Part shown: in pieces, positions 1 to 64,000 of the stretch
Numbering within the stretch: position 1 is the first letter of the stretch
How the letters are laid out: every line of letters begins with the position of its first letter
Assembly (NCBI GenBank): GCA_947172415.1
Contig: OX359201.1
Coordinates: forward strand, 2,852,001-2,916,000
Origin: Chondrosia reniformis
Lineage: Eukaryota > Porifera > Demospongiae > Chondrillida > Chondrillidae
Reading direction: 5' to 3'
Length of the DNA stretch: 64,000 bases
Translations under genes and position numbers: made by a program
The notes under the pieces: model-generated
What the model was told of the DNA's origin: nothing
Seen by the model: only the letters and a program-made list of their open reading frames with translations
The model's database searches: none

Positions 1-772
1 TGTATGCACTAGTTTTATGTACTACTTGTATGTACTATTTGTATGTACTAGGTGTAAGTAATATTTATAGGTACCTGTTGTATGTGTATGAACTAGTTAT
101 ATGTAGTAGTTCAATACTAGTTATAGGTACTATTTGTAAGTTCAAGTACTAGTAAAACTAGGTACTAAGTAGGTATTAGTTGTATCTACTAGTTGTATCT
201 GCTATTACCAGTAATATTTAATAGTTACATTTACTAGTTGTATCTGCTAGTACAAGTAATATTTTATAGTTATATTTACTAGTTGTATTTACTAATTGTT
301 TTTACTGGTTTTAAGTACCAGTTATATGTACTATTTGTAGAACTAGTTGTATATACTAGTTGTATGAAATAATTATACGTCACAGTTGGAGTTCTAGTTT
401 AATGTACTAGTTGTATGGACTATTTATAGGTACTAGTTATATGTGGATGTTATAGTCATAGGTCCTAGTTGTATGTGCTAGTGGTATGAACTAGTGGTAT
501 GTACTAGTTATATGTTCTAGTTCCTTGCACTAGTTTCTAGTTGTATGTAGTAGTTGTATGTATAACTAATATGAACTAGTTGTGTGTACTAGTTGTAGGA
601 ACTATGGTATGTACTATTTATATGTACTAGCTATATTAGCTAGCTGTACTAGTTATACGTAGTAGTTATATGTACTAGTGGTTTGTACTAGCTATGTACT
701 AGTTTTATGTACTAGTTGTATATACTAATTGTATATACTAGTTGTATTTACTAGTTTTATGTACTGGTTGTG
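1..772 (+). repeat. 13-bp satellite, block 1
   Basis: Degenerate tandem array of a unit close to ACTAGTTGTATGT, read on the + strand. The unit contains the palindrome ACTAGT, and adjacent units create TGTACTAG junctions. Single-base variants and 1-3 base indels are common, so it reads as an old, diverged array. There is no plausible gene. It ends where the RLE-type LINE starts, near GTTGTGGGAATTGG. Confidence 0.95.
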
Positions 773-941
773 GGAATTGGAGGCTGTGGTTCCGAGCTGA
801 CAAGAGGATGGGTATTGTCCAGTTCAACCCCCCGACGGGGCAGGGTGCTTAGCCCTTCATGTGGCATCCTGTGGCTAAATCAGCCTCCCTGCCAGTATGG
901 GCTAATCGCCCGTCTGGCAGCTTCACTGGGTTACGTTACGT

Positions 942-1736
942 CATGACAATGAAAATTTTCAAAACAGGCTGTGGCCTAGGTGCACCAGTGGTGAAGAAAA
1001 CCCTGGGTCAACCAGAATAGGTGATTCCACTGGTGCCTCACAGGTAGATGTACCTGAATGTAATAACCCTTCTTCGGTCCCCATGACGGGCCAACCAGCC
1101 CTCTGGACCGAGGAAATTGATTGCTTTGAGCGATCTGAACCCAAAAGAGCTGGCTATCAAAAGCGTTTAGAGCGGGAATGGCTGAGCAAATACCCACATT
1201 TGCCTCAGACCGGTCGAACCCTTGCCTTCCAAGCCAAAAGGAGCTTGGTAGGAGACGGAGTACTGCAAGTAACGGGTAGCCGAGATTTAGATTTGGTTAA
1301 TGATGCACCGCAAGGTGCCTCTAGAAGGAGAAGGATCCAAGGGGTGATCTGGAACCTTCAGAGGGATAATATCCTCATGGAGCTCTGCCGAGAAAGTAAG
1401 CCCATGGAAAAGGGGTATGCCGAGCGGTTGTACCAGGCTTGGAATGCTAAAATGCCAGACCATAAAACCACAAAGGTAGCGCTAACTACGAGAATTAGTA
1501 GAATCCGAAGAGGTCAAGGTCTCTCGAGACTAAACCTTGTGGAACCTGACTCTTGTGGTTTAGCCACCCTAACTGAGACTGTGGAGGAAGGTGTGGGAGC
1601 CTAGGGGCAGGGGGAGCTTCACCAAGTTCAGGCTGTGACTGAACAAAATGGTGAGCTGCCTGCAGCACCTATTGAAACTCCTACAAATGATCATCCTAGT
1701 CCCAGGACAAGTGGCAATGATCAACTGATGCAATTT
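942..1736 (+). pseudogene. RLE-LINE ORF, N-terminal region
   Basis: Frame 3 is open from about 942, has a TAG at 1602-1604, and reads on in the same frame to a second TAG at 1737. An ATG is available at 1083, but the open frame begins further upstream and I cannot fix the true start. The translated region is basic, with a WTEEI and a WNLQRDN motif resembling a Myb-like or helix-rich nucleic-acid-binding N-terminus; I do not see C2H2 zinc fingers. By position it would be the DNA-target-binding part of an R2-like protein; that is inference. The path continues in frame 2 from about 1740, so a frameshift lies near 1736. Confidence 0.6.
982..1036. repeat. Short inverted repeat near the 5' end of the RLE-LINE
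   Basis: GCACCAGTGG (982-991) faces CCACTGGTGC (1027-1036) with a 35-bp loop, a perfect 10-bp stem. It lies inside the open N-terminal frame. It may be chance or an RNA structure; function is not known. Confidence 0.45.
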
Positions 1737-1741
1737 TAGGC

Positions 1742-2545
1742 AAAGCAAAAGATGCCTGTCTCCGAAAGAAACCTGGAGATTTCTCTGATAGAAAACCCTG
1801 GGGGACAGTGCGGTTCAACCATGTTGATACGGCACTGCTTCAGGAGGCCAATGATTGGGTGGAGAAAGAGTGGCAGGAAGGCCCTAGGTCGGCCTGGCAC
1901 CTGAACTGCCTAGTCTACTCTGTTGCTGTGGCTGTGAGGGGAAAAACAACCTACGAATCACAGCCATGCAACCAGGGAAGGAAATCGGATAATCAGAAGG
2001 GAAGTAAGAGACAAGAAGGTCACATAAGTGACAGGAAGGCCAAAGGCCTTAGGTTTAGAAGACTGCTTGCCTGGTTGGATGTGGAAATAGCGCGTCAACA
2101 GAATAATAATCCTATGACCAAACGCCAGAAAGTACTCCGAAGAAAGCTTAGGAGGGAGTTCCACTCATTAAACCTGAATGTGCTGATCAGAGCTCGGGAA
2201 CAGACACTGGGGAAACTCAGGGTCTGGACTCTACAAGAGCGAAGATCGGCTGAACGCAGGAAATTCCAGGAACAAAACCACCTTTGGAATACCCAAAGGA
2301 AGTTCCAGATGAATGGCAATGTTCCAACCTCCAATGAAGCTCCCTCAATTGACGTAGTAAGAGACTTTTGGACAAAGATTGTAGGTACTGTTGGTAAGGT
2401 CAACAAAGATGACCCAGGGGTGAAAGAATGGCTAAAGGAAACCAAAACGAGGGTGGGTAGAACCTCCTCTGAAGGTCCCGATAGCATTGATGAGACCAAA
2501 CTGAGGAAAGCCTTGAAAAAAGGCAAAAAGCTGGTCAGCCCCTGG
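1742..2545 (+). pseudogene. RLE-LINE ORF, linker and pre-RT region
   Basis: Frame 2 is open from 1742 with no internal stop. It is rich in Lys, Arg and Gln, probably coiled or helical, and contains no enzyme motif I recognise. It ends in a KKLVSPWAG stretch that runs off the true path. At about 2545 the sense switches to frame 3, where SPGPDGIHNFWWKAL follows. That is the conserved block 0 before the RT fingers in R2/NeSL-type elements. The frameshift therefore sits in the CCCTGGGCCGG run near 2540-2550. Confidence 0.65.
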
Positions 2546-4123
2546 GCCGGATGGCATCCACAATTTTTGGTGGAAAGCACTCCCCTCTGCACAGTCTGCC
2601 TTGGCAGATGTACTACGGAGGGTGGTGAGCGGAGATCTGTCAGTCCCAGACTGGCTTACAAGGGGTCGCACTCTACTCATCCCCAAAAAGGGTGACCCGA
2701 AAAGTGCGGCCAACTACCGACCTATTGCATGTCTGAACACAATGTACAAGGCTGTCACAGCATACATTGCATCAGAATTACTCACTTACACCTACACTGA
2801 TGATCTTTTACCAAAGGCTGAAAGAGCCATGAGAAAAGTGAGGTGGGGCTGTGTGGACTGTCTACTGCTGGATCAATCAATCGGTCTAGATGCCAAAATT
2901 ATGGGCAAGCCACTTAGTGTGGCATGGATCGATTATGAGAAGGCATATGACAGAGTCCCTCACAAGTGGGTGATGAAGGTGCTAAAAACCATCAAGTGCC
3001 CAGGTTGGATCCGGAGGTCTATAGAGCTCTTCTCCAAACACTGGGCTACTGTGCTTGAGTTGAGGACAGCGGGAAAGGTGGTTAGGAGCACCCCTGTTAA
3101 ATATAACAGGGACTCTTCCAAGGAGACTCCTTATCGCCACTCCTCTTTTGTCTGGCCATAGCTCCCATATCCCAAGTTCTTAACAGAACCAAGGGATATA
3201 CCCTCTGGCATAATGGGGAAAGGAACACCATGTCACACTTGCTGTACATGGATGACCTTAAGATATATGCTGGAGGGCCTGATAAACTCAGGGAAGCCAT
3301 GGAATCTGTGGAGAAAACCTCAAATGCCATTGGCATGAGGTTTGGAGTGAGAAAGTGTGGAACAGCTCACATGCAAAAGGGGAAAGTTCTGGCTGGCCCA
3401 GACAACCCTGAACGCAGTGAAGAATCCATAAGGAGCCTTGAAAAAGGTACTACCTATAAGTACCTAGGGCTAGAACAACTGTTTGAGGTAGATGACAGCA
3501 AGGTCAAAGCTTGCTTGATCAATGAATTGAGGAGGAGACTCCACAGAGTGTGGGGCTCTCACCTCAATGGTAAGAATGCTGCAGAAGCCTCTAACATGTT
3601 GTGTGCCTCTCTATTGAGATACTCTTACCCAGTTTTGAAGTGGACTCAAAGTGAGCTTCCAAAACTGGACCGAATGGTGAGAAAGATCATGAGAAAGTAC
3701 CAGTGTCATCACTATAACTCTGCCATTGAAAGAGTGAATTTGCCTCGCTCTCAAGGTGGTAGAGGGCTCTGTAGTTTTCCTTTGGATCACGACAGGGCTG
3801 TTGTGAATCTGGCAAGATACCTCCATACTGCCAATCATCCACTCACAGCTGTTGTGGTTAAACACCAAAAGTGGCTGGATTGCTCAAAGCAGAGGAGGAC
3901 TGCCTTAAAAGAAGCCAGATTGATACTGAGAAGCCACGGAATAGAACTAGAACCGGAAATGTGGCTGAAGACAGATCCCTCACAAAATAGTTTAAGAGAA
4001 TGGAGGAGAGTGGCACGTGAGCTCCGGGAGGCTCAGACTGAAAGGTTAAAAAGTAACCTAGCCGAAAAGTCTCACCAGGGCTCATACCACAGACAATTCA
4101 CAAATAGGGAGTCTTATGTGTGA
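2546..4123 (+). pseudogene. RLE-LINE reverse transcriptase domain
   Basis: The domain reads through frame 3 (2546 to about 3105) and then frame 2 (about 3106-4120). Visible blocks in order: PGPDGIHNFWWK; TLLIPKKGDPKSAANYRPI; the first catalytic Asp in AWIDYEKAYDRVPH; GLFQGDSLSPLLFCLA; and LLYMDDLKIYAG with the catalytic DD pair. These are the standard fingers-palm blocks of a non-LTR RT that primes on nicked target DNA. The frameshift near 3105 falls between the first palm block and GLFQGDS. The ORF is closed by TGA at 4121-4123. The context before and after (SYV*LSEGRLRPQTEALILAAQD) suggests this was a Trp codon (TGG to TGA). The thumb region follows the YMDD block. Confidence 0.85.
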
Positions 4124-4843
4124 CTTTCTGAGGGGAGACTCAGACCTCAAACTGAGGCTCTGATTCTCGCAGCCCAAGATGATGTGCTGCACACTAGGTG
4201 GTACCAAAATAGGATTCTGAAGAATTCTAGCCTCCTAATGTGCAGAGAATGTGGCAAGGCTATGGAAACGGTCAAACACATACTAAACATGTGTGAGCCC
4301 AAGGGAGTTTCTCTCTACAAAGAGAGACATGACCGGGCAATACTGATAGTATTGTGGAGACTGTTGAAAGAATATGGATTCAAGCAGGAAGAGCCCTGGT
4401 ACAAACTAGAAGCAAAACCGGTCTATGAGAATAGGGCTGTCAAAATCTTGTGGGATCCTAGTATCCCTACAGATGATGAAATGACAGAAAGAAGGCCAGA
4501 CTTAGTGGTTGAGGATCGGCTATGTAAGTCCATCTTCATTTTTGAGATGTCAGTTCCTACTGGCAGTAATATTAATGGAAGATGGCAAGAGAAGTTCCAA
4601 AAGTACCAGAAGCTGGCGGCTGATATGAGGAAACAATTTAGGGGCTACCAAATTAAGGTAGTCCCGATGATAATTGGTGCTTTGGGGACAGTGGACACGC
4701 TCCTGGAAGACCTAAGTGGAATTCCAAAGCTGTCAAAAAGTGTAGTAGAAGTGATGAGAGCGATGCAGAGAACTGTTCTCTGCTCGGCTGTAAGGATATT
4801 GAGGCGACATCTATCTGTTGAGGGATTGGGGCCTGGACGATAA
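4124..4843 (+). pseudogene. RLE-LINE zinc knuckle and restriction-like endonuclease
   Basis: It continues in frame 2 after the TGA at 4121. It has a CCHC-type knuckle (MCRECGKAMETVKHILNMC), then a region containing RRPDLVVEDR and, later, FIFEMSVPTGSNIN and EKFQKYQKL. RPD followed by E and K spaced as in PD-(D/E)XK nucleases is the signature of the restriction-like endonuclease that nicks target DNA for target-primed reverse transcription. The real stop is TAA at 4841. Putative catalytic residues look present, so inactivity comes from the upstream frame breaks. Confidence 0.8.
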
Positions 4844-5050
4844 GTAGTCCTGTCCCAGTCCTTGCCTGTCGATCTCTGGAAAGTAGTGGTGGATTTGTGT
4901 ATGGAGGTACTCCCTCCTATTATGACGGTCAACTTTGGCCCGACGTGCACCTGTCTGCTGCTGCCGGAAGGAGGCAAAGCCGAGGCTTCTGGCTAAAAAC
5001 CCAAAGAAAGGAAAACATAACTGACTGAGGGTTGTCCAAGCTGAATACTC

Positions 5051-5074
5051 CTTGCCTTAGTAAACTAAGGCAAG
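5051..5074 (+). other. 3'-UTR hairpin of the RLE-LINE
   Basis: CTTGCCTTAG, loop TAAA, CTAAGGCAAG: a perfect 10-bp stem with a 4-base loop, about 40 bp before the 3' boundary. R2-type proteins recognise structured 3'-UTR RNA to start reverse transcription, so this hairpin is a candidate recognition element. The structure is seen; the role is inferred. Confidence 0.6.
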
Positions 5075-5173
5075 AAGTAACAAGGTTCTCCATTAAGGCT
5101 TTTGTTTCTAAAGTAGGTACTATTTGTATGTACTAGTTATAAGTGTATGTTCCTGTTATATTTACTAGTTGTA

Positions 5174-6139
5174 TGTACTAGTTGTATGAACTAGCTGTAT
5201 GTACTGGTTGTAAGAACTAGTTGTATGTACTAGTAGTAGGTACTATTTGTATGTACTAGTTATAAGTGTAGGTTCTTGTTATATGTATTAGTTGTATGTA
5301 CTAGTTGTATGAACTAGCTGAATGTACTAGTTGTATGTACTAGTTGTATGTACTAATTTTATGGACTAAATATATGTACTAGTTATGTACTAATTCCATG
5401 TACTAATTGTATGAACTAGTTGTATGTGGAATTTGTGTGTACTAGTTGTATGTACTACTTGTATGACCTAGTTGTATGGTTTAGTTTTATATACTAGCTG
5501 TATGTACTAGTTGTATGAACTAATTGTATGAACTAGCTGAATATACTAGTCGTACGTACTAGTTGTATGTACTAGTCATATGTACTAGTTACGTACTAGC
5601 TGAATGAAGTACTTGTATGAACTAGTTGCATGAACTAGATGTATGCACTAGTTGCCTGTACTAGTTGTATGAACTAGCTGTATGTACTGGTTGTATGAAC
5701 TAGTTGTATGTACTAGTAGTAGGTACTATTTGTATGTACTAGTTATAAGTGTAGGTTCTTGTTATATGTATTAGTTGTATGTACTAGTTGTATGAACTAG
5801 CTGAATGTACTAGTTGTATGTACTAGTTGTATGTACTAATTTTATGGACTAAATATATGTACTAGTTATGTACTAATTCCATGTACTAATTGTGTGAACT
5901 AGTTGTATGTGGAATTTGTGTGTACTAGTTGTATGTACTACTTGTATGAACTAGTTGTATGTTTTAGTTTTATATACTAGCTGTATGTACTAGTTGTATG
6001 AGCTAATTGTATGAACTAGCTGAATATACTAGTCGTACGTACTAGTTGTATGTACTAGTCATATGTACTAGTTACGTACTAGCTGAATGAAGTACTTGTA
6101 TGAACTAGTTGCATGAACTAGATGTATGCACTAGTTGCC
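5174..6139 (+). repeat. 483-bp higher-order tandem repeat, two copies
   Basis: Copy A is 5174-5656 and copy B is 5657-6139. The marker TAGTAGTAGG falls at 5231 and 5714, and GTCGTACGTA at 5549 and 6032, each 483 bp apart. The copies differ at only scattered bases, while the 13-mers inside each copy differ widely, so the 483-bp unit is a younger amplification. Confidence 0.85.
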
Positions 6140-6788
6140 TGTACTAGTTGTATGAACTAGTAGTATGAACTATTTCTATGTACTAGTTGTATGGACAACT
6201 GGTATGTACTAGTTTTATGTACTAGTTGTATGAACTGGCTGAAAGTACTAGTATTATGTATTAGTTGTATGTACTAGATGTATTTATCAATTCTATGTGC
6301 TAGTTGTATGTGTATGTTCTTGTTATATTTACTAGTTGTATGTACTAGTTGTATGAACTAGCTGTATGTACGGGTTGTATGAACTAGTTGTATATACTAG
6401 TAGTAGGTACTATTTGTATGTACTAGTTATAAGTGTATGTTCCTGTTATATTTACTAGTTGTATGTACTAGTTGTATGAACTAGCTGTATGTACTGGTTG
6501 TATGAACTAGTTGTATGTACTAGTAGTAGGTACTATTTGTATGTACTAGTTATAAGTGTAGGTTCTTGTTATATGTATTAGTTGTATGTACTAGTTGTAT
6601 GAACTAGCTGAAGGTACTAGTTGTATGTACTAGTTGTATGTACTAGTTTTATGTACTAATTTTATGGACTAAATATATGTACTAGTTATGTACTAATTCC
6701 ATGTACTAATTGTATATAGAATTTGTGTGTACTAGTTGTATGTACTACTTGTATGAACTAGTTGTATGTTTTAGTTTTATATACTATA

Positions 6789-7445
6789 GCTGTATGTACT
6801 AGTTGTATGAACTAATTGTATGAACTAGCTGAATATACTAGTCGTACGTACTAGTTGTATGTACTAGTCATATGTACTAGTTACGTACTAGCTGAATGAA
6901 GTACTTGTATGAACTAGTTGCATGAACTAGATGTATGCACTAGTTGCCTGTACTAGTTGTATGAACTAGTAGTATGAACTATTTCTATGTACTAGTTGTA
7001 TTGACAACTTGTATGTACTAGTTGTATGAACTAATTGTATGAACTAGCTGAATATACTAGTCGTACGTACTAGTTGTATGTACTAGTCATATGTACTAGT
7101 TACGTACTAGCTGAATGAAGTACTTGTATGAACTAGTTGCATGAACTAGATGTATGCACTAGTTGCCTGTACTAGTTGTATGAACTAGTAGTATGGACTA
7201 TTTCTATGTACTAGTTGTATTGACAACTTGTATGTACTAGTTGTATGAACTAATTGTATGAACTAGCTGAATATACTAGTCGTACGTACTAGTTGTATGT
7301 ACTAATCATATGTACTAGTTACGTACTAGCTGAATGAAGTACTTGTATGAACTAGTTGCATGAACTAGATGTATGCACTAGTTGCCTGTACTAGTTGTAT
7401 GAACTAGTAGTATGAACTATTTCTATGTACTAGTTGTATTGACAA
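6789..7445 (+). repeat. 219-bp higher-order tandem repeat, three copies
   Basis: The marker GTCGTACGTA occurs at 6841, 7060 and 7279, exactly 219 bp apart twice. Copies are about 6789-7007, 7008-7226 and 7227-7445, nearly identical (for example GAACTATT against GGACTATT at the end of copies 1 and 2). The unit is a subset of the 483-bp unit, so it arose by a second, nested amplification. Confidence 0.85.
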
Positions 7446-8565
7446 ATTGTATGTACTAGTTTTATGGATTAGTTGTATGAACTAGCTGTATGTAGTAGTT
7501 GTATGTACTAGTCAAAGGTACTATTTCGATGTACTGGTTATAAGTGTATGTTCTTGTTATATGTACTAGTTTTATATACTAGTTGTATGAACTAGCTGAA
7601 TGTACTAGTTGTATGTACTAGTTGTAAGTACTAGTTTTATGGACTAGGAATTATGTACTATTTATGTACTAATTCCATGTACTAATTGTATGAACTAGTT
7701 GTATGGCCTAGTTGTATGTACTAGTATTATGTATTAGTTGTATGTACTAGATGTATTTATCAATTCTATGTGCTAGTTGTATGTGTATGTTCCTGTTATA
7801 TTTACTAGTTGTATGTACTAGTTGTATGAACTAGCTGTATGTACCGGTTGTATGAACTAGTTGTATTTACTAGTAGTAGGTACTATTTGTATGTACTAGT
7901 TATAAGTGTATGTTCCTGTTATATTTACTAGTTGTATTTACTAGTTGTATGAACTAGCTGTATGTACTGGTTGTATGAACTAGTTGTATGTACTAGTAGT
8001 AGGTACTATTTTTAAGTACTAGTTATAAGTGTAGGTTCTTGTTATATGTATTAGTTGTATGTACTAGTTGTATGAACTAGCTGAATGTACTAGTTGTATG
8101 TACTAGTTGTATGTACTAGTTTTATGTACTACATATATGTACAAGTTATGTACTAATTCTTTGTAATAGTTGTATGAACAAGTTGTTATATGTTCTAGTT
8201 CTATGTACTATTTTTATGTACAAATAGTATTAACTAGTTGTATGTCCTATTTGTATTTACTGGTTGTAGGTACTAGTTGCATGTACTAGTTGTGTGTACT
8301 ACTTATATGTTCTAGTTACCGGTTTATGTTGTAGTAATTTGTACTAGTTGCATGAACTAGTTGTAAGTACTATTTCTATGTTCTAGATATATGTGTATGT
8401 CCTAATGATATGTACTACTTGTATGTACTAGTTGTATGTTCCAGTTGTACTTACTAGGTATATGTACTAGTTGTATCAACCACTTGTATGTACTTGTTGT
8501 ATGTACTAGTTGTATGTACTAGTTATGTGCTAGTTGTAGGTTCTATTTCTATGAATTAGTGGATA

Positions 8566-9376
8566 TTATTACAATGACGTCATCACTCATGAACGAACAG
8601 GTTCTCCCCAAGAATGGCGTACTCTAATCAGAGTATATATGTTGAACAAGCGACCTCTCGAAGACAGCCTTCAATTGTGGCTCATTGCCAGTGCGAAATC
8701 GCTGTGCATACGCAATAGGTTGTTGCCCGTTTATGCATGCTCTCACACGTGGTACAATGATTGTTTGATGATGGGATTTAAATCATAAACATTCGGGACT
8801 ATGTAATTTTATTTCAAGTGTGTGTGCATGTATAACCCTTTTCTGCTTATTTGTCACATTTTGCATGTTTGTAGACGTGTATATACGTATGTTCATTTAC
8901 ATATTTGTAATGGAATGGGTCTGTTCAGGCGTGGTTGCTAAGGTAAAAAATCGTTCCTTTTAAGGTATGTAAATAAAACCTTTTTGAATTTATTCTGTAG
9001 ATGGTGAAAGGAAGCTGATGATTCTGAATACAATTTGGTAAGTAAACTTAGTTTGTAAATCAGCCTTCAAGTAACAGTGGATTGCAGTAGAAAAGTAATA
9101 ACTCATGTCATAAGTTTTCAGAAGCCTTTCCAACTTTCCATTAACTGCTGGTGTGAAGAGCAGACTTCCCATGACAGAACTATGATATACATATTTATAT
9201 AGGCATAGGAACAACCTGCAAAATGTTCACCTCTATACAGGCTGAGATTGAATACAAGATTGAAGCTACATATAGGGCATAAGTCTAAACTTGTGTTAGA
9301 TACCTTCATGTTATAGTTATATGCTTGTTCTACCGAGTTACAATCTGTGCATACACTGTAGTACATAAGTGTAATA
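8566..9376. other. Non-satellite flank of the CACTA island, no gene seen
   Basis: AT-rich unique sequence starting at about ATTATTACAATGACGTCATC, with a TGACGTCA palindrome near 8571. I see no reading frame with recognisable motifs. It lies downstream of the minus-strand transposase and would be its 3' flank. I could not see an unambiguous CACTA-type terminal repeat. Confidence 0.5.
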
Positions 9377-11139
9377 TTATCTATAGACCTTGCTTGTGAT
9401 AGAATAAACAAAGAGGTATTGATCAACTGGATTCCTTCCAATATTTGGATTTAAAAAGCCATAACCTGGAGTGAACTTCCTTTCGAAGTGCAAAATTGGT
9501 ATAAATTATATCTTGCTTTTTAGCCTTGGTTTGTTCTTGTAAGCTAAAAGTCCTTTCCCATAACATTCACGATTTTTGTTACATATATACCATTCCACTT
9601 TAGCCATACAAATAGTTTCACCAGGTGTAGTGCCTTCCTGTTTTACCTTGTAAGGGTATTTTAGAATGCGCAAAATTTTACCTGCATTAACAGTAGAACT
9701 CTGTACATTAATGTCGGGATTTTCAGCTTGTTTTCATCAAACCATTTAGCTATAACAAAGCAATTTCGTGAAAATTTGTAGCTTGCCACAGTTGCAAAGA
9801 TTTCTCCTGAAATTCTAGCGTAGGCATATGATTCGCACAGGCATAATTTAGATTGTGGAATGTCAAGATATTTTATTGTCTTCTTTAATCAGCTATATAT
9901 GTTTTCAACCTCAACACTGGTAAGGGCAACCATGCCATTTGGTTTTGATAACACTATTATATCATTACTGGTGGACCAATTTAATTCTAAGAGGTCCTCT
10001 AAACAGTTTCCTCGGAATTGTAGAATGGTGTGAAATGAAGGTGGAATGCCTTTTTGGTCACATGATTCTAGTATCTTTTTAAGGAAGGGTATTTCATGTG
10101 ATATGTTAGTAGATATTTCAAATTTGTGAATGATGGAATATAGGTAGGTTTCCATGTTCATCTTCTCCATTATTTGTGTTTCTATTCCTTTCTGGTTAGA
10201 AGGTATAGAGCCTAACATGTCATTGTATCTTTCAAATGCAAATAGCCAGAAAGTGTGAGCTGGTCCAAAATCATGTAGACATTCAGCTAAATGGCAGTGT
10301 ACATGCATGTTGAGCCTAACTTTACAGTCTCCATAAATATCTTCAAATCATTTACAAAATGACAGTAATAAAGCATCTGCCTTTTGGATGTCAGTTTTAG
10401 TTAGCCAAGGCTCAGAAAGGATGCGACAAGCTAACACAAATAGTTCCCAACATCTGTAGTGAGTCAGGGGCAGCTGATCACGCAAGCAGTATAAGGAATA
10501 GGTATTTACCCAATTTTTCCATTGATCAGATATAAATTCTGCAAAGGAAGAAGAAATCTTCTTTGGGATACGTCCAATGCTCACAGGTGTCTTAATAGAT
10601 TCAGCCCTCCCCTGAATTATGGCTAACGACCGTTCATTTAGGTATTCTAATCGTATCCATATGTCCTTCATTATAGCTTTTGCAGTACCTTGAAAAAGAT
10701 TATGCATGGGATCTATGACACAGCTTCTAATAGGGTTAAAATATGGCAATTGGATAAGGGATGTATACTTATTGCCATACAGAGTCTCAAGTTTTGCCCG
10801 GGTTGTTTTATTTTTAGCCTTTTTTATCTGCTCTGATATTCTGCAATGTATCTGAATATCCCTTTTAGAACAAGATTCTCGATTAAAGTCGCCATAATTC
10901 TTTTTCCCTATCTGACCTGGGAAAGTCTTGGCGCATTTTGAGCACCCTAAATTAGCAGAATGACCTTGAATCCACAGGTTTTTCTTGCAGCTGGTATGTC
11001 ACAAGCCACGCATAGTAAAATGCCTCTAATGGTAATTGGAAATTTTGGGGAAAAAGATGTCTTTAGCTTAAAACCTTTCCAAAGTGTTTGAAGTTCATCT
11101 ACTAATGGTTTTATATACTTCCCTAAATAATCTATCAGT
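9377..11139 (-). pseudogene. CACTA/EnSpm-type transposase, decayed
   Basis: Reading on the minus strand from about 11139 gives KYIKPLVDELQTLWKGF, then ILLCVACDIPAARK, a CSKC pair with GQIGKKNYGDF, then VIDPMHNLFQGTAK, FISDQWKNW, LLSFCK, NMHVHCHLAECLHDFGP and AFERYNDMLGS, and a C-terminal part with YARISGEIF, MAKVEWY and FERKFTPGYG. This succession, especially DPMHNLxxGTAK and the HCHLxECxxDFGPxxxFWxFxFERYN block, is the animal CACTA (EnSpm/Tnp2-like) transposase. Breaks: a frameshift near 10970, in-frame TGA at 10348-10350 and at 9889-9891, a frameshift near 9680, and a stop near 9520. Both TGA codons sit inside otherwise continuous homology. The N-terminus is lost upstream of about 11139, where tandem repeats begin. 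Confidence 0.8.
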
Positions 11140-11156
11140 AGTCAGTAAGGCTGCAA

Positions 11157-11250
11157 ACATTGACATCATGCCAGAAATACTGTAAATATTGACATCATGT
11201 ATGACAGAAATGCTGTAAACATTGACATCACCCAGAAGATTTGTGCTAAG
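11157..11250. repeat. Short tandem repeat with ATTGACATCA core
   Basis: Three copies of an ACATTGACATCATG-like core, separated by GCCAGAAATACTGTA-like spacers, about 31-38 bp apart. It abuts the decayed end of the transposase. Confidence 0.65.
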
Positions 11251-11261
11251 TCTGAAAGTCT

Positions 11262-11690
11262 GTATGCATTTGTGCAGTAATGTATAAGCATGAGTGCCCA
11301 ATCGCCAATCAAGGGAAAGATAGGCAACCCGTGACACATTCAACTATGTCTGCATGTGTGTGCAGTAGTATGAGTGCCCGATCGCCAGTCAAGGGAATGA
11401 TAGGCAACCCGTGACACATTCAACTAAGTCTGCATGTGTGTGCAGTGGTGTATGAAGCATAAGTGCCCGATCGCCAGTCAAAGAAATGATAGGCAACCTG
11501 TGACACATTCAACTATGTCTGCATGTGTGGGCAGTAGTATGAGTGCCCGATGGCCAGTCAAGGGAATGATAGACAACCCGTGACACATTCAACTAAGTCT
11601 GTATGTCTGTGCAGTAGTGTATGAAGCATAAGTGCCCGATCGACAGTCAAAGAAATAATAGGCAACCTGTGACACATTGCATGGGCTCTA
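11262..11690. repeat. 169-bp dimeric tandem repeat (80 + 89 bp)
   Basis: The motif GTGACACATT recurs at 11331, 11411, 11500, 11580 and 11669, with spacing 80, 89, 80, 89. The 89-bp version carries an extra TATGAAGCATA stretch, while the 80-bp version has AGTATGAG there. The true repeat is therefore a 169-bp dimer of two related monomers, each with TGCCCGATCGCCAGTCA, AGGCAACC and GTCTGCATGTGTG. It lies between transposase and kinase and has no coding content. Confidence 0.85.
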
Positions 11691-11741
11691 GTTGTAATAT
11701 ACAATAGCAAAATAGATACTATATATAAGTCTTAATTAAAG

Positions 11742-12833
11742 TTACTGGAAAGTGTCATTGTAACAAGCCACCTCTTCTGAAGGTTTTTGCATAATGTGAC
11801 TGGTATCGGGATGTCTTTTTTCATGGCACTCCAGACAAGCTTCTAGTTTTTTATTTAGTACACCATTGGTAAGTTTTGCTTTCTTTACTTCATGAATGAT
11901 TCGACCTAAGGAATACACATCACTTTTATAATTTTGTGTTGCGAGGCTATCTATTAGGTCAGGGGCTATTTGGGGATGCTTTTTCCTGTGTTTTTCTTTT
12001 TCTTCACTTGGAAGTTTAAATGTCTTAGCCCTTTTGATGTGGCAGGCTTTTCCAAAGTCTGAAACAACTGCTTTGATAGAATTATCACCTGTATAGCTCT
12101 AACTTAAAAGAATATTGCTTCCCTTTATGTCATTATGTAGAATCTCTCTACCATGCATATAACTGATTCCCTCAGTGATCTGGATGAGAAACATTGTCCA
12201 AACGTTCTTTCCCAGATGATGTTGTGACCCCATTGCCTCTGATAGGTTACATGAGTTATTTGCTACTGTGTGTAGTGACATAACAATAGCTTTTCTAACC
12301 AGAAAATTCCAAAAAGAGGTGGGAAATGACTGCTTCCAGATAAAAGCTTCATTATGTTTGCCTCATGAGTTATAGATTCATCTGTACAGTTGGTAGATGC
12401 CATCTTTTTAACACACACCTGGTACACACCTTGATAGTGTGCAGTTTTACATTCACCAAACACTCCTTTGCCTAAAGTAGAAGCTTGACTGAAGCAGAGA
12501 GCTTCCTTGCAAATGTTTACTATACTTCTCTCATCTCTTAACAAAGGTAAACCTTTCCTGACAGCCTTCCCCTTACAGTACCAACTCTTGTACCAGGCCC
12601 ATTTAGAGCATATGGCTTCAATTTTTCTTATACATGTTGCCTATATAGTAAGTATAAATTCATATATTCACCTCTATTTTCACTTATAGTATAACTCTAG
12701 CATTTGCGCCTGCAACTTTGTACCTTTTCCAGATCCTAAATTTATCTTTTGTTTCCTTCAGCTGTGTCAGTAGTTCCTTAATCTGCTGACCATTCTTATT
12801 ACAATCCTTCATTAATTGTTGTATCTTTTGCAT
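11742..12833 (-). pseudogene. Protein kinase gene with coiled-coil first exon, probably inactivated
   Basis: Exon 1 (12833-12696) starts at ATG and encodes 46 residues, MQKIQQLMKDCNKNGQQIKE and onward, a predicted coiled coil. A 55-bp GT-AG intron (12695-12641) joins in phase 0 to exon 2. Exon 2 has LPLLRDERSIVNICKEA, the Gly-rich loop GKGVFGE, the lysine in VCVKKM, the helix-C Glu in HEANIMKLL, the catalytic loop LHNDIKGSNILL (HND in place of HRD), DFG in VSDFGKA, APD in place of APE, and SDVYSLGRII. It ends at TAA near 11742. All key catalytic residues are visible. A frameshift lies near 12285 (FGIFWLEK to KAIVMSLH) and an in-frame TAG at 12099-12101, so this copy is probably dead unless these are sequence errors. 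The catalytic-loop motifs fit a protein kinase; the group is not clear (TKL-like is a guess). Confidence 0.75.
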
Positions 12834-13088
12834 TTTGTTGAACCTTTTCTTAGCAGACTTAGTTTAGACATTTTGCGCCAAAAATAAAATATTCTGATTA
12901 CACCCACTGGGATTTACTCTTTACTCAATAATAGTAGTGGGTGTGTAACTTTCTTACGTCACTCTGTTTAAACTGTTAGCAATAACATCATGATATCACC
13001 ATCGTAACCCCTCCAAAATTCCATTTTAATTGCATCTTGAGGTTGCCACCAGTTTTTCTAGCTTTTAGTGATTTAATAGTCTTGGACA
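12834..13088. promoter_or_regulatory. Shared intergenic region between two head-to-head genes
   Basis: A 255-bp stretch separates the ATG of the kinase (12833, minus) from the ATG of the plus-strand gene (13089). It is AT-rich and includes GCGCCAAAAATAAAATATTC near 12875-12895. The divergent layout implies a bidirectional promoter; this is inferred from geometry only. Confidence 0.45.
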
Positions 13089-14263
13089 ATGACTGATACT
13101 AATGTTATAGAAAATCTAGCCATTCTTTTGCAAGAAGTCTAAAAGGAACTTCAAGATTGTATAAAGGAAAACAAAGAAATTCAACAGCAAAATAGGCAGT
13201 ATTCTCAGCAGCTGAAGAAGATTGAAGATTGCATGAATAATGAAACTTTAGTTCTGAACAAGGCTGCAGAAAAGGCTGACCCTTCTCTCTATGTAAAGGT
13301 ATTATGCTCAATATGCCCAATTTATATTTGCTTTATTTTGCTTTATATTGGCTGCCTTAATTTTTCACAGAGTGTCGTGAGAAGGGTTTACAAGAAGTTG
13401 CTTTCCAATGAAGGCTTTGAAGGGTGGAAGTTTTCTTTGGGGTGAGCCCTTACATGAATTTAGCACTTTGACTTCAATTATGTGATTTTCACTAAGGGGA
13501 CATCTTTAATATATATAGGTTTACTGAGGAGGCTAATCAAAGAATTAGTTTGAAACTCTCCAAAGAAGTTGCATCTCTTCTAGGACCAGGTGCTAGAGAA
13601 AGTGCTATTCAAGGTACATATACAGCTTTCCTGTTTTCATTATGGTTTGTACTTTTATTATTTGTCTGTTGTAGAAGCCTGTAAAATCCATTTTCGCAAT
13701 CTTAAAATTGATGAGAAACGAAAAGTAAATGGTATGATTGCTCAACATAGAAGGAAGAATAAATTAAAAAAAGAGGCTAAGGACTATAAGTATCAGAAAT
13801 GCTAGTAGAAATTCCAATGAACATTGTACAAGCTGTTTTCCTTCCCATTTTAGAAATTAGACTTCAGAACAGGTGCCATTAGTGACACTGCCTTGGTGAT
13901 GTCTTGGTCAAGCAAGTTTTAAAGGAAGATGACAGAGCTCTTGCACCAAGATTACATGTCATCAGAGGAATCAGACTCTGAAAACCATCAGTTCAGAGTA
14001 AAACAGTTACCTTCGCTTAAGAATAAATACATAAAGGGGTTTAGAGATATTGATATTGTAGGGGAAAGTAGGTTAAGTGCTAATGCAAGGAGGTTAAGAC
14101 TGCCAGGGTAGGTACAGATAATATTAGTTGTAGGCCGGTACCACTTAAGGCACATAATTGGTACCTTAAGCGGTATTACAGGAATAGGCCTATATTGACA
14201 TCAACCCCCAACACCAGTAACAGCTGCTCTTTCACAGCTGGGAGTAGCATCACTGAAGCATAG
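13089..14263 (+). pseudogene. Multi-exon gene of unknown function, coiled-coil N-terminus
   Basis: Exon 1 is 13089-13298, with ATG and an N-terminal Gln/Lys/Glu-rich coiled coil; it contains a TAA at 13137-13143 in QEV*KELQD. Intron 13299-13370 (GT-AG, 72 bp). Exon 2 is 13371-13441 (VVRRVYKKLLSNEGFEGWKF). Intron 13442-13518 (77 bp). Exon 3 is 13519-13613 (FTEEANQRISLKLSKEVASL). Intron 13614-13674 (61 bp). Exon 4 is 13675 onward (KIHFRNLKIDEKRKVNGMIA, then a basic stretch) and either stops at 13803 or splices at TATAA/GTATCAG. Downstream, DYMSSEESDSE (near 13950) and SCRPVPLKAHNWYLKRYY (near 14130) continue what I recall as the C-terminal half of an uncharacterised animal family with an acidic SSEES patch. 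Three introns keep frame exactly, which supports a real gene. The stop in exon 1 and a frame break near 14108 suggest decay. Confidence 0.6.
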
Positions 14264-14569
14264 CAAGTAGCAGTGAGTTTTGTACATTTGTTCCCTTTAG
14301 ATAAACAATTTCTTTTTCCTTTCTTGTATATATAGCTATAGGTCCAACATCCTGAAGAAACTCTAACCTTTTTCTCATGTCAATCTAACCTACATGCATT
14401 TCATATAGTTAATTAACTTCAACACTATATAGACAATTATATTTTTTGTCTTTTGTATAATGTGTAATATCTGATTTACTTTTAATATCTAATTTAATGT
14501 GCATATATAAATTCAATTACGATATGGATGTGGAAAGGTTACAGAACTTAAATATGGCTTCCTTTGTGT
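14264..14569. other. AT-rich spacer, nothing recognised
   Basis: Low-complexity AT-rich sequence after the plus-strand gene, with several TATAT runs. No motif or reading frame is supported. Confidence 0.5.
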
Positions 14570-14766
14570 TTCAACTATGAAACTTATAGGAAACCTGATG
14601 ATTCATACGAATTTCACAAAATGGAAACTTGGAAACCGGGCACATCATGAATTGAAAACTTGTGAAACTTGGTTTTTCACACAGAGCATGAAACCCAATG
14701 AAACTAAGCATTTCATTGGGCATCACATTGGTTTCACACCGTGTAAAACCTGTGATATGGTCTTGT
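14570..14766. repeat. Cluster of GAAAC(C/T) motifs in both orientations
   Basis: Within about 190 bp the motif GAAAC followed by C or T occurs at least seven times directly (near 14578, 14589, 14629, 14638, 14664, 14690, 14699), with inverted forms near 14709 and 14731. It includes a perfect 10-bp inverted repeat CCCAATGAAA/TTTCATTGGG (14694-14703 and 14711-14720). It sits at the edge of the CACTA island. CACTA elements carry subterminal repeat arrays bound by an accessory protein, and this could be such an array. The cluster is seen; the role is inferred. Confidence 0.5.
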
Positions 14767-17700
14767 GTGTATGTACTAGATGTATGAACTAGCAGAATGT
14801 ACTAGTTGCATGTACTAGTTGTAAGTACTAGTTTTATGGACTAATTATACGTAGTAGTTTTATGTACTAATTCCTTGTACTAATTGTATGAATTAGTTGT
14901 ATGTACTACTTGTATGTACTAGTTGTATGGACTAGTTGTATGTACTAGTTATGTACTAGTTGTATGTACTATATAGTTGAATGAACTAGTTGTATGTACT
15001 AGTTAAATTTTTATGTATTAGTTATATGTAGTAGGTGTGTGTACTAGTTATATGTACTAGTTGCAAGTACTAGTTGTATTCACTAGTTGTATGGACTAGT
15101 ACTAGCTATATTTACTAGTTGTGGGTACTAGTTGTTTGTGGTAGTTCTATGTAGTAGTTCTATGTACAAATTGTATGAACTAGTTGTGTGTTCTAGTTGT
15201 ATTAATATATACTAGTTGTATGTACTAGTTTTATGTTCTTGTTGTAGATTCTTGTACTAGTTATACTAGGTACCAGGAAGGTACTAGTCGTATGTACTAG
15301 AAACTAGTTTTATGTACTACTTCTATGCACTAGAAATGAATCACTTGTGTGTACAGGTTGTATGTACTAGTTGCATTTACTAGGTGTTTGTACTAGTTAT
15401 ATGTTTTAATTATTAGTTGTATGAACTAGTTATATGCACTAGTTCTATGTACTACTTGTGTTTACTACATGTATGTACTAGTTATATGTAGTAGTTGTAT
15501 GGTCTAGGTATATGTACTAGTTGTATTTACTAGTTTGTAGTTGTAGCACTAGTTGTTTGTACTACTTATATGTAATATGCGTATGTACTATTTATATGTT
15601 AAATTTTTATGTATTAGTTATAGGTAGTAGGTGTGTGTACTAGTTATATGTACTAGTTGCAAGTACTAGTTGTATTCGCTAGTTGTATGGAATAGTACTA
15701 GCTATATTTACTAGTTGTAGGTACTAGTTGTATGTGGTAGTTGTATGTAGTAGTTCTATGTACAAATGAACTGTATGAACAAGTTGTGTGTTCTAGTTGT
15801 ATGTATATACTAGTTGTATCTACTAGCTATGTACTAGTTGTATTTTCTAGTTGTATGTACTAGTTTTATGTACTTGTTGTAGATTCTTGCACTTGTTATA
15901 CTAGGTACTAGGAAGGTACTAGTTGTATGTACTTGAAACTAGTTTTATGTACTAGTTGTATGTACTACTTTTATGAAGTAGTTGCATGTACTAGTTGTAT
16001 GTATCAGTTTTATGTAGTCCTTCTATGTACTAGTTGTATGTACTAGTTGTGTGTACTGATTTTACTTACTATTTATATGTACTAGTAAAATTTTTATGTT
16101 CTCGTTATATGCACTAGTGTTATGTACAATTTGTATGAAGTAGATGTAAGCTCTATTTGTATATACTAGTTTAATGTACTAGTTGTATGTATTCGTTACC
16201 GGTTGTTAGTACTAGTTGTATGTTCCGGTTTTATGTACTAGTTCTAGTTTTATTTTCTAGTTGTATATGCTAGTTGTATGTACTAGTACTAGTAAGCTTG
16301 AGTACTAGTTAATCTATTTACTCTGTAGGCACTAGAAAATGTAAAACTAGTTGGAGTTCTAGTTTAATATCCTAGTTGTATGTACTATTTATATGTACTA
16401 ATTTTATGTGTATGTTTCAATCATAGGTACTAGTTTTAATTACAAGTTGTATGAAGTAGTTGTTAGCCTAGTTGTATGTGCTAGTTGTATGTACTAGTTG
16501 TATGTACTAGTTGTATATACTAGTTGTGAGTACTAGCTATATTTTGTAGTAGTATAAACTAGTTGAATGTACTAGTACTAGTTATACCAGATATTAAGTA
16601 GGTATTAGTTGAATGCACAAGTACTAGTTATATTAAATATTTGTAGGTACTACTTATATTTACTAGTCGAATGTAATAGTTGCATGTACTAATTGTATAT
16701 AATAGTTGTATGTAGCCGTTGTATGTACTAGTTATGTACAAGTTGTATGTAATAGTTGTATGTACTAGTAGGATTAACTAGTGGAATGTACAAGTAAAGG
16801 CAATATATATTAACTGTAGGCAATAGTTGTATGTACTATTTGTATGTACTAGTTGTATGTACTAGGTGTATGTACTAGTTATGGGTACTAGTTGTAAGTT
16901 CTAGTAGTAGTAATACCAGATACTAAGCAGGTATTAGTTGTATGTAAAAGTTCTAGTTATATTATATAGTTGTAGGTACTAGTTATATGTACTATCTGAA
17001 TGTAATAATTGCATGTATTAATTATATATAATAATTGTATGTACCAGTTTTATGTACTAGTTATGTACTAGCTGTATGTACTGGCTGTATGTACTAGTAG
17101 TATTAACTAGTGGTATGTACTAGTACTGGTAATATTTACTAACTGTAGGCACTAGTTGTATGTACCAGTTGTACATACTAGCACTGGTTATATTTACTAG
17201 TTGTAGGTACTAGTTGAATGTAATAGTTGCATGAACTAGTTGTATGTACTAGTATTAGTTATATTTATTAGTTGTAAGTATTAGTTGTGTGTACTAGTTG
17301 TATGTAGTAGTTGTATGTTCTAAGTGTATGAACTAGTTTTATGTACTAGTTGTATGTACTTGTTATATACTAGTTGTATGTATTAGTTGTATATATTAGT
17401 TGTATGTACTGGTTGTGTGTACTAGTGGTATGTATTAACTGTATGTATTAGCTATGTAGTAGATGCATGTACTAGTTCTAATAACTAGTTGCATTTACTA
17501 GTACTGGTAATATTTACTAGTTGTAGGTACTAGTTTTATGCACTAGTTGTATGTACTAGTGCAAGCTATATTTACTAATTATAGGTATTAGTTTTATGTA
17601 GTAGCTCTATGTTCTAATTGTTTGAACTAGTTTTATGTACAATTGTATGTACTAGTTATATGTACTCTTTGTATGTACTAATTGTATGTACTAAGTGTAT

Positions 17701-19290
17701 GTACTATTTATAGGTACCAGTTATATATGTATGTACTAGTTATATGCACAAGTTAGGTACTATTTATAGGTACTAGTTTTAAGTTCTAGTACTAGTAAAA
17801 TTAGGTACTAAGTAGGTACTTGTTGTAAGTACTAATTGCATATACTAGTTGTATGTACTAGTTGTATACCAGTTGTATGTACACGTTGTATGTGCTAGTT
17901 GTAACAACTAGTAATATGTTCTAGTACAAGTTATATTTAATCGTTATATTTACTAGTTGTATGTTCTAGTACAAAGTATCTATATTAGTTATATTTAAAA
18001 GTTATATTTACTAGTTGTTTGCACTGGTTGTAGCACTAATTGTATGGACTAGTTGTATGTACTAGATGTATATACTAATTGTGTGAAATAATTATACATC
18101 ATAGTAGGAGTTCTAGTATAATGTACTAGTTGTATGGACTATATATATGTACTAGGTAAATGTGTATGTTATAGTCATAGGTACTAGTTGTATGTGCTAG
18201 TTGTATGAACTATATAGTGGTATGTACTAGTTATATATACTATGGTATATACTATTTATACGGTCTAGTTGTATGTACTATTTGTATATACTAGTATATG
18301 TACTACTTGCAGATTCTAGAACTAGTTATACTAGGTTATAGGTAGGTGCTAGTTGTAGGTACTAGCACTAGTTATATTTATTAGTTGTAGGTACTAATTG
18401 TATGTACTAGTTGTATGTACTAGTTGTATGTACTAGTTGTAAGAACTAGTCATTTACTAGTTGTAAGTAGTAGTTGTATGTTCTAAATGTATGAACTAGT
18501 TGTATGTAACACCTGTATGGACTAATTATATACTAGGTGTATGGACTTGTTGTATGTACTAGTTATATGTCCTAGTTGTATTTACTACTTGTATGTCCTA
18601 ATTGTATGTACTACTTGTATGTACTAGTTGTGTGTACTAGATGTATGTACTAGTAATGTGTACTAGTTGTAGATTCTAGTACTAGTAATACTAGATATTA
18701 GGTAGGTATTAGTTGAATGTACAAGTACTAGTTATATGTATTTGTAGGTACTACTTATATGTACTAGTCGAATGTAATAGTTGCTTGTACTAACAGTATA
18801 TAATTGTTGTATGTCCTAGTTGTATGTACTAGTTAATTGTTGTACAATCTAGTTGTATGTACGAGTTGTATGTACTATTTGTATGTGCTAATTGTATGTA
18901 CAAATTGTGTGTACTAGGTGTATGTAGTAGTTGTATGTTCTATTTGCTTTAACTAGTTTTATATCCTAGTTGAATGTGCTACTTGTATGTACTAGTTATT
19001 TACTAGCTGAATGTACTAGTTGCATGTACTAGTAGTATTAACTAGTGGTATGTACTAGTACTGGTAATATTTACTAACTGTAGGCACTAGTTGTATGTAC
19101 TAGTTGTACATACTAGCACTGGTTATATTTACTAGTTGTAGGCACTAGTTGGGTGTACTAGCACTAGTTATATTTACTAGTTGTAGGTACTAGTTGCATG
19201 GACATGTTGAATGTTATAATTGTATGTACTAATTGTATGTACTAGTTGTGTGTACCACCTGTATGGACTAGTTATATACTGGGTGTATGT
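14767..19290 (+). repeat. 13-bp satellite, block 3
   Basis: Same unit and orientation. It contains longer shared words such as TACTGGTAATATTTACTAACTGTAGGCACTAG that recur in later blocks (38 kb, 48.9 kb, 59 kb), so it belongs to the same long higher-order pattern. No gene. Confidence 0.95.
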
Positions 19291-19758
19291 ATTTGTTTAA
19301 AGGTTACGGGATTCTCTACTAAATAACTACACCTATAGCTACCTTGCTTATAGCCCTGTATATGGTCCCCCGGCCCATTCCATGCGTACATCTATATAAC
19401 GGTACCTATACACTATGTCTATTAACCCAAGTTAAGATTATCCTATATAAGCCTATAGGAAGGACCAACCTGTTGGCTGGAACTTCTTGGTATGTAAAGG
19501 GGTGCAGGCTTGATACCCCCTGGGATTATAAAGTCATTTTGCTGTACTACTACTGAGCTCAATCTTAGACCTCCCTAAATGCGTAAGGTCACCCTAGAAC
19601 CTGTGGGTATACTGCCCAATAGGAATGAAATGACCCCCAGGTGAATGATATCTATTGTATTTAATTATATAATGAAAGAAACATAAAAAATAATAATAAT
19701 AATAATAATAATCATACGAGAACACAATTTATATATATATATATATAGTTAGCCGAAG
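19291..19758. other. 3' non-coding end of the DIRS-like element, with microsatellites
   Basis: Contains (AAT)n at about 19690-19712 and (AT)n at 19730-19747, just downstream of the recombinase stop. No other gene. A short plus-strand reading frame here has no recognisable feature. Confidence 0.6.
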
Positions 19759-20734
19759 TCAGAGTTCTGTGGAAGAGGCCAGTTGGGGGGAGACCATAGC
19801 CAGTTCGTTTTGTGAGGGGCGTATATAACTCTGGTAAGCCGAGCTCTCCCACCGGCCTAACCGTTTGATGGTTGACTCTGGCACACCTGCTATACTTGCT
19901 GTGGTGGCTGCCCCTATCCGAAAACTATGGCCGTTAAACAAAGAACCGTTCAGTCCGGAAGCAGACAGTGCCCCTTGCACACTGGCAGTAAACTGCCTGC
20001 CCCTCAAAGGCTCTCCCTCTTCGGAGCAAAACAGAGGACCGGCAGCTGGGCCTCTCACAGTTAAGTAGTCTAACACGGCTGCCACTGCACACAAGTCTGA
20101 ATTGGTGCTGCCTATGGTAATTGATGTATATACCCTTTCTGAACTGATCAGTTTTGGAAACTTTAATTAGCAACGAGATTGTCCAAAAGGGGGACGATGT
20201 ATCCACTGACACATCGGCCAGGGACAAATGGAGCTGTGGGTTGAACTCTGCCCCATCTGGGACCAAGAATTCCCCGCACCTGAGGAATCCAAAAAATCCC
20301 ACACAACATGCTGCCCAGATCAATAAATTAGAGTAAACTCTGCTTCCTGAACTGAGGGTTGACTTAATACGGCACATGATAGATGCTGTGATGGGCAATC
20401 TTGTGATCCTAGGGCCCCTATTGGCCTGGTGACGTTTAATCCCCCTGAGAAGTAGTGTCATATGCGATGAATGAAAAGAGGGATTGCTCCCATGTGGGTC
20501 AGATAATAGCTTATTGTGACGGAGAGCTGCTAGATATGACTGGATAGTTGATACACTCAACCCCTCTGCACCCAGGAAAGCCACAAACAAAGTAACCTTT
20601 TCTGTAGTTAATGGCTCGGGTGAAAGATGGAATGCTCCCGTAAATGCTAAATATCGGTTCAGCCCTGCTTGATAAACCTTCCTTGTAAAGGGAGCTAATC
20701 CTTCCTCCAAAAACTGCTGCAAAGTTGCTTCCAC
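19759..20734 (-). pseudogene. Tyrosine recombinase of the DIRS-like element
   Basis: The N-terminal part (from 20734) has FTRKVYQAGLNRYLAF and LSVSTIQSYLAALRH, a core-binding (SAM-like) domain. The catalytic Arg lies in FFGFLRCGEF. After a frameshift near 20090, the C-terminal part has GHSFRIGAATTASIAG (HxxR) and LGRWESSAYQSYIRP, with the Trp/His position and the nucleophilic Tyr. These are the R...HxxR...W/H...Y residues of the phage-integrase-like family. The family cuts and rejoins DNA to insert a circular cDNA. The first half overlaps the RNase H end by about 40 bp in another frame, as in related elements. The frameshift makes this copy inactive. Confidence 0.85.
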
Positions 20735-21190
20735 TCCTCTGATATCCAGCTGTGGCGAGGATTGAGCAGCAGGTCCACTAGAACTGAATTGACCTGTGAG
20801 GGAGATGAAGAGGCGAATGGATGAGTTCTAAGAAAAACTGATGCTCTATTGCGAGATAGATCATCTGCCCCCCTATTCAGTCTCCCAGCTATGTGCTCTG
20901 CCCTCAAGCGAAAGTCGTGCTTTGCCATGAAGAAGGCCAGACAGCATAGTAGATGAGCTGCTAATGGGTCACGAGCATGAAGGCGGTTAACCTGAGACAC
21001 AGCTGCACTGTTGTCGGAGTGGCACACTACATAGGACCTGGACCACTCCTGACCCCAGACGGCACATGCCAAGGTGATTGGGAACAATTCCTTTAGTGCT
21101 ATAGAGTGCATATGGAGTGCGCTACTCTCAGTCCATTGCCACTGGAGCCAGTGAGGTAGAGACCACGCCCGCAACCCCATGACCCCGATG
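20695..21190 (-). pseudogene. RNase H domain of the DIRS-like element
   Basis: Motifs: MHSIALKELFPITLA (catalytic Glu), VVCHSDNSAAVSQVNR (Asp) and GRLNRGADDLSR (Asp). The first catalytic Asp would be in the TDASGSWGCG block, but here the sequence reads LFTNASGSWGCG (about 21190-21230), Asp to Asn. A frameshift lies at about 21185 within the GCGGGCG run. The domain removes RNA from the cDNA hybrid. The Asn substitution would itself be expected to cripple activity. Confidence 0.8.
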
Positions 21191-22110
21191 CATTTGTAAA
21201 TAGATGGTGCTTTGGCTCTTGCAGCAGGAGGAACTGGTGTACTGATATACCTGACCAGTGAGAGCACATGATGCTCCACCAGGCAAGGTCACATCTTGCT
21301 GCCCAATTGAGGCGCCGTGTTTGCCCTGGCTGCATAGTGTTTGACAAAGGGAATAGATTATTGAGAAAGGCTTTCCCTAGGGGAAGGACATGGCAAGCAT
21401 GCACTAAATACCCTAACAATGACTGCAGCTGGTGCACGTCCCGAATGCACTTGGTCCTCCTCCATGTATCCAGCAGGGATCTGAGAGCAACCATCTTGTT
21501 CTCAGGTAGTTTGAGGGACATGTTGATTGAATTGAGTTCAATACCTAGGAAGATCAACTGTGTGACAGGACCTTCCAGTTTGTCCTCAGCAATGGGCACC
21601 CCCAGCTCTTTGCATACCTGTAATGTGATATCCAGTGCCCGGCGACACTCGATGGAATCTGGTGGTCCCAGTATCAAGAAATCATCTAAGTAGTGGATGA
21701 TGTAACGCACACCTCTAGATCTCAGAATCCATTCCAATGCCTCGGCCAATGCGTTAAAGATGGCGGGTGCTGAAGCTAGGCCGAATGGCAATTGGCAATC
21801 AACGTAAACTGAGTTCTGCCAGGAGATTCCCAAGAAGCGACGGTCCTCGGGATGAATTGGGACCATCCTGTATGCCTCCCGGAGGTCAATTTTAGCCAGC
21901 AGGGATCTCTTACCCAGAAAGTGCATGAGTGAAGCACCATCATCTGGGGAGGAGTAGGAAACATGCGTCAATTCTCGGTGAAGGTTGTCGTTAATGCTTT
22001 TACCCTTGGGAGAGGATAGATCCACTATGACTCATTTTCCTGGGGTTTTCTTTGGAATAACTGCCATGTGGCTAGTAATCACATTGGGGCACTCCTGTGG
22101 ATGTAATGGA
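21190..22110 (-). pseudogene. Reverse transcriptase of the DIRS-like element
   Basis: Blocks in order: VIPKKTPGK, VDLSSPKGKSINDN, AKIDLREAYRMVPIHP (catalytic Asp), LPFGLASAPAIFN and IIHYLDDFLILGP (YLDD centre), then IFLGIELNS and the connection. The frame is open from about 22109 but carries a TGA at 22032-22034, exactly where this family has Trp (PGKW). It therefore looks like TGG to TGA. Upstream, another frameshift near 22110 separates it from the linker that precedes it. Confidence 0.85.
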
Positions 22111-22480
22111 CCCTTTGAGCTTTTATGAACTCACAGATGACATCTCCTTTGCTCTGAGAAGACCGGGAATTTCCTCTTGATGAACCGCATTCCGGCTCAG
22201 ATACCAAGCCGATGCGAAAGCCCTCCTGAATACCTGCAATCAGGCATTGTGTCCACTGCCTGTCAGGATGTGCTTCTAAAGCTCTCTTCCATTGATTGGT
22301 AACCAATGGGGTGGATATCGGAGCGCCCAACACAGGCTGGGGTGTACCATGCCCCTGCTCTTTGTGCTCTGACCCTAAGATCTGCAGTTGGCAGAACTGT
22401 TTAGCCAGAATGGGCGTCAACATTGTGTATGGCGGGGTTGGGCCTACCTCACAGGTCGAGGAGCCTATAAATGCGAACAT
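22111..22480 (-). pseudogene. DIRS-like element, region N-terminal to RT
   Basis: Minus-strand frame with STPLVTNQWKRALEAHPD and LIAGIQEGFRIGL, which is the recognisable HPD...GIxxGFRIG block preceding RT in DIRS-type polyproteins. It leads to a Lys/Gln-rich region with VICEFIKAQRV, then shifts frame to PLHPQECPNVITSHM before VIPKK. Between this block and the gag stop at 22701 there is a possible intron (donor near 22744, acceptor near 22480), suggested only by a gap in homology. Confidence 0.6.
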
Positions 22481-22613
22481 AAGGAGGATACTGAACACCC
22501 CTGAGGTGATCCTGCAGCTATATGGGGTGTAGACTATATTATATATGACTCTCTGAGTTGCCATGATGGTTACATCTACGTGTGTATTTGATATATATAA
22601 CATACAGATATGT

Positions 22614-22631
22614 TCAAAAAAAAAAAAAAAA
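22614..22631. repeat. Poly(A)/poly(T) run
   Basis: A run of 15-16 A residues on the plus strand between the gag and pol parts of the DIRS-like element. It is a likely slippage site and could mark an intron pyrimidine tract on the minus strand. Confidence 0.6.
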
Positions 22632-22700
22632 GAAGAAAGGTTAGCCAAAATGAGAGTTAATTTCAATCATGTAGAGCGCTGTAAATATTGAAATCATTAT

Positions 22701-23600
22701 CTAGCATTTATAGGCAAGTGGTAAATATGGCTTCATAGTTATGGTAGGTACCAGGCACTTATGAGCATAACGACAAGAGTCCCCCTGACATTCAAATCTG
22801 TTCCAGCGATGGCATACGTTCTCATGTACTGTACTCCTTCTGTTGAGAGAGTGCTTCCTGCGGGAAGCTATCGAGTCGTTGCCCAGGCTAGTGGTAGCCT
22901 CGGCTGGACTTACAGTTGGCTGGACATTTTGGTCCTCAGCGATGGAAGCCAGCCATATGTCTGGCTCCCTGCGATCCCATCTGAGGGATGGCTGCACGGC
23001 TGCTGCCTGTCTGAAGGAGCGGTCATACCGGAGCCATACCTTTCCTCGGACTTCTTTGGCCAATCTAAATATGATGTTTGCGTAAGTTATTAACTGAGGA
23101 CCTCTCTCTGAGTTATAATGGGTGGCCACTGCCGCGAAGGTAGAGAAAGCTAGCCCGCACTCCAACGGAGTATCAATTGGGCGGCTCTTGGTCTTGGCTC
23201 AGTCCTCCTTCCCCTCCTGCTGCATTTTATCAAACATTTCCGCCAGAGATTCTGGTAGTAGGTCCCCCATGTCAACGTACCTCCCCCCTGAATGTTCTTG
23301 AGGATCTGAGTTGGGATAGGTGGGAGGGTAGGATTTTCAAAAGGTCTCGCCCCCTGCGGGGACACTGCCACGGCCATTGAAGATACTGCTGTGGCATCCA
23401 CGTTGCCCAGCCTTGGGCTAGGAACTGTAAACAAAGGGGCACTAGGAGTGGAAATGGAAGCTGTCGCCTGCTGGTTGGCCAGGCTTGTGGCCAATGGTGT
23501 GGTACTAATTGCCGTGGGTGGTATTAGCCATACCTGGACTTGCGGGGGCTGTCCCGACAGAGTCCCCTGCGAGCTGGGGATTGGTGCTTTTAAAAAAAGA
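22701..23600 (-). pseudogene. Gag-like protein of the DIRS-like element
   Basis: The N-terminal part is Pro/Ser/Thr/Ala-rich and open to at least 23560, with no clear ATG. After a frameshift near 23285 the path reads RYVDMGDLLPESLAEMFDKM, then a TGA at 23199-23201, then PLECGLAFSTFAAVATHYNS and LITYANIIFRLAKEVRG, LRYDRSFRQAAA, and a C-terminal knuckle CHRWNRFECQGDSCRYAHKC (C-x7-C-x4-C-x3-H). A single CCCH knuckle after an RxxFR(Q)xAA block is characteristic of animal DIRS/Ngaro-type Gag. It would bind the element RNA. One frameshift and one stop make it non-functional. Confidence 0.75.
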
Positions 23601-24372
23601 AATGAAACGGGGTTGTCGTGCTAGCCTTATAAGTGCAATGTGGCATGCATGCCTAATGGTTAACCCTCTCTTTTGCAGTGGGTTTCCTGTTAAAGATTTG
23701 GTGCATGGCGCCAGGTTGGCCTCCTCCTAGCTGGTTACCCCTGTGCAGGCCTGTCGCTGAGCATCAGCGTGATTGGAGGGATAGCAGTGGGGTTAGCATA
23801 GAACTAGTAGGCATACGCGCGGGTAAGCCTGCAGCTGAGACCCACTGAGTACTTACCCGGAGTAGCTTAGGCGCTAAACAGCTGAAAGTCGCTAAGCGAC
23901 TGCTGGGCTAGTATCGATAGGCTCGGTCCCGGCCGCATGGCCGACTCGAAAGGTCCCTAATACGCCCCTTAAGTGGGTCCCAGGGACAGAGCCGAACTCG
24001 CCTGTCGAATGGCCAGTACGGTCACGTAAAGTTAATCTCCGAACCTGTTACAACGTACCTTGAAGTGCTGAGCTCGAGGACGTCGCCGTTCTGGGAGTCG
24101 ACGAACTGCTGGTAGGATCGTTTGGGTTAGTTGCCATCGTTCCAAGTGTAGGATAACTAAAGTCGTTCGAATAAAAAAAATTGTATAAAACTGCCAAGGA
24201 CCTGTACTTTCTGCCGTTCACTTTACGTGCTCAATGCTGACCTCACACAGCCGCTTGCATGATTGCTGTTGCTGGCACTTATACTTCCGTGAGAATAGGT
24301 AATTGCCCTTACCCCTTCCCAAGCATCGTTCCGAATACCTACCATTAACTACGGTCAACTACGTTAACCTAC
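23601..24372. other. 5' region of the DIRS-like element
   Basis: GC-richer than the surroundings, with no coding signal I trust. It includes a perfect palindrome AGTCGCT-A-AGCGACT (23887-23901). By position it holds the 5' terminal repeat and promoter of the minus-strand element; neither can be proven by eye. Confidence 0.45.
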
Positions 24373-25405
24373 ATTGTATGTACTAGTTGTATGACCTAGT
24401 AGTATTTACTACTTGTATGTCCTAATTGAACGTATTAGTTGTATGTACTATTAGTGTGTACTATTAGTATGTACTAGTTGTAAGTACTAGGTGTATGTAC
24501 TAGTTATGTGTACTAGTTGAAGGTTTCTAGTACTAGTAATACCAGATATTAAGTAGGTATTAGTTGAATGTACAAGTACTAGTTATATTAAATATGTGTA
24601 GGTACTACTTATATGTACTAGTCAAATGGAATTATTGCATGTACTAATTGTATATAATAGTTGTATGTAGCAGTTGTATGTACTAGTTATGTACTAGTTG
24701 TATGTAATAGTTGTATGTACTAGTAGGATTAACTAGTGGAATGTACAAGTAAAGGTAATATATACTAACTGTAGGCACTAGTTGTATGTACTAGTTATAT
24801 GTACTAGCACTGGTTATATTTACTAGTTATACATATTAGTAGTATGTCCTAGTGTATGTAATAGTTGTATGTTGTAATTGTATGAACTAGTTTTATGTAC
24901 TAGTTGTATGTACTAGTTATATACTAATGTATGTACTAGGTGTATGTACTAGTTGTACGTACTAGCACTGGTTATATTTACTCTTTGTAAGTATTAGTTG
25001 TAGGTACTAGTTGTATGTAATAGTTGTATGTTCTAATTGTATGAACTAATTTTATGTACTAGTTGTATGTACTGGTTATATACTAGTTGTATGTATTAGT
25101 TGTATAAACTAGTGGTATGTTGTAGTTGTGTGTACTAGTTTTATGTATTAGCTGTATGTATTAGTTATGTACTAGTTGCATGTGCTAGTTCTAATATGTA
25201 CTAGTAATAGTAATATTTACTAGTTGTAGGTACTAGTTTTATGAACTACTTGTATGTACTAGTGCTAGTACTAGATATATTCAGTAGTTGTAATAGTTGG
25301 AGGTCTAGTTTGATGTACTTGTTATATATACTATTTATATGTACCAGTTATATGTGAATGTTCTAGTCATAGGTACTAATTGTAAGTACAAATTGTATGA
25401 AGCAG
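24373..25405 (+). repeat. 13-bp satellite, block 4
   Basis: Same satellite. The last 100 bp (GTTATATGTGAATGTTCTAG, then CATAGGTACTAATTG) match the sequence before the second and third AvrII-type segments at about 40990 and 50290, showing these segments share one genomic context. Confidence 0.9.
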
Positions 25406-26093
25406 CATACCAAAGACCGTTCCTAGGATAAAAATGGCCGCAGAACTAAATTAAAGGGTCCCCGAAGCTATACAATCTATCTCCGAATTAAAAATGGCTG
25501 CTGATTTTAAAAATATGGCTATGAGCCATACCAAAGACCGTTCCTAGGATAAAAATGGCGGCCAAACTGGATAAAAGTGTCCCCGAAGCCCTACTACTTA
25601 TCTCCTAGTCAAAATGGCTGCCGATTTCATACATATAGGCTATAAATCTGTACCGAAGACTGTTCCTAGGATAACCAGTAGTTCGAGTTTAAAAACTCGT
25701 GGGGCTGCCGCCCCCGAATTTACTTGAACTACTTGGCTGCATCATTGGGCTTTGACATATTACTCTTAATCCTAACGATTGAGGACACTTAAGTGTCCAA
25801 AAAATTATAAATAGCGACAGAAAAGCTTCGTTAACTAAAACTTCCTGAATGCCACCATTTGCAAAAACAATGTATTGACATATAAATTAAGTGTTACAAT
25901 AGTTGCGTATGAACTCATATTATACATCTATCGACGTATAAAATGTGTTATAATAGATGCGTATGAACTCGTATTATATATATGTATATATCCGTAACAT
26001 GAAGCCGTACATAAATCGCGTTATGAAAACAATAGAGGAGGCTTCCTATGGCAGCCTCTAAAAAGGGCTGCCGAACTTTATTAAAGGGTCCCT
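25406..26093 (+). repeat. CCTAGG-monomer segment, copy 1
   Basis: Non-satellite segment of about 690 bp. It starts with tandem monomers of about 121 bp: ACCAAAGACCGTTCCTAGG at 25409, 25530 and (as ACCGAAGACTG) 25652. Each carries AAAATGG(C/T)(C/G)GC and GGTCCCCGAAGC words. Then come a T-shaped foldback (25677-25733), a unique part, a ~63-bp duplication (AAGTGTTACAATAGTTGCGT and TATAATAGATGCGT, about 25886-25985), and a partial monomer at the end (GGGCTGCCGAACTTTATTAA). It does not code for a recognisable protein. Copies 2 and 3 have four monomers. Confidence 0.85.
25677..25734. other. T-shaped foldback in segment copy 1
   Basis: Outer stem AGTAGTTC (25677-25684) with GAACTACT (25726-25733). 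Inside it are two arms: CGAGTTT-AA-AAACTCG (25684-25699) and GGGGC-TGCC-GCCCC (25701-25714). The same three-stem design is kept in copies 2 and 3. Confidence 0.65.
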
Positions 26094-26727
26094 TGTTTGT
26101 ATTATTTATGTGTATTAGTTATATTTTTATGTAGTAGTTATATGTAGTGGGTGTTTGTACTATTTTTATGTATTAGTTATATTTATTAGGTGTGTGTACT
26201 GGTTTTATGTACTAGTTGTATGTATATACTAGTTGTATGTTCTAGTTGTATATATGTACTAGTTGAATGTACTAGTTGTATGTACTAGTTTTATGAACTA
26301 GGTGTATGTACTAGTTGCACGTACTATTTATAATAATTGGATATATGTGTATATACTAGTTATATGTAGTAGGTGAATGTACTAGTTATATGTCCTAGTT
26401 GCTTTTACTTGTATGTAGTAGCTATGTACTACTTGTATATACAATTTGTACATTCTAATATTATGTACTCGTTCTATGAGCTATTTGTATATACTAGTTT
26501 CTAGTTGTATGTACTAGTTGTATGTACTATGTGCATGTACTATGTGTATGTACTATTTTTAAGCACCAGTTATATGGGTATGTACCAGTTATATGCTTGT
26601 GTACTAGTTATCTCTACTAGTTGTATGCACTAGCTGTATGCACTAGTTGTATGAACTATTTATAATTTCTAGGTATATGTGTATGTACTAGTCATATGTA
26701 GAAGGTGGATGTACTAGTTTTATGTCC
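26094..26727 (+). repeat. 13-bp satellite, block 5
   Basis: Same satellite. Its end (GTAGAAGGTGGATGTACTAG then TTTTATGTCC) is the left flank of the TA-flanked transposon and is matched without insertion at 42480-42520 and 51870-51910. Confidence 0.9.
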
Positions 26728-26942
26728 TACGCATGTGGAACATGTCTGTGAATTTCCGATTTTTGTAAATCGTCTTTTTATGGCCTACAGAAGTGTCACA
26801 TTCCAGGCGGAAGTGTCTTTAGCATGTGACCTGCGCGTGAAGCGGAGCACCCAGCACTGAAACGTCACCATTCATCACTAGTCGTTATAGATGTTAAATT
26901 ATAGTATAGCGTAGGAAGGCCAACAACGGAGGAAGGCCCATA

Positions 26943-27172
26943 AAGGCCTACGTGACCGAAACGTTTTATTTTCCTTTTAATTATACTATGTTAATATTAA
27001 AAAAGAAGAATAGAACGTTTCGGTCACGTAGGCCTTAATTCATCATTATACTACGTTAATATTCAAAAGAAGAATAGAACGTTTCGGTTATGTAGGCCTT
27101 AATTCCTCAGCAATTATTATTAGCTGAGGAATTAAGGCCTACGTGACCAAAACGTTCTATTCTTTTTCTTTT
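26943..27172. repeat. Four copies of a GGCCTACGTGACCGAAACGTT motif, two forming a long hairpin
   Basis: Direct copies lie at 26943-26965 and 27134-27156, inverted copies at 27014-27036 and 27078-27100. The inner pair forms a hairpin from 27066 to 27172: 45-bp arms, with AATTATTATTA as loop, differing at a few bases. The outer pair forms a second foldback of about 95 bp. Confidence 0.8.
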
Positions 27173-27479
27173 GATTATGCCTCGTTAATTGCTCATACAT
27201 TTTCGCCATTGATATTTACATAGATATTAGTAGACATGCAATATGCTTACTGTTTCCACTTACCTCCTACGACAACAAAAACTTTGATCAAGAAAACTGT
27301 CTCGCTACCGAGAAGCCTTACTTCTAATGGTTGTATAACGCGTTACCAAATATTTGGGTGCATATGCAACGTCATAAAACGTCTTTGTATGATGGCTAAG
27401 CTATACTACTAATTGTGGCTGATAATCACGTGACAATACCATTATTCGAAGGAGAAGAGACAAATGGAAAATAAACGGA

Positions 27480-27762
27480 TTATTAGACAGTGAAGGATTG
27501 TAAATCTAACAATTTTTTGACATCAGTCTCTTCAGTAAGTAACAGACTAAAAGTTGTATGTATACTCCTGGAATATTCCCTTGTTTAACCTAGATATGAA
27601 GTACTATAGGTACCCGAAAAAGCTACGAAAATATGTTTGCGATTATAATTCATGAACTAAAGGGAATTTAAAAGGAGTATACATACAATTGTTAGATATC
27701 ATTGTCCTTCATAGATTGGTGTCACCATTTATTCTGTATTCGTATTTTCCACTGTCTAATAA
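27480..27762. repeat. Nested inverted repeats inside the TA-flanked transposon
   Basis: The outer pair is TTATTAGACAGTG (27480-27492) with CACTGTCTAATAA (27750-27762). The inner pair is AGTTGTATGTATACTCCT (27552-27569) with AGGAGTATACATACAATT (27673-27690), 17 of 18 matching. The region may be a second, smaller foldback element inserted into the first. Confidence 0.7.
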
Positions 27763-27993
27763 AACATTTTTGGTGATTTCGCACCTCTCACTTACGGCCG
27801 CTTAACTTCTCCTTTAAGCCTGTAATTGTGACGCTCTTGCAGCCAAAATATTAAGAAAGAATAGCGCTTCAATTCTATATAATTTGTTTAACGATACGAT
27901 GTTTCTACCGTCAAATAGAATAAACTAAAAAAGAGTGTTAGTTAGCGACTTTTACTGAAATTCCCAGAAGTGTGGACATGTTCCACTAGCGTA

Positions 27994-30900
27994 GTTATTT
28001 GTACTAGTAGTGTGTATTAGTTGTATGTACTAGTGGTGTGTAGTAGTATTTTGATGTACTAGTTGCATGTACTAGTTTTATGTACTAGTGCTAGTTATAT
28101 TTACTATTTGTAGGTACTAGTTATGAACGAATTAGACGCACTAGTTTTACGTATGAACTAGTTGTATGTAGTAGCTATATACAAGTTGTGTATACAAGTT
28201 GTACATTCTAGTATTATGTTCTCATTCTATGAACTAGTTGTATGTACTAGTTGTATCTACTAGTTGTATGTACTCTTTGTATATATGTACTATGTGTATG
28301 TACTATTAATAAGTACCAGTTATATGTGTATGGACTAGTTATTTGTATTAGTTGTTTGCACTAGCTGTAAGTACTAGTTGTATGTACTACATATAATTAC
28401 AAGGTATATGTGTATTTACTGGGTATATGTAGTAGGTATATGTAATAGTTATTTGACCTAGTTGTTTGGTCTAGTTGTATGTACTAGTTAGATGTACTAG
28501 TTCCAAGTACTAATTGCATGTTCTAGTTGTGTGTATTATTTGGTTTGTACTAGTTGTATGTACTAGTAGCATGTGCTAGTTGTATGCACGAGTTTTATGT
28601 ACTAGTCCTATTATATTTACTAGTTGTAGATACTAGTTGAATGTAGAAGTTGTATGTATAAGTTGTTTGTTCGAATTGTTTGTACTAGTGGAATGTACTA
28701 ATTGTATGTAATAGTTCTGTACCAGTTGTACATACTAGTTGTATGTATATACTAGTCATAAATATTAGCTATGTACTAGTTGCATATACAAGTTGTATGT
28801 TCTAGTATTATGTACTCGTTCTATGAACTAGTAGTATGTACTACTTTCTAGTTGTACACACTAGTAGTAGGTACTAGTTATATGTACTAACTGTATGTAC
28901 TTGCTGTATATACTAATTGCATGTACTAGTTGTATGTACTAGTACTAGTTATATTTCTAGTTGTAGTACTAGGTTTAGGAACTAGTTGTATGTGGTAGTT
29001 GTATGTACTAATTGTATGTACTAGTTGTATGTACTAGTTGTATGTACTAGATATGAACCAGTTGTATGTACTAGTTGTATGCACTAGTTGTTTGTACTAC
29101 CTGCGTACTAGTTTTATGTACTTGTTGTATGCACTAATTGTATGTACTAGTTGTATTTACTAGTTGTATGTATAAGTTGTAAGTAGTAATGTACTAGATG
29201 TATGTTCTAGTTGTAGGTTCTAATACTAGTTATACTAGGTACCAGGGAAGTACTAGTTTTATGTGCTATATACTAGTTGTAAGTACTATTTGTGTGTAGT
29301 AATTTTTTGTATTACATGCAAGTAACAGTTGTGGGTAATTGTATGTACTAGTTGTATATGCTAGTTGTATGTACTAGTGACTAATTGTATGTACTAGTTG
29401 TATGTACTTGTTGTTTGAAGTAGTTGGAGGTTCCAGTACAAGTTATACTAGGTTTTAGGAAGGAATTAATTTTTTGTACTTGTTGTATTTACTATTGTTA
29501 TGTACTAGTTATGTGTATAAGTACTATTCATATGTAGTAGCTATATGTACTCGTTATATGTACTAGTTGTATGAACTAGTTGTATGTACTAGTTGTATGT
29601 ATGAGTTGTATGTTCTAAATATAGGTTCAAATACTAGTTATACTAGGACCTAGGTAGGCACTAGTTGTTTGTAGTAGATACTAGTTGTATGTACTAGTTA
29701 TATGTACTAGTTATGTGGGAGTTGTATGTATATATTAGTTGTACGTATATAAGAGTTGTATGTAGTAGTTTCTAGTTATATGTAATATTTTTATGTACTA
29801 TTCGTATGTACTATGTGTATGTACTATTTATAAGAACCACTTATATGTGTATGTACTAGTTATATGTTTGTGTAATAGTACTGGTTATATTTATGTGTAT
29901 TAGTTGTATGTACTAGTTGTATGTACTAGTTGCATATACTGGTTGTATGTACTAATTATATGAACTAGTTGTATACACTAGTTCTATGCACTAGCACTAG
30001 TTCTATTTTCTAGTTGTATGTAGTAGTTGTGTGTACTAGATATGAACCAGTTGTATGTACAAGTTTTATGCACTAGTTATATGTACTAGTTGTGTGTACT
30101 ATTTATGTGTACTAATTGTATGCACGTGATGTATGTACTAGTTGTATATACTAGTTGTAGGTTCCCGTACTAGTTAGACTAGTTACTAGGTAGGTACTAG
30201 TTGTATGTACGAGATACTAGTTGTATGTACTAGTTGTTTGTACTATTTATATGTACCAATTGTATGTAGTAGTTATATATACTAGTTGAGTGTAATTGTT
30301 GTATGTACTAGTTTTATATACTATTTATAAGTACTAGTTGTATGTACTGGTTGTATGAACTACTTATATGAACTCGTTATATTTGTATGTACTAGATATA
30401 TGTAGTAGTTGTAGGTACTAGTTATACGTACTAGTTGTAATTACTATTTATATGTACTAATTATATGTGTTTGTACAAGCTGTATGTATATACTGGTTGT
30501 ATGTGCTAATTGCACGTACTAGTTGTATGTACTATTCCTATATAGTTATATTTACCAGTTGTAGATGCTAGTTGTATGTACTAGTTGTATGTGGTAGTTG
30601 TATGTACTATTGTATGTACTAGTTGTATGTACTAGTTGTTTGTACTATTTATATGTACTAGCTGTGTATTAGTTTTATGTACTAGTTGTATTTATTAGTT
30701 CTATGTACTAGTTGTATGTACCAGTTGTATGTACTAGATGTATGTACTATTTATATGTACTGGCTATATGTAGTAGTTGTGTGAACTAGTTATAGGTAAT
30801 AGTTGTATGTATTAGTTGTATACACTAGTTGTATTTATTAGAAGTATGTACTAGTTTTATGTTCTAATTATTAGTTGTATGAACTAGTTATATGTACTAG

Positions 30901-33156
30901 GTTGTAGTTGTGGGCACTAGTTTTATGTACTACTTATATGTAATATGCGTATGTACTATTTATATGTATATACTAGTTAAATGTTTAAGTATGAGTTGTA
31001 TGTAGTAGGTGTGTGGACTAGTTATATGTACTAGTTGCAAGTACTAGTTGTATTCACTCGTTGTATTGACTAGTACTAGCTATATTTACTAGTTGTAGGT
31101 ACTAGTTGTATGTGGTAGTTGTATGTAGTAGTTCTATGTACAAATTGTATGAACTAATTGTGTGTTCTAGTTGTATGTATATACTAGTTGTATGTACTAG
31201 CTATGTACTAGTTGTATGTTCTAGTTGTATGTACAAGTTTTATGTACTTGTTGTAGATTCTTGTACTTGTTATACTAGGTACTAGGAAGGTTCTAGTTGT
31301 ATGTACTAGAAACTAGTTGTATGTACTCATTTTATGAACTAGTTGTGTGCACCAATTGTATATAGTAGTTGAGTTGTATTTACAATTTGCATGTACTAGT
31401 TATATGTTTGTGAAGTAGTTATATGTACTAGTTGTATGCACTAGCTGTATGTACTAGTTGTATGCACTAGATATGAATCAGTTGTATGTACAAGTTGTAT
31501 GTAATAGTTGTATGCACTAGCTGTATATACTATTTATATGTACTGCCTATATGTATTTGTTGTGTGAACTAGTTATATGTAAAAGTTGTATGTATTAGTT
31601 GTATGTATTAGTTGTATTTATTAGAAGTATGTACTAGTTATATGTTCTAATTATTAGTTGTATGAACTAGTTATATGTACTAGGTTGTAGTTGTAGGCAC
31701 TAGTTTTATGTACTACTTATATGTAATATGCGTATGTACTAGTTGCAAGTACTAGTTGTATTCACTAGTTGTATGGACTAGTACTAGCTATATTTACTAG
31801 TTGTGGGTACTAGTTGTGTGTGGTAGTTGTATGTAGTAGTTCTATGTACAAATTGTAGGAACTAGTTTTGTGTTCTAGTTGTATGTATCTACTAGCTATG
31901 TACTAGTTGTATGTCCTAGTTGTAGGTACTAGTTTTATGTACTTGTTGTAGATTCTTGTACTTGTTATACTAGGTACTAGGAAGGTACTAGTTGTATGTA
32001 CTAGAAACTAGTTTTATGTACTAGTTGTATGTACTAGTTTTATGAACTAGTTGTATGTACTAGTTGTATATAGTGGTTGAGTTGTATTTACAATTTGCAT
32101 GTACTAGTTATATGTTTGTGAACAAGTTATATGTACTAGTTGTATGCACTAGCTGTATGTACTAGTTGTATGCACTAGATATGAATCAGTTGTATGTACA
32201 AGTTGTATGTACTAGTTGTTTGCACTAGATGTATGTACTATTTACATATATTAGTTATGTGTAGTAGTTGTGTGGACCAGTTTTATGTATGTTCTAGTTG
32301 TAAGTTCTAATACTAGTTTTACTATGTACTAGGGAAGTACTAGTTGTATGTGCTTAATACTAGTTGTACGTACTGGTTGTATGATCTAATTATATGTATT
32401 AGATGTATGGAAGTTGTGGGTAATTGTTGTATGTACTAGTTATATGTATTAGTTGTGTGTACTAATTGTATGTACTTTACCAGTTGTTCGTACTAGAACT
32501 AGTTATATTTACTAGTTTTAGGTACTAATTTTTGTACTCGTTGTTACTTTTATTTACTAATTACTAGTTGTATGTACTTGTTACTAGTTGTATGAACCAG
32601 TTGTAGGTTTTATATAGTTGCATGTACTTGTTGCTACGTGTATGTACTAGTTCAATGTATTAGTTTATACACTAGTACTAGTTAAATTTACTAATTGTAG
32701 ATACTATTTGAATATACTAGTTCTATTTTTCAGTTGTATATACTAGTAATATGAACTAGTTGTAGTACAAATTGTACGTAATCGATGTACGTACTAATTG
32801 TATGTACAAGTTGTATGTACTAGTTCTATGTTGTAGTTTTATGTTTTAGTACTGGTTGTATATACTAATTTTAGGTACAAATTGTATGTACTTTTTGTAT
32901 GTGCAAGTAGTATATACAAGTTATGTTTGCTAGTTGTAAGTACTAGTCAAAAGTCCTATGTTCTAGTTATATGCACTATTTTTATGTACTAAGTATTATG
33001 TACTAGTTGCATGTACTAGTTGTATGTAACAGTTTTATGTAGTCCTTCTATGTACTAGTTCTATGTACTAGGTTAATGTACTACTTGTATGTTCTAATTG
33101 TATATATGAACTAGTTGTATGTACTAATTGGAAGTACTTTCTAGTACTAGTTATAT
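27994..33156 (+). repeat. 13-bp satellite, block 6
   Basis: Longest early block. It contains many words shared with 42-46 kb and 51-56 kb, such as TATATGCACTAGTTGTATGC and GGAAGTACTTTCTAGTACTAG just before the LINE insertion. No gene. Confidence 0.95.
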
Positions 33157-33237
33157 CAGGATATCAGGCTATTTAATCTGGGGAGGCCAATTGCCTGGGG
33201 CTACTACAAAGGCACCCAGTACAAAAACAACAATATG

Positions 33238-33271
33238 TACAATAAATAAATAATAAATAAATAAATAAAAT
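33238..33271 (-). repeat. (TTTA)n microsatellite in the LINE 3' UTR
   Basis: AATAAATAAATAATAAATAA on the plus strand, a tetranucleotide run close to the LINE 3' end and about 65 bp before the terminal 8-bp repeats. Confidence 0.8.
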
Positions 33272-33322
33272 AGAATTGTCAATTTGGTTGTGTGCATATT
33301 GTTACCTAATACAAATTGTCGC

Positions 33323-34600
33323 TCATGCATTAGAATAAAAACGTTTACATAGTTCCGTAAAATTGTTGAGGCTGAGGTTAGGTGTTGCACGAATAGCTGT
33401 AGGTAGGCTGCGCCAGAGGGAAGCACCGGTAAAACTGAATGCCTTCTGTCCGAATGAAGACCTGACCAAGGGAAGATTAAGTTGGTAAGTGAAAGAGGAA
33501 CCAGTGTTATGGTGGCAAGAAACATAAGAGAAGAGCCGAGACAGATAAGGTGGAGCCTGGGAGGATAAGCTGCGAAACATACACTGAGCCATGTGAAGTT
33601 TTCTTCTCAAGGTGAGTCGTTAATCCAAGTTCTTGAAGAGCAGCGTGGAAGAAGAGTCACGACGCCTATGAAGCACAATCTTGCAACTAAAGTTCAGCAG
33701 CGATTCCAAGCGGCGAGATTCATCTTGAGTACAGCCAGACCAGATGACATCACAATAGTCAAAGTGGGGAAGGATGTACGATTTAAGATAAGTGAGGAGG
33801 AGAGAGCGAGGGAGAAACCAAGAGAGTCTACGAAGAAGGTTGAGATGACAGCTTACTTTTTTACAGATCATGTCAACATGATCACTCCAAGTTAGGGTAT
33901 CGTTTATAAGCACACCAAGATACTTGAACACTCGTATCTGATTAACAGTTACACCATCAACAAGAAGGTCCAAGCCAGTCTCAATTTTTCTTCTACTAGA
34001 GTGAAGGAGCATACATTTTGTTTTGCTTGCATTCAGTTGCAGTCCATTGCTGGCCATCCACAGGCTGGTTGCATCTAGACACTGTTGAAGTGAAGAGTTT
34101 AAAGAAGCAAGATTGCTACTTGTGATGTAGATGGCAGTGTCATCAGCAAAGAGAACAACAGAATTAGCAGGCAGGACTGAAGGCAGGTCATTGATAAAGG
34201 CAGAGAAGAGAGAAGGACCAAGCACAGAGCCTTGGGGAACACCAGTTGTGGGAAAACCAGGGGAGGAGAATGAATCACTGACACGAGTAACCTGGCAACG
34301 ATTGGAAAGATAAGACGTAAACCAAGCAACCGTAGACGAGGAGAGCCCAAGTTGGGAAGGCTTAGACAAAAGAAGATCATGGTTCACAGTGTCAAAAGCT
34401 TTAGAGATATCAAGAAACACAACCCCGATGAACTGTTTTCTGTCCAGAGCCTTGTACCAGTCATCCAAGCAGTGAAGAGGAAGCGTTTGGGTAGACTGCT
34501 TGGGCCGAAATCCAGATTGATAAGGGAAGAGAAGGTCGTTTTGTATGAGGTGAGAAGAAAACTGCTCCTAGACACACCTTTCTAGAAGTTTACTGCAGAC
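33323..34600 (-). pseudogene. LINE reverse transcriptase and C-terminal domain
   Basis: One minus-strand frame. RT blocks: VFLDISKAFDTVNHDLLL (catalytic Asp), TTGVPQGSVLGPSLFSAFIN, VVLFADDTAIY (FADD centre), LQLNASKTKCMLLH and FKYLGVLINDTLTWSDHV. Then come the thumb and a C-terminal region with RRLESLLNFSCKIVL, APPYLSRLFSY and FTGASLWRSLPTAIR. The last, a LWNSLPxxIR-like tail, is a well-known C-terminal mark of CR1/L2-group LINEs. A stop at 33620 interrupts it between LLFKNLD and RLTLRRKLH. Upstream in the same frame a TAG lies near 34570 and a TGA at about 34619, where NYRPISLL should read. Confidence 0.85.
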
Positions 34601-34996
34601 TGGAAGCAGAGAGATGGGTCAGTAATTCGTGGGGGAGACACGATCACCGCCTTTGTGGAGTGGCTTAACCCAAGCACACTTCCAGGATCCAGGAAAGATA
34701 GAAGAAGAGAGGGAGGAATTAAGGATAGACGACAGAGGGTAAGAGATGACAGATCGGCCAGCTAAAGGAGCAGAGGAAGGGATACCATCAAGTCCTGGAG
34801 AGCATCTAGGCCTAAGAGAAGCTAGGGTTTCTTCACACCAAGCAGGGGTAGTAGAGGTAAGAGATAGAGTAGACTGGGGAGGAGAAGCCAAAGCAGGGGG
34901 AGATAGAGGGGTACCAGACCCTGAAGAAGAAACAGCAACAAAGTGGTTATTAAGAATATTGGCAACAGAAGAAGAGCTCATGTTGAAGCAAGATCA
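34601..34996 (-). pseudogene. LINE ORF, region between endonuclease and RT
   Basis: Same frame as the RT. It reads SVANILNNHFVAVSS, then LRPRCSPGLDGIPSS (RT block 0), then PLHKGGDRVSPTNY. It is bounded by an in-frame TGA at 34994-34996 (after SSSSHEN) and by TGA at 34619 in NY*PISLL. The latter is CGA to TGA of the conserved NYRPISLL block, a typical CpG decay. Confidence 0.75.
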
Positions 34997-36170
34997 GTTT
35001 TCATGGGAAGAGGAAGAAACACCAGCTGCCTTAAGAGTATTCCATAGAGCAGAAGGATGAGCTTTGTTCCTGATTAAGCGAAGGAAATAGTTTTTCTTTG
35101 CCCTTCGTTGAAGTGACGTTACTCTATTCCTCTGTTCCTTGAATGCTTCCAATGATACCGTTAGTTGATTTTTCTTGAACAGTCTAAACAGTTTATTCCG
35201 ATGATCCATCTCGTCTCTGATATGTTTCGTGATCCAAGGGGCAGGATTCTTCTTGACACGTACTGTCTTCAGTGGGGCATGTAGATCCAAAACATCCAGC
35301 AAGAGTGAGTTAAAGATGTCGATCTTATCATCAAGGCTATTGAAGACATCAATTATAGACCATGGTGCAATAGAAAGATCCTCTTCGAAGCTTACTTTGG
35401 AAAAGTTCTTAAATGACCTACCAGTTATTAAGCATGGATGAGGTTTAGGAACACTACAGTCGTTGTCAAGCATTATAGGCAGATGATCAGAGATAGCTAA
35501 GTCAAGAACAGAAGATTGGGATATGGGAACATTGGAAGTAACCATGAAGAGGTCAAGGATGGAATGTGAGAAGTGAGTGGGGGAGCTAATGGGTTGCTGA
35601 AGAGAGTGGGAAGTCAGGAAGGTCAAGAGAAGTTTGGAGTAAGGTTTGTTCAGATTAGCCATGTCCACATTGAAATCTCCACAGGCAACAAGGTTCTTTT
35701 TGGCAATCATCATTTTTTCAATGCTGTTACACACATCATGGACGGAAAGGGGAAGGTAGATTCGGAGGACGATAGAAGCAGCCAAAGACAAGAGGGGAAG
35801 AGAACAGCCTGGAATCAATAGAGACCCACAAGTACTCAACGCCAGAGGCAGAAGGCCCACAAGAAAGGAGAGCACAGGACAGATGATCAGCATAGTACAC
35901 AGCAACACCTCCGACACACCGAGAACGATCACAACGATACAAAGTATAACCAGGAAGATACAACTCACCATCACCAACAGATGAATCCAGCCAAGTTTCA
36001 GAAAGGGCCAAGACTTCAGGACGGACAGAGGACACCAGGCAAGCAACATGGTCAAAGTGACGGATGAGGCTGCGGGCGTTGAGGTGTGCGAGTTGTAACA
36101 TCTTCTTCGGGTCTGATTTCTTCAGTCGCGGCTCTTGGCTGTCAGCGCAGGGTCCTGGGTTAGGTTTCAC
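34997..36170 (-). pseudogene. LINE apurinic-type endonuclease domain
   Basis: N-terminal frame (36170 to about 35770): LAHLNARSLIRHFDHV (the N of the active site), LALSETWLDSS (Glu) and GGVAVYYAD. After a frameshift near 35770 it continues with LVACGDFNVDMANL (D and N), LDLFMVTSN and LAISDHLPIML (SDH). These are the N, E, D/N and SDH residues of the AP-endonuclease fold. The domain nicks target DNA to prime reverse transcription. All active-site residues are present on both sides of the break. Confidence 0.85.
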
Positions 36171-36190
36171 ATCTCCAAAACTGAGCAGTA
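36143..36190 (-). other. 2A-like ribosome-skipping motif in the LINE
   Basis: The frame that enters the endonuclease reads LLLSFGDVKPNPGP just before it; the GTG at 36168-36170 is the Val of this motif. The 2A consensus is D(V/I)ExNPGP, with skipping between G and P. Here E is K, and the rest, including NPGP, is intact. 2A-like motifs at the N-terminus of APE-type LINE proteins are known from several invertebrates. Upstream of the motif the frame is open for about 45 codons (KYRPIDAFSHLSRSRKKAQE and onward) but has no ATG. Confidence 0.7.
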
Positions 36191-36460
36191 GTGTGTTTCC
36201 TCCTCCGCTAGGTTCCAGTAAGTTTTTTACGATCTCTTGCGCTTTCTTCCTAGACCGACTTAGGTGTGAAAAAGCATCAATCGGTCGGTACTTAGGCAGA
36301 AGAGATGTTGAGAATCTTTACATATACACAGACGGATACTCATTGCAATATAACGAATCATCTTCAGCAGTCCTTAGGTAATTCTTCGCAAACAATGCGA
36401 TCCATATCAGGGCTGGCAACACAGCAAGTACACGAGCAAGTACGCGAGCCGCCATACCTT

Positions 36461-36988
36461 ACTAGTGTTACGACTAGTTGAATGTACTCGTTGTATACAC
36501 TAATTGTGTATACTAGTTGTGTGTACTAGTTGTATGAACTAGTTATATGTACTAGTTGTATGTACTGGTTGTGTTTACTAGTTGTATGTACAAGTCGTAT
36601 GTACTAGTTCTATGTACTAGTAGTGTGTACTCATTGCTAACTGTGTGTACTAGTTCTATGTACTAGTTTTATATACTAGTACTAGTTATGTTTACTAGAT
36701 GTATGTACAAGTTGTATGTACTAGTTCTAGTAAGCTTGAGTACTAGTTAATCTATTTACTAAGTAGGCACTAGTAAAATGTAATACTAGTTGGAGTTCTA
36801 GTTTAATGTCCTAGTTGTATGTACTATTTATATGTACTAATTTTATGTGTATGTTTCAATCATAGGTACTAGTTGTATGTACTATTTATATGTACTAATT
36901 TTATGTGTATGTTTCAATCATAGGTACTAGTTGTATGTACAAGTTGTATGAAGTAGTTGTTAGCCTAGTTGTATGTGCTAGTTGTATG
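36461..36988 (+). repeat. 13-bp satellite, block 7
   Basis: Same satellite. It carries the AAGCTTGAGTACTAGTTAATC word that also occurs near 16290 and 56885. Confidence 0.9.
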
Positions 36989-37518
36989 AAAAATCTAATA
37001 TACCATTTTCGTACATGCTATATGCCTATTCTGTAAAAAGAGCCTATAGGGGAACTAAACCTAAAGAGAGCTTTAGATGAAGATACAGGAGTCTTTTCTT
37101 CCTTCTTTTTCCTTCTTTCATCTTCTTCTCCACGGGATCAGACAGCCGTTTCTGGGAATTTCACCCTTCATCAGTGATCCTGGGAGTCTTTGTCTTGTTC
37201 TTTATCTTGATCTTCTGTAAATCCTTGGCTCTCTATGCTAAATCTAGGGGCCTTATATACACTATTTTGGCACCAAAAGTTAAATAAGGTGTTAACTAAG
37301 ACACATGATGAAATTTAATTTTATGAAAGGAATGTAGGTCCAATTAATTTTATGAATTAATTATAAATCTATTAGTAATCTTGCTTATAGGTAAAACAGA
37401 CTCAGCGTAATTATAGACACAAGTAGGACATATTACATAAGTCTACCTTTCTAGTAGTAACATTTCTTTGGAGGTGGGGTAACACAATATGGGGTAACAC
37501 AAGACAGTCCTTAAGCAT
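36989..37518 (-). mobile_element. Hammerhead-bearing small element, copy 1
   Basis: About 530 bp of non-satellite sequence, starting AAAAATCTAATATACCATTT after an ATG in the satellite. Its first ~270 bp match the element at 58076-58319. It includes a CT-rich tract (CTTTTCTTCCTTC) and a complete hammerhead motif on the minus strand (37135-37180). The last 250 bp, AT-rich and with GGGGTAACACAA twice (about 37476 and 37493), are not present in copy 2. No protein frame. It resembles a short non-autonomous retroelement with a ribozyme, like retrozymes or Penelope-type termini. Confidence 0.6.
37135..37180 (-). ncRNA. Type I hammerhead ribozyme motif, copy 1
   Basis: Minus strand, 5' to 3': stem I GGATCA (37180-37175); core CTGATGA (37174-37168); stem II AGGG/CCCA around loop TGAAATT; core GAA (37152-37150); stem III of two base pairs, AC/GT, around loop GGCT; cleavage triplet GTC (37143-37141); stem I partner TGATCC (37140-37135). 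Stem I is a perfect 6 bp. The position next to the core in stem II is A-A instead of the usual G-C, which could weaken activity. A very short stem III is typical of hammerheads in animal Penelope-like elements and retrozymes. Confidence 0.7.
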
Positions 37519-40500
37519 ACTAGCTACTACTACTAGTTGTATATACTAGTTGTATGTACTAGTTATATGTATTACTTGTTTTTACTAGTTATACATACTA
37601 GTAGAATGTACTAGTTGTGTGTAATAGTTGTATTTACTAGTTGTATATACCAGTTGTTAGTACTAGCTATATTTTCTAGTTGTATAAACTAGTTGTATGT
37701 ATTAGTACTAGTTGTATGTACTAGTACTAGTTATATTTACTAGTGGTAAGTACAAATTATATGTGCCAATATAGGCTGTATGCACTAGTTATATATATGT
37801 GTATATATGGACTAGTTGTATGTACTAGAACTAGTAGGTTTGAGAACTAGTTAATCCAGTTACTAAGTAGGCACTAGTTATATGTAATACTAGTTGGAGT
37901 TCTAGTTTAATGTCCTAGTTGTATGTACTATTTATATGTGTATGTTCAAGTCATGGGTAATAGTTGTAGGTACAAGTTGTATGAAGTAGTTGTTCGCACT
38001 AGTTGTATGTGCTAGTTGCATGTACTAGTTGTATGTACTAGTTATATGTATTACTTGTTTGTACTTGTTATACGTGCTAGTAGAATGAACTATATAGTAG
38101 TGTGTACTAGCTGTATGTACTAGGTTTATGTTATAGTTGTATGTACTAGTCGTATGTACTAGTGGTATGTACTAGATGCATGTACTAATTATATATGTAT
38201 TACTGGTAATATTTACTAACTGTAGGCACTACTTGTATGTACTAGATGTATGCACTAGTTGTATTAACTAGTGGTGTGTACTTGTACTGGTAATATTTAC
38301 TAACTGTAGGCACTAGTTGTATGTACTAGATGTATGCACTAGTTGTATTAACTAGTGGTGTGTACTTGTACTGGTAATATTTACTAACTGTAGGCACTAG
38401 TTGTATGTACTAGTTGTATGTACTAGGACTAGTTATATTTACTAGTTGTGGGTTATAGTTGGATGTACTAGTTGAATGCAATAGTTGTATGTACTAATTA
38501 TATGTACTAGTTGAATGTACTAGTTGTATGAACTAGTTATGCACAAGTTGTGTGTACAAGTTGCATGTAATAACTGTATGTATTAGTTGTATATATTAGT
38601 TGTATGTACTAGTTGTGTGTACTAGTGGTATGTATTAACTGTATGTATTAGCTATGTACTAGATGCATACACTAGTTCTAATAACTAGTTGCATTTACTA
38701 GTACTGGTAATATTTACTAGTTGTAGGTTCTAGTTTTATGCCCTAGTTGTATGTACAAGTGCAAGCTATATTTACTAATTATAGGTATTAGTTTTATGCA
38801 GTAGCTGTAGGTTCTAATTGTTTGAACTAGTTCTATGTACTAATTGTAGATACTAGTTATTTACTAGTTATATGAACTAGTTTTAATTACTAGTTCTGTG
38901 TACTATTTGTATGTATTAATTGTATGTACTAGATGTATGTACTATTTATAGGCACCAGTTATAGGTGTATGTACTAGTTATATGTACTAGTTGGGTACTA
39001 TTTATAGGTACTAGTTGTAAGTTCTAGTACTAGTAAAATTAGGTACTAATTAGGTACTTGTTGTAAGTACTAATTGCATATACTAGTTGTATATACTAGT
39101 TGTATGCCAGTTGTATGTACTAGTTGTATGTGCTAGTTGTATCAACTAGTAATATGTTCTAGTACAAGTAATATTTATATCGTTTTATTTACTAGTTGTA
39201 TGTACTAGTACAAGTTATATATATTAGTTATATTTACCAGTTATATTAACTAGTTGTTTGTACTGGTTGTATGTACTAGTTGTATGTACTAGTGGTAGCA
39301 CTAATTCTATGGACTAGTTTTATGTACATAGATGTATGTACTAATTGTGTGAAATAATTATACATCATAGTAGGAGTTCTAGTTTAATGTACTAGTTGTA
39401 TGGACTATTTATATGTACTAGTTATTTGTGTATGTACTAGTTATACTTAGCAGTTGTTTGTACTGGGTATATGAACTAGTTGTATGTACTATTTGTATAT
39501 AATTTTAAATGTACTTCTTGTAGGTTCTAGTACTACTTATACTAGGTACTACGTAGGTGCTAGTTGTATCTAACAGCACTAGTTATATTTACTAATTGTA
39601 TGTACTAGTTGTATGCAGTAGTTGTATGTTCTAATTGTATGAACTAGTTGTATGTACCACATGCATGGACTAGTTATATACTAGGTGTATGTACTTATTG
39701 TATATACTAGTTGTATTTATTATTTGTATGTCCTAATTGAATGTACTACTTGTATGTTCTAGTTGTATGTACTATTTGTATGTACTAGTTGTAAGTACTA
39801 GGTGTATGTACTAGTTATGTGTACTAGTTGTAGGTTTCTAGTACTAGTAATACCAGATATTAAGTAGATATTAGTTGAATGTACAAATATTAGTTATATT
39901 AAATATTTGTAGGTACTACTTATATGTACTACTCGAATGTAATAGTTGCATGTACTAATTGTATATAATAGTGTATGTACCAGTTGTATGTACTAGTTAT
40001 GTACTAGTTGTATGTAATAGTTGTATGTACCAGTTGTATGAACTAGTGGAATGTACAAGTAAAGGTAATATATACTAACTGTAGGCACTAGTTGTATGTA
40101 CTAGTTGTATGTACTAGCACTGGTTATATTTACTAGTTGTACGTACAAGTTGTCTGTACTAGTTGAATGTTATAGTTGTATGAACTAGTTGTGTGTAGTA
40201 GTACAAGTTATATTTACTACTTGTAGGTTTAGTTGTATGTCCTAGTGTATGTAGTAGTTGTATGTTGTAATTGTATGAACTAGTTTAATGTACTAGTTGT
40301 ATGTACTACTTATATACTAATGTATGTACTAGTTGTATGTACTAGTTATATACTAATGTATGTACTACGTAGTTGTATGTACTAGTTGTACGTACTAGCA
40401 CTTGTTATATTTATTATTTGTAGGTATTAGTTGTATGTACTAGTTGTATGTAGGTGTTGTATTTTCTAATTGTATGAACTAATTTTATGTACTAGTTGTA

Positions 40501-41060
40501 TGTACTGGTTATATACTAGTTGTATGTATTAGTTGTATAAACTAGTGGTATGTACTAGTTGTATGTACCAGTTATATACTAATGTATGTACTAGTTGTAT
40601 GTACTAGTTGTACATACTAGCACTTGTTATATTTACTATTTGTAGCTATTAGTTGTAGGTACTAGTTGTATGTAATAGTTGTATGTTCTAATTGTATGAA
40701 CTAATTTTATATACTAGTTGTATGTACTGGTTATATACTAGTTGTATGTATTAATTGTGTAAACTAGTGGTATGTTGTAGTTGTGTGTACTAGTTGTGTG
40801 TATTAACTGTTGGTATTACTTATGTACTAATTGCATGTGCTAGTTCTAATATGTACTAGTACTAGTAATATTTACTAGTTGTAGGTACTAGTTTTATGAA
40901 CTACTTGTATGTACTAGTGCTAGTACTAGATATATTCAGTAGTTGTAATAGTTGGAGGTCTAGTATGATGTACTTGTTGAATGTACTATTTATATGTACC
41001 AGTTATATGTGAATGTTCTAGTCACAGGTACTAATTGTAAGTACAAATTGTATGAAATAG
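37519..41060 (+). repeat. 13-bp satellite, block 8
   Basis: Same satellite. It includes the unoccupied version (38455-38560) of the site where the second hammerhead element inserted, and a near-exact ~75-bp duplication of TGTACTTGTACTGGTAATAT-containing sequence at 38270-38420. Confidence 0.95.
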
Positions 41061-41857
41061 CGTACCAAAGACCGTTCCTAGGATAAAAATGGCCGCAGAA
41101 CTCAATTAAATGGTCCCCTAAGCTATACAACCTATCTCCGATTTTAAAATGGCTGCTGATTTCGAAAATATGGGCTATGAAGCCATACCAAAGGCCGTTT
41201 CTAGGTTAAAAATGGCCGCCAAATCTGATTAAAGGGTCTCCGTAGCTCTAAGACCTGAGTTAAAATGGTTTACAAATTTCGCTAATATGGGCTATGAAAA
41301 CGTACCAAAGACCGTTCTTAGGATAAAAATGGCCGCTGAACTCGATAAAAGTGTCCCCGAAGCCCTACGACTTATCTTCGAGTTAAAATGGCTGCCGATT
41401 TCAAAGATATTGGCTATGAATCTGTAACGAAGACTGTTCCTAGGATAACAAGTAGTTCGAGTTTAAAAACTCGTGGAGCTCTTGCCCCCTGAATTTACTA
41501 GAACTACTTGGCCGCATCATTGGCCTTTGACAGATTACTCTTAATCCTAACGATTGAGGACGCTTAAGTGGCCTAAAAATTGTATATAGCGACAGAAAAC
41601 CTTCGTTAACTAAAGCTTCCTGAACGCCACCATTTGCAAAAACGATGTATGGACGTTTAAATTAAGTGTTACAATAGTTGCGTATGAACTTGTATTATAC
41701 ATCTATCGACGTATAAAATGTGTTATAATAGTTGCGTATGAACTCGTATTGTATAAATATTTATATATATATATCCATAACATGAAGCCATACATAAATC
41801 GCGTTATGAAAACAATAGCAGGGGCTGCCGAACTCTATTAAAGGGTTCCCCTGTTTG
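41061..41857 (+). repeat. CCTAGG-monomer segment, copy 2
   Basis: Four monomers start at 41064, 41187, 41304 and 41426 (spacing 123, 117, 122). A T-shaped foldback (41450-41509) and the same tail as copy 1 follow, including the tandem of GTTGCGTATGAACT. One arm of the foldback is degenerate here. Both satellite flanks match those of copies 1 and 3. Confidence 0.85.
41450..41509. other. T-shaped foldback in segment copy 2
   Basis: Outer stem AAGTAGTTC (41450-41458) with GAACTACTT (41501-41509). First arm CGAGTTT-AA-AAACTCG (41458-41473) is intact. The second arm (GTGGAGCTCTTGCCCC) has lost most pairing. Confidence 0.6.
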
Positions 41858-44800
41858 TATTATATATATGTACTAGTTATATTTTTATGTATTAGTTATA
41901 TATAGTAGGTATGTGTACTAGTTATTTGTACTAGTTATATGTACTAGTTGTATGTATATACTAGTTGTATGTTCTAGTTTTATGTACTAGTTGAATGTAC
42001 TAGGTGTAGGTTCTTGTAGTAGTTGTACTTGGTACTAGGAAGGTACTTGCTGTATGTACTAGTTGTATGTACTAGTTTTATGAACTAGGTGTATGTACTA
42101 GTTGCACGTACTATTTATAATAATTGGATATATGTGTATGTTCTAGTTATATGTAGTAGTTGAATGTAATAGTTATATGTCCTACTTCCTTTTACTTGTA
42201 TGTAGTAGCTATGTACTACTTGTATATACAAGTTGTACGTTCTAGTATTATCTACTCGTTCTATGAGCTAGTTGTATATACTAGTTTCTAGTTGTATGTA
42301 CTAGTTGTATGTACTATGTGCATGTACTATGTGTATGTACTATTTATAAGAACCAGTTATATGTGTATGTACTAGTTATATGCTCGTGTACCAGTTATCT
42401 CTACTAGTTGTATGCACTAGCTGTATGCACTAGTTATATGAACTATTTATAATTTCTAGGTATATGTGTATGTACTAGTCATATGTAGTAGGTGGATGTA
42501 ATAGTTTTATGTCCTAGTTGTTTGTACTAGTAGTATGTACTAGTTGTATGTACTAGTGGTGTGTGGTATTTTGATGTACTAGTTGCATGAACTAGTTTTA
42601 TGTACTAGTACTAGTTATATTTACTAGTTGTAGGTACTAGTTATGAACGAGTTGGACGCGCTAGTTTTATGTATAAACTAGTTGTATATAGTAGCTATAT
42701 ACAAGTTGTGTATACAAGTTGTACATTCTAGTATTATGTTCTCGTTCTATGAACTAGTTGTATGTACTAGTTTATAGTTGTATGTACTAGTTGTATATAT
42801 GTACTATGTGTATGTACTATTTATAAATACCAGTTATTTGTGTATGGACTAGTTATATCTGCTAGTTGTATGCACTAGCTGTAAGTACTAGTTGTATGTA
42901 CTATATATAATTACAAGGTATATGTGTATTTACTGGGTATATGTAGTAGGTATATGTAATAGTTATTTGACCTAGTTGTTTGGTCTAGTTGTTTGGTCTA
43001 GTTTTATATACTAGTTGAATGTACTAGTTGCAAGTACTAATTGCATGTTCTAGTTGTGTGTATTATTTGGTATGTACTAGTTGTATGTACTAGTAGCATG
43101 TACTAGTTGTATGAACGAGTTTTATGTACTAGTCCTAGTTATATTTACTAGTTGTAGATACTAGTTGTATGTAGAAGTTGTATGTAGTAGTTGTTTGTTC
43201 GAATTGTTTGTACTAGTGGAATGTACTAATTGTATGTAATTGTTATGTACTAGTAATGTGTAAGTACTATTTATATGTAGTAGCTATATATACTAGTTAT
43301 ATGTACAAGTTGTATGTACTAGTTATATGTACTAGATGCATGTACTATTTATATGTACTAGGTGTATTTATTAGTTGTATGTGGTAGTTGTATGTACTAG
43401 TTGGATGTTCCATTTGGAGATTCTAATACTAGTTATATTAGATACTAGGTAGGTACTAGTTGTATGTACTAGACACTAGTTGTATGTACTAGTTATATGG
43501 ACTAGTGTGTAATTGTTGTATGTTCTACTTATATGTACTCGTTATATTTGTATGTATTAGATATTTGTGCTAGTTGTATGTACTAGTAATTTGCACTAGT
43601 TGTACGTACTATTTATATGTACTATTTATATGTGTATGTACCAGGTATATGTACTACTTGTATGTAGTAGCTGTATGTACGGGTTGCATGTACTAATTGC
43701 ATGTACTAGTTGTATGTACTATTACTAGTTATATTTACTCGTTATAGGTGCTAGTTGTATTTACTAGCTGTATGTGGTAGTAGTATGTACTAGTTGATAT
43801 GTGGTAGTAGTGTGTACTAGTTGTATTTATTGGTTGCATGTACTAATTGCATGTACTAGTTGTATATACTAGATGCATGCACTATCTATATGTACTAGAT
43901 GTAGCTAATAGTTGTATATACTAGTTGTATGGACGGGTTGTATGTTCTAAATATAGGTTCTAATACTAGTTATACTAGGACCTAGGTAGGCACTAGTTGT
44001 TTGCACTAGATACAAGTTAGTTGTATATACTAGTTGTGTGCAATTGTTGTATGTACTAGTTGTATGTACTATTTACATGTACTAGTTGTGAGTACTAGTT
44101 GTATGTACTAGTTGTGTGCAATTGTTGTATGTACTAGTTGTACGTACTATTTACATGTACTAGTTGTATGTACTAGTTGTATATACGGCTTATATGTATT
44201 CGTTTTATTTGTATGAACTAGATATATGTACTAGTTGAACGTCTTATTTATATGTACTATTTATATGTGTATGTACCAGTTATATGTACTAGCTGTATGT
44301 ACATGTGGTATATAATAATATACTAGTTGTATGTACTAATTGTAGGTACTAGTTGTATGTACTAGATATGAACCCGTTGTATTTACTAGTTGTTTGCACT
44401 AGTTGTTTGTACTACCTGCGTAATAGTTTTATGTACTTGTTGTATGCACTCATTGTATGTACTAGTTGTATTTACTAGTTTTATGTACTAGTTGTATGTA
44501 CTAGCTATGAATTAGTATTTATATGTACCAGTTGTATGAATTAGTTGTATGTACTAGTTGGGTGTACAATTTGTGTACTAATTGTATTTCACTTGATGTA
44601 TTTACTAGTTGTATATACTAGTTGTAGGTTCCAGTACTAGTTATACTAGTTACTAGGTAGGTACTAGTTGTATGTACGAGATACTAGTTGTATGTACTAG
44701 TTGTTTGTACTATTTATATGTACCAATTGTATGTAGTAGTTATATGTACTAGTTGAGTGTAATTGTTGTATGTACTAGTTGTATATACTATTTATATACT

Positions 44801-47800
44801 AGTTGTATATACTGGTTGTGTGAACTACTTATATGAACTCGTTATATTTGTATGTACTAGATATATGTAGTAGTTGCATGTAGTAGTTATACTTACTAGT
44901 TGTACTTACTATTTATATTTACTAATTATATGTGTATGTACTAGCTGTATGTATATATTGGTTGTATGCGCTAATTGCACGTACTAGTTGTATGTACTAG
45001 TTGTTGTGGAGTTGTAAGTACTATTGTATGTACTAGTTGTATGTACTAGTTGTATGCACTAGTTGTTTGTACTAGCTGTGTACTAGCTTTATGTACTAGT
45101 TGTGATTATTAGTTCTATGTACTAGATGTATGTACTATTTTTATGTACTGGCTATATGTAGTAGTTTTGTGAACTAGTTATATGTACTATGAGTATGTAT
45201 TAGTTGTATGTACTAGTTGTATTTATTAGAAGTATGTACTAGTTTTATGTTCTAATTATTAGTTGTATGAACTAGTTATATGTACTAGGTTGTAGTTGTG
45301 GGCACTAGTTTTATGTACTACTTATATGTAATATGTGGATGTACTATTTATATGTACTAGTTAAATTTTTATGTATTAGTTATATGTAGTAGGTGTTTGT
45401 ACTAGTTATATGTACTAGTTGCAAGTACTAGATGTATTCACTAGTTGTATGACACTAGTACTAGCTATATTTACTAGTTGTGGGTACTAGTTGTATGTTG
45501 TAGTTGTATGTAGTAGTTCTATGTACAAATTGTATGAACTAGTTTTGTGTTCTAGTTGTATGTATATACTAGTTGCATCTACTAGCTATGTACTAGTTGT
45601 ATGTTCTAGTTGTATGTACTAGTTTTATGCACTTGTTGTAGATTCTTGTACTTGTTATACCAGGTACTAGGAAGGTACTAGTTGTATGTACTAGAAACCA
45701 GTTTTATTTATATACTAGTCGTATGTACTAGAAACCAGTTTTATTTATATACTAGTCGTATGTACTAGTTGTATGCACTATTTGTATGTTCTAGTTGAAG
45801 TTTCTTATACTAGTTATACTATGTACTAAGAAAGTTCTTGTTGTATGTGCTTAATACTAGTTGTACATACTGATTGTATGATCTAATTATACGTATTAGA
45901 TGTATGGACATGTTGTGAGTAATTGTTGTATGTACTAGTTATATGTATTAGTTGTATGTACTAATTGTATGTACTTTACCAGTTGTTTGTACTAGAACTA
46001 GTTATATTTACTAGTTTTAGGTACTAATTGTATGTACTCGTTGTTACTTGTATTTACTAATTACTAGTTGTATGTACTTGTTACTAGTTGTATGAACCAG
46101 TTGTAGGTATTATATAGTTGTATGTACTCGTTGCTACGTGTATGTACAAGTTCAATGTATTAGTGTATATACTAGTACTAGTTAAATTTACTAATTGTAG
46201 ATACTATTTGAATGTACTAGTTCTATGTAGGGACTAGTAAAAGGTAATACTAGTTGGAGTTCTAGTTTAATGTCCTAGTTGTATATACTATATATATGTA
46301 CTAATTTTATGTGTATGTTTAAATCATAGGTACTAATTGTAAGTACAAGTTGTATGAAGTAGTTGTTAGCCTAGTTGTATGTGCTAGTTGTATGTACTAG
46401 TTGTATGTACTAGTTATATGTACTTAGGTGTATGTAGCAGTTGTATGTTCTAATTGGTTGAACTAGTTCTATGTACCAATTGTATGTACTAGTTATTTAC
46501 TAGTTATATGAACTATTTTTATGTCCTAGTTGAATGTGCTACTTGTATGTACTAGTTGTGTGTACTATTTGTATGTACTAGTTGTATGTAGTAGGTGTAT
46601 GTACTAGTTATGTGTACTAGTTGTAAGTTCTAGTAGTAGTAATACTAGATACTAAGCAGGTATTAGTTGTATGTAAAAGGTCTAGTTATATTAACTAGTT
46701 GCAGGTACTAGTTATATGTACTAGTTGAATGTAATAGTTGCGTGTACTAATTATATATAAAAATTGTATGTACCAGTTGTATGTACTAGTTATGTACTAG
46801 CTGTATGTACTAGTTATATGTGCAAGTAGTTTTAACTAGTGGTATGTAATAATTCTAGTAATATAAACTAACTGTAGGCACTAATTGTATGTACTAGTAG
46901 TACACACTAGTACTGGTTATATTTACTAGTTGTAGGTACTAGTTGCATGTAATAGTTGAATATAATAGTTGTATGAACTAGTTGTATGTACTAGTATTAG
47001 TTACATTTACTAGTTGTAAGTATTAGTTGTATGTTCTAGTTGTATGTAGTAGTTGTATGTTCTAAGTGTATGAACTAGTTTTATGTACTAGTTGTATGTA
47101 TTAGTAGTATATACTAGTTGTATGTACTAGTTGTGTGTACTAGTGGTTTGTATTAACTCTATGTATTAGCTATGTACTAGATGCATGTACTAGTTCTAAT
47201 AACTACTTGCATTTACTAGTACTGGTAATATTTAGTAGTTGTAGGTACTAGTTTAATGTACTAGTTGTATGTACTAGTGCAAGCTATATTTACTAATTAT
47301 AGGTATTAGTTTTATGCAGTAGCTGTATATTCTAATTGCTTGAGCTAGTTCTATGTATCAATTGTATGTACTAGTTATATGTACTCTTTGTACGTACTAA
47401 TTGTATGTACTAAGTGTATGTACTATTTATAGGTACCAGTTATATGTGTATGTACTAGTTATATGTACTAGTTGGGTACTATTTATAGGCACTAGTTGTA
47501 AGTTCTAGTATTATTAAAATTAGGTACTAAGTAGGTACTTGTTGTAAGTACTAATTGCATATACTAGTTGTATGTACTAGTTGTATACCAGTTGTATATA
47601 CTAGTTGTATGTACTAGTTGTATACCAGTTGTATATACTAGTTGTATGTACTAGTTGTATACCAGTTGTATATACTAGTTGTATGTACTAGTTGTATACC
47701 AGTTGTATATACTAGTTGTATGTACTAGTTGTAGCACTGATTGTATGGACTGGTTGTATGTACTAGATGTATGTACTAATTGTGTGAAATAATTATACGT

Positions 47801-50350
47801 CATAGTGGGAGTTCTAGTTTAATGTACTAGTTGTATGGACTATATATATGAACTAGGTAAATGTGTATGTTATAGTCATAGGTACTAGTTGTATGTGCTA
47901 CTTGTATGAACTAGTGGTATGTACTAGTTATATATACTATGGTATGTACTATTTATATAGTCTAGTTGTATGTACTACTTGTAGGTTCTAGTACTAGTTA
48001 TACTAGGTACTAGGTAGGTGCTAGTTGTATGTACTAGTACTAGTTATATTTACTAGTTGTAGGTACTAATTGCATGGACTTATTGAATGTTATAGTTGTA
48101 TGTACTAATTGTATGTACTAGTTGTATGTACTAGTTGTAAGAACTAGTCATGTACTAGTTGTATGTAGTAGTTGTATGTTCTAATTGTATGAACTAGTTG
48201 TATATAACACCTGTGTGGACTAGTTATATAGTAGGTGTATTTACTTGTTGTATGTACTAGTTGTATGTCCTAGTTGTATTTACTACTTGTATGTCCTAAT
48301 TGAATGTACTACTCTTATGTACTAGTTGTATGTACTATTAGTATGTACTAGTTGTATGTACTAGGTGTATGTACTAGTTATGTGTACTAATTGTAGGTTC
48401 TAGCACTGGTAATACTAGATATTAAGCAGGTATTAGTTGAATGTACAAGTACTAGTTATATTAAATATTTGAAGGTACTACTTATATGTACTAGTCGAAT
48501 GCAATAGTTGCATGTACTAACTGTATATAATAGTTGTATGTCCTAATTGTATGTACTAGTTAATAGTTGTATAGTCTAGTTTTATGTACTAGTTGGATGT
48601 ACTATTTGTATGTACTAATTGTATGTTCAAATTGTATGTACTTGGTGTATGTAGTAGTTGTATGTTCTAATTGGTTGAACTAGTTCTATGTACTAATTGT
48701 ATGTAATAGTTATGTACTAGTTATATGAACTAGTTTTATGTCCTAGTTCAATGTGCTACTTGTATGTACTAGTTATGTACTAGCTGTATGTACTAGTTAT
48801 GTACTAGCTGTATGTACTAGTTGTATGTACTAGTAGTATTAACTGGTGGTATGTACTAGTAGTATTAACTAGTGGTATGTATTAGTACTGGTAATATTTA
48901 CTAACTGTAGGCACTAGTTGTATGTACTAGTTGTACACACTAGCACTGGTTATATTTACTAGTTGTAGGTTCTAGTTGTATGTACTAGCACTAGTTATAT
49001 TTACTAGTTTTAGGTACTACTTGCATGGACTTGTTGAATGTTATAATTGTATGTACTAATTGTATGTACTAGTTGTAAGAACTAGTTATGTACTAGTTGT
49101 AGGTAGTAGTTGTATTGATTAGTTGTATATACTATTACTAGTAATATTTACTAGTTGTAAATACTAGTTGTAAGTACTAGTTGTATGTACTAGTAGAAGT
49201 TATGATTACTAGTTTTAGGTATTAGTTGCATGTACTAGTTGTATGTAGTAGTTGTATGTTCTAATTGTATGAACTAGTTGTGTGTACAACCTGTATGGAC
49301 TAGTTAGATACTAGGTGTATGTACTAGTTGTATATACTAGTTGTTAGTACTAGCTATATATTCTAGTTGTGTAAACTAGTTGTATGTACTAGTACTAGTT
49401 ATACCAGATATTAAGTAGGTATTAGTTGAATGTACAAGTACTAATTATATTAAATATTTGTAGGTACTACTTATATGTACTAGTCGAATGTAATAGTTGC
49501 ATGTACTAATTGTATATAATAGTTGTATGTACCAGTTGTATGTACTAGTTATGTACTAGTTGTATGTAAACGTTGTATGTACTAGTAGGATTAACTAGTG
49601 GATGTACAAGTAAAGGTAATATATACTAACTGTAGGCACTAGTTGTATGTACTAGTTGTAAGTACTAGAACTGGTTATATTTACTAGTTGTACGTACAAG
49701 TTGTCTGTACTAGTTGAATGTTATAGTTGTATGAACTAGTTGTATGTAGTAGTACAAGTTATATTTACTACTTGTAGGTATTAGTTGTATGTCCTGGTGA
49801 ATGTAGTAGTTGTATGTTGTATTTGTATGAATTAGTTTCATCTACTAGTTGTATGTACTAGTTATATACTAATGTATGTACTAGTTGTATGTACTAGTTG
49901 TACGTACTAGCACTGGCTATATTTACTCTTTGTAGGTATTAGTTGTATGTACTAGTTGTATGTAATAGTTGTATGTTCTAATTGTATGAACTAATTTTAT
50001 GTACTAGTTGTATGTACTGGTTATATACTAGTTGTATGTATTAGTTGTATAAACTAGTGGTATGTACTAGTTGTGTGTACTAGTTGTAGGTATTAGCTGT
50101 ATGTATTAGTTATGTAATAATTGCATGTGCTAGTTCTAATATGTGCTAGTACTAGTAATATTTACTAGTTGTAGGTACTAGTTTTATGAACTAGTTGTAT
50201 GTCATAGTACTAGAACTAGATATATTCAGTAGTTGTAATAGTTGGAGGTCTAGTTTGATATACTTGTTATATGTACTATTTACATGTACCAGTTATATGT
50301 AAATGTTCTAGTCATAGGAACTAATTGTAAGTAGAACTTGTTTTAACTAG
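41858..50350 (+). repeat. 13-bp satellite, block 9
   Basis: Longest uninterrupted satellite stretch, 8.5 kb. It contains a local tandem at about 47580-47730, where GTTGTATACCAGTTGTATAT recurs every 39 bp (three 13-mers), and unoccupied sites for the 26.7-kb transposon (42512) and the DIRS-like element (about 48245). No gene. Confidence 0.95.
47580..47735 (+). repeat. 39-bp tandem repeat (three satellite units)
   Basis: GTATGTACTAGTTGTATACC followed by AGTTGTATATACTAGTT repeats about four times with almost no change, in contrast to the diverged surroundings. A very recent local amplification of a trimer. Confidence 0.8.
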
Positions 50351-51177
50351 CTTACCAAAGACCGTTCCTAGTATAAAAATGGCCGCAAAACTCGATTAAA
50401 TGTTCCCTGAAGCTATACAACCTATCTCCGAGTTACAAATGGCTGCTGATTTCGAAAATATGGCCTATGAAACCATACCGAAGACCGTTTCTAGGTTAAA
50501 AATGGTCGCCAAATTTGATTAAAGGGTCCCCGAAGCTCTAAGACCTATCCCTGAGTTAAAATTGTCTACAAATTTCGAAAATATGGGCTATGAAAGCGTA
50601 CCAAAGACCGTTCCTAGGATTAAATGGCCTCCGAACTCGATAAAAGTGTCCCCGAAGCCCTACAACTTATCTCCGAGTTAAAATGGCTGCCCATTTCAAA
50701 CATATAGGCTATGAATCTGTACCGAAGACTGTTCCTAGGATAATAAGTAGTTCGAGTTTTAAAACTCGTGGGGCTGCTGCCCCACAAATTTACTCAAACT
50801 ACTTGGCCGCATCGTTGGGCTTTGACATATTACTCTTAATCCTAACGATTGAGGACGCTTAAGTGTGCTAAAAATTATGAATAGCGACAGAAAAGCTTCG
50901 TTAACTAAAGCTTCCTGAACGCCACCATTTGCAAAAACCTTGTATTGACGCATAAATTAGGTGTTACAATAGTTGCATATGAACTCATATTATACATGTA
51001 TCGACGTATAAAATGTGTTATAATAGTTGCGTATGAACTCGTATTATATATATATATATGTATATATCCGTAACATTAAGCCATACATAAATCGCGTTAT
51101 GAAAACAATAGAGGGGGCTTCCTGTGGCAGCCCCTAAAAATTGCTGCCGAACTTTATTAAAGGGTCCCCTGTTTGTA
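50351..51177 (+). repeat. CCTAGG-monomer segment, copy 3
   Basis: Four monomers start at 50354, 50477, 50600 and 50721 (spacing 123, 123, 121). A fully paired T-shaped foldback (50745-50804) and the shared tail, with tandem GTTGCGTATGAACT words and an (AT)n run near 51040, follow. A 64-codon frame on the minus strand here shows no family features and is taken as chance. Confidence 0.85.
50745..50804. other. T-shaped foldback in segment copy 3
   Basis: Outer stem AAGTAGTT (50745-50752) with AACTACTT (50797-50804). Arm 1 is CGAGTTTT/AAAACTCG (50753-50768). Arm 2 is GTGGGGC-TGCT-GCCCCAC (50768-50785), a perfect 7-bp stem. This is the best-paired copy. Confidence 0.7.
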
Positions 51178-53128
51178 TTATTCATATGTACTTGTTATAT
51201 TTTTATGTATTAGTTATATGTAGTAGGTGTTTGTACTATTTATATGTACTAGTTACATTTTTATGTATTAGTTATATGTAGTAGATGTGTGCTCTAGTTA
51301 TATGTTCTATTTGAATGTATATACTAGTTGTATTTTCTAGTTGTATGTACTAGTTGAATGTACTAGTTATAGGTTCTTGTACTAGTTATACTTGGTATAC
51401 TTAGAAGGTAGTTGTTGTATGTACTAGTTGTATATACTAGTTTTATGAACTAGGTTTATGTACCAGTTGCACGTACTATTTATAATAATCGGATATATGT
51501 GTATGTACTAGTTATATGTAGTAGGTGATTGTACTAGTTATATGTCCTAGTTGCTTTTACTTGTATGTAGTAGCTATGTACTACTTGTATATACAAGTTG
51601 TAGTTTCTAGTATTATGTACTCGTTCTATGAGCTAGTTGTATATACTAGTTTCTAGTTGTATGTACTAGTTGTATGTACTAGGTCCATGTACTAGTTGAA
51701 TGTACTAGGTGCATGTACTATGTGTATGTACTATTTTTAAGCACCAGTTATATGTGTATGTACTAGTTATATGCTTGTGTACTAGTTATCTCTACTAGTT
51801 GTATGCACTAGCTGTATGCACTAGTTGTATGAACTATTTATAATTTCTAGGTATATGTGTATGTACTAGTCATATGTAGTAGGTGGATGTACTAGTTTTA
51901 TGTCCTAGTTGTTTGTACTAGTAGTATGTACCAGTTGTATGTACGGCTTATATGTATTCGTTATATTTGTATGAACTAGATATATGTACTAATTGAACGT
52001 ATTATCTATATGTACTATTTATATGTGTATGTACCAGTTATATGTACTAGCTGTATGTACTTGCTGTATATACTAATTGCATGTACTATCTGTATGTACT
52101 AGTACTAGTTATATTTACTAGTTGTAGGTACTAGGTTTAGGAACTATTTGTATGTGGTAGTTGTATGTACTAGATATCAACCAGTTGTATTTACTAGTTG
52201 TATGTACTAGTTGTTTGTACTACCTGCGTACTAGTTTTATATACTTGTTGTATGCACTAATTGTTTGTACTAGTTGTATGTACTAGATATATGTAGTAGT
52301 TGTGTGTACTAGTTACATGCACTAGTTGTATGTATAAATTGTATGTAGTAGTTGTATGAAGAAGTTTTATGCACTAGATGTATGTTCTAGTTGTAGGTTC
52401 TAATACTAGTTATACTAATTACCAGGGAAGTACTAGTTTTATGTGTTATATACTAGTTGTACGTACTAGTTGTGTGTAGAAATTATATGTATTACATGCA
52501 AGTAACAGTTGTGGGTAATTGTATGTACTAGTTGTATATGCTAGTTGTATGCATTAGTGACTAATTGTATGTACTAGTTGTATGTACTTGTTGTTTGAAC
52601 TACTTGTAGTTTCCAGTACAAGTTATACTAGGTATTAGGAAGGAACTAATATTTTGTACTTGTTGTATGTACTATTGTTATGTACTAGTCATGTGTATAA
52701 GTACTATTCATATTTAGTAGTTATATGTACTAGTTGAGTGTAATTGTTGTATGTACTAGTTGTATATACTATTTATAAGTACTAGTTGTATGTACTGGTT
52801 GTATGAACCACTTGTATGAACTTGTTATATTTGTATGTACTAGATGCATGTACTATTTATATGTACTAGATGTAGGTAATAGTTGTATGTACTAGTTGTA
52901 TGTATGAGTTGTATGTTCTAAATATAAGTTCAAATACTAGTTATACTAGGACCTAGGTAGGCACTAGTTGTTTGTACTAGATACTAGTTGTATGTACTAG
53001 TTATATATACTAGTTATGTGGGAGTTGTATGTATTAGTTGCACGTATATAAGAGTTGTATGTAGTAGCTATCTACTAGTTGTATATACTAGTTGTACGTT
53101 CTAGTATTATGTACTCATATTATGAAAT
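51178..53128 (+). repeat. 13-bp satellite, block 10
   Basis: Same satellite; parallel to 26094-26727 and 41858-42520 for its first 700 bp. It includes an unoccupied site for the 26.7-kb transposon near 51900. Confidence 0.95.
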
Positions 53129-53671
53129 ATCTTTGTAAAGGTTCATCTTTTGACTTTTAGAGCGTCTAGAGATTCAGTTTTTTCCAATTCTTCTGTCTGC
53201 CAAACGTTTCGACCCTGGGGGTTTTCTTCAGTGCCTGGTGGTGGTCTTCAAGGTGTCTTCATATATAGGCATCTTTTCCCGCCATTTTCGATTACCTCAT
53301 CAGTGATGTCATCGGTTACGTCATTTCCGGAGGAAGGAGAGGTGAAGGGATTATTCATAAAGAAGGCTTTCCAATCACTTCTTGGTACAAATCCTTGATC
53401 TAAGTTCATTCTTACCTGACATTGTTGGATCTTCAGGGCTTCCTTAATTCTTCTTCTGTACCAGTTCTCTTCCCTCTCCACCACTCTGGCTTGGCTCCAC
53501 TCAATTGGATGGCCGGTTTTTAGGGAGTGAACAGCTAAGCCATTGTTCACATCCCCCATCCTGACTTTTAGCGTTCTTCCAGTTTCTCCAGTGTACACTG
53601 CAGGGCAACTAGAACAGGGGATCTGGTAAATATAAAGATAAGTTCGACGCAGTTAGAAGAAATCCTTATTC
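53129..53671 (-). mobile_element. Penelope-like element, 5'-truncated
   Basis: About 540 bp on the minus strand containing only the end of the coding region (GIY-YIG domain) and the 3' UTR. The 3' UTR has CTGAAGAAAACCCCCAGGGT followed by CGAAACGTTTGG, a structure common near Penelope-type ends. Candidate target duplication: CATATTATGAAAT (53116-53128) and CATTCTATAAAAT (53672-53684), 10 of 13 matching. Both copies resemble satellite sequence at 63418. 5' truncation is the usual outcome of target-primed insertion. Confidence 0.75.
53248..53640 (-). pseudogene. GIY-YIG endonuclease domain of a Penelope-like element
   Basis: The frame opens upstream at about 53640 (LYIYQIPCSSCPAVYTGETG) and runs to a stop at 53248. 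Seen: IYQIPC-x2-C, then VYTGETGRTLKVRM (the YxGET/R core), AVHSLKTGHPIEW, and REENWYRRRIKEALKI with the catalytic Glu region. This is the GIY-YIG nuclease fused to RT in Penelope-like elements, with the CxxC and H residues of the zinc-binding insertion. The start shown by a GTG (53596-53598) is only the Val of AVYTGE. The RT part is missing, so it is a fragment. About 35 residues after the nuclease are acidic and Ser-rich. Confidence 0.85.
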
Positions 53672-56600
53672 CATTCTATAAAATACTTGTATGTACTAGT
53701 TTCTAGTTATATGTAATATTTTTACGTACTCTTCGTATGTACTATGTGTATGTACTATTTATAAGTACCAGTTATATATGTATGTACTAGTTATTTGTTT
53801 GTGTAATAGTACTGGTTATATTTATGTGTACTAGTTATATGTACTAGTTGCAAGTACTAGTTGTATTCACTAGTTGTATGTACTAATTTTATGAACTAGT
53901 TGTATACACTAGTTCTATGCACTAGCACTAGTTATATTTACTAGTTGTATGTACTAGTTGTGTGTACTAGATATGAACCAGTTGTATGTACAAGTTTATG
54001 CACTAGTTGTTTTTACTAGCTATGTATTAGTTGTTTTTATTATTTATATGTACCAGTTGTGTGCACTAGTTGTATGTACTAGTTGTGTGTACTATTTATG
54101 TGTACTAATTCTATGCACTTGATGTATTTACTAGTTGTAGGTTCCAGTACTAGTTATACTAGTTACTAGGTAGGTACTAGTTGTATGTACGAGATACTAG
54201 TTGTATGTACTAGTTGTTTGTACTATTTATATGTACCAATTGTATGTAGTAGTTATATGTACTAGTTGAGTGTAACTGTTGTATGTACTAGTTGTATATA
54301 CTATTTATAAGAACTAGTTGTATGTACTGGTTGTATGAACTACTTAAATGAACTCGTTATATTTGTATGTACTAGATAGATGTACTAGTTTTATGTACTA
54401 GATATATGTAGTAGTTGTATGTACTAGTTATACGTACTAGTTGAACTTACTATTTATATTTACTAAATATATGTGTATGTACTAGCTGTATGTATATACT
54501 GGTTGTATATGCTAATTGCACATACTAGTTGTATGTACTATTACTATATAATTATATTTACTAGTTATAGGTGCTAGTTGTATGTACTAGTTGTATGTGG
54601 TAGTTGTATGTACTTTTGTATGTACTAGTTCTATGTACTAGTTGTATGCACTAGTTGTTTGTACTAGCTGTGTACTAGGTTTATGTACTAGTTGTATTTA
54701 TTAGTTTTATGTACTAGTTGTATGTACTAGTTGTATGTACTAGATGTATGTACTATTTATATGAACTGGCTATATGTAAACTAGTTATATGTACTAGTTG
54801 TATGTATTAGTTGTATGTACTAGTTGTATTTATTAGAAGTATGTACTAGTTATATGTTCTAATTATTAGTTGTATGAACTAGTTATATGTACTAGGTTGT
54901 AGTTGTAGACACTAGTTTTATGTACTACTTATATGTAATATGCGTATGTACTATTTATATGTACTAGTTGCAAGTACTAGTTGTATTCACTAGTTGTATG
55001 GACTTGTACTAGCTATATTTACTAGTTGTTGGTACTAGTTGTAGGTACTAATTGTATGTGGTAGTTGTATGTAGTTGTATTTATTAGAAGTATGTACTAG
55101 TTATATGTTCTAATTATTAGTTGTATGAACTAGTTATATGTACTAGGTTGTAGTTGTAGGCACTAGTTTATGTACTACTTATATGTAATATGCGTATGTA
55201 CTATTTATATGTACTAGTTAAATTTTTATGTATGAGTTATATGTAGTAGGTGTGTGTACTAGTTATACGTACTAGTTGCAAATACTAGTTGTATTCACTA
55301 GTTGTATGGACTAGTACTAGCTATATTTACTAGTTGTAGGTACTAGTTGTATGTGGTAGTTGTATGTAGTAGTTCTATGTACAAATTGTATGAACTAGTT
55401 TTGTGTTCTATTTGTATGTATATACTAGTTGTTTGTACTAGCTTTGTACTAGTTGTATGTTCTAGTTGTATGTACTAGTTTTATGTACTTGTTGTAGATT
55501 CTTGTACATGTTATATATACTAGGTAATAGGAAGGTACTAGTTGTATGTACTAGAAACTAGTTTTATGTACTAGTTGTATGTACTAGTTTATGAACTAGT
55601 TTTATATAGTAGCTGAGTTGTATTTACAATTTGCATATACTAGTTATATGTTTGTGAACTAGTTATAAGTACTAGTTGTGTGCACTAGCTGTATGTACTA
55701 GTTGTATGCACTAGATATGAATCAGTTGTATGTACAAGTTGTATGTACTAGTTGTATGCACTAGATATGAATCAGTTGTATGCACAAGTTGTATATACTA
55801 GTTTTATGCTCTAGATGTATGTACTATTTACATGTATTAGTTATATGTAGTAGTTGTGTGGACCAGGTATATGTTCTAGTTGTACCTATTGGTTGTATAT
55901 TCTATTTGTATGCACTATTTGTATGTTCTTGTTGTAGGTTCTAAAACTAATTATACTATGTACTAGGGAAGTACTAGTTGTATGTGCTTAATACTAGTTG
56001 TACGTACTGGTTGTATGATCTAATTATATGTATTAGATGTATGGAAAAGTTGTGGGTAATTGTTGTATGTACTAGTTATATGTATTAGTTGTATGTACTA
56101 ATTGTATGTACTTTACCAGTTGTTTGTACTAGAACTAGTTATATTTACTAGTTTTAGGTACTAATTATATGTACTTACGTATGTGCAAGTAGTATATACA
56201 AGTTATGCTTGCTAGTTGTAAGTACTAGTTGGAAGTCCTATGTTCTAGTTATATGCACTATTTTTATGTACTAAGTATTATGTACTAGTTGCATGTACTA
56301 GTTGTATGTATCAGTTTTTTGTAGTCCTTCTAAGTACTAGTTCTATGTACTGGGTTATTGTACTACTTGTATGTTCTAATTGTATGAACTAGTTTTATGT
56401 ACTAATTGGAAGTACTTTCTAGTACTAGTTATATGAACTAGTGTTAGGACTAGTTGAATGTACTGGTTGTATACACTAATTGTGTATACTAGTTGTGTTT
56501 ACTAGTTGTATGTACAAGTCGTATGTACTAGTTTAATGTACTAGTAGTGTGTACTCATTGCTACCTGTGTGTACTAGTTTTATGTACTAGTTTATATACT

Positions 56601-58075
56601 AGTACTAGTCATATTTACTAGATGTATGGACTAGTTGAACGTACTAGTTTTATGTGCATGTTCTGGTTATATGTTCTAGTTGTATGTACAAGTTGTATGT
56701 ACTAGTTGTATGTACTCGGTGTTTGTACTAGCTATATTTTCTATACATTTTATTAACTAGTTGTATGTACTAGTACTAGTTATATTTACTAGTTGTAGGT
56801 ACAAATTATATGTACTAATATAGGCTGTGTGTACTAGTTATATATATATGTGTATGGACTATTTGTATGTACTTGTACTAGTAAGCTTGAGTACTAGTTA
56901 ATCTATTTACTAAGTAGGCACTAGTAAAATGTAATACTAGTTGGAGTTTAATGTCCTAGTTGTATGTACTATTTATATGTACTAATTTTATGTGTATGTT
57001 TCAATCATAGGTACTAGTTGTAAATACAAGTTGTATGAAGTAGTTGTTAGCCAAGTTGTATGTGCTAGTTGTATGTATTAGTTGTATGTTCTAGTTATAT
57101 GTATTACTTGTTTGTACTTGTTATACATACTAGTAGAATGTACTAGTAGTGTGTACTAGTTGTAGGTACTAGTTTTATGTTATAGTTGTATGTACTAGTT
57201 GTATGCTCTAGTGGTATGTACCAGATGCATGTACTATTTATATGGACCAGTTATATGTGAATATACTAGTTATATGTAGTAGTTGGTGTCTACTAGTTTT
57301 ATGTTATGGTTGTATGTACTAGTTGTGTGTACTAGTTGTGTGTACCACTGAAATGTACTAGTTGTATGTACTAGGTATATGTACTTGTTATTAGTTCCAT
57401 GTACTAGTTGTGGGCACTAATTTGATGTATTAGTTGTATTTACTAGTTGTATGTACTAATTATATGTACTAGTTGTAGGTTCTGGTATTAGCAAAACTAG
57501 TTACTAAGTAGGTACTATTTGTATGTACAAATACTAGTTATATGTACTAATTGTAGGTTCTGGTATTGGAAAAACTAGTTACTAGGTAGGTACTATTTGT
57601 ATGTACAAGTACTAGTTATATTAACTAGTTATAGGTACTGGATATATGTACTAGTTGAATGAAATAGTTATATCTACTAATTGCTTATTATAATTCTATA
57701 TAATAGTTGTATGTACTAGTTGTATGAACTAGTTGTATGTAGTAGTGGTTTTAACTAGTGGCGTGTACTTGTACTGGTAATATTTACTAACTGTAGGCAC
57801 TAGTTGTATGTACTAGTTGTACGTACTAGCACTTGTTATATTTACTAGTTGTACGTACAACTTGTCTGTACTAGTTGAATGTTATAGTTGTATGAACTAG
57901 TTGTATGTAGTAGTTGTTTTAACTAGTGGCGTGTACTTGTACTGGTAATATTTACTAACTGTAGGCACTAGTTGTATGTACTAGTTGTACGTACTAGGAC
58001 TAGTTATATTTACTAGTTGTAGGTTATAATTGGATGTACTAGTTGAATGCAATAGTTGTATGTACTAATTATATG
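53672..58075 (+). repeat. 13-bp satellite, block 11
   Basis: Same satellite. It includes the unoccupied site of the CR1/L2-like LINE (56401-56460), and the marker TTGGAGTT at 56941 that also falls at 16351, 36790 and 46254. Confidence 0.95.
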
Positions 58076-58319
58076 AAAAATCTAAGATACCATTTTCCTA
58101 CATGCTATATGCCTATTCTGTAAAAAGAGCCTATAGGGGAACTAAACCTAAAGAGAGCTTTAGATGAAGATACAGTAGTCTTTTCTTCCTTCTTTTCCCT
58201 TCTTTCATCTTCTTCTCCACTGGGTCAGACAGCCGTTTCTGGGAATTCCACCCTTCATCAGTGATCCTGGGAGTCTTTGTCTTTTTCTTTATCTTGATCT
58301 TCTGTGAATCCTTGGCTCT
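58076..58319 (-). mobile_element. Hammerhead-bearing small element, copy 2
   Basis: 244 bp starting AAAAATCTAAGATACCATTT. It matches the first ~270 bp of copy 1 with few changes and stops at CCTTGGCTCT. It is flanked by ATG on both sides (58073-58075 and 58320-58322), and the unoccupied site at 38490-38520 has ATG once. It is therefore a real, separate insertion with a 3-bp duplication. Copy 1 is longer at the right end, so this is either a shorter variant or copy 1 has extra sequence. Confidence 0.7.
58222..58267 (-). ncRNA. Type I hammerhead ribozyme motif, copy 2
   Basis: Same 46-base design as copy 1: CTGATGA core (58261-58255), stem II AGGG/CCCA around TGGAATT, GAA core, AC/GT stem III with loop GGCT, and GTC cleavage triplet. 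Stem I is GGATCA with TGACCC, one mismatch. The change in the stem II loop (A to G) leaves the core untouched. Confidence 0.65.
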
Positions 58320-61300
58320 ATGTACTATTTGAATGTACTAGTTGTATGAACTAGTTATGCACTAGTTGTGTGTACAAGTTGCATGTAATAACTGTATGTA
58401 TTAGTTATGTACTAGTTGTATGTACTAGTTCTAATAACTAGTTGTATTTACAAGGTGTATGTACTAATTTTATGTAGTAGTTGTATGTAGTAGTTGTACT
58501 TCTAGTTGTATGTACAAGTAGTAATTATATTCAGTAGTTGAATTAGTTGGAGGTCTAGTTTGATGTACCAGTTGTATGTACTGTTTATATGTACCAGTTA
58601 TATGTGAATGTTCTAGTCATAAGTACTAATTGTAAGTACAAATTGTAAGAACTAGTTTTTACTACTAATTGTATGTGCAAGTAGTATGAACTAGTTGTAT
58701 ATACTAGTTGTTTGTACTAGTTGTACGTACTGGTTGTATTTACTAGTTGTATGTACTAGGTGTATGTAGTAGTTGTATGTACTAGTTATGTACTAGTTAT
58801 ATGAACTAGTTTTATGCCCTAATTGAATGTACTACTTGTATGTACTAGTTGTATGTACTATTTGTATGTCCTAGTTGTATGTACTAGGTGTATGTACTAG
58901 TTGCAAGTACTAATTATATATAATTATTGTATGTACCATTTTTATGTACTAGTTATGTACTAGCTGTATGTACTGGCTGTATGTACTAGTAGTATTAACT
59001 AGTGGTATGTACTAGTACTGGTAATATTTACTAACTGTAGGCACTAGTTGTATATACCAGTTGTACGGACTAGGTGTATGAACTATTTATGTGTACTAGT
59101 TGTAAGTTCTAGTAGTAGTAACACTAGATACTAAGTAGGTATTAGTTGTATGTACAAGTTCTAGTTATATTAACTATTTGTAGGTACTAGTTATATGTAC
59201 TGGTTGAATGTTATAGTTGCATGTACTAATTCTATATTATAATTGTATGTACCAGTTGTATGTACTAGTTATGTCATAGCTGTATGTACTAGTTGTATGT
59301 ACTAGTAGTATTAACTTGTGGTATGTACTAGTACTGGTAATATTTACTAACTGTAGGCACTAGTTGCACTGGTTATATTTACTAGTTGTAGGTACTAGTT
59401 GTATGTAGTAGTACAAGTTATATTTACTAGTTGTAGGTACTAGTTGCATGGACTTGTTGAATTTTATAGTTGTATGTACTAATTGTATGTACTAGTTGTA
59501 TGTACTAGTTGTAAGAACTAGTTATGTACTAGTTGTAGGTAGTAGTTGTATTAACTACTTGTATGTAATAATACTGGTGATATATACTAGTTGGATATAC
59601 TAGTTGTAAGTACCAGTTGTATGTACTAGTAGAAGTTATGTTTACTAGTTGTAGGTATTAGTAGCATTTACTAGTTGTATGGAGTAGTTGTATGTTCTAA
59701 TTGTATGAAGTAGTTGTATGTACCACTTGTATGGACTAGTTATATACTAGGTGTATGTACTTGTTGTGTGTACTTGTTGTATGTCCTAGTTGTATTTACT
59801 ACTTGTAAGTCCTAAGTGAATGTACTACTTGTATGTACTAGTTGTATGTACTAATAGTATGTACTAGTTGTATGTACTAGGTGTATGTACTAGTTATGTG
59901 TACTAGTTGTAGGCAATAGTACTAGTAATACTAGATAATAAGTAGGTATTAGTTGAATGTACAAGTACTAGTTATATTAAATATTTGTAGGTACTACTTA
60001 TATGTACTAGTCGAATGTAATAGTTGCATGTACTAATTGTATATAATAGTTGTATGTACCATTTGTATGTACTAGTTATGTACTAGGTGTATGTAATAGT
60101 AGTATGTTCTAGTAGGATTAACTAGTGGAATGCACTAATACTGGTAATATATACTAACTGTAGGCACTAGTTGTGTGTACTAGTTGAATGTAATAGTTGT
60201 ATGAACTAGTTGTATGTAGTAGTACAAGTTATATTTACTACTTGTAGGTATTAGTTGTATGTCCTAGTGTATGTAGTAGTTGTATGTTTAATTGTATGAA
60301 CTAGTTTTATGTACTAGTTGTATGTTCTAGTTATATACTAATATATGTACTAGTTGTAATATGTACTAGTTGTACGTACTAGCACTGGTTATATTTACTA
60401 TTTGTAGGTATTAGTTGTATGTACTAGCTGTATGTAGCAGTTGTATGGTCTAATTGTATGAACTAGTTTTATGTACTAGTTGTATGTACTAGTTATATAC
60501 TAGTTGTATGTACTAGTTGTGTGTACTAGTTGTATGTACTAATAGTATGTACTAGTTAATTACTAGTTATATATATAGTTTTATGTACTATTTCTGTGTA
60601 CTAGTTGTATGTACTGCTTGTATATACTACTTGTATGTACTAGTTGTACATACTAGTATATGTACTACTTGTAGATTGTACTACTAGTTATCCTAGGTGC
60701 TAGGTAGGTGCTAGTTGTATCTACTAGCACTAGTTATGTTTACAAGTTGTACGTTCTAGGTGCATGTACTTGTTGAATGTTATAGTTGTATGCACTAATT
60801 GTATGCACTAGTTGTATGTACTAGTTGAGTGTAATTGTTGTATGTACTAGTTCTATGTACCAGTACTAGCTATATTAACTTGTTGTAGGTACTAGTTTTA
60901 TGTACCAGTTGTAATACTAGTTGTATGTTCTAGTTTTATGCACTATATAATTGTATCTACTAGTTGTATTTACTAATTGTATGTAGTAGTTTTATGTACT
61001 ACTTGTAAGAAATAGTTGTATGTATATACTAGTTGTAGGTACTAATTTTATATCCTAGTTGTATGTACTAGTTTTATGTACTAGTACTTGTTATATTTAC
61101 TAGTTGTATGTACTAGTTGTATGTACTAGTACTAGTTATATTTACTAGTTGTAAGTATATATTAGTTGTACGTACTCAATTGTTTGTAGTAGTTGTATGC
61201 ACTAATTGCATGGACTAGTTTTATGTACTAGTTGTGTGTAATTGTTGTATGTACTAGTCCTATGTACTGGTTGTATGTAAAAGTACTAGTTATATTAACT

Positions 61301-61880
61301 AGTTGTAGGTGCTAGTTATATGTACTAGTTGAATGTAATAGTTGCCTGTACTAATTGTATATAATAGTTGTATGTACCAGTTGTATGCACTAGTTATGCA
61401 GTAGTTGTGTGTACTAGTTGTATGTACTAGTAGGAATAACTAGAGGTATGTACTAGTACCAGTAATATTTACTAACTGTAGGCACTAGTTGTATGTACTA
61501 GTTGTACATACTAGCACTGGTTATATTTACTAGTTGTAGGTACTAGTTGTATGTAATAGTTGAATATAATAGTTGTATGAACTAGTTGTATGTAGTAGTT
61601 GTATGTTCTAACTTAATGAACTAGTTTTATGTACTAGTTGTATGTACTAGTTATATACTAGTTGCATGTATTAGTTGTATGCACTAATTGTATGTACTAG
61701 TTGTGTGTACTAGTGGTATGTAATAACTGTATGTATTAGTTATGTACTAGTTGCAGGTACTTGTTCTAATAACTTGTTGTTTGTACTAGTACTGGTAATA
61801 TTTACTAGTTGTAGGTACTAGTTTTATGCACTAGTTGTATGTACTAGTATATGGTATATTTACTAATTATAGGTATTAGT
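58320..61880 (+). repeat. 13-bp satellite, block 12
   Basis: Same satellite. At 58550-58645 it carries the left-flank sequence of the CCTAGG-monomer segments (TATATGTGAATGTTCTAG, then TAATTGTAAGTACAAATTGT) without a segment following. Confidence 0.95.
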
Positions 61881-62129
61881 TCTAGCTTTTTCCTAGACTA
61901 AGCGCATAGTGTCTAAGAGTTTTAAAATCGGCCCTTTTTAACACGTTATATCTTTGATATTGGTTGTTCAATCTCGCTCAAATTTTTGATTTCACTGACA
62001 TTTAAATAAGCCCTTCGATGTATACCAGTTTTAGTTAGCAAATCGTTTCTGTTAGAACGAAACTTGCTTTTAAAAGTGTTTATAAAAAAACGTAAAAGCA
62101 CGCAGATCAGTCATATGGCACCTGTGTAG
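61881..62129. other. Unidentified non-satellite insert A
   Basis: About 250 bp from TAGCTTTTTCCTAGACTAAG to CAGTCATATGGCACCTG. It is AT-rich with no reading frame, terminal repeat or similarity I can name. It is sharply different from the satellite on both sides. Confidence 0.6.
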
Positions 62130-62355
62130 TTGTAGGTACTATATGTATGTACTAGTTGTTGGTTCTTGTACTAGTTATACTAGGTAAAAGGTAGGTTGTA
62201 GTTGTATGTACTAGATACTTGTTGCATGTACTAGTTGTATGTACTATTTATATATATACAAGTTATATGTACTAGTTATATTTACTAGTTTTATGTACTA
62301 GTTGTATTTACTAGAAGTAAGTACTAGTTATATGTACAACTGGTATGTACTACTT
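62130..62355 (+). repeat. 13-bp satellite, block 13
   Basis: Short satellite stretch between the two unidentified inserts. Confidence 0.9.
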
Positions 62356-62544
62356 GTATTGCGCACGGCCATTTTTTGTTCTCTCTCACTGTTTTAAACG
62401 TTCTCACAATAGGACGGCCTTAAGCGCTCTTAGTTAGAAAGCTGCATGCTAGCTTCGTGGCTTCGTCAAAAACCTCCTTGGCCATTTTCATGGTTTCCGC
62501 CATTTCCGCCGTTTCCACTGCCCCTGTTGTGTTTAATTGTTAAA
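62356..62544. other. Unidentified non-satellite insert B
   Basis: About 190 bp starting TTGCGCACGGCCATTTTTTG. It includes a TTTCCGCCATTTCCGCCGTT stretch (about 62490-62510), a short imperfect tandem of TTTCCGCC. No gene or terminal repeat seen. Confidence 0.6.
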
Positions 62545-64000
62545 TGTACTAATTGTGTGTACCATTTATAATTACTAGGTATATGTGTAGGAAATGGTTA
62601 TATGTAGCAGAGGTATATACAAGTTACATGTCCTCGTTTTTTGTACCAGTTGTATGTACTAGTTGAATGTACTAGTTGTATGTTCTACTTGTGTGTACTA
62701 GTTGTGTGCACTATTTGGATGTACTAGTTGTACTTACTAGTTCCTTTTACTAGTTGTCTGCACAAGTTTTATGTACTAGTACTAGTTGTACTTACTAGTT
62801 CCTTGTACTAGTTGTCTGCACAAGTTTTATGTACTAGTACTAGTTGTATTTACTAGTTTTATGTACTAGTTGTACGTACTAGTTTTACGTATACGCTAGT
62901 TGTATGTAGTAGCTATGTACTAGTTGTATATACAAGTTTTAGGTTCTAGTATTATCTACTCATTCTATGAATTAATTGTATGTATTAATCGTATGTACTA
63001 TTTGTATGTACAATGTGTATGTACTATTTATTATAACTAGGTATATGTGTCTTTACTTGTTATATGTAGTAGGTGTATGTACTAGTTATATGTCCTATTT
63101 ATTTGCCGAAGTTGTATGTATTAGTTGAATGTACTAGTTAAATGTACTAATTGTATATAATAGTTGTGTGCACTATTTGGTGTGTACTAGTTGTATGAAC
63201 TAGTTGCATGTACTAGTTGTTTGTACTACTTATATTTACTAGTTGTATGCAATAGTTTTATGTACTAGCACTAGTTATATTTACTAATTGTAGGTACTAG
63301 TTGTATGTACTAATTGTTTGTACTAGTTGTATGTACTAGCTGTATGTATATACTAGTTATAAATGTTAGCTATGTACAAGTTGTATATACAAGTTGTATG
63401 TTCTAGTATTATGTACTCATTCTATAAACTAGTAGTATGTACTAGTTTTTAGTTGTATGCACTAGTTGTATGTACTATGTGTATGTACTAGTTGTTGAAT
63501 CTTGTACTAGATATACTAGGTACTAGGTAGGTTGTAGTTGTATATACTAGATACTAGTTGCATGTTCTAGTTGTATGTACTAGTTTTATGAACTAGTTGT
63601 ATGTACTATTTATATGTACTAGTTAAATGTACCAGTTATATGTACTAGTTATGTGTACTAGTATTGTGTACTAGTTATACATATTTAGTAATTGTAAGTA
63701 ATTGTAGGTACTAGTACTAGTTATATTTACTAGTTGTAGGTACTAGTTTTATGTGGTAGTTGTATGTAGTAGCTATGTACTAGTCGTATGTTCCAGTTGT
63801 ATGTACTAGTTATATGTACTGGTTGTATGTTCTAATTGTTTGTACTAGTTGTGTGTACTAGTTGTACGTCCTAGTTATATGTACTGGTTGTATGTTCTAA
63901 TTGTTTCTACTAGTTGTATGAATTAGTTGTATGTACGCCATACTAGTTTTGTGTACTACTTGTATGTACAAGTTATATGTACTAGTTGTATGTTTTATTT
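62545..64000 (+). repeat. 13-bp satellite, block 14
   Basis: Same satellite, running off the window. It includes a near-exact tandem of about 62 bp at 62740-62860 (CTTACTAGTTCC and ACAAGTTTTATGTACTAG words, twice) and another of about 60 bp at 63800-63920 (ATATGTACTGGTTGTATGTT twice). Confidence 0.95.

Follow-up and report, generated by a model that had tools for sequence, protein, structure and literature searches.

Can a CACTA-type transposon carry a protein kinase of its own? The question is raised by an island on chromosome 13 of the sponge Chondrosia reniformis, where a fragment of a CACTA transposase lies with a kinase gene and a coiled-coil (CC) gene of several exons, all within the 64,000-nucleotide stretch of DNA analysed here (the window). 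Satellite flanks the island on both sides, as an earlier note on this DNA had described; it forms 13-bp arrays at 5144–8553 and 14768–19277 (TRF). The gene trio that the note reported is present in outline, although transposase, kinase and CC gene are all broken. We think it likely that the island represents a dead CACTA-type transposon, from a group that carries a CC accessory gene and a kinase besides or instead of a transposase. Its features, with the evidence for each, are as follows.

7216–8553, no strand: left satellite within the ∼98% identical duplicated block common to chromosome 9 (C9) (pair alignment)
8554–9376, no strand: non-satellite stretch past the transposase, expected site of the other terminus; no repeat matching the right end or the K1 ends
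9377–11126, minus strand: decayed CACTA transposase lacking its N-terminal ∼310 residues, with an in-frame TGA at 10345–10347 (tblastn with eight transposases of the same genome)
11271–11678, no strand: 80-bp tandem array at the place of the missing transposase N-terminal part (TRF)
11758–12871, minus strand: protein kinase gene, its first exon basic and coiled-coil-like; a frameshift near 12294, TAG at 12099–12101 (PF00069; two copies compared)
12872–13088, no strand: 217-bp intergenic stretch between the head-to-head CC and kinase genes (sequence; K1 gene starts)
13089–14111, plus strand: putative CC accessory gene, broken (two loci genome-wide; K1 homologue; same exon layout in F1 and K1)
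14467–14767, no strand: right terminal region with GAAAC/GTTTC subterminal motifs, terminus ...GGTCTTGTG (inward 5'-CACAAGACC...) (motif count; recurrence at C5)
14768–15010, no strand: right satellite within the duplicated block (pair alignment)

The sole other copy of the island that was found lies on chromosome 9. It is ∼98% identical, and it looks like a segmental duplication rather than a second insertion, since the similarity continues into the satellite on either side. The chromosome 9 copy is ∼249 bp longer at the 80-bp tandem array. Differences between the copies fall at codon positions 1/2/3 as 4/8/2 in the transposase and 4/4/5 in the kinase; the coding parts diverge like non-coding DNA, and the island genes are therefore without visible selection. 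No Rfam match was found anywhere in the window.

Eight transposase ORFs of this genome served as tblastn queries, and all eight match the island from 11126–11114 down to ∼10150, with two of the eight reaching 9730, which bears out the claim of a decayed minus-strand CACTA transposase; homology is demonstrated to 9730, and the extension to ∼9389 was drawn by eye. By these matches the island has the tnp2-type transposase of CACTA/EnSpm elements, at 45.8% identity to that of family F1 (below), and such matches number 68 genome-wide. The island fragments give no match to Pfam PF02992, as most of the region for that domain is gone. The TGA, a frameshift near 10966 and the loss of the first ∼310 residues are common to both island copies.

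The kinase, with its pieces joined by X, matches PF00069 at E 4.2e-23 and shows the motifs GKGVFG, VCVKKM, HND, DFG and APD. It had been described as having all catalytic motifs, and the catalytic residues are indeed kept, but the reading frame is not intact: neither island copy has an uninterrupted kinase domain, because the frameshift and the in-frame TAG are found in both. The best PDB matches are EGFR (E 5e-12) and LCK (E 1e-10). Like animal TKL/IRAK-type and Src-type kinases, the sponge kinase has a domain with HxD, DFG and APE-type motifs; unlike them, it has a basic, coiled-coil-like N-terminus and an HND motif, is mobile, and is only distantly similar to solved kinases. Scans of a viral collection revealed no relative of the kinase or of the CC gene.

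The exons of the CC gene lie at ∼13089–13298, 13371–13441, 13519–13613, 13675–13805 and ∼13920–14111 (limits by eye), with the small introns and coiled-coil-like exon 1 that had been claimed for it. Each copy has a defect that the other lacks, a stop in exon 1 on chromosome 13 and a 1-nt deletion in exon 4 on chromosome 9. A query made of the first four exons finds two loci genome-wide, with eight matches; a homologue is present in the K1 family (tblastn E 5.8e-6), and no relative turned up when prokaryote genomes were scanned with the CC alignment. The divergent layout of the CC and kinase genes stands as first reported, although by our reading their start codons are 217 bp apart, and the reported 255-bp promoter is approached (∼255 bp) only from the second methionine of the kinase.

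A cluster of GAAAC motifs had been noted at one edge of the island, and the right edge holds nine GAAAC/GTTTC sites in 14467–14767 (shuffle mean 0.64; 0/2000 shuffles as high), with none in 8554–8854. The CC-side terminus is located at 14767. The last 89 bp of the island recur at C5:4524875–4524963, ending at the same point with a different flank, and the terminus reads CACAAG, not CACTA/G. The earlier note had proposed looking for CACTA repeats at both ends; only the right terminus was located, and terminal-repeat searches across both edges gave only short, chance-like matches for the left. A TGT followed by CACA near 8853, picked out by eye as a left end, was set aside as likely chance. Because the left terminus was not found, the trio falls short of proof as one element.

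The kinase and CC pair recurs in K1, a 5.83-kb family of three copies with terminal repeats and 3-bp target duplications, which contains a kinase of the island lineage and a CC homologue placed head-to-head with it. Two of the copies (5834 and 5832 bp) are 99.8% identical over 5844 aligned bp. The ends are CACAGGATG...CATCCTGTG, inverted at 9/9, and read CACAG instead of the CACT[AG] of CACTA terminal inverted repeats. The flanks are TTA/TTA, TTA/TTA and AAT/AAT, a 3-bp duplication in 3/3 copies (the third read at its ends only). Because the left flanks of the two TTA copies have TAC.TTA in common, the AAT copy is the clearest duplication. In register, the CC-side termini of the island and K1 agree at 16/27 positions (3/100000 shuffles as high), and the spacing of the K1 kinase and CC genes, at 209 bp, compares with 217 bp in the island. 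The K1 kinase, predicted at 351 aa, seems intact in both of the copies that were read (PF00069 E 4.2e-21; best PDB match IRAK4, E 7e-9). In both, the domain is uninterrupted and has the catalytic K, E, D and N, DFG and APE of a putatively active kinase. No match to the F1 transposase (tblastn) and no such ORF was found in the K1 locus, and K1 would be non-autonomous, without a transposase of its own.

Other families link the CC gene to the transposase. F1 is an 8.94-kb element in which a CC gene lies head-to-head with a 915-aa transposase (PF02992 E 2.8e-13); with its tnp2 transposase, CACTG ends (CACTGCAAAA/CACTGGAAAA) and a 3-bp target duplication (TAT, seen in the single copy for which both ends were read), it has the features of CACTA/EnSpm. 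In F4 a Transposase_21 (tnp2) transposase is likewise head-to-head with a CC gene. Both of these CACTA families have a CC gene of the same layout and no kinase within the stretches read. A putative element on chromosome 4 holds all three genes, CC, transposase (PF02992 E 1e-16) and kinase, between CACTG-type ends, CACTGCAAAA and CACTGGAAAA, identical to those of F1; the placement of these ends rests on the match to F1, because similarity continues past both ends of the stretch fetched, and the block may be a single element or just a segmental duplication. Its flanking triplets, ATA/AGA, are unequal, and the two copies read share flanks as parts of a longer duplication. The kinases there have an in-frame TAG in 3/3. 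The earlier note had proposed a search for further loci with these three genes in the same order; the trio recurs on chromosome 4, but in a different order, with the kinase 5' of the transposase in the island and 3' of it on chromosome 4.

BLAST did not detect the homology of the CC gene to that of F1, which rests on exon layout, common to the island, F1 and K1, and on motifs. Since same-layout CC genes adjoin the transposase head-to-head in two CACTA families that show no kinase where they were read, the CC product is very probably a CACTA accessory (TnpA-like) protein, a reading based on position, coiled-coil-like N-terminus and shared layout. The finding of CC counterparts head-to-head with the transposases of F1, F4 and the chromosome 4 element fits the TnpA-like partner envisaged in the earlier note.

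A genome-wide search with the kinase gave 91 matches, the best of which, after the island copies, are K1 (three), chromosome 4 (three) and a relic on chromosome 1, with E values from 6e-29 to 9e-8; the kinase ranked directly below them has E 1.4e-6. Of 14 places of the kinase lineage, six (three of nine groups, by our own grouping) have one of 61 transposase places no more than 5.4 kb away, compared with 0/126 Pfam-best kinase places within 10 kb in the control (nearest 82 kb). The independent evidence for linkage is thinner than 3/9, as the island group, one of the three linked groups, was also the search seed, and the chromosome 1 relic kinase is 66–83% identical to that of chromosome 4; for at least two of nine groups, P = 0.0014. 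No transposase match lies near the other six groups, which are K1 and five relics from chromosomes 1 and 2. The idea of a kinase travelling with CACTA-type elements holds for the relatives, K1 and chromosome 4, but not for the island copy itself: its genes are dead, CACTA repeats were not found at both ends, and its single other copy appears to be a duplication flanked by satellite. A kinase pair standing alone at a conserved, non-mobile locus would have spoken against it; the K1 pair sits inside a mobile element. We found no kinase-bearing CACTA element described in the open-access literature.

In maize En/Spm, TnpA binds motifs near the element ends, which it bridges or regulates, and it is an alternative splice product. 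The sponge elements resemble En/Spm (TnpA/TnpD) in the tnp2 (Transposase_21) transposase of F1, F4 and chromosome 4, in the CACTG ends and 3-bp target duplication of F1, in the repeated subterminal motifs of K1 and the island, and in having a second, coiled-coil gene. They differ in that this gene is separate and divergently transcribed, that a protein kinase is added, and that the K1 and island ends read CACAG/CACAA. The recurring gene set, the K1 ends and target duplications, the homology and the head-to-head arrangement are observed; the biochemical steps that follow are our inference. A transposase, from the element itself or in trans, would cut at the terminal repeats of live relatives; the CC protein, by analogy with TnpA, may bind the GAAAC-type subterminal motifs and bridge or regulate the ends. 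The kinase would be expressed from the shared head-to-head promoter region, and its targets might be the transposase, the accessory protein, or a host protein of repair or the cell cycle; by phosphorylating them it would control when the element moves. The island presumably lost its genes within satellite, and the satellite-bounded block would later have been copied between chromosomes 13 and 9.

A host kinase might instead have been picked up once by a CACTA element and carried with no role in transposition, a history we consider rather unlikely. CACTA elements are known to carry host gene fragments, as reported for soybean Tgm-Express (PMC1947982), where CACTA ends likewise enclose non-transposase coding sequence, and several of the sponge kinase relics are decayed. 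Those soybean passengers are captured fragments, whereas the sponge kinase is a whole gene that recurs with the accessory gene in diverged families. The K1 kinase, moreover, seems to be complete: it has a coiled-coil-like exon of its own, and its splice sites are regular. Catalytic motifs persist among the island, K1 and chromosome 4 kinases at ∼30–33% identity, and two or more types of element have the kinase together with the accessory gene.

It is similarly doubtful that the island is two elements, a K1-like kinase/CC element inserted by chance beside an unrelated, already dead transposase fragment in satellite. Such a mosaic would suit the missing left terminus, the abrupt end of the transposase at 11126 next to a tandem array, and the lack of a transposase in K1. 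However, the stretch that separates the kinase from the transposase has no GAAAC cluster (the 300-bp bins starting at 11100 and 11400 contain 0 sites), the part that the transposase lacks does not lie beyond the kinase/CC pair, where there is satellite, and the chromosome 4 element holds all three genes within a single pair of ends. That the pair is an ordinary bidirectional pair of sponge genes embedded in satellite beside an incidental transposase is very improbable and largely refuted, for although Chondrosia reniformis has many kinases (1147 first-look candidates), these genes are dead in both island copies and their closest relatives belong to mobile elements bounded by terminal repeats and target duplications.

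Returning to the reading of the island as a dead member of a kinase-bearing CACTA-type group, we tentatively propose, at somewhat less than even confidence, that this animal group encodes a dedicated kinase which forms, head-to-head with the accessory protein, a two-gene control module, retained across diverged families and movable without a transposase gene. DNA transposons of eukaryotes are generally regarded as borrowing the signalling of their hosts. If the proposal is right, the module would give these elements a phosphorylation switch encoded by themselves, with which to control transposition or steer host repair, and a kinase of the group's own poses directly the question of whether the element times itself by phosphorylation; K1, with apparently intact genes and nearly identical copies, offers a testable case. 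The comparisons also suggest that the accessory gene of these CACTA elements is recognisable by its exon layout and a C-terminal acidic-serine motif.

The island lies between blocks of 13-bp satellite on its left and right. From right to left it consists of:

Terminus with GAAAC/GTTTC motifs
Plus strand, multi-exon coiled-coil (CC) gene
217-bp gap
Minus strand, kinase
80-bp tandem array
Minus strand, transposase fragment

All three genes are broken, with lesions mostly common to the chromosome 9 copy, the one further copy found, and the transposase is without ∼310 N-terminal residues. The genome searched comprised 117.38 Mb in 15 contigs, the window being 13:2852001-2916000; the Chondrosia reniformis total is given as 117.37 Mb in PMC12181767.

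With the broken kinase joined from its pieces as the query, 91 matches were obtained at E ≤ 10. Ranking directly after the island copies were the three copies of K1 (a 5.83-kb family of kinase/CC elements), three chromosome 4 loci and one chromosome 1 relic, all ahead of other kinases; more relics of this lineage are present on chromosomes 1 and 2. A transposase match lies within 5.4 kb at six of the 14 places of this lineage and is absent from the other eight, and none was seen within 10 kb of 126 Pfam-best control kinases, a sample in that just 126 of 1147 first-look candidates were scored. Both strands of a 0.5-Mb stretch of chromosome 14 (595401-1137371) are dense in open kinase frames of ∼280–320 codons, which may reflect a recent expansion of kinases.

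The genome contains 68 matches to the transposase core, at 27–46% identity apart from the island pair, and many of these are held in open frames of 800–920 codons. The F1 family is an ordinary CACTA element of 8.94 kb with CACTG ends and the target site duplication TAT (single copy read at both ends). Its CC gene is upstream of the transposase in divergent orientation, with exons that parallel those of the island, comprising one that is coiled-coil-like, one with VxxVY, and a terminal one bearing an acidic YxSSExS motif. A coiled-coil-like exon is also upstream of, and divergent from, the transposase in the chromosome 4 element and in F4, another CACTA family, and the last exon is similar (motifs compared by eye). 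The CC proteins of F1 and the island are not linked by BLAST, and layout and motifs are thus the basis for their homology. Within the fetched F1 and F4 stretches, tblastn gave no kinase match. Internal tandem arrays occur in CACTA elements here (fetched stretches L050/L051, L052/L053, and L064, which is K1); F1 has long-unit arrays near both ends, F4 an internal array with a unit of ∼98 bp or a fraction thereof, and K1 an array of a 117-bp unit inside the kinase intron.

On chromosome 4 the ends CACTGCAAAA and TTTTCCAGTG, which are those of F1, enclose a CC exon, a transposase and a kinase, and the flanking triplets differ by one base. This block is present in two copies (main pieces 94–99% identical), with similarity passing both ends of the ∼13 kb fetched. 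All three chromosome 4 copies have an in-frame TAG within the kinase match, the third locus being seen as a kinase match alone.

K1 has no transposase, and its movement presumably depends on one supplied in trans. Its two fully read copies are 99.8% identical, have 9-bp inverted ends and 3-bp duplications, and encode the same predicted 351-aa kinase, head-to-head with the CC homologue and 209 bp from it; the third copy, read at its ends only, has a different duplication, AAT. The K1 left end agrees with the island right end at 16 of 27 positions. L074, a fetched stretch of chromosome 7 (2056900-2059400), is a K1 derivative in which the K1 left terminus occurs twice as a direct repeat, at a spacing of 1171 bp and with an identical ten-base sequence ahead of each copy.

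Our simplest reading is that a kinase became linked to the accessory (probably TnpA-like) gene within a group of CACTA-type elements, the island being a dead member. The kinase would have been kept while the proteins diverged to ∼30–33% identity, and in K1 it would have stayed mobile with no transposase gene alongside. Our best guess for the kinase is that it controls transposition via phosphorylation. The main rival is passenger capture of the kinase: plant CACTA elements with captured gene fragments are known (PMC1947982). No kinase-encoding CACTA element was among the matches listed in keyword searches of open-access papers.

The right end of the island's element is real. The last 89 bp are also found on chromosome 5 (89% identity), joined to part of CC exon 4, and this match breaks off at the same point against unrelated flank; the element therefore ends at 14767, adjoining satellite. 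The chromosome 5 stretch (4523000-4525600) is an internally deleted derivative, and also contains a 248-bp inverted repeat. A left terminus of the island was looked for and not found, and the island may thus be two adjacent elements rather than one.

The island and its chromosome 9 copy are ∼98% identical over ∼7.2–15.0 kb of the window, reaching satellite at both sides, with 121 substitutions at similar coding and non-coding rates. Separate genome queries with the joined kinase and with the first four CC exons gave near-identical matches at these two places alone. From its sequence the pair looks like a duplication or exchange between satellite blocks; two separate insertions were set aside, as the identity continues into satellite on both sides.

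The 13-bp TACTAGTTGTATG satellite occupies most of the window's right half (37531-63993). LINE-like elements with reverse transcriptase lie at 906-4843 (PF00078, E 2.7e-11) and 33169-36317 (PF00078, E 1.9e-28). ORFs at 19759-23620, one tyrosine recombinase-like (PF02899, E 3.8e-5) and one reverse transcriptase-like by eye, may form an element of the DIRS type, and an ORF at 53248-53652 presumably resembles the GIY-YIG endonuclease of Penelope-like elements.
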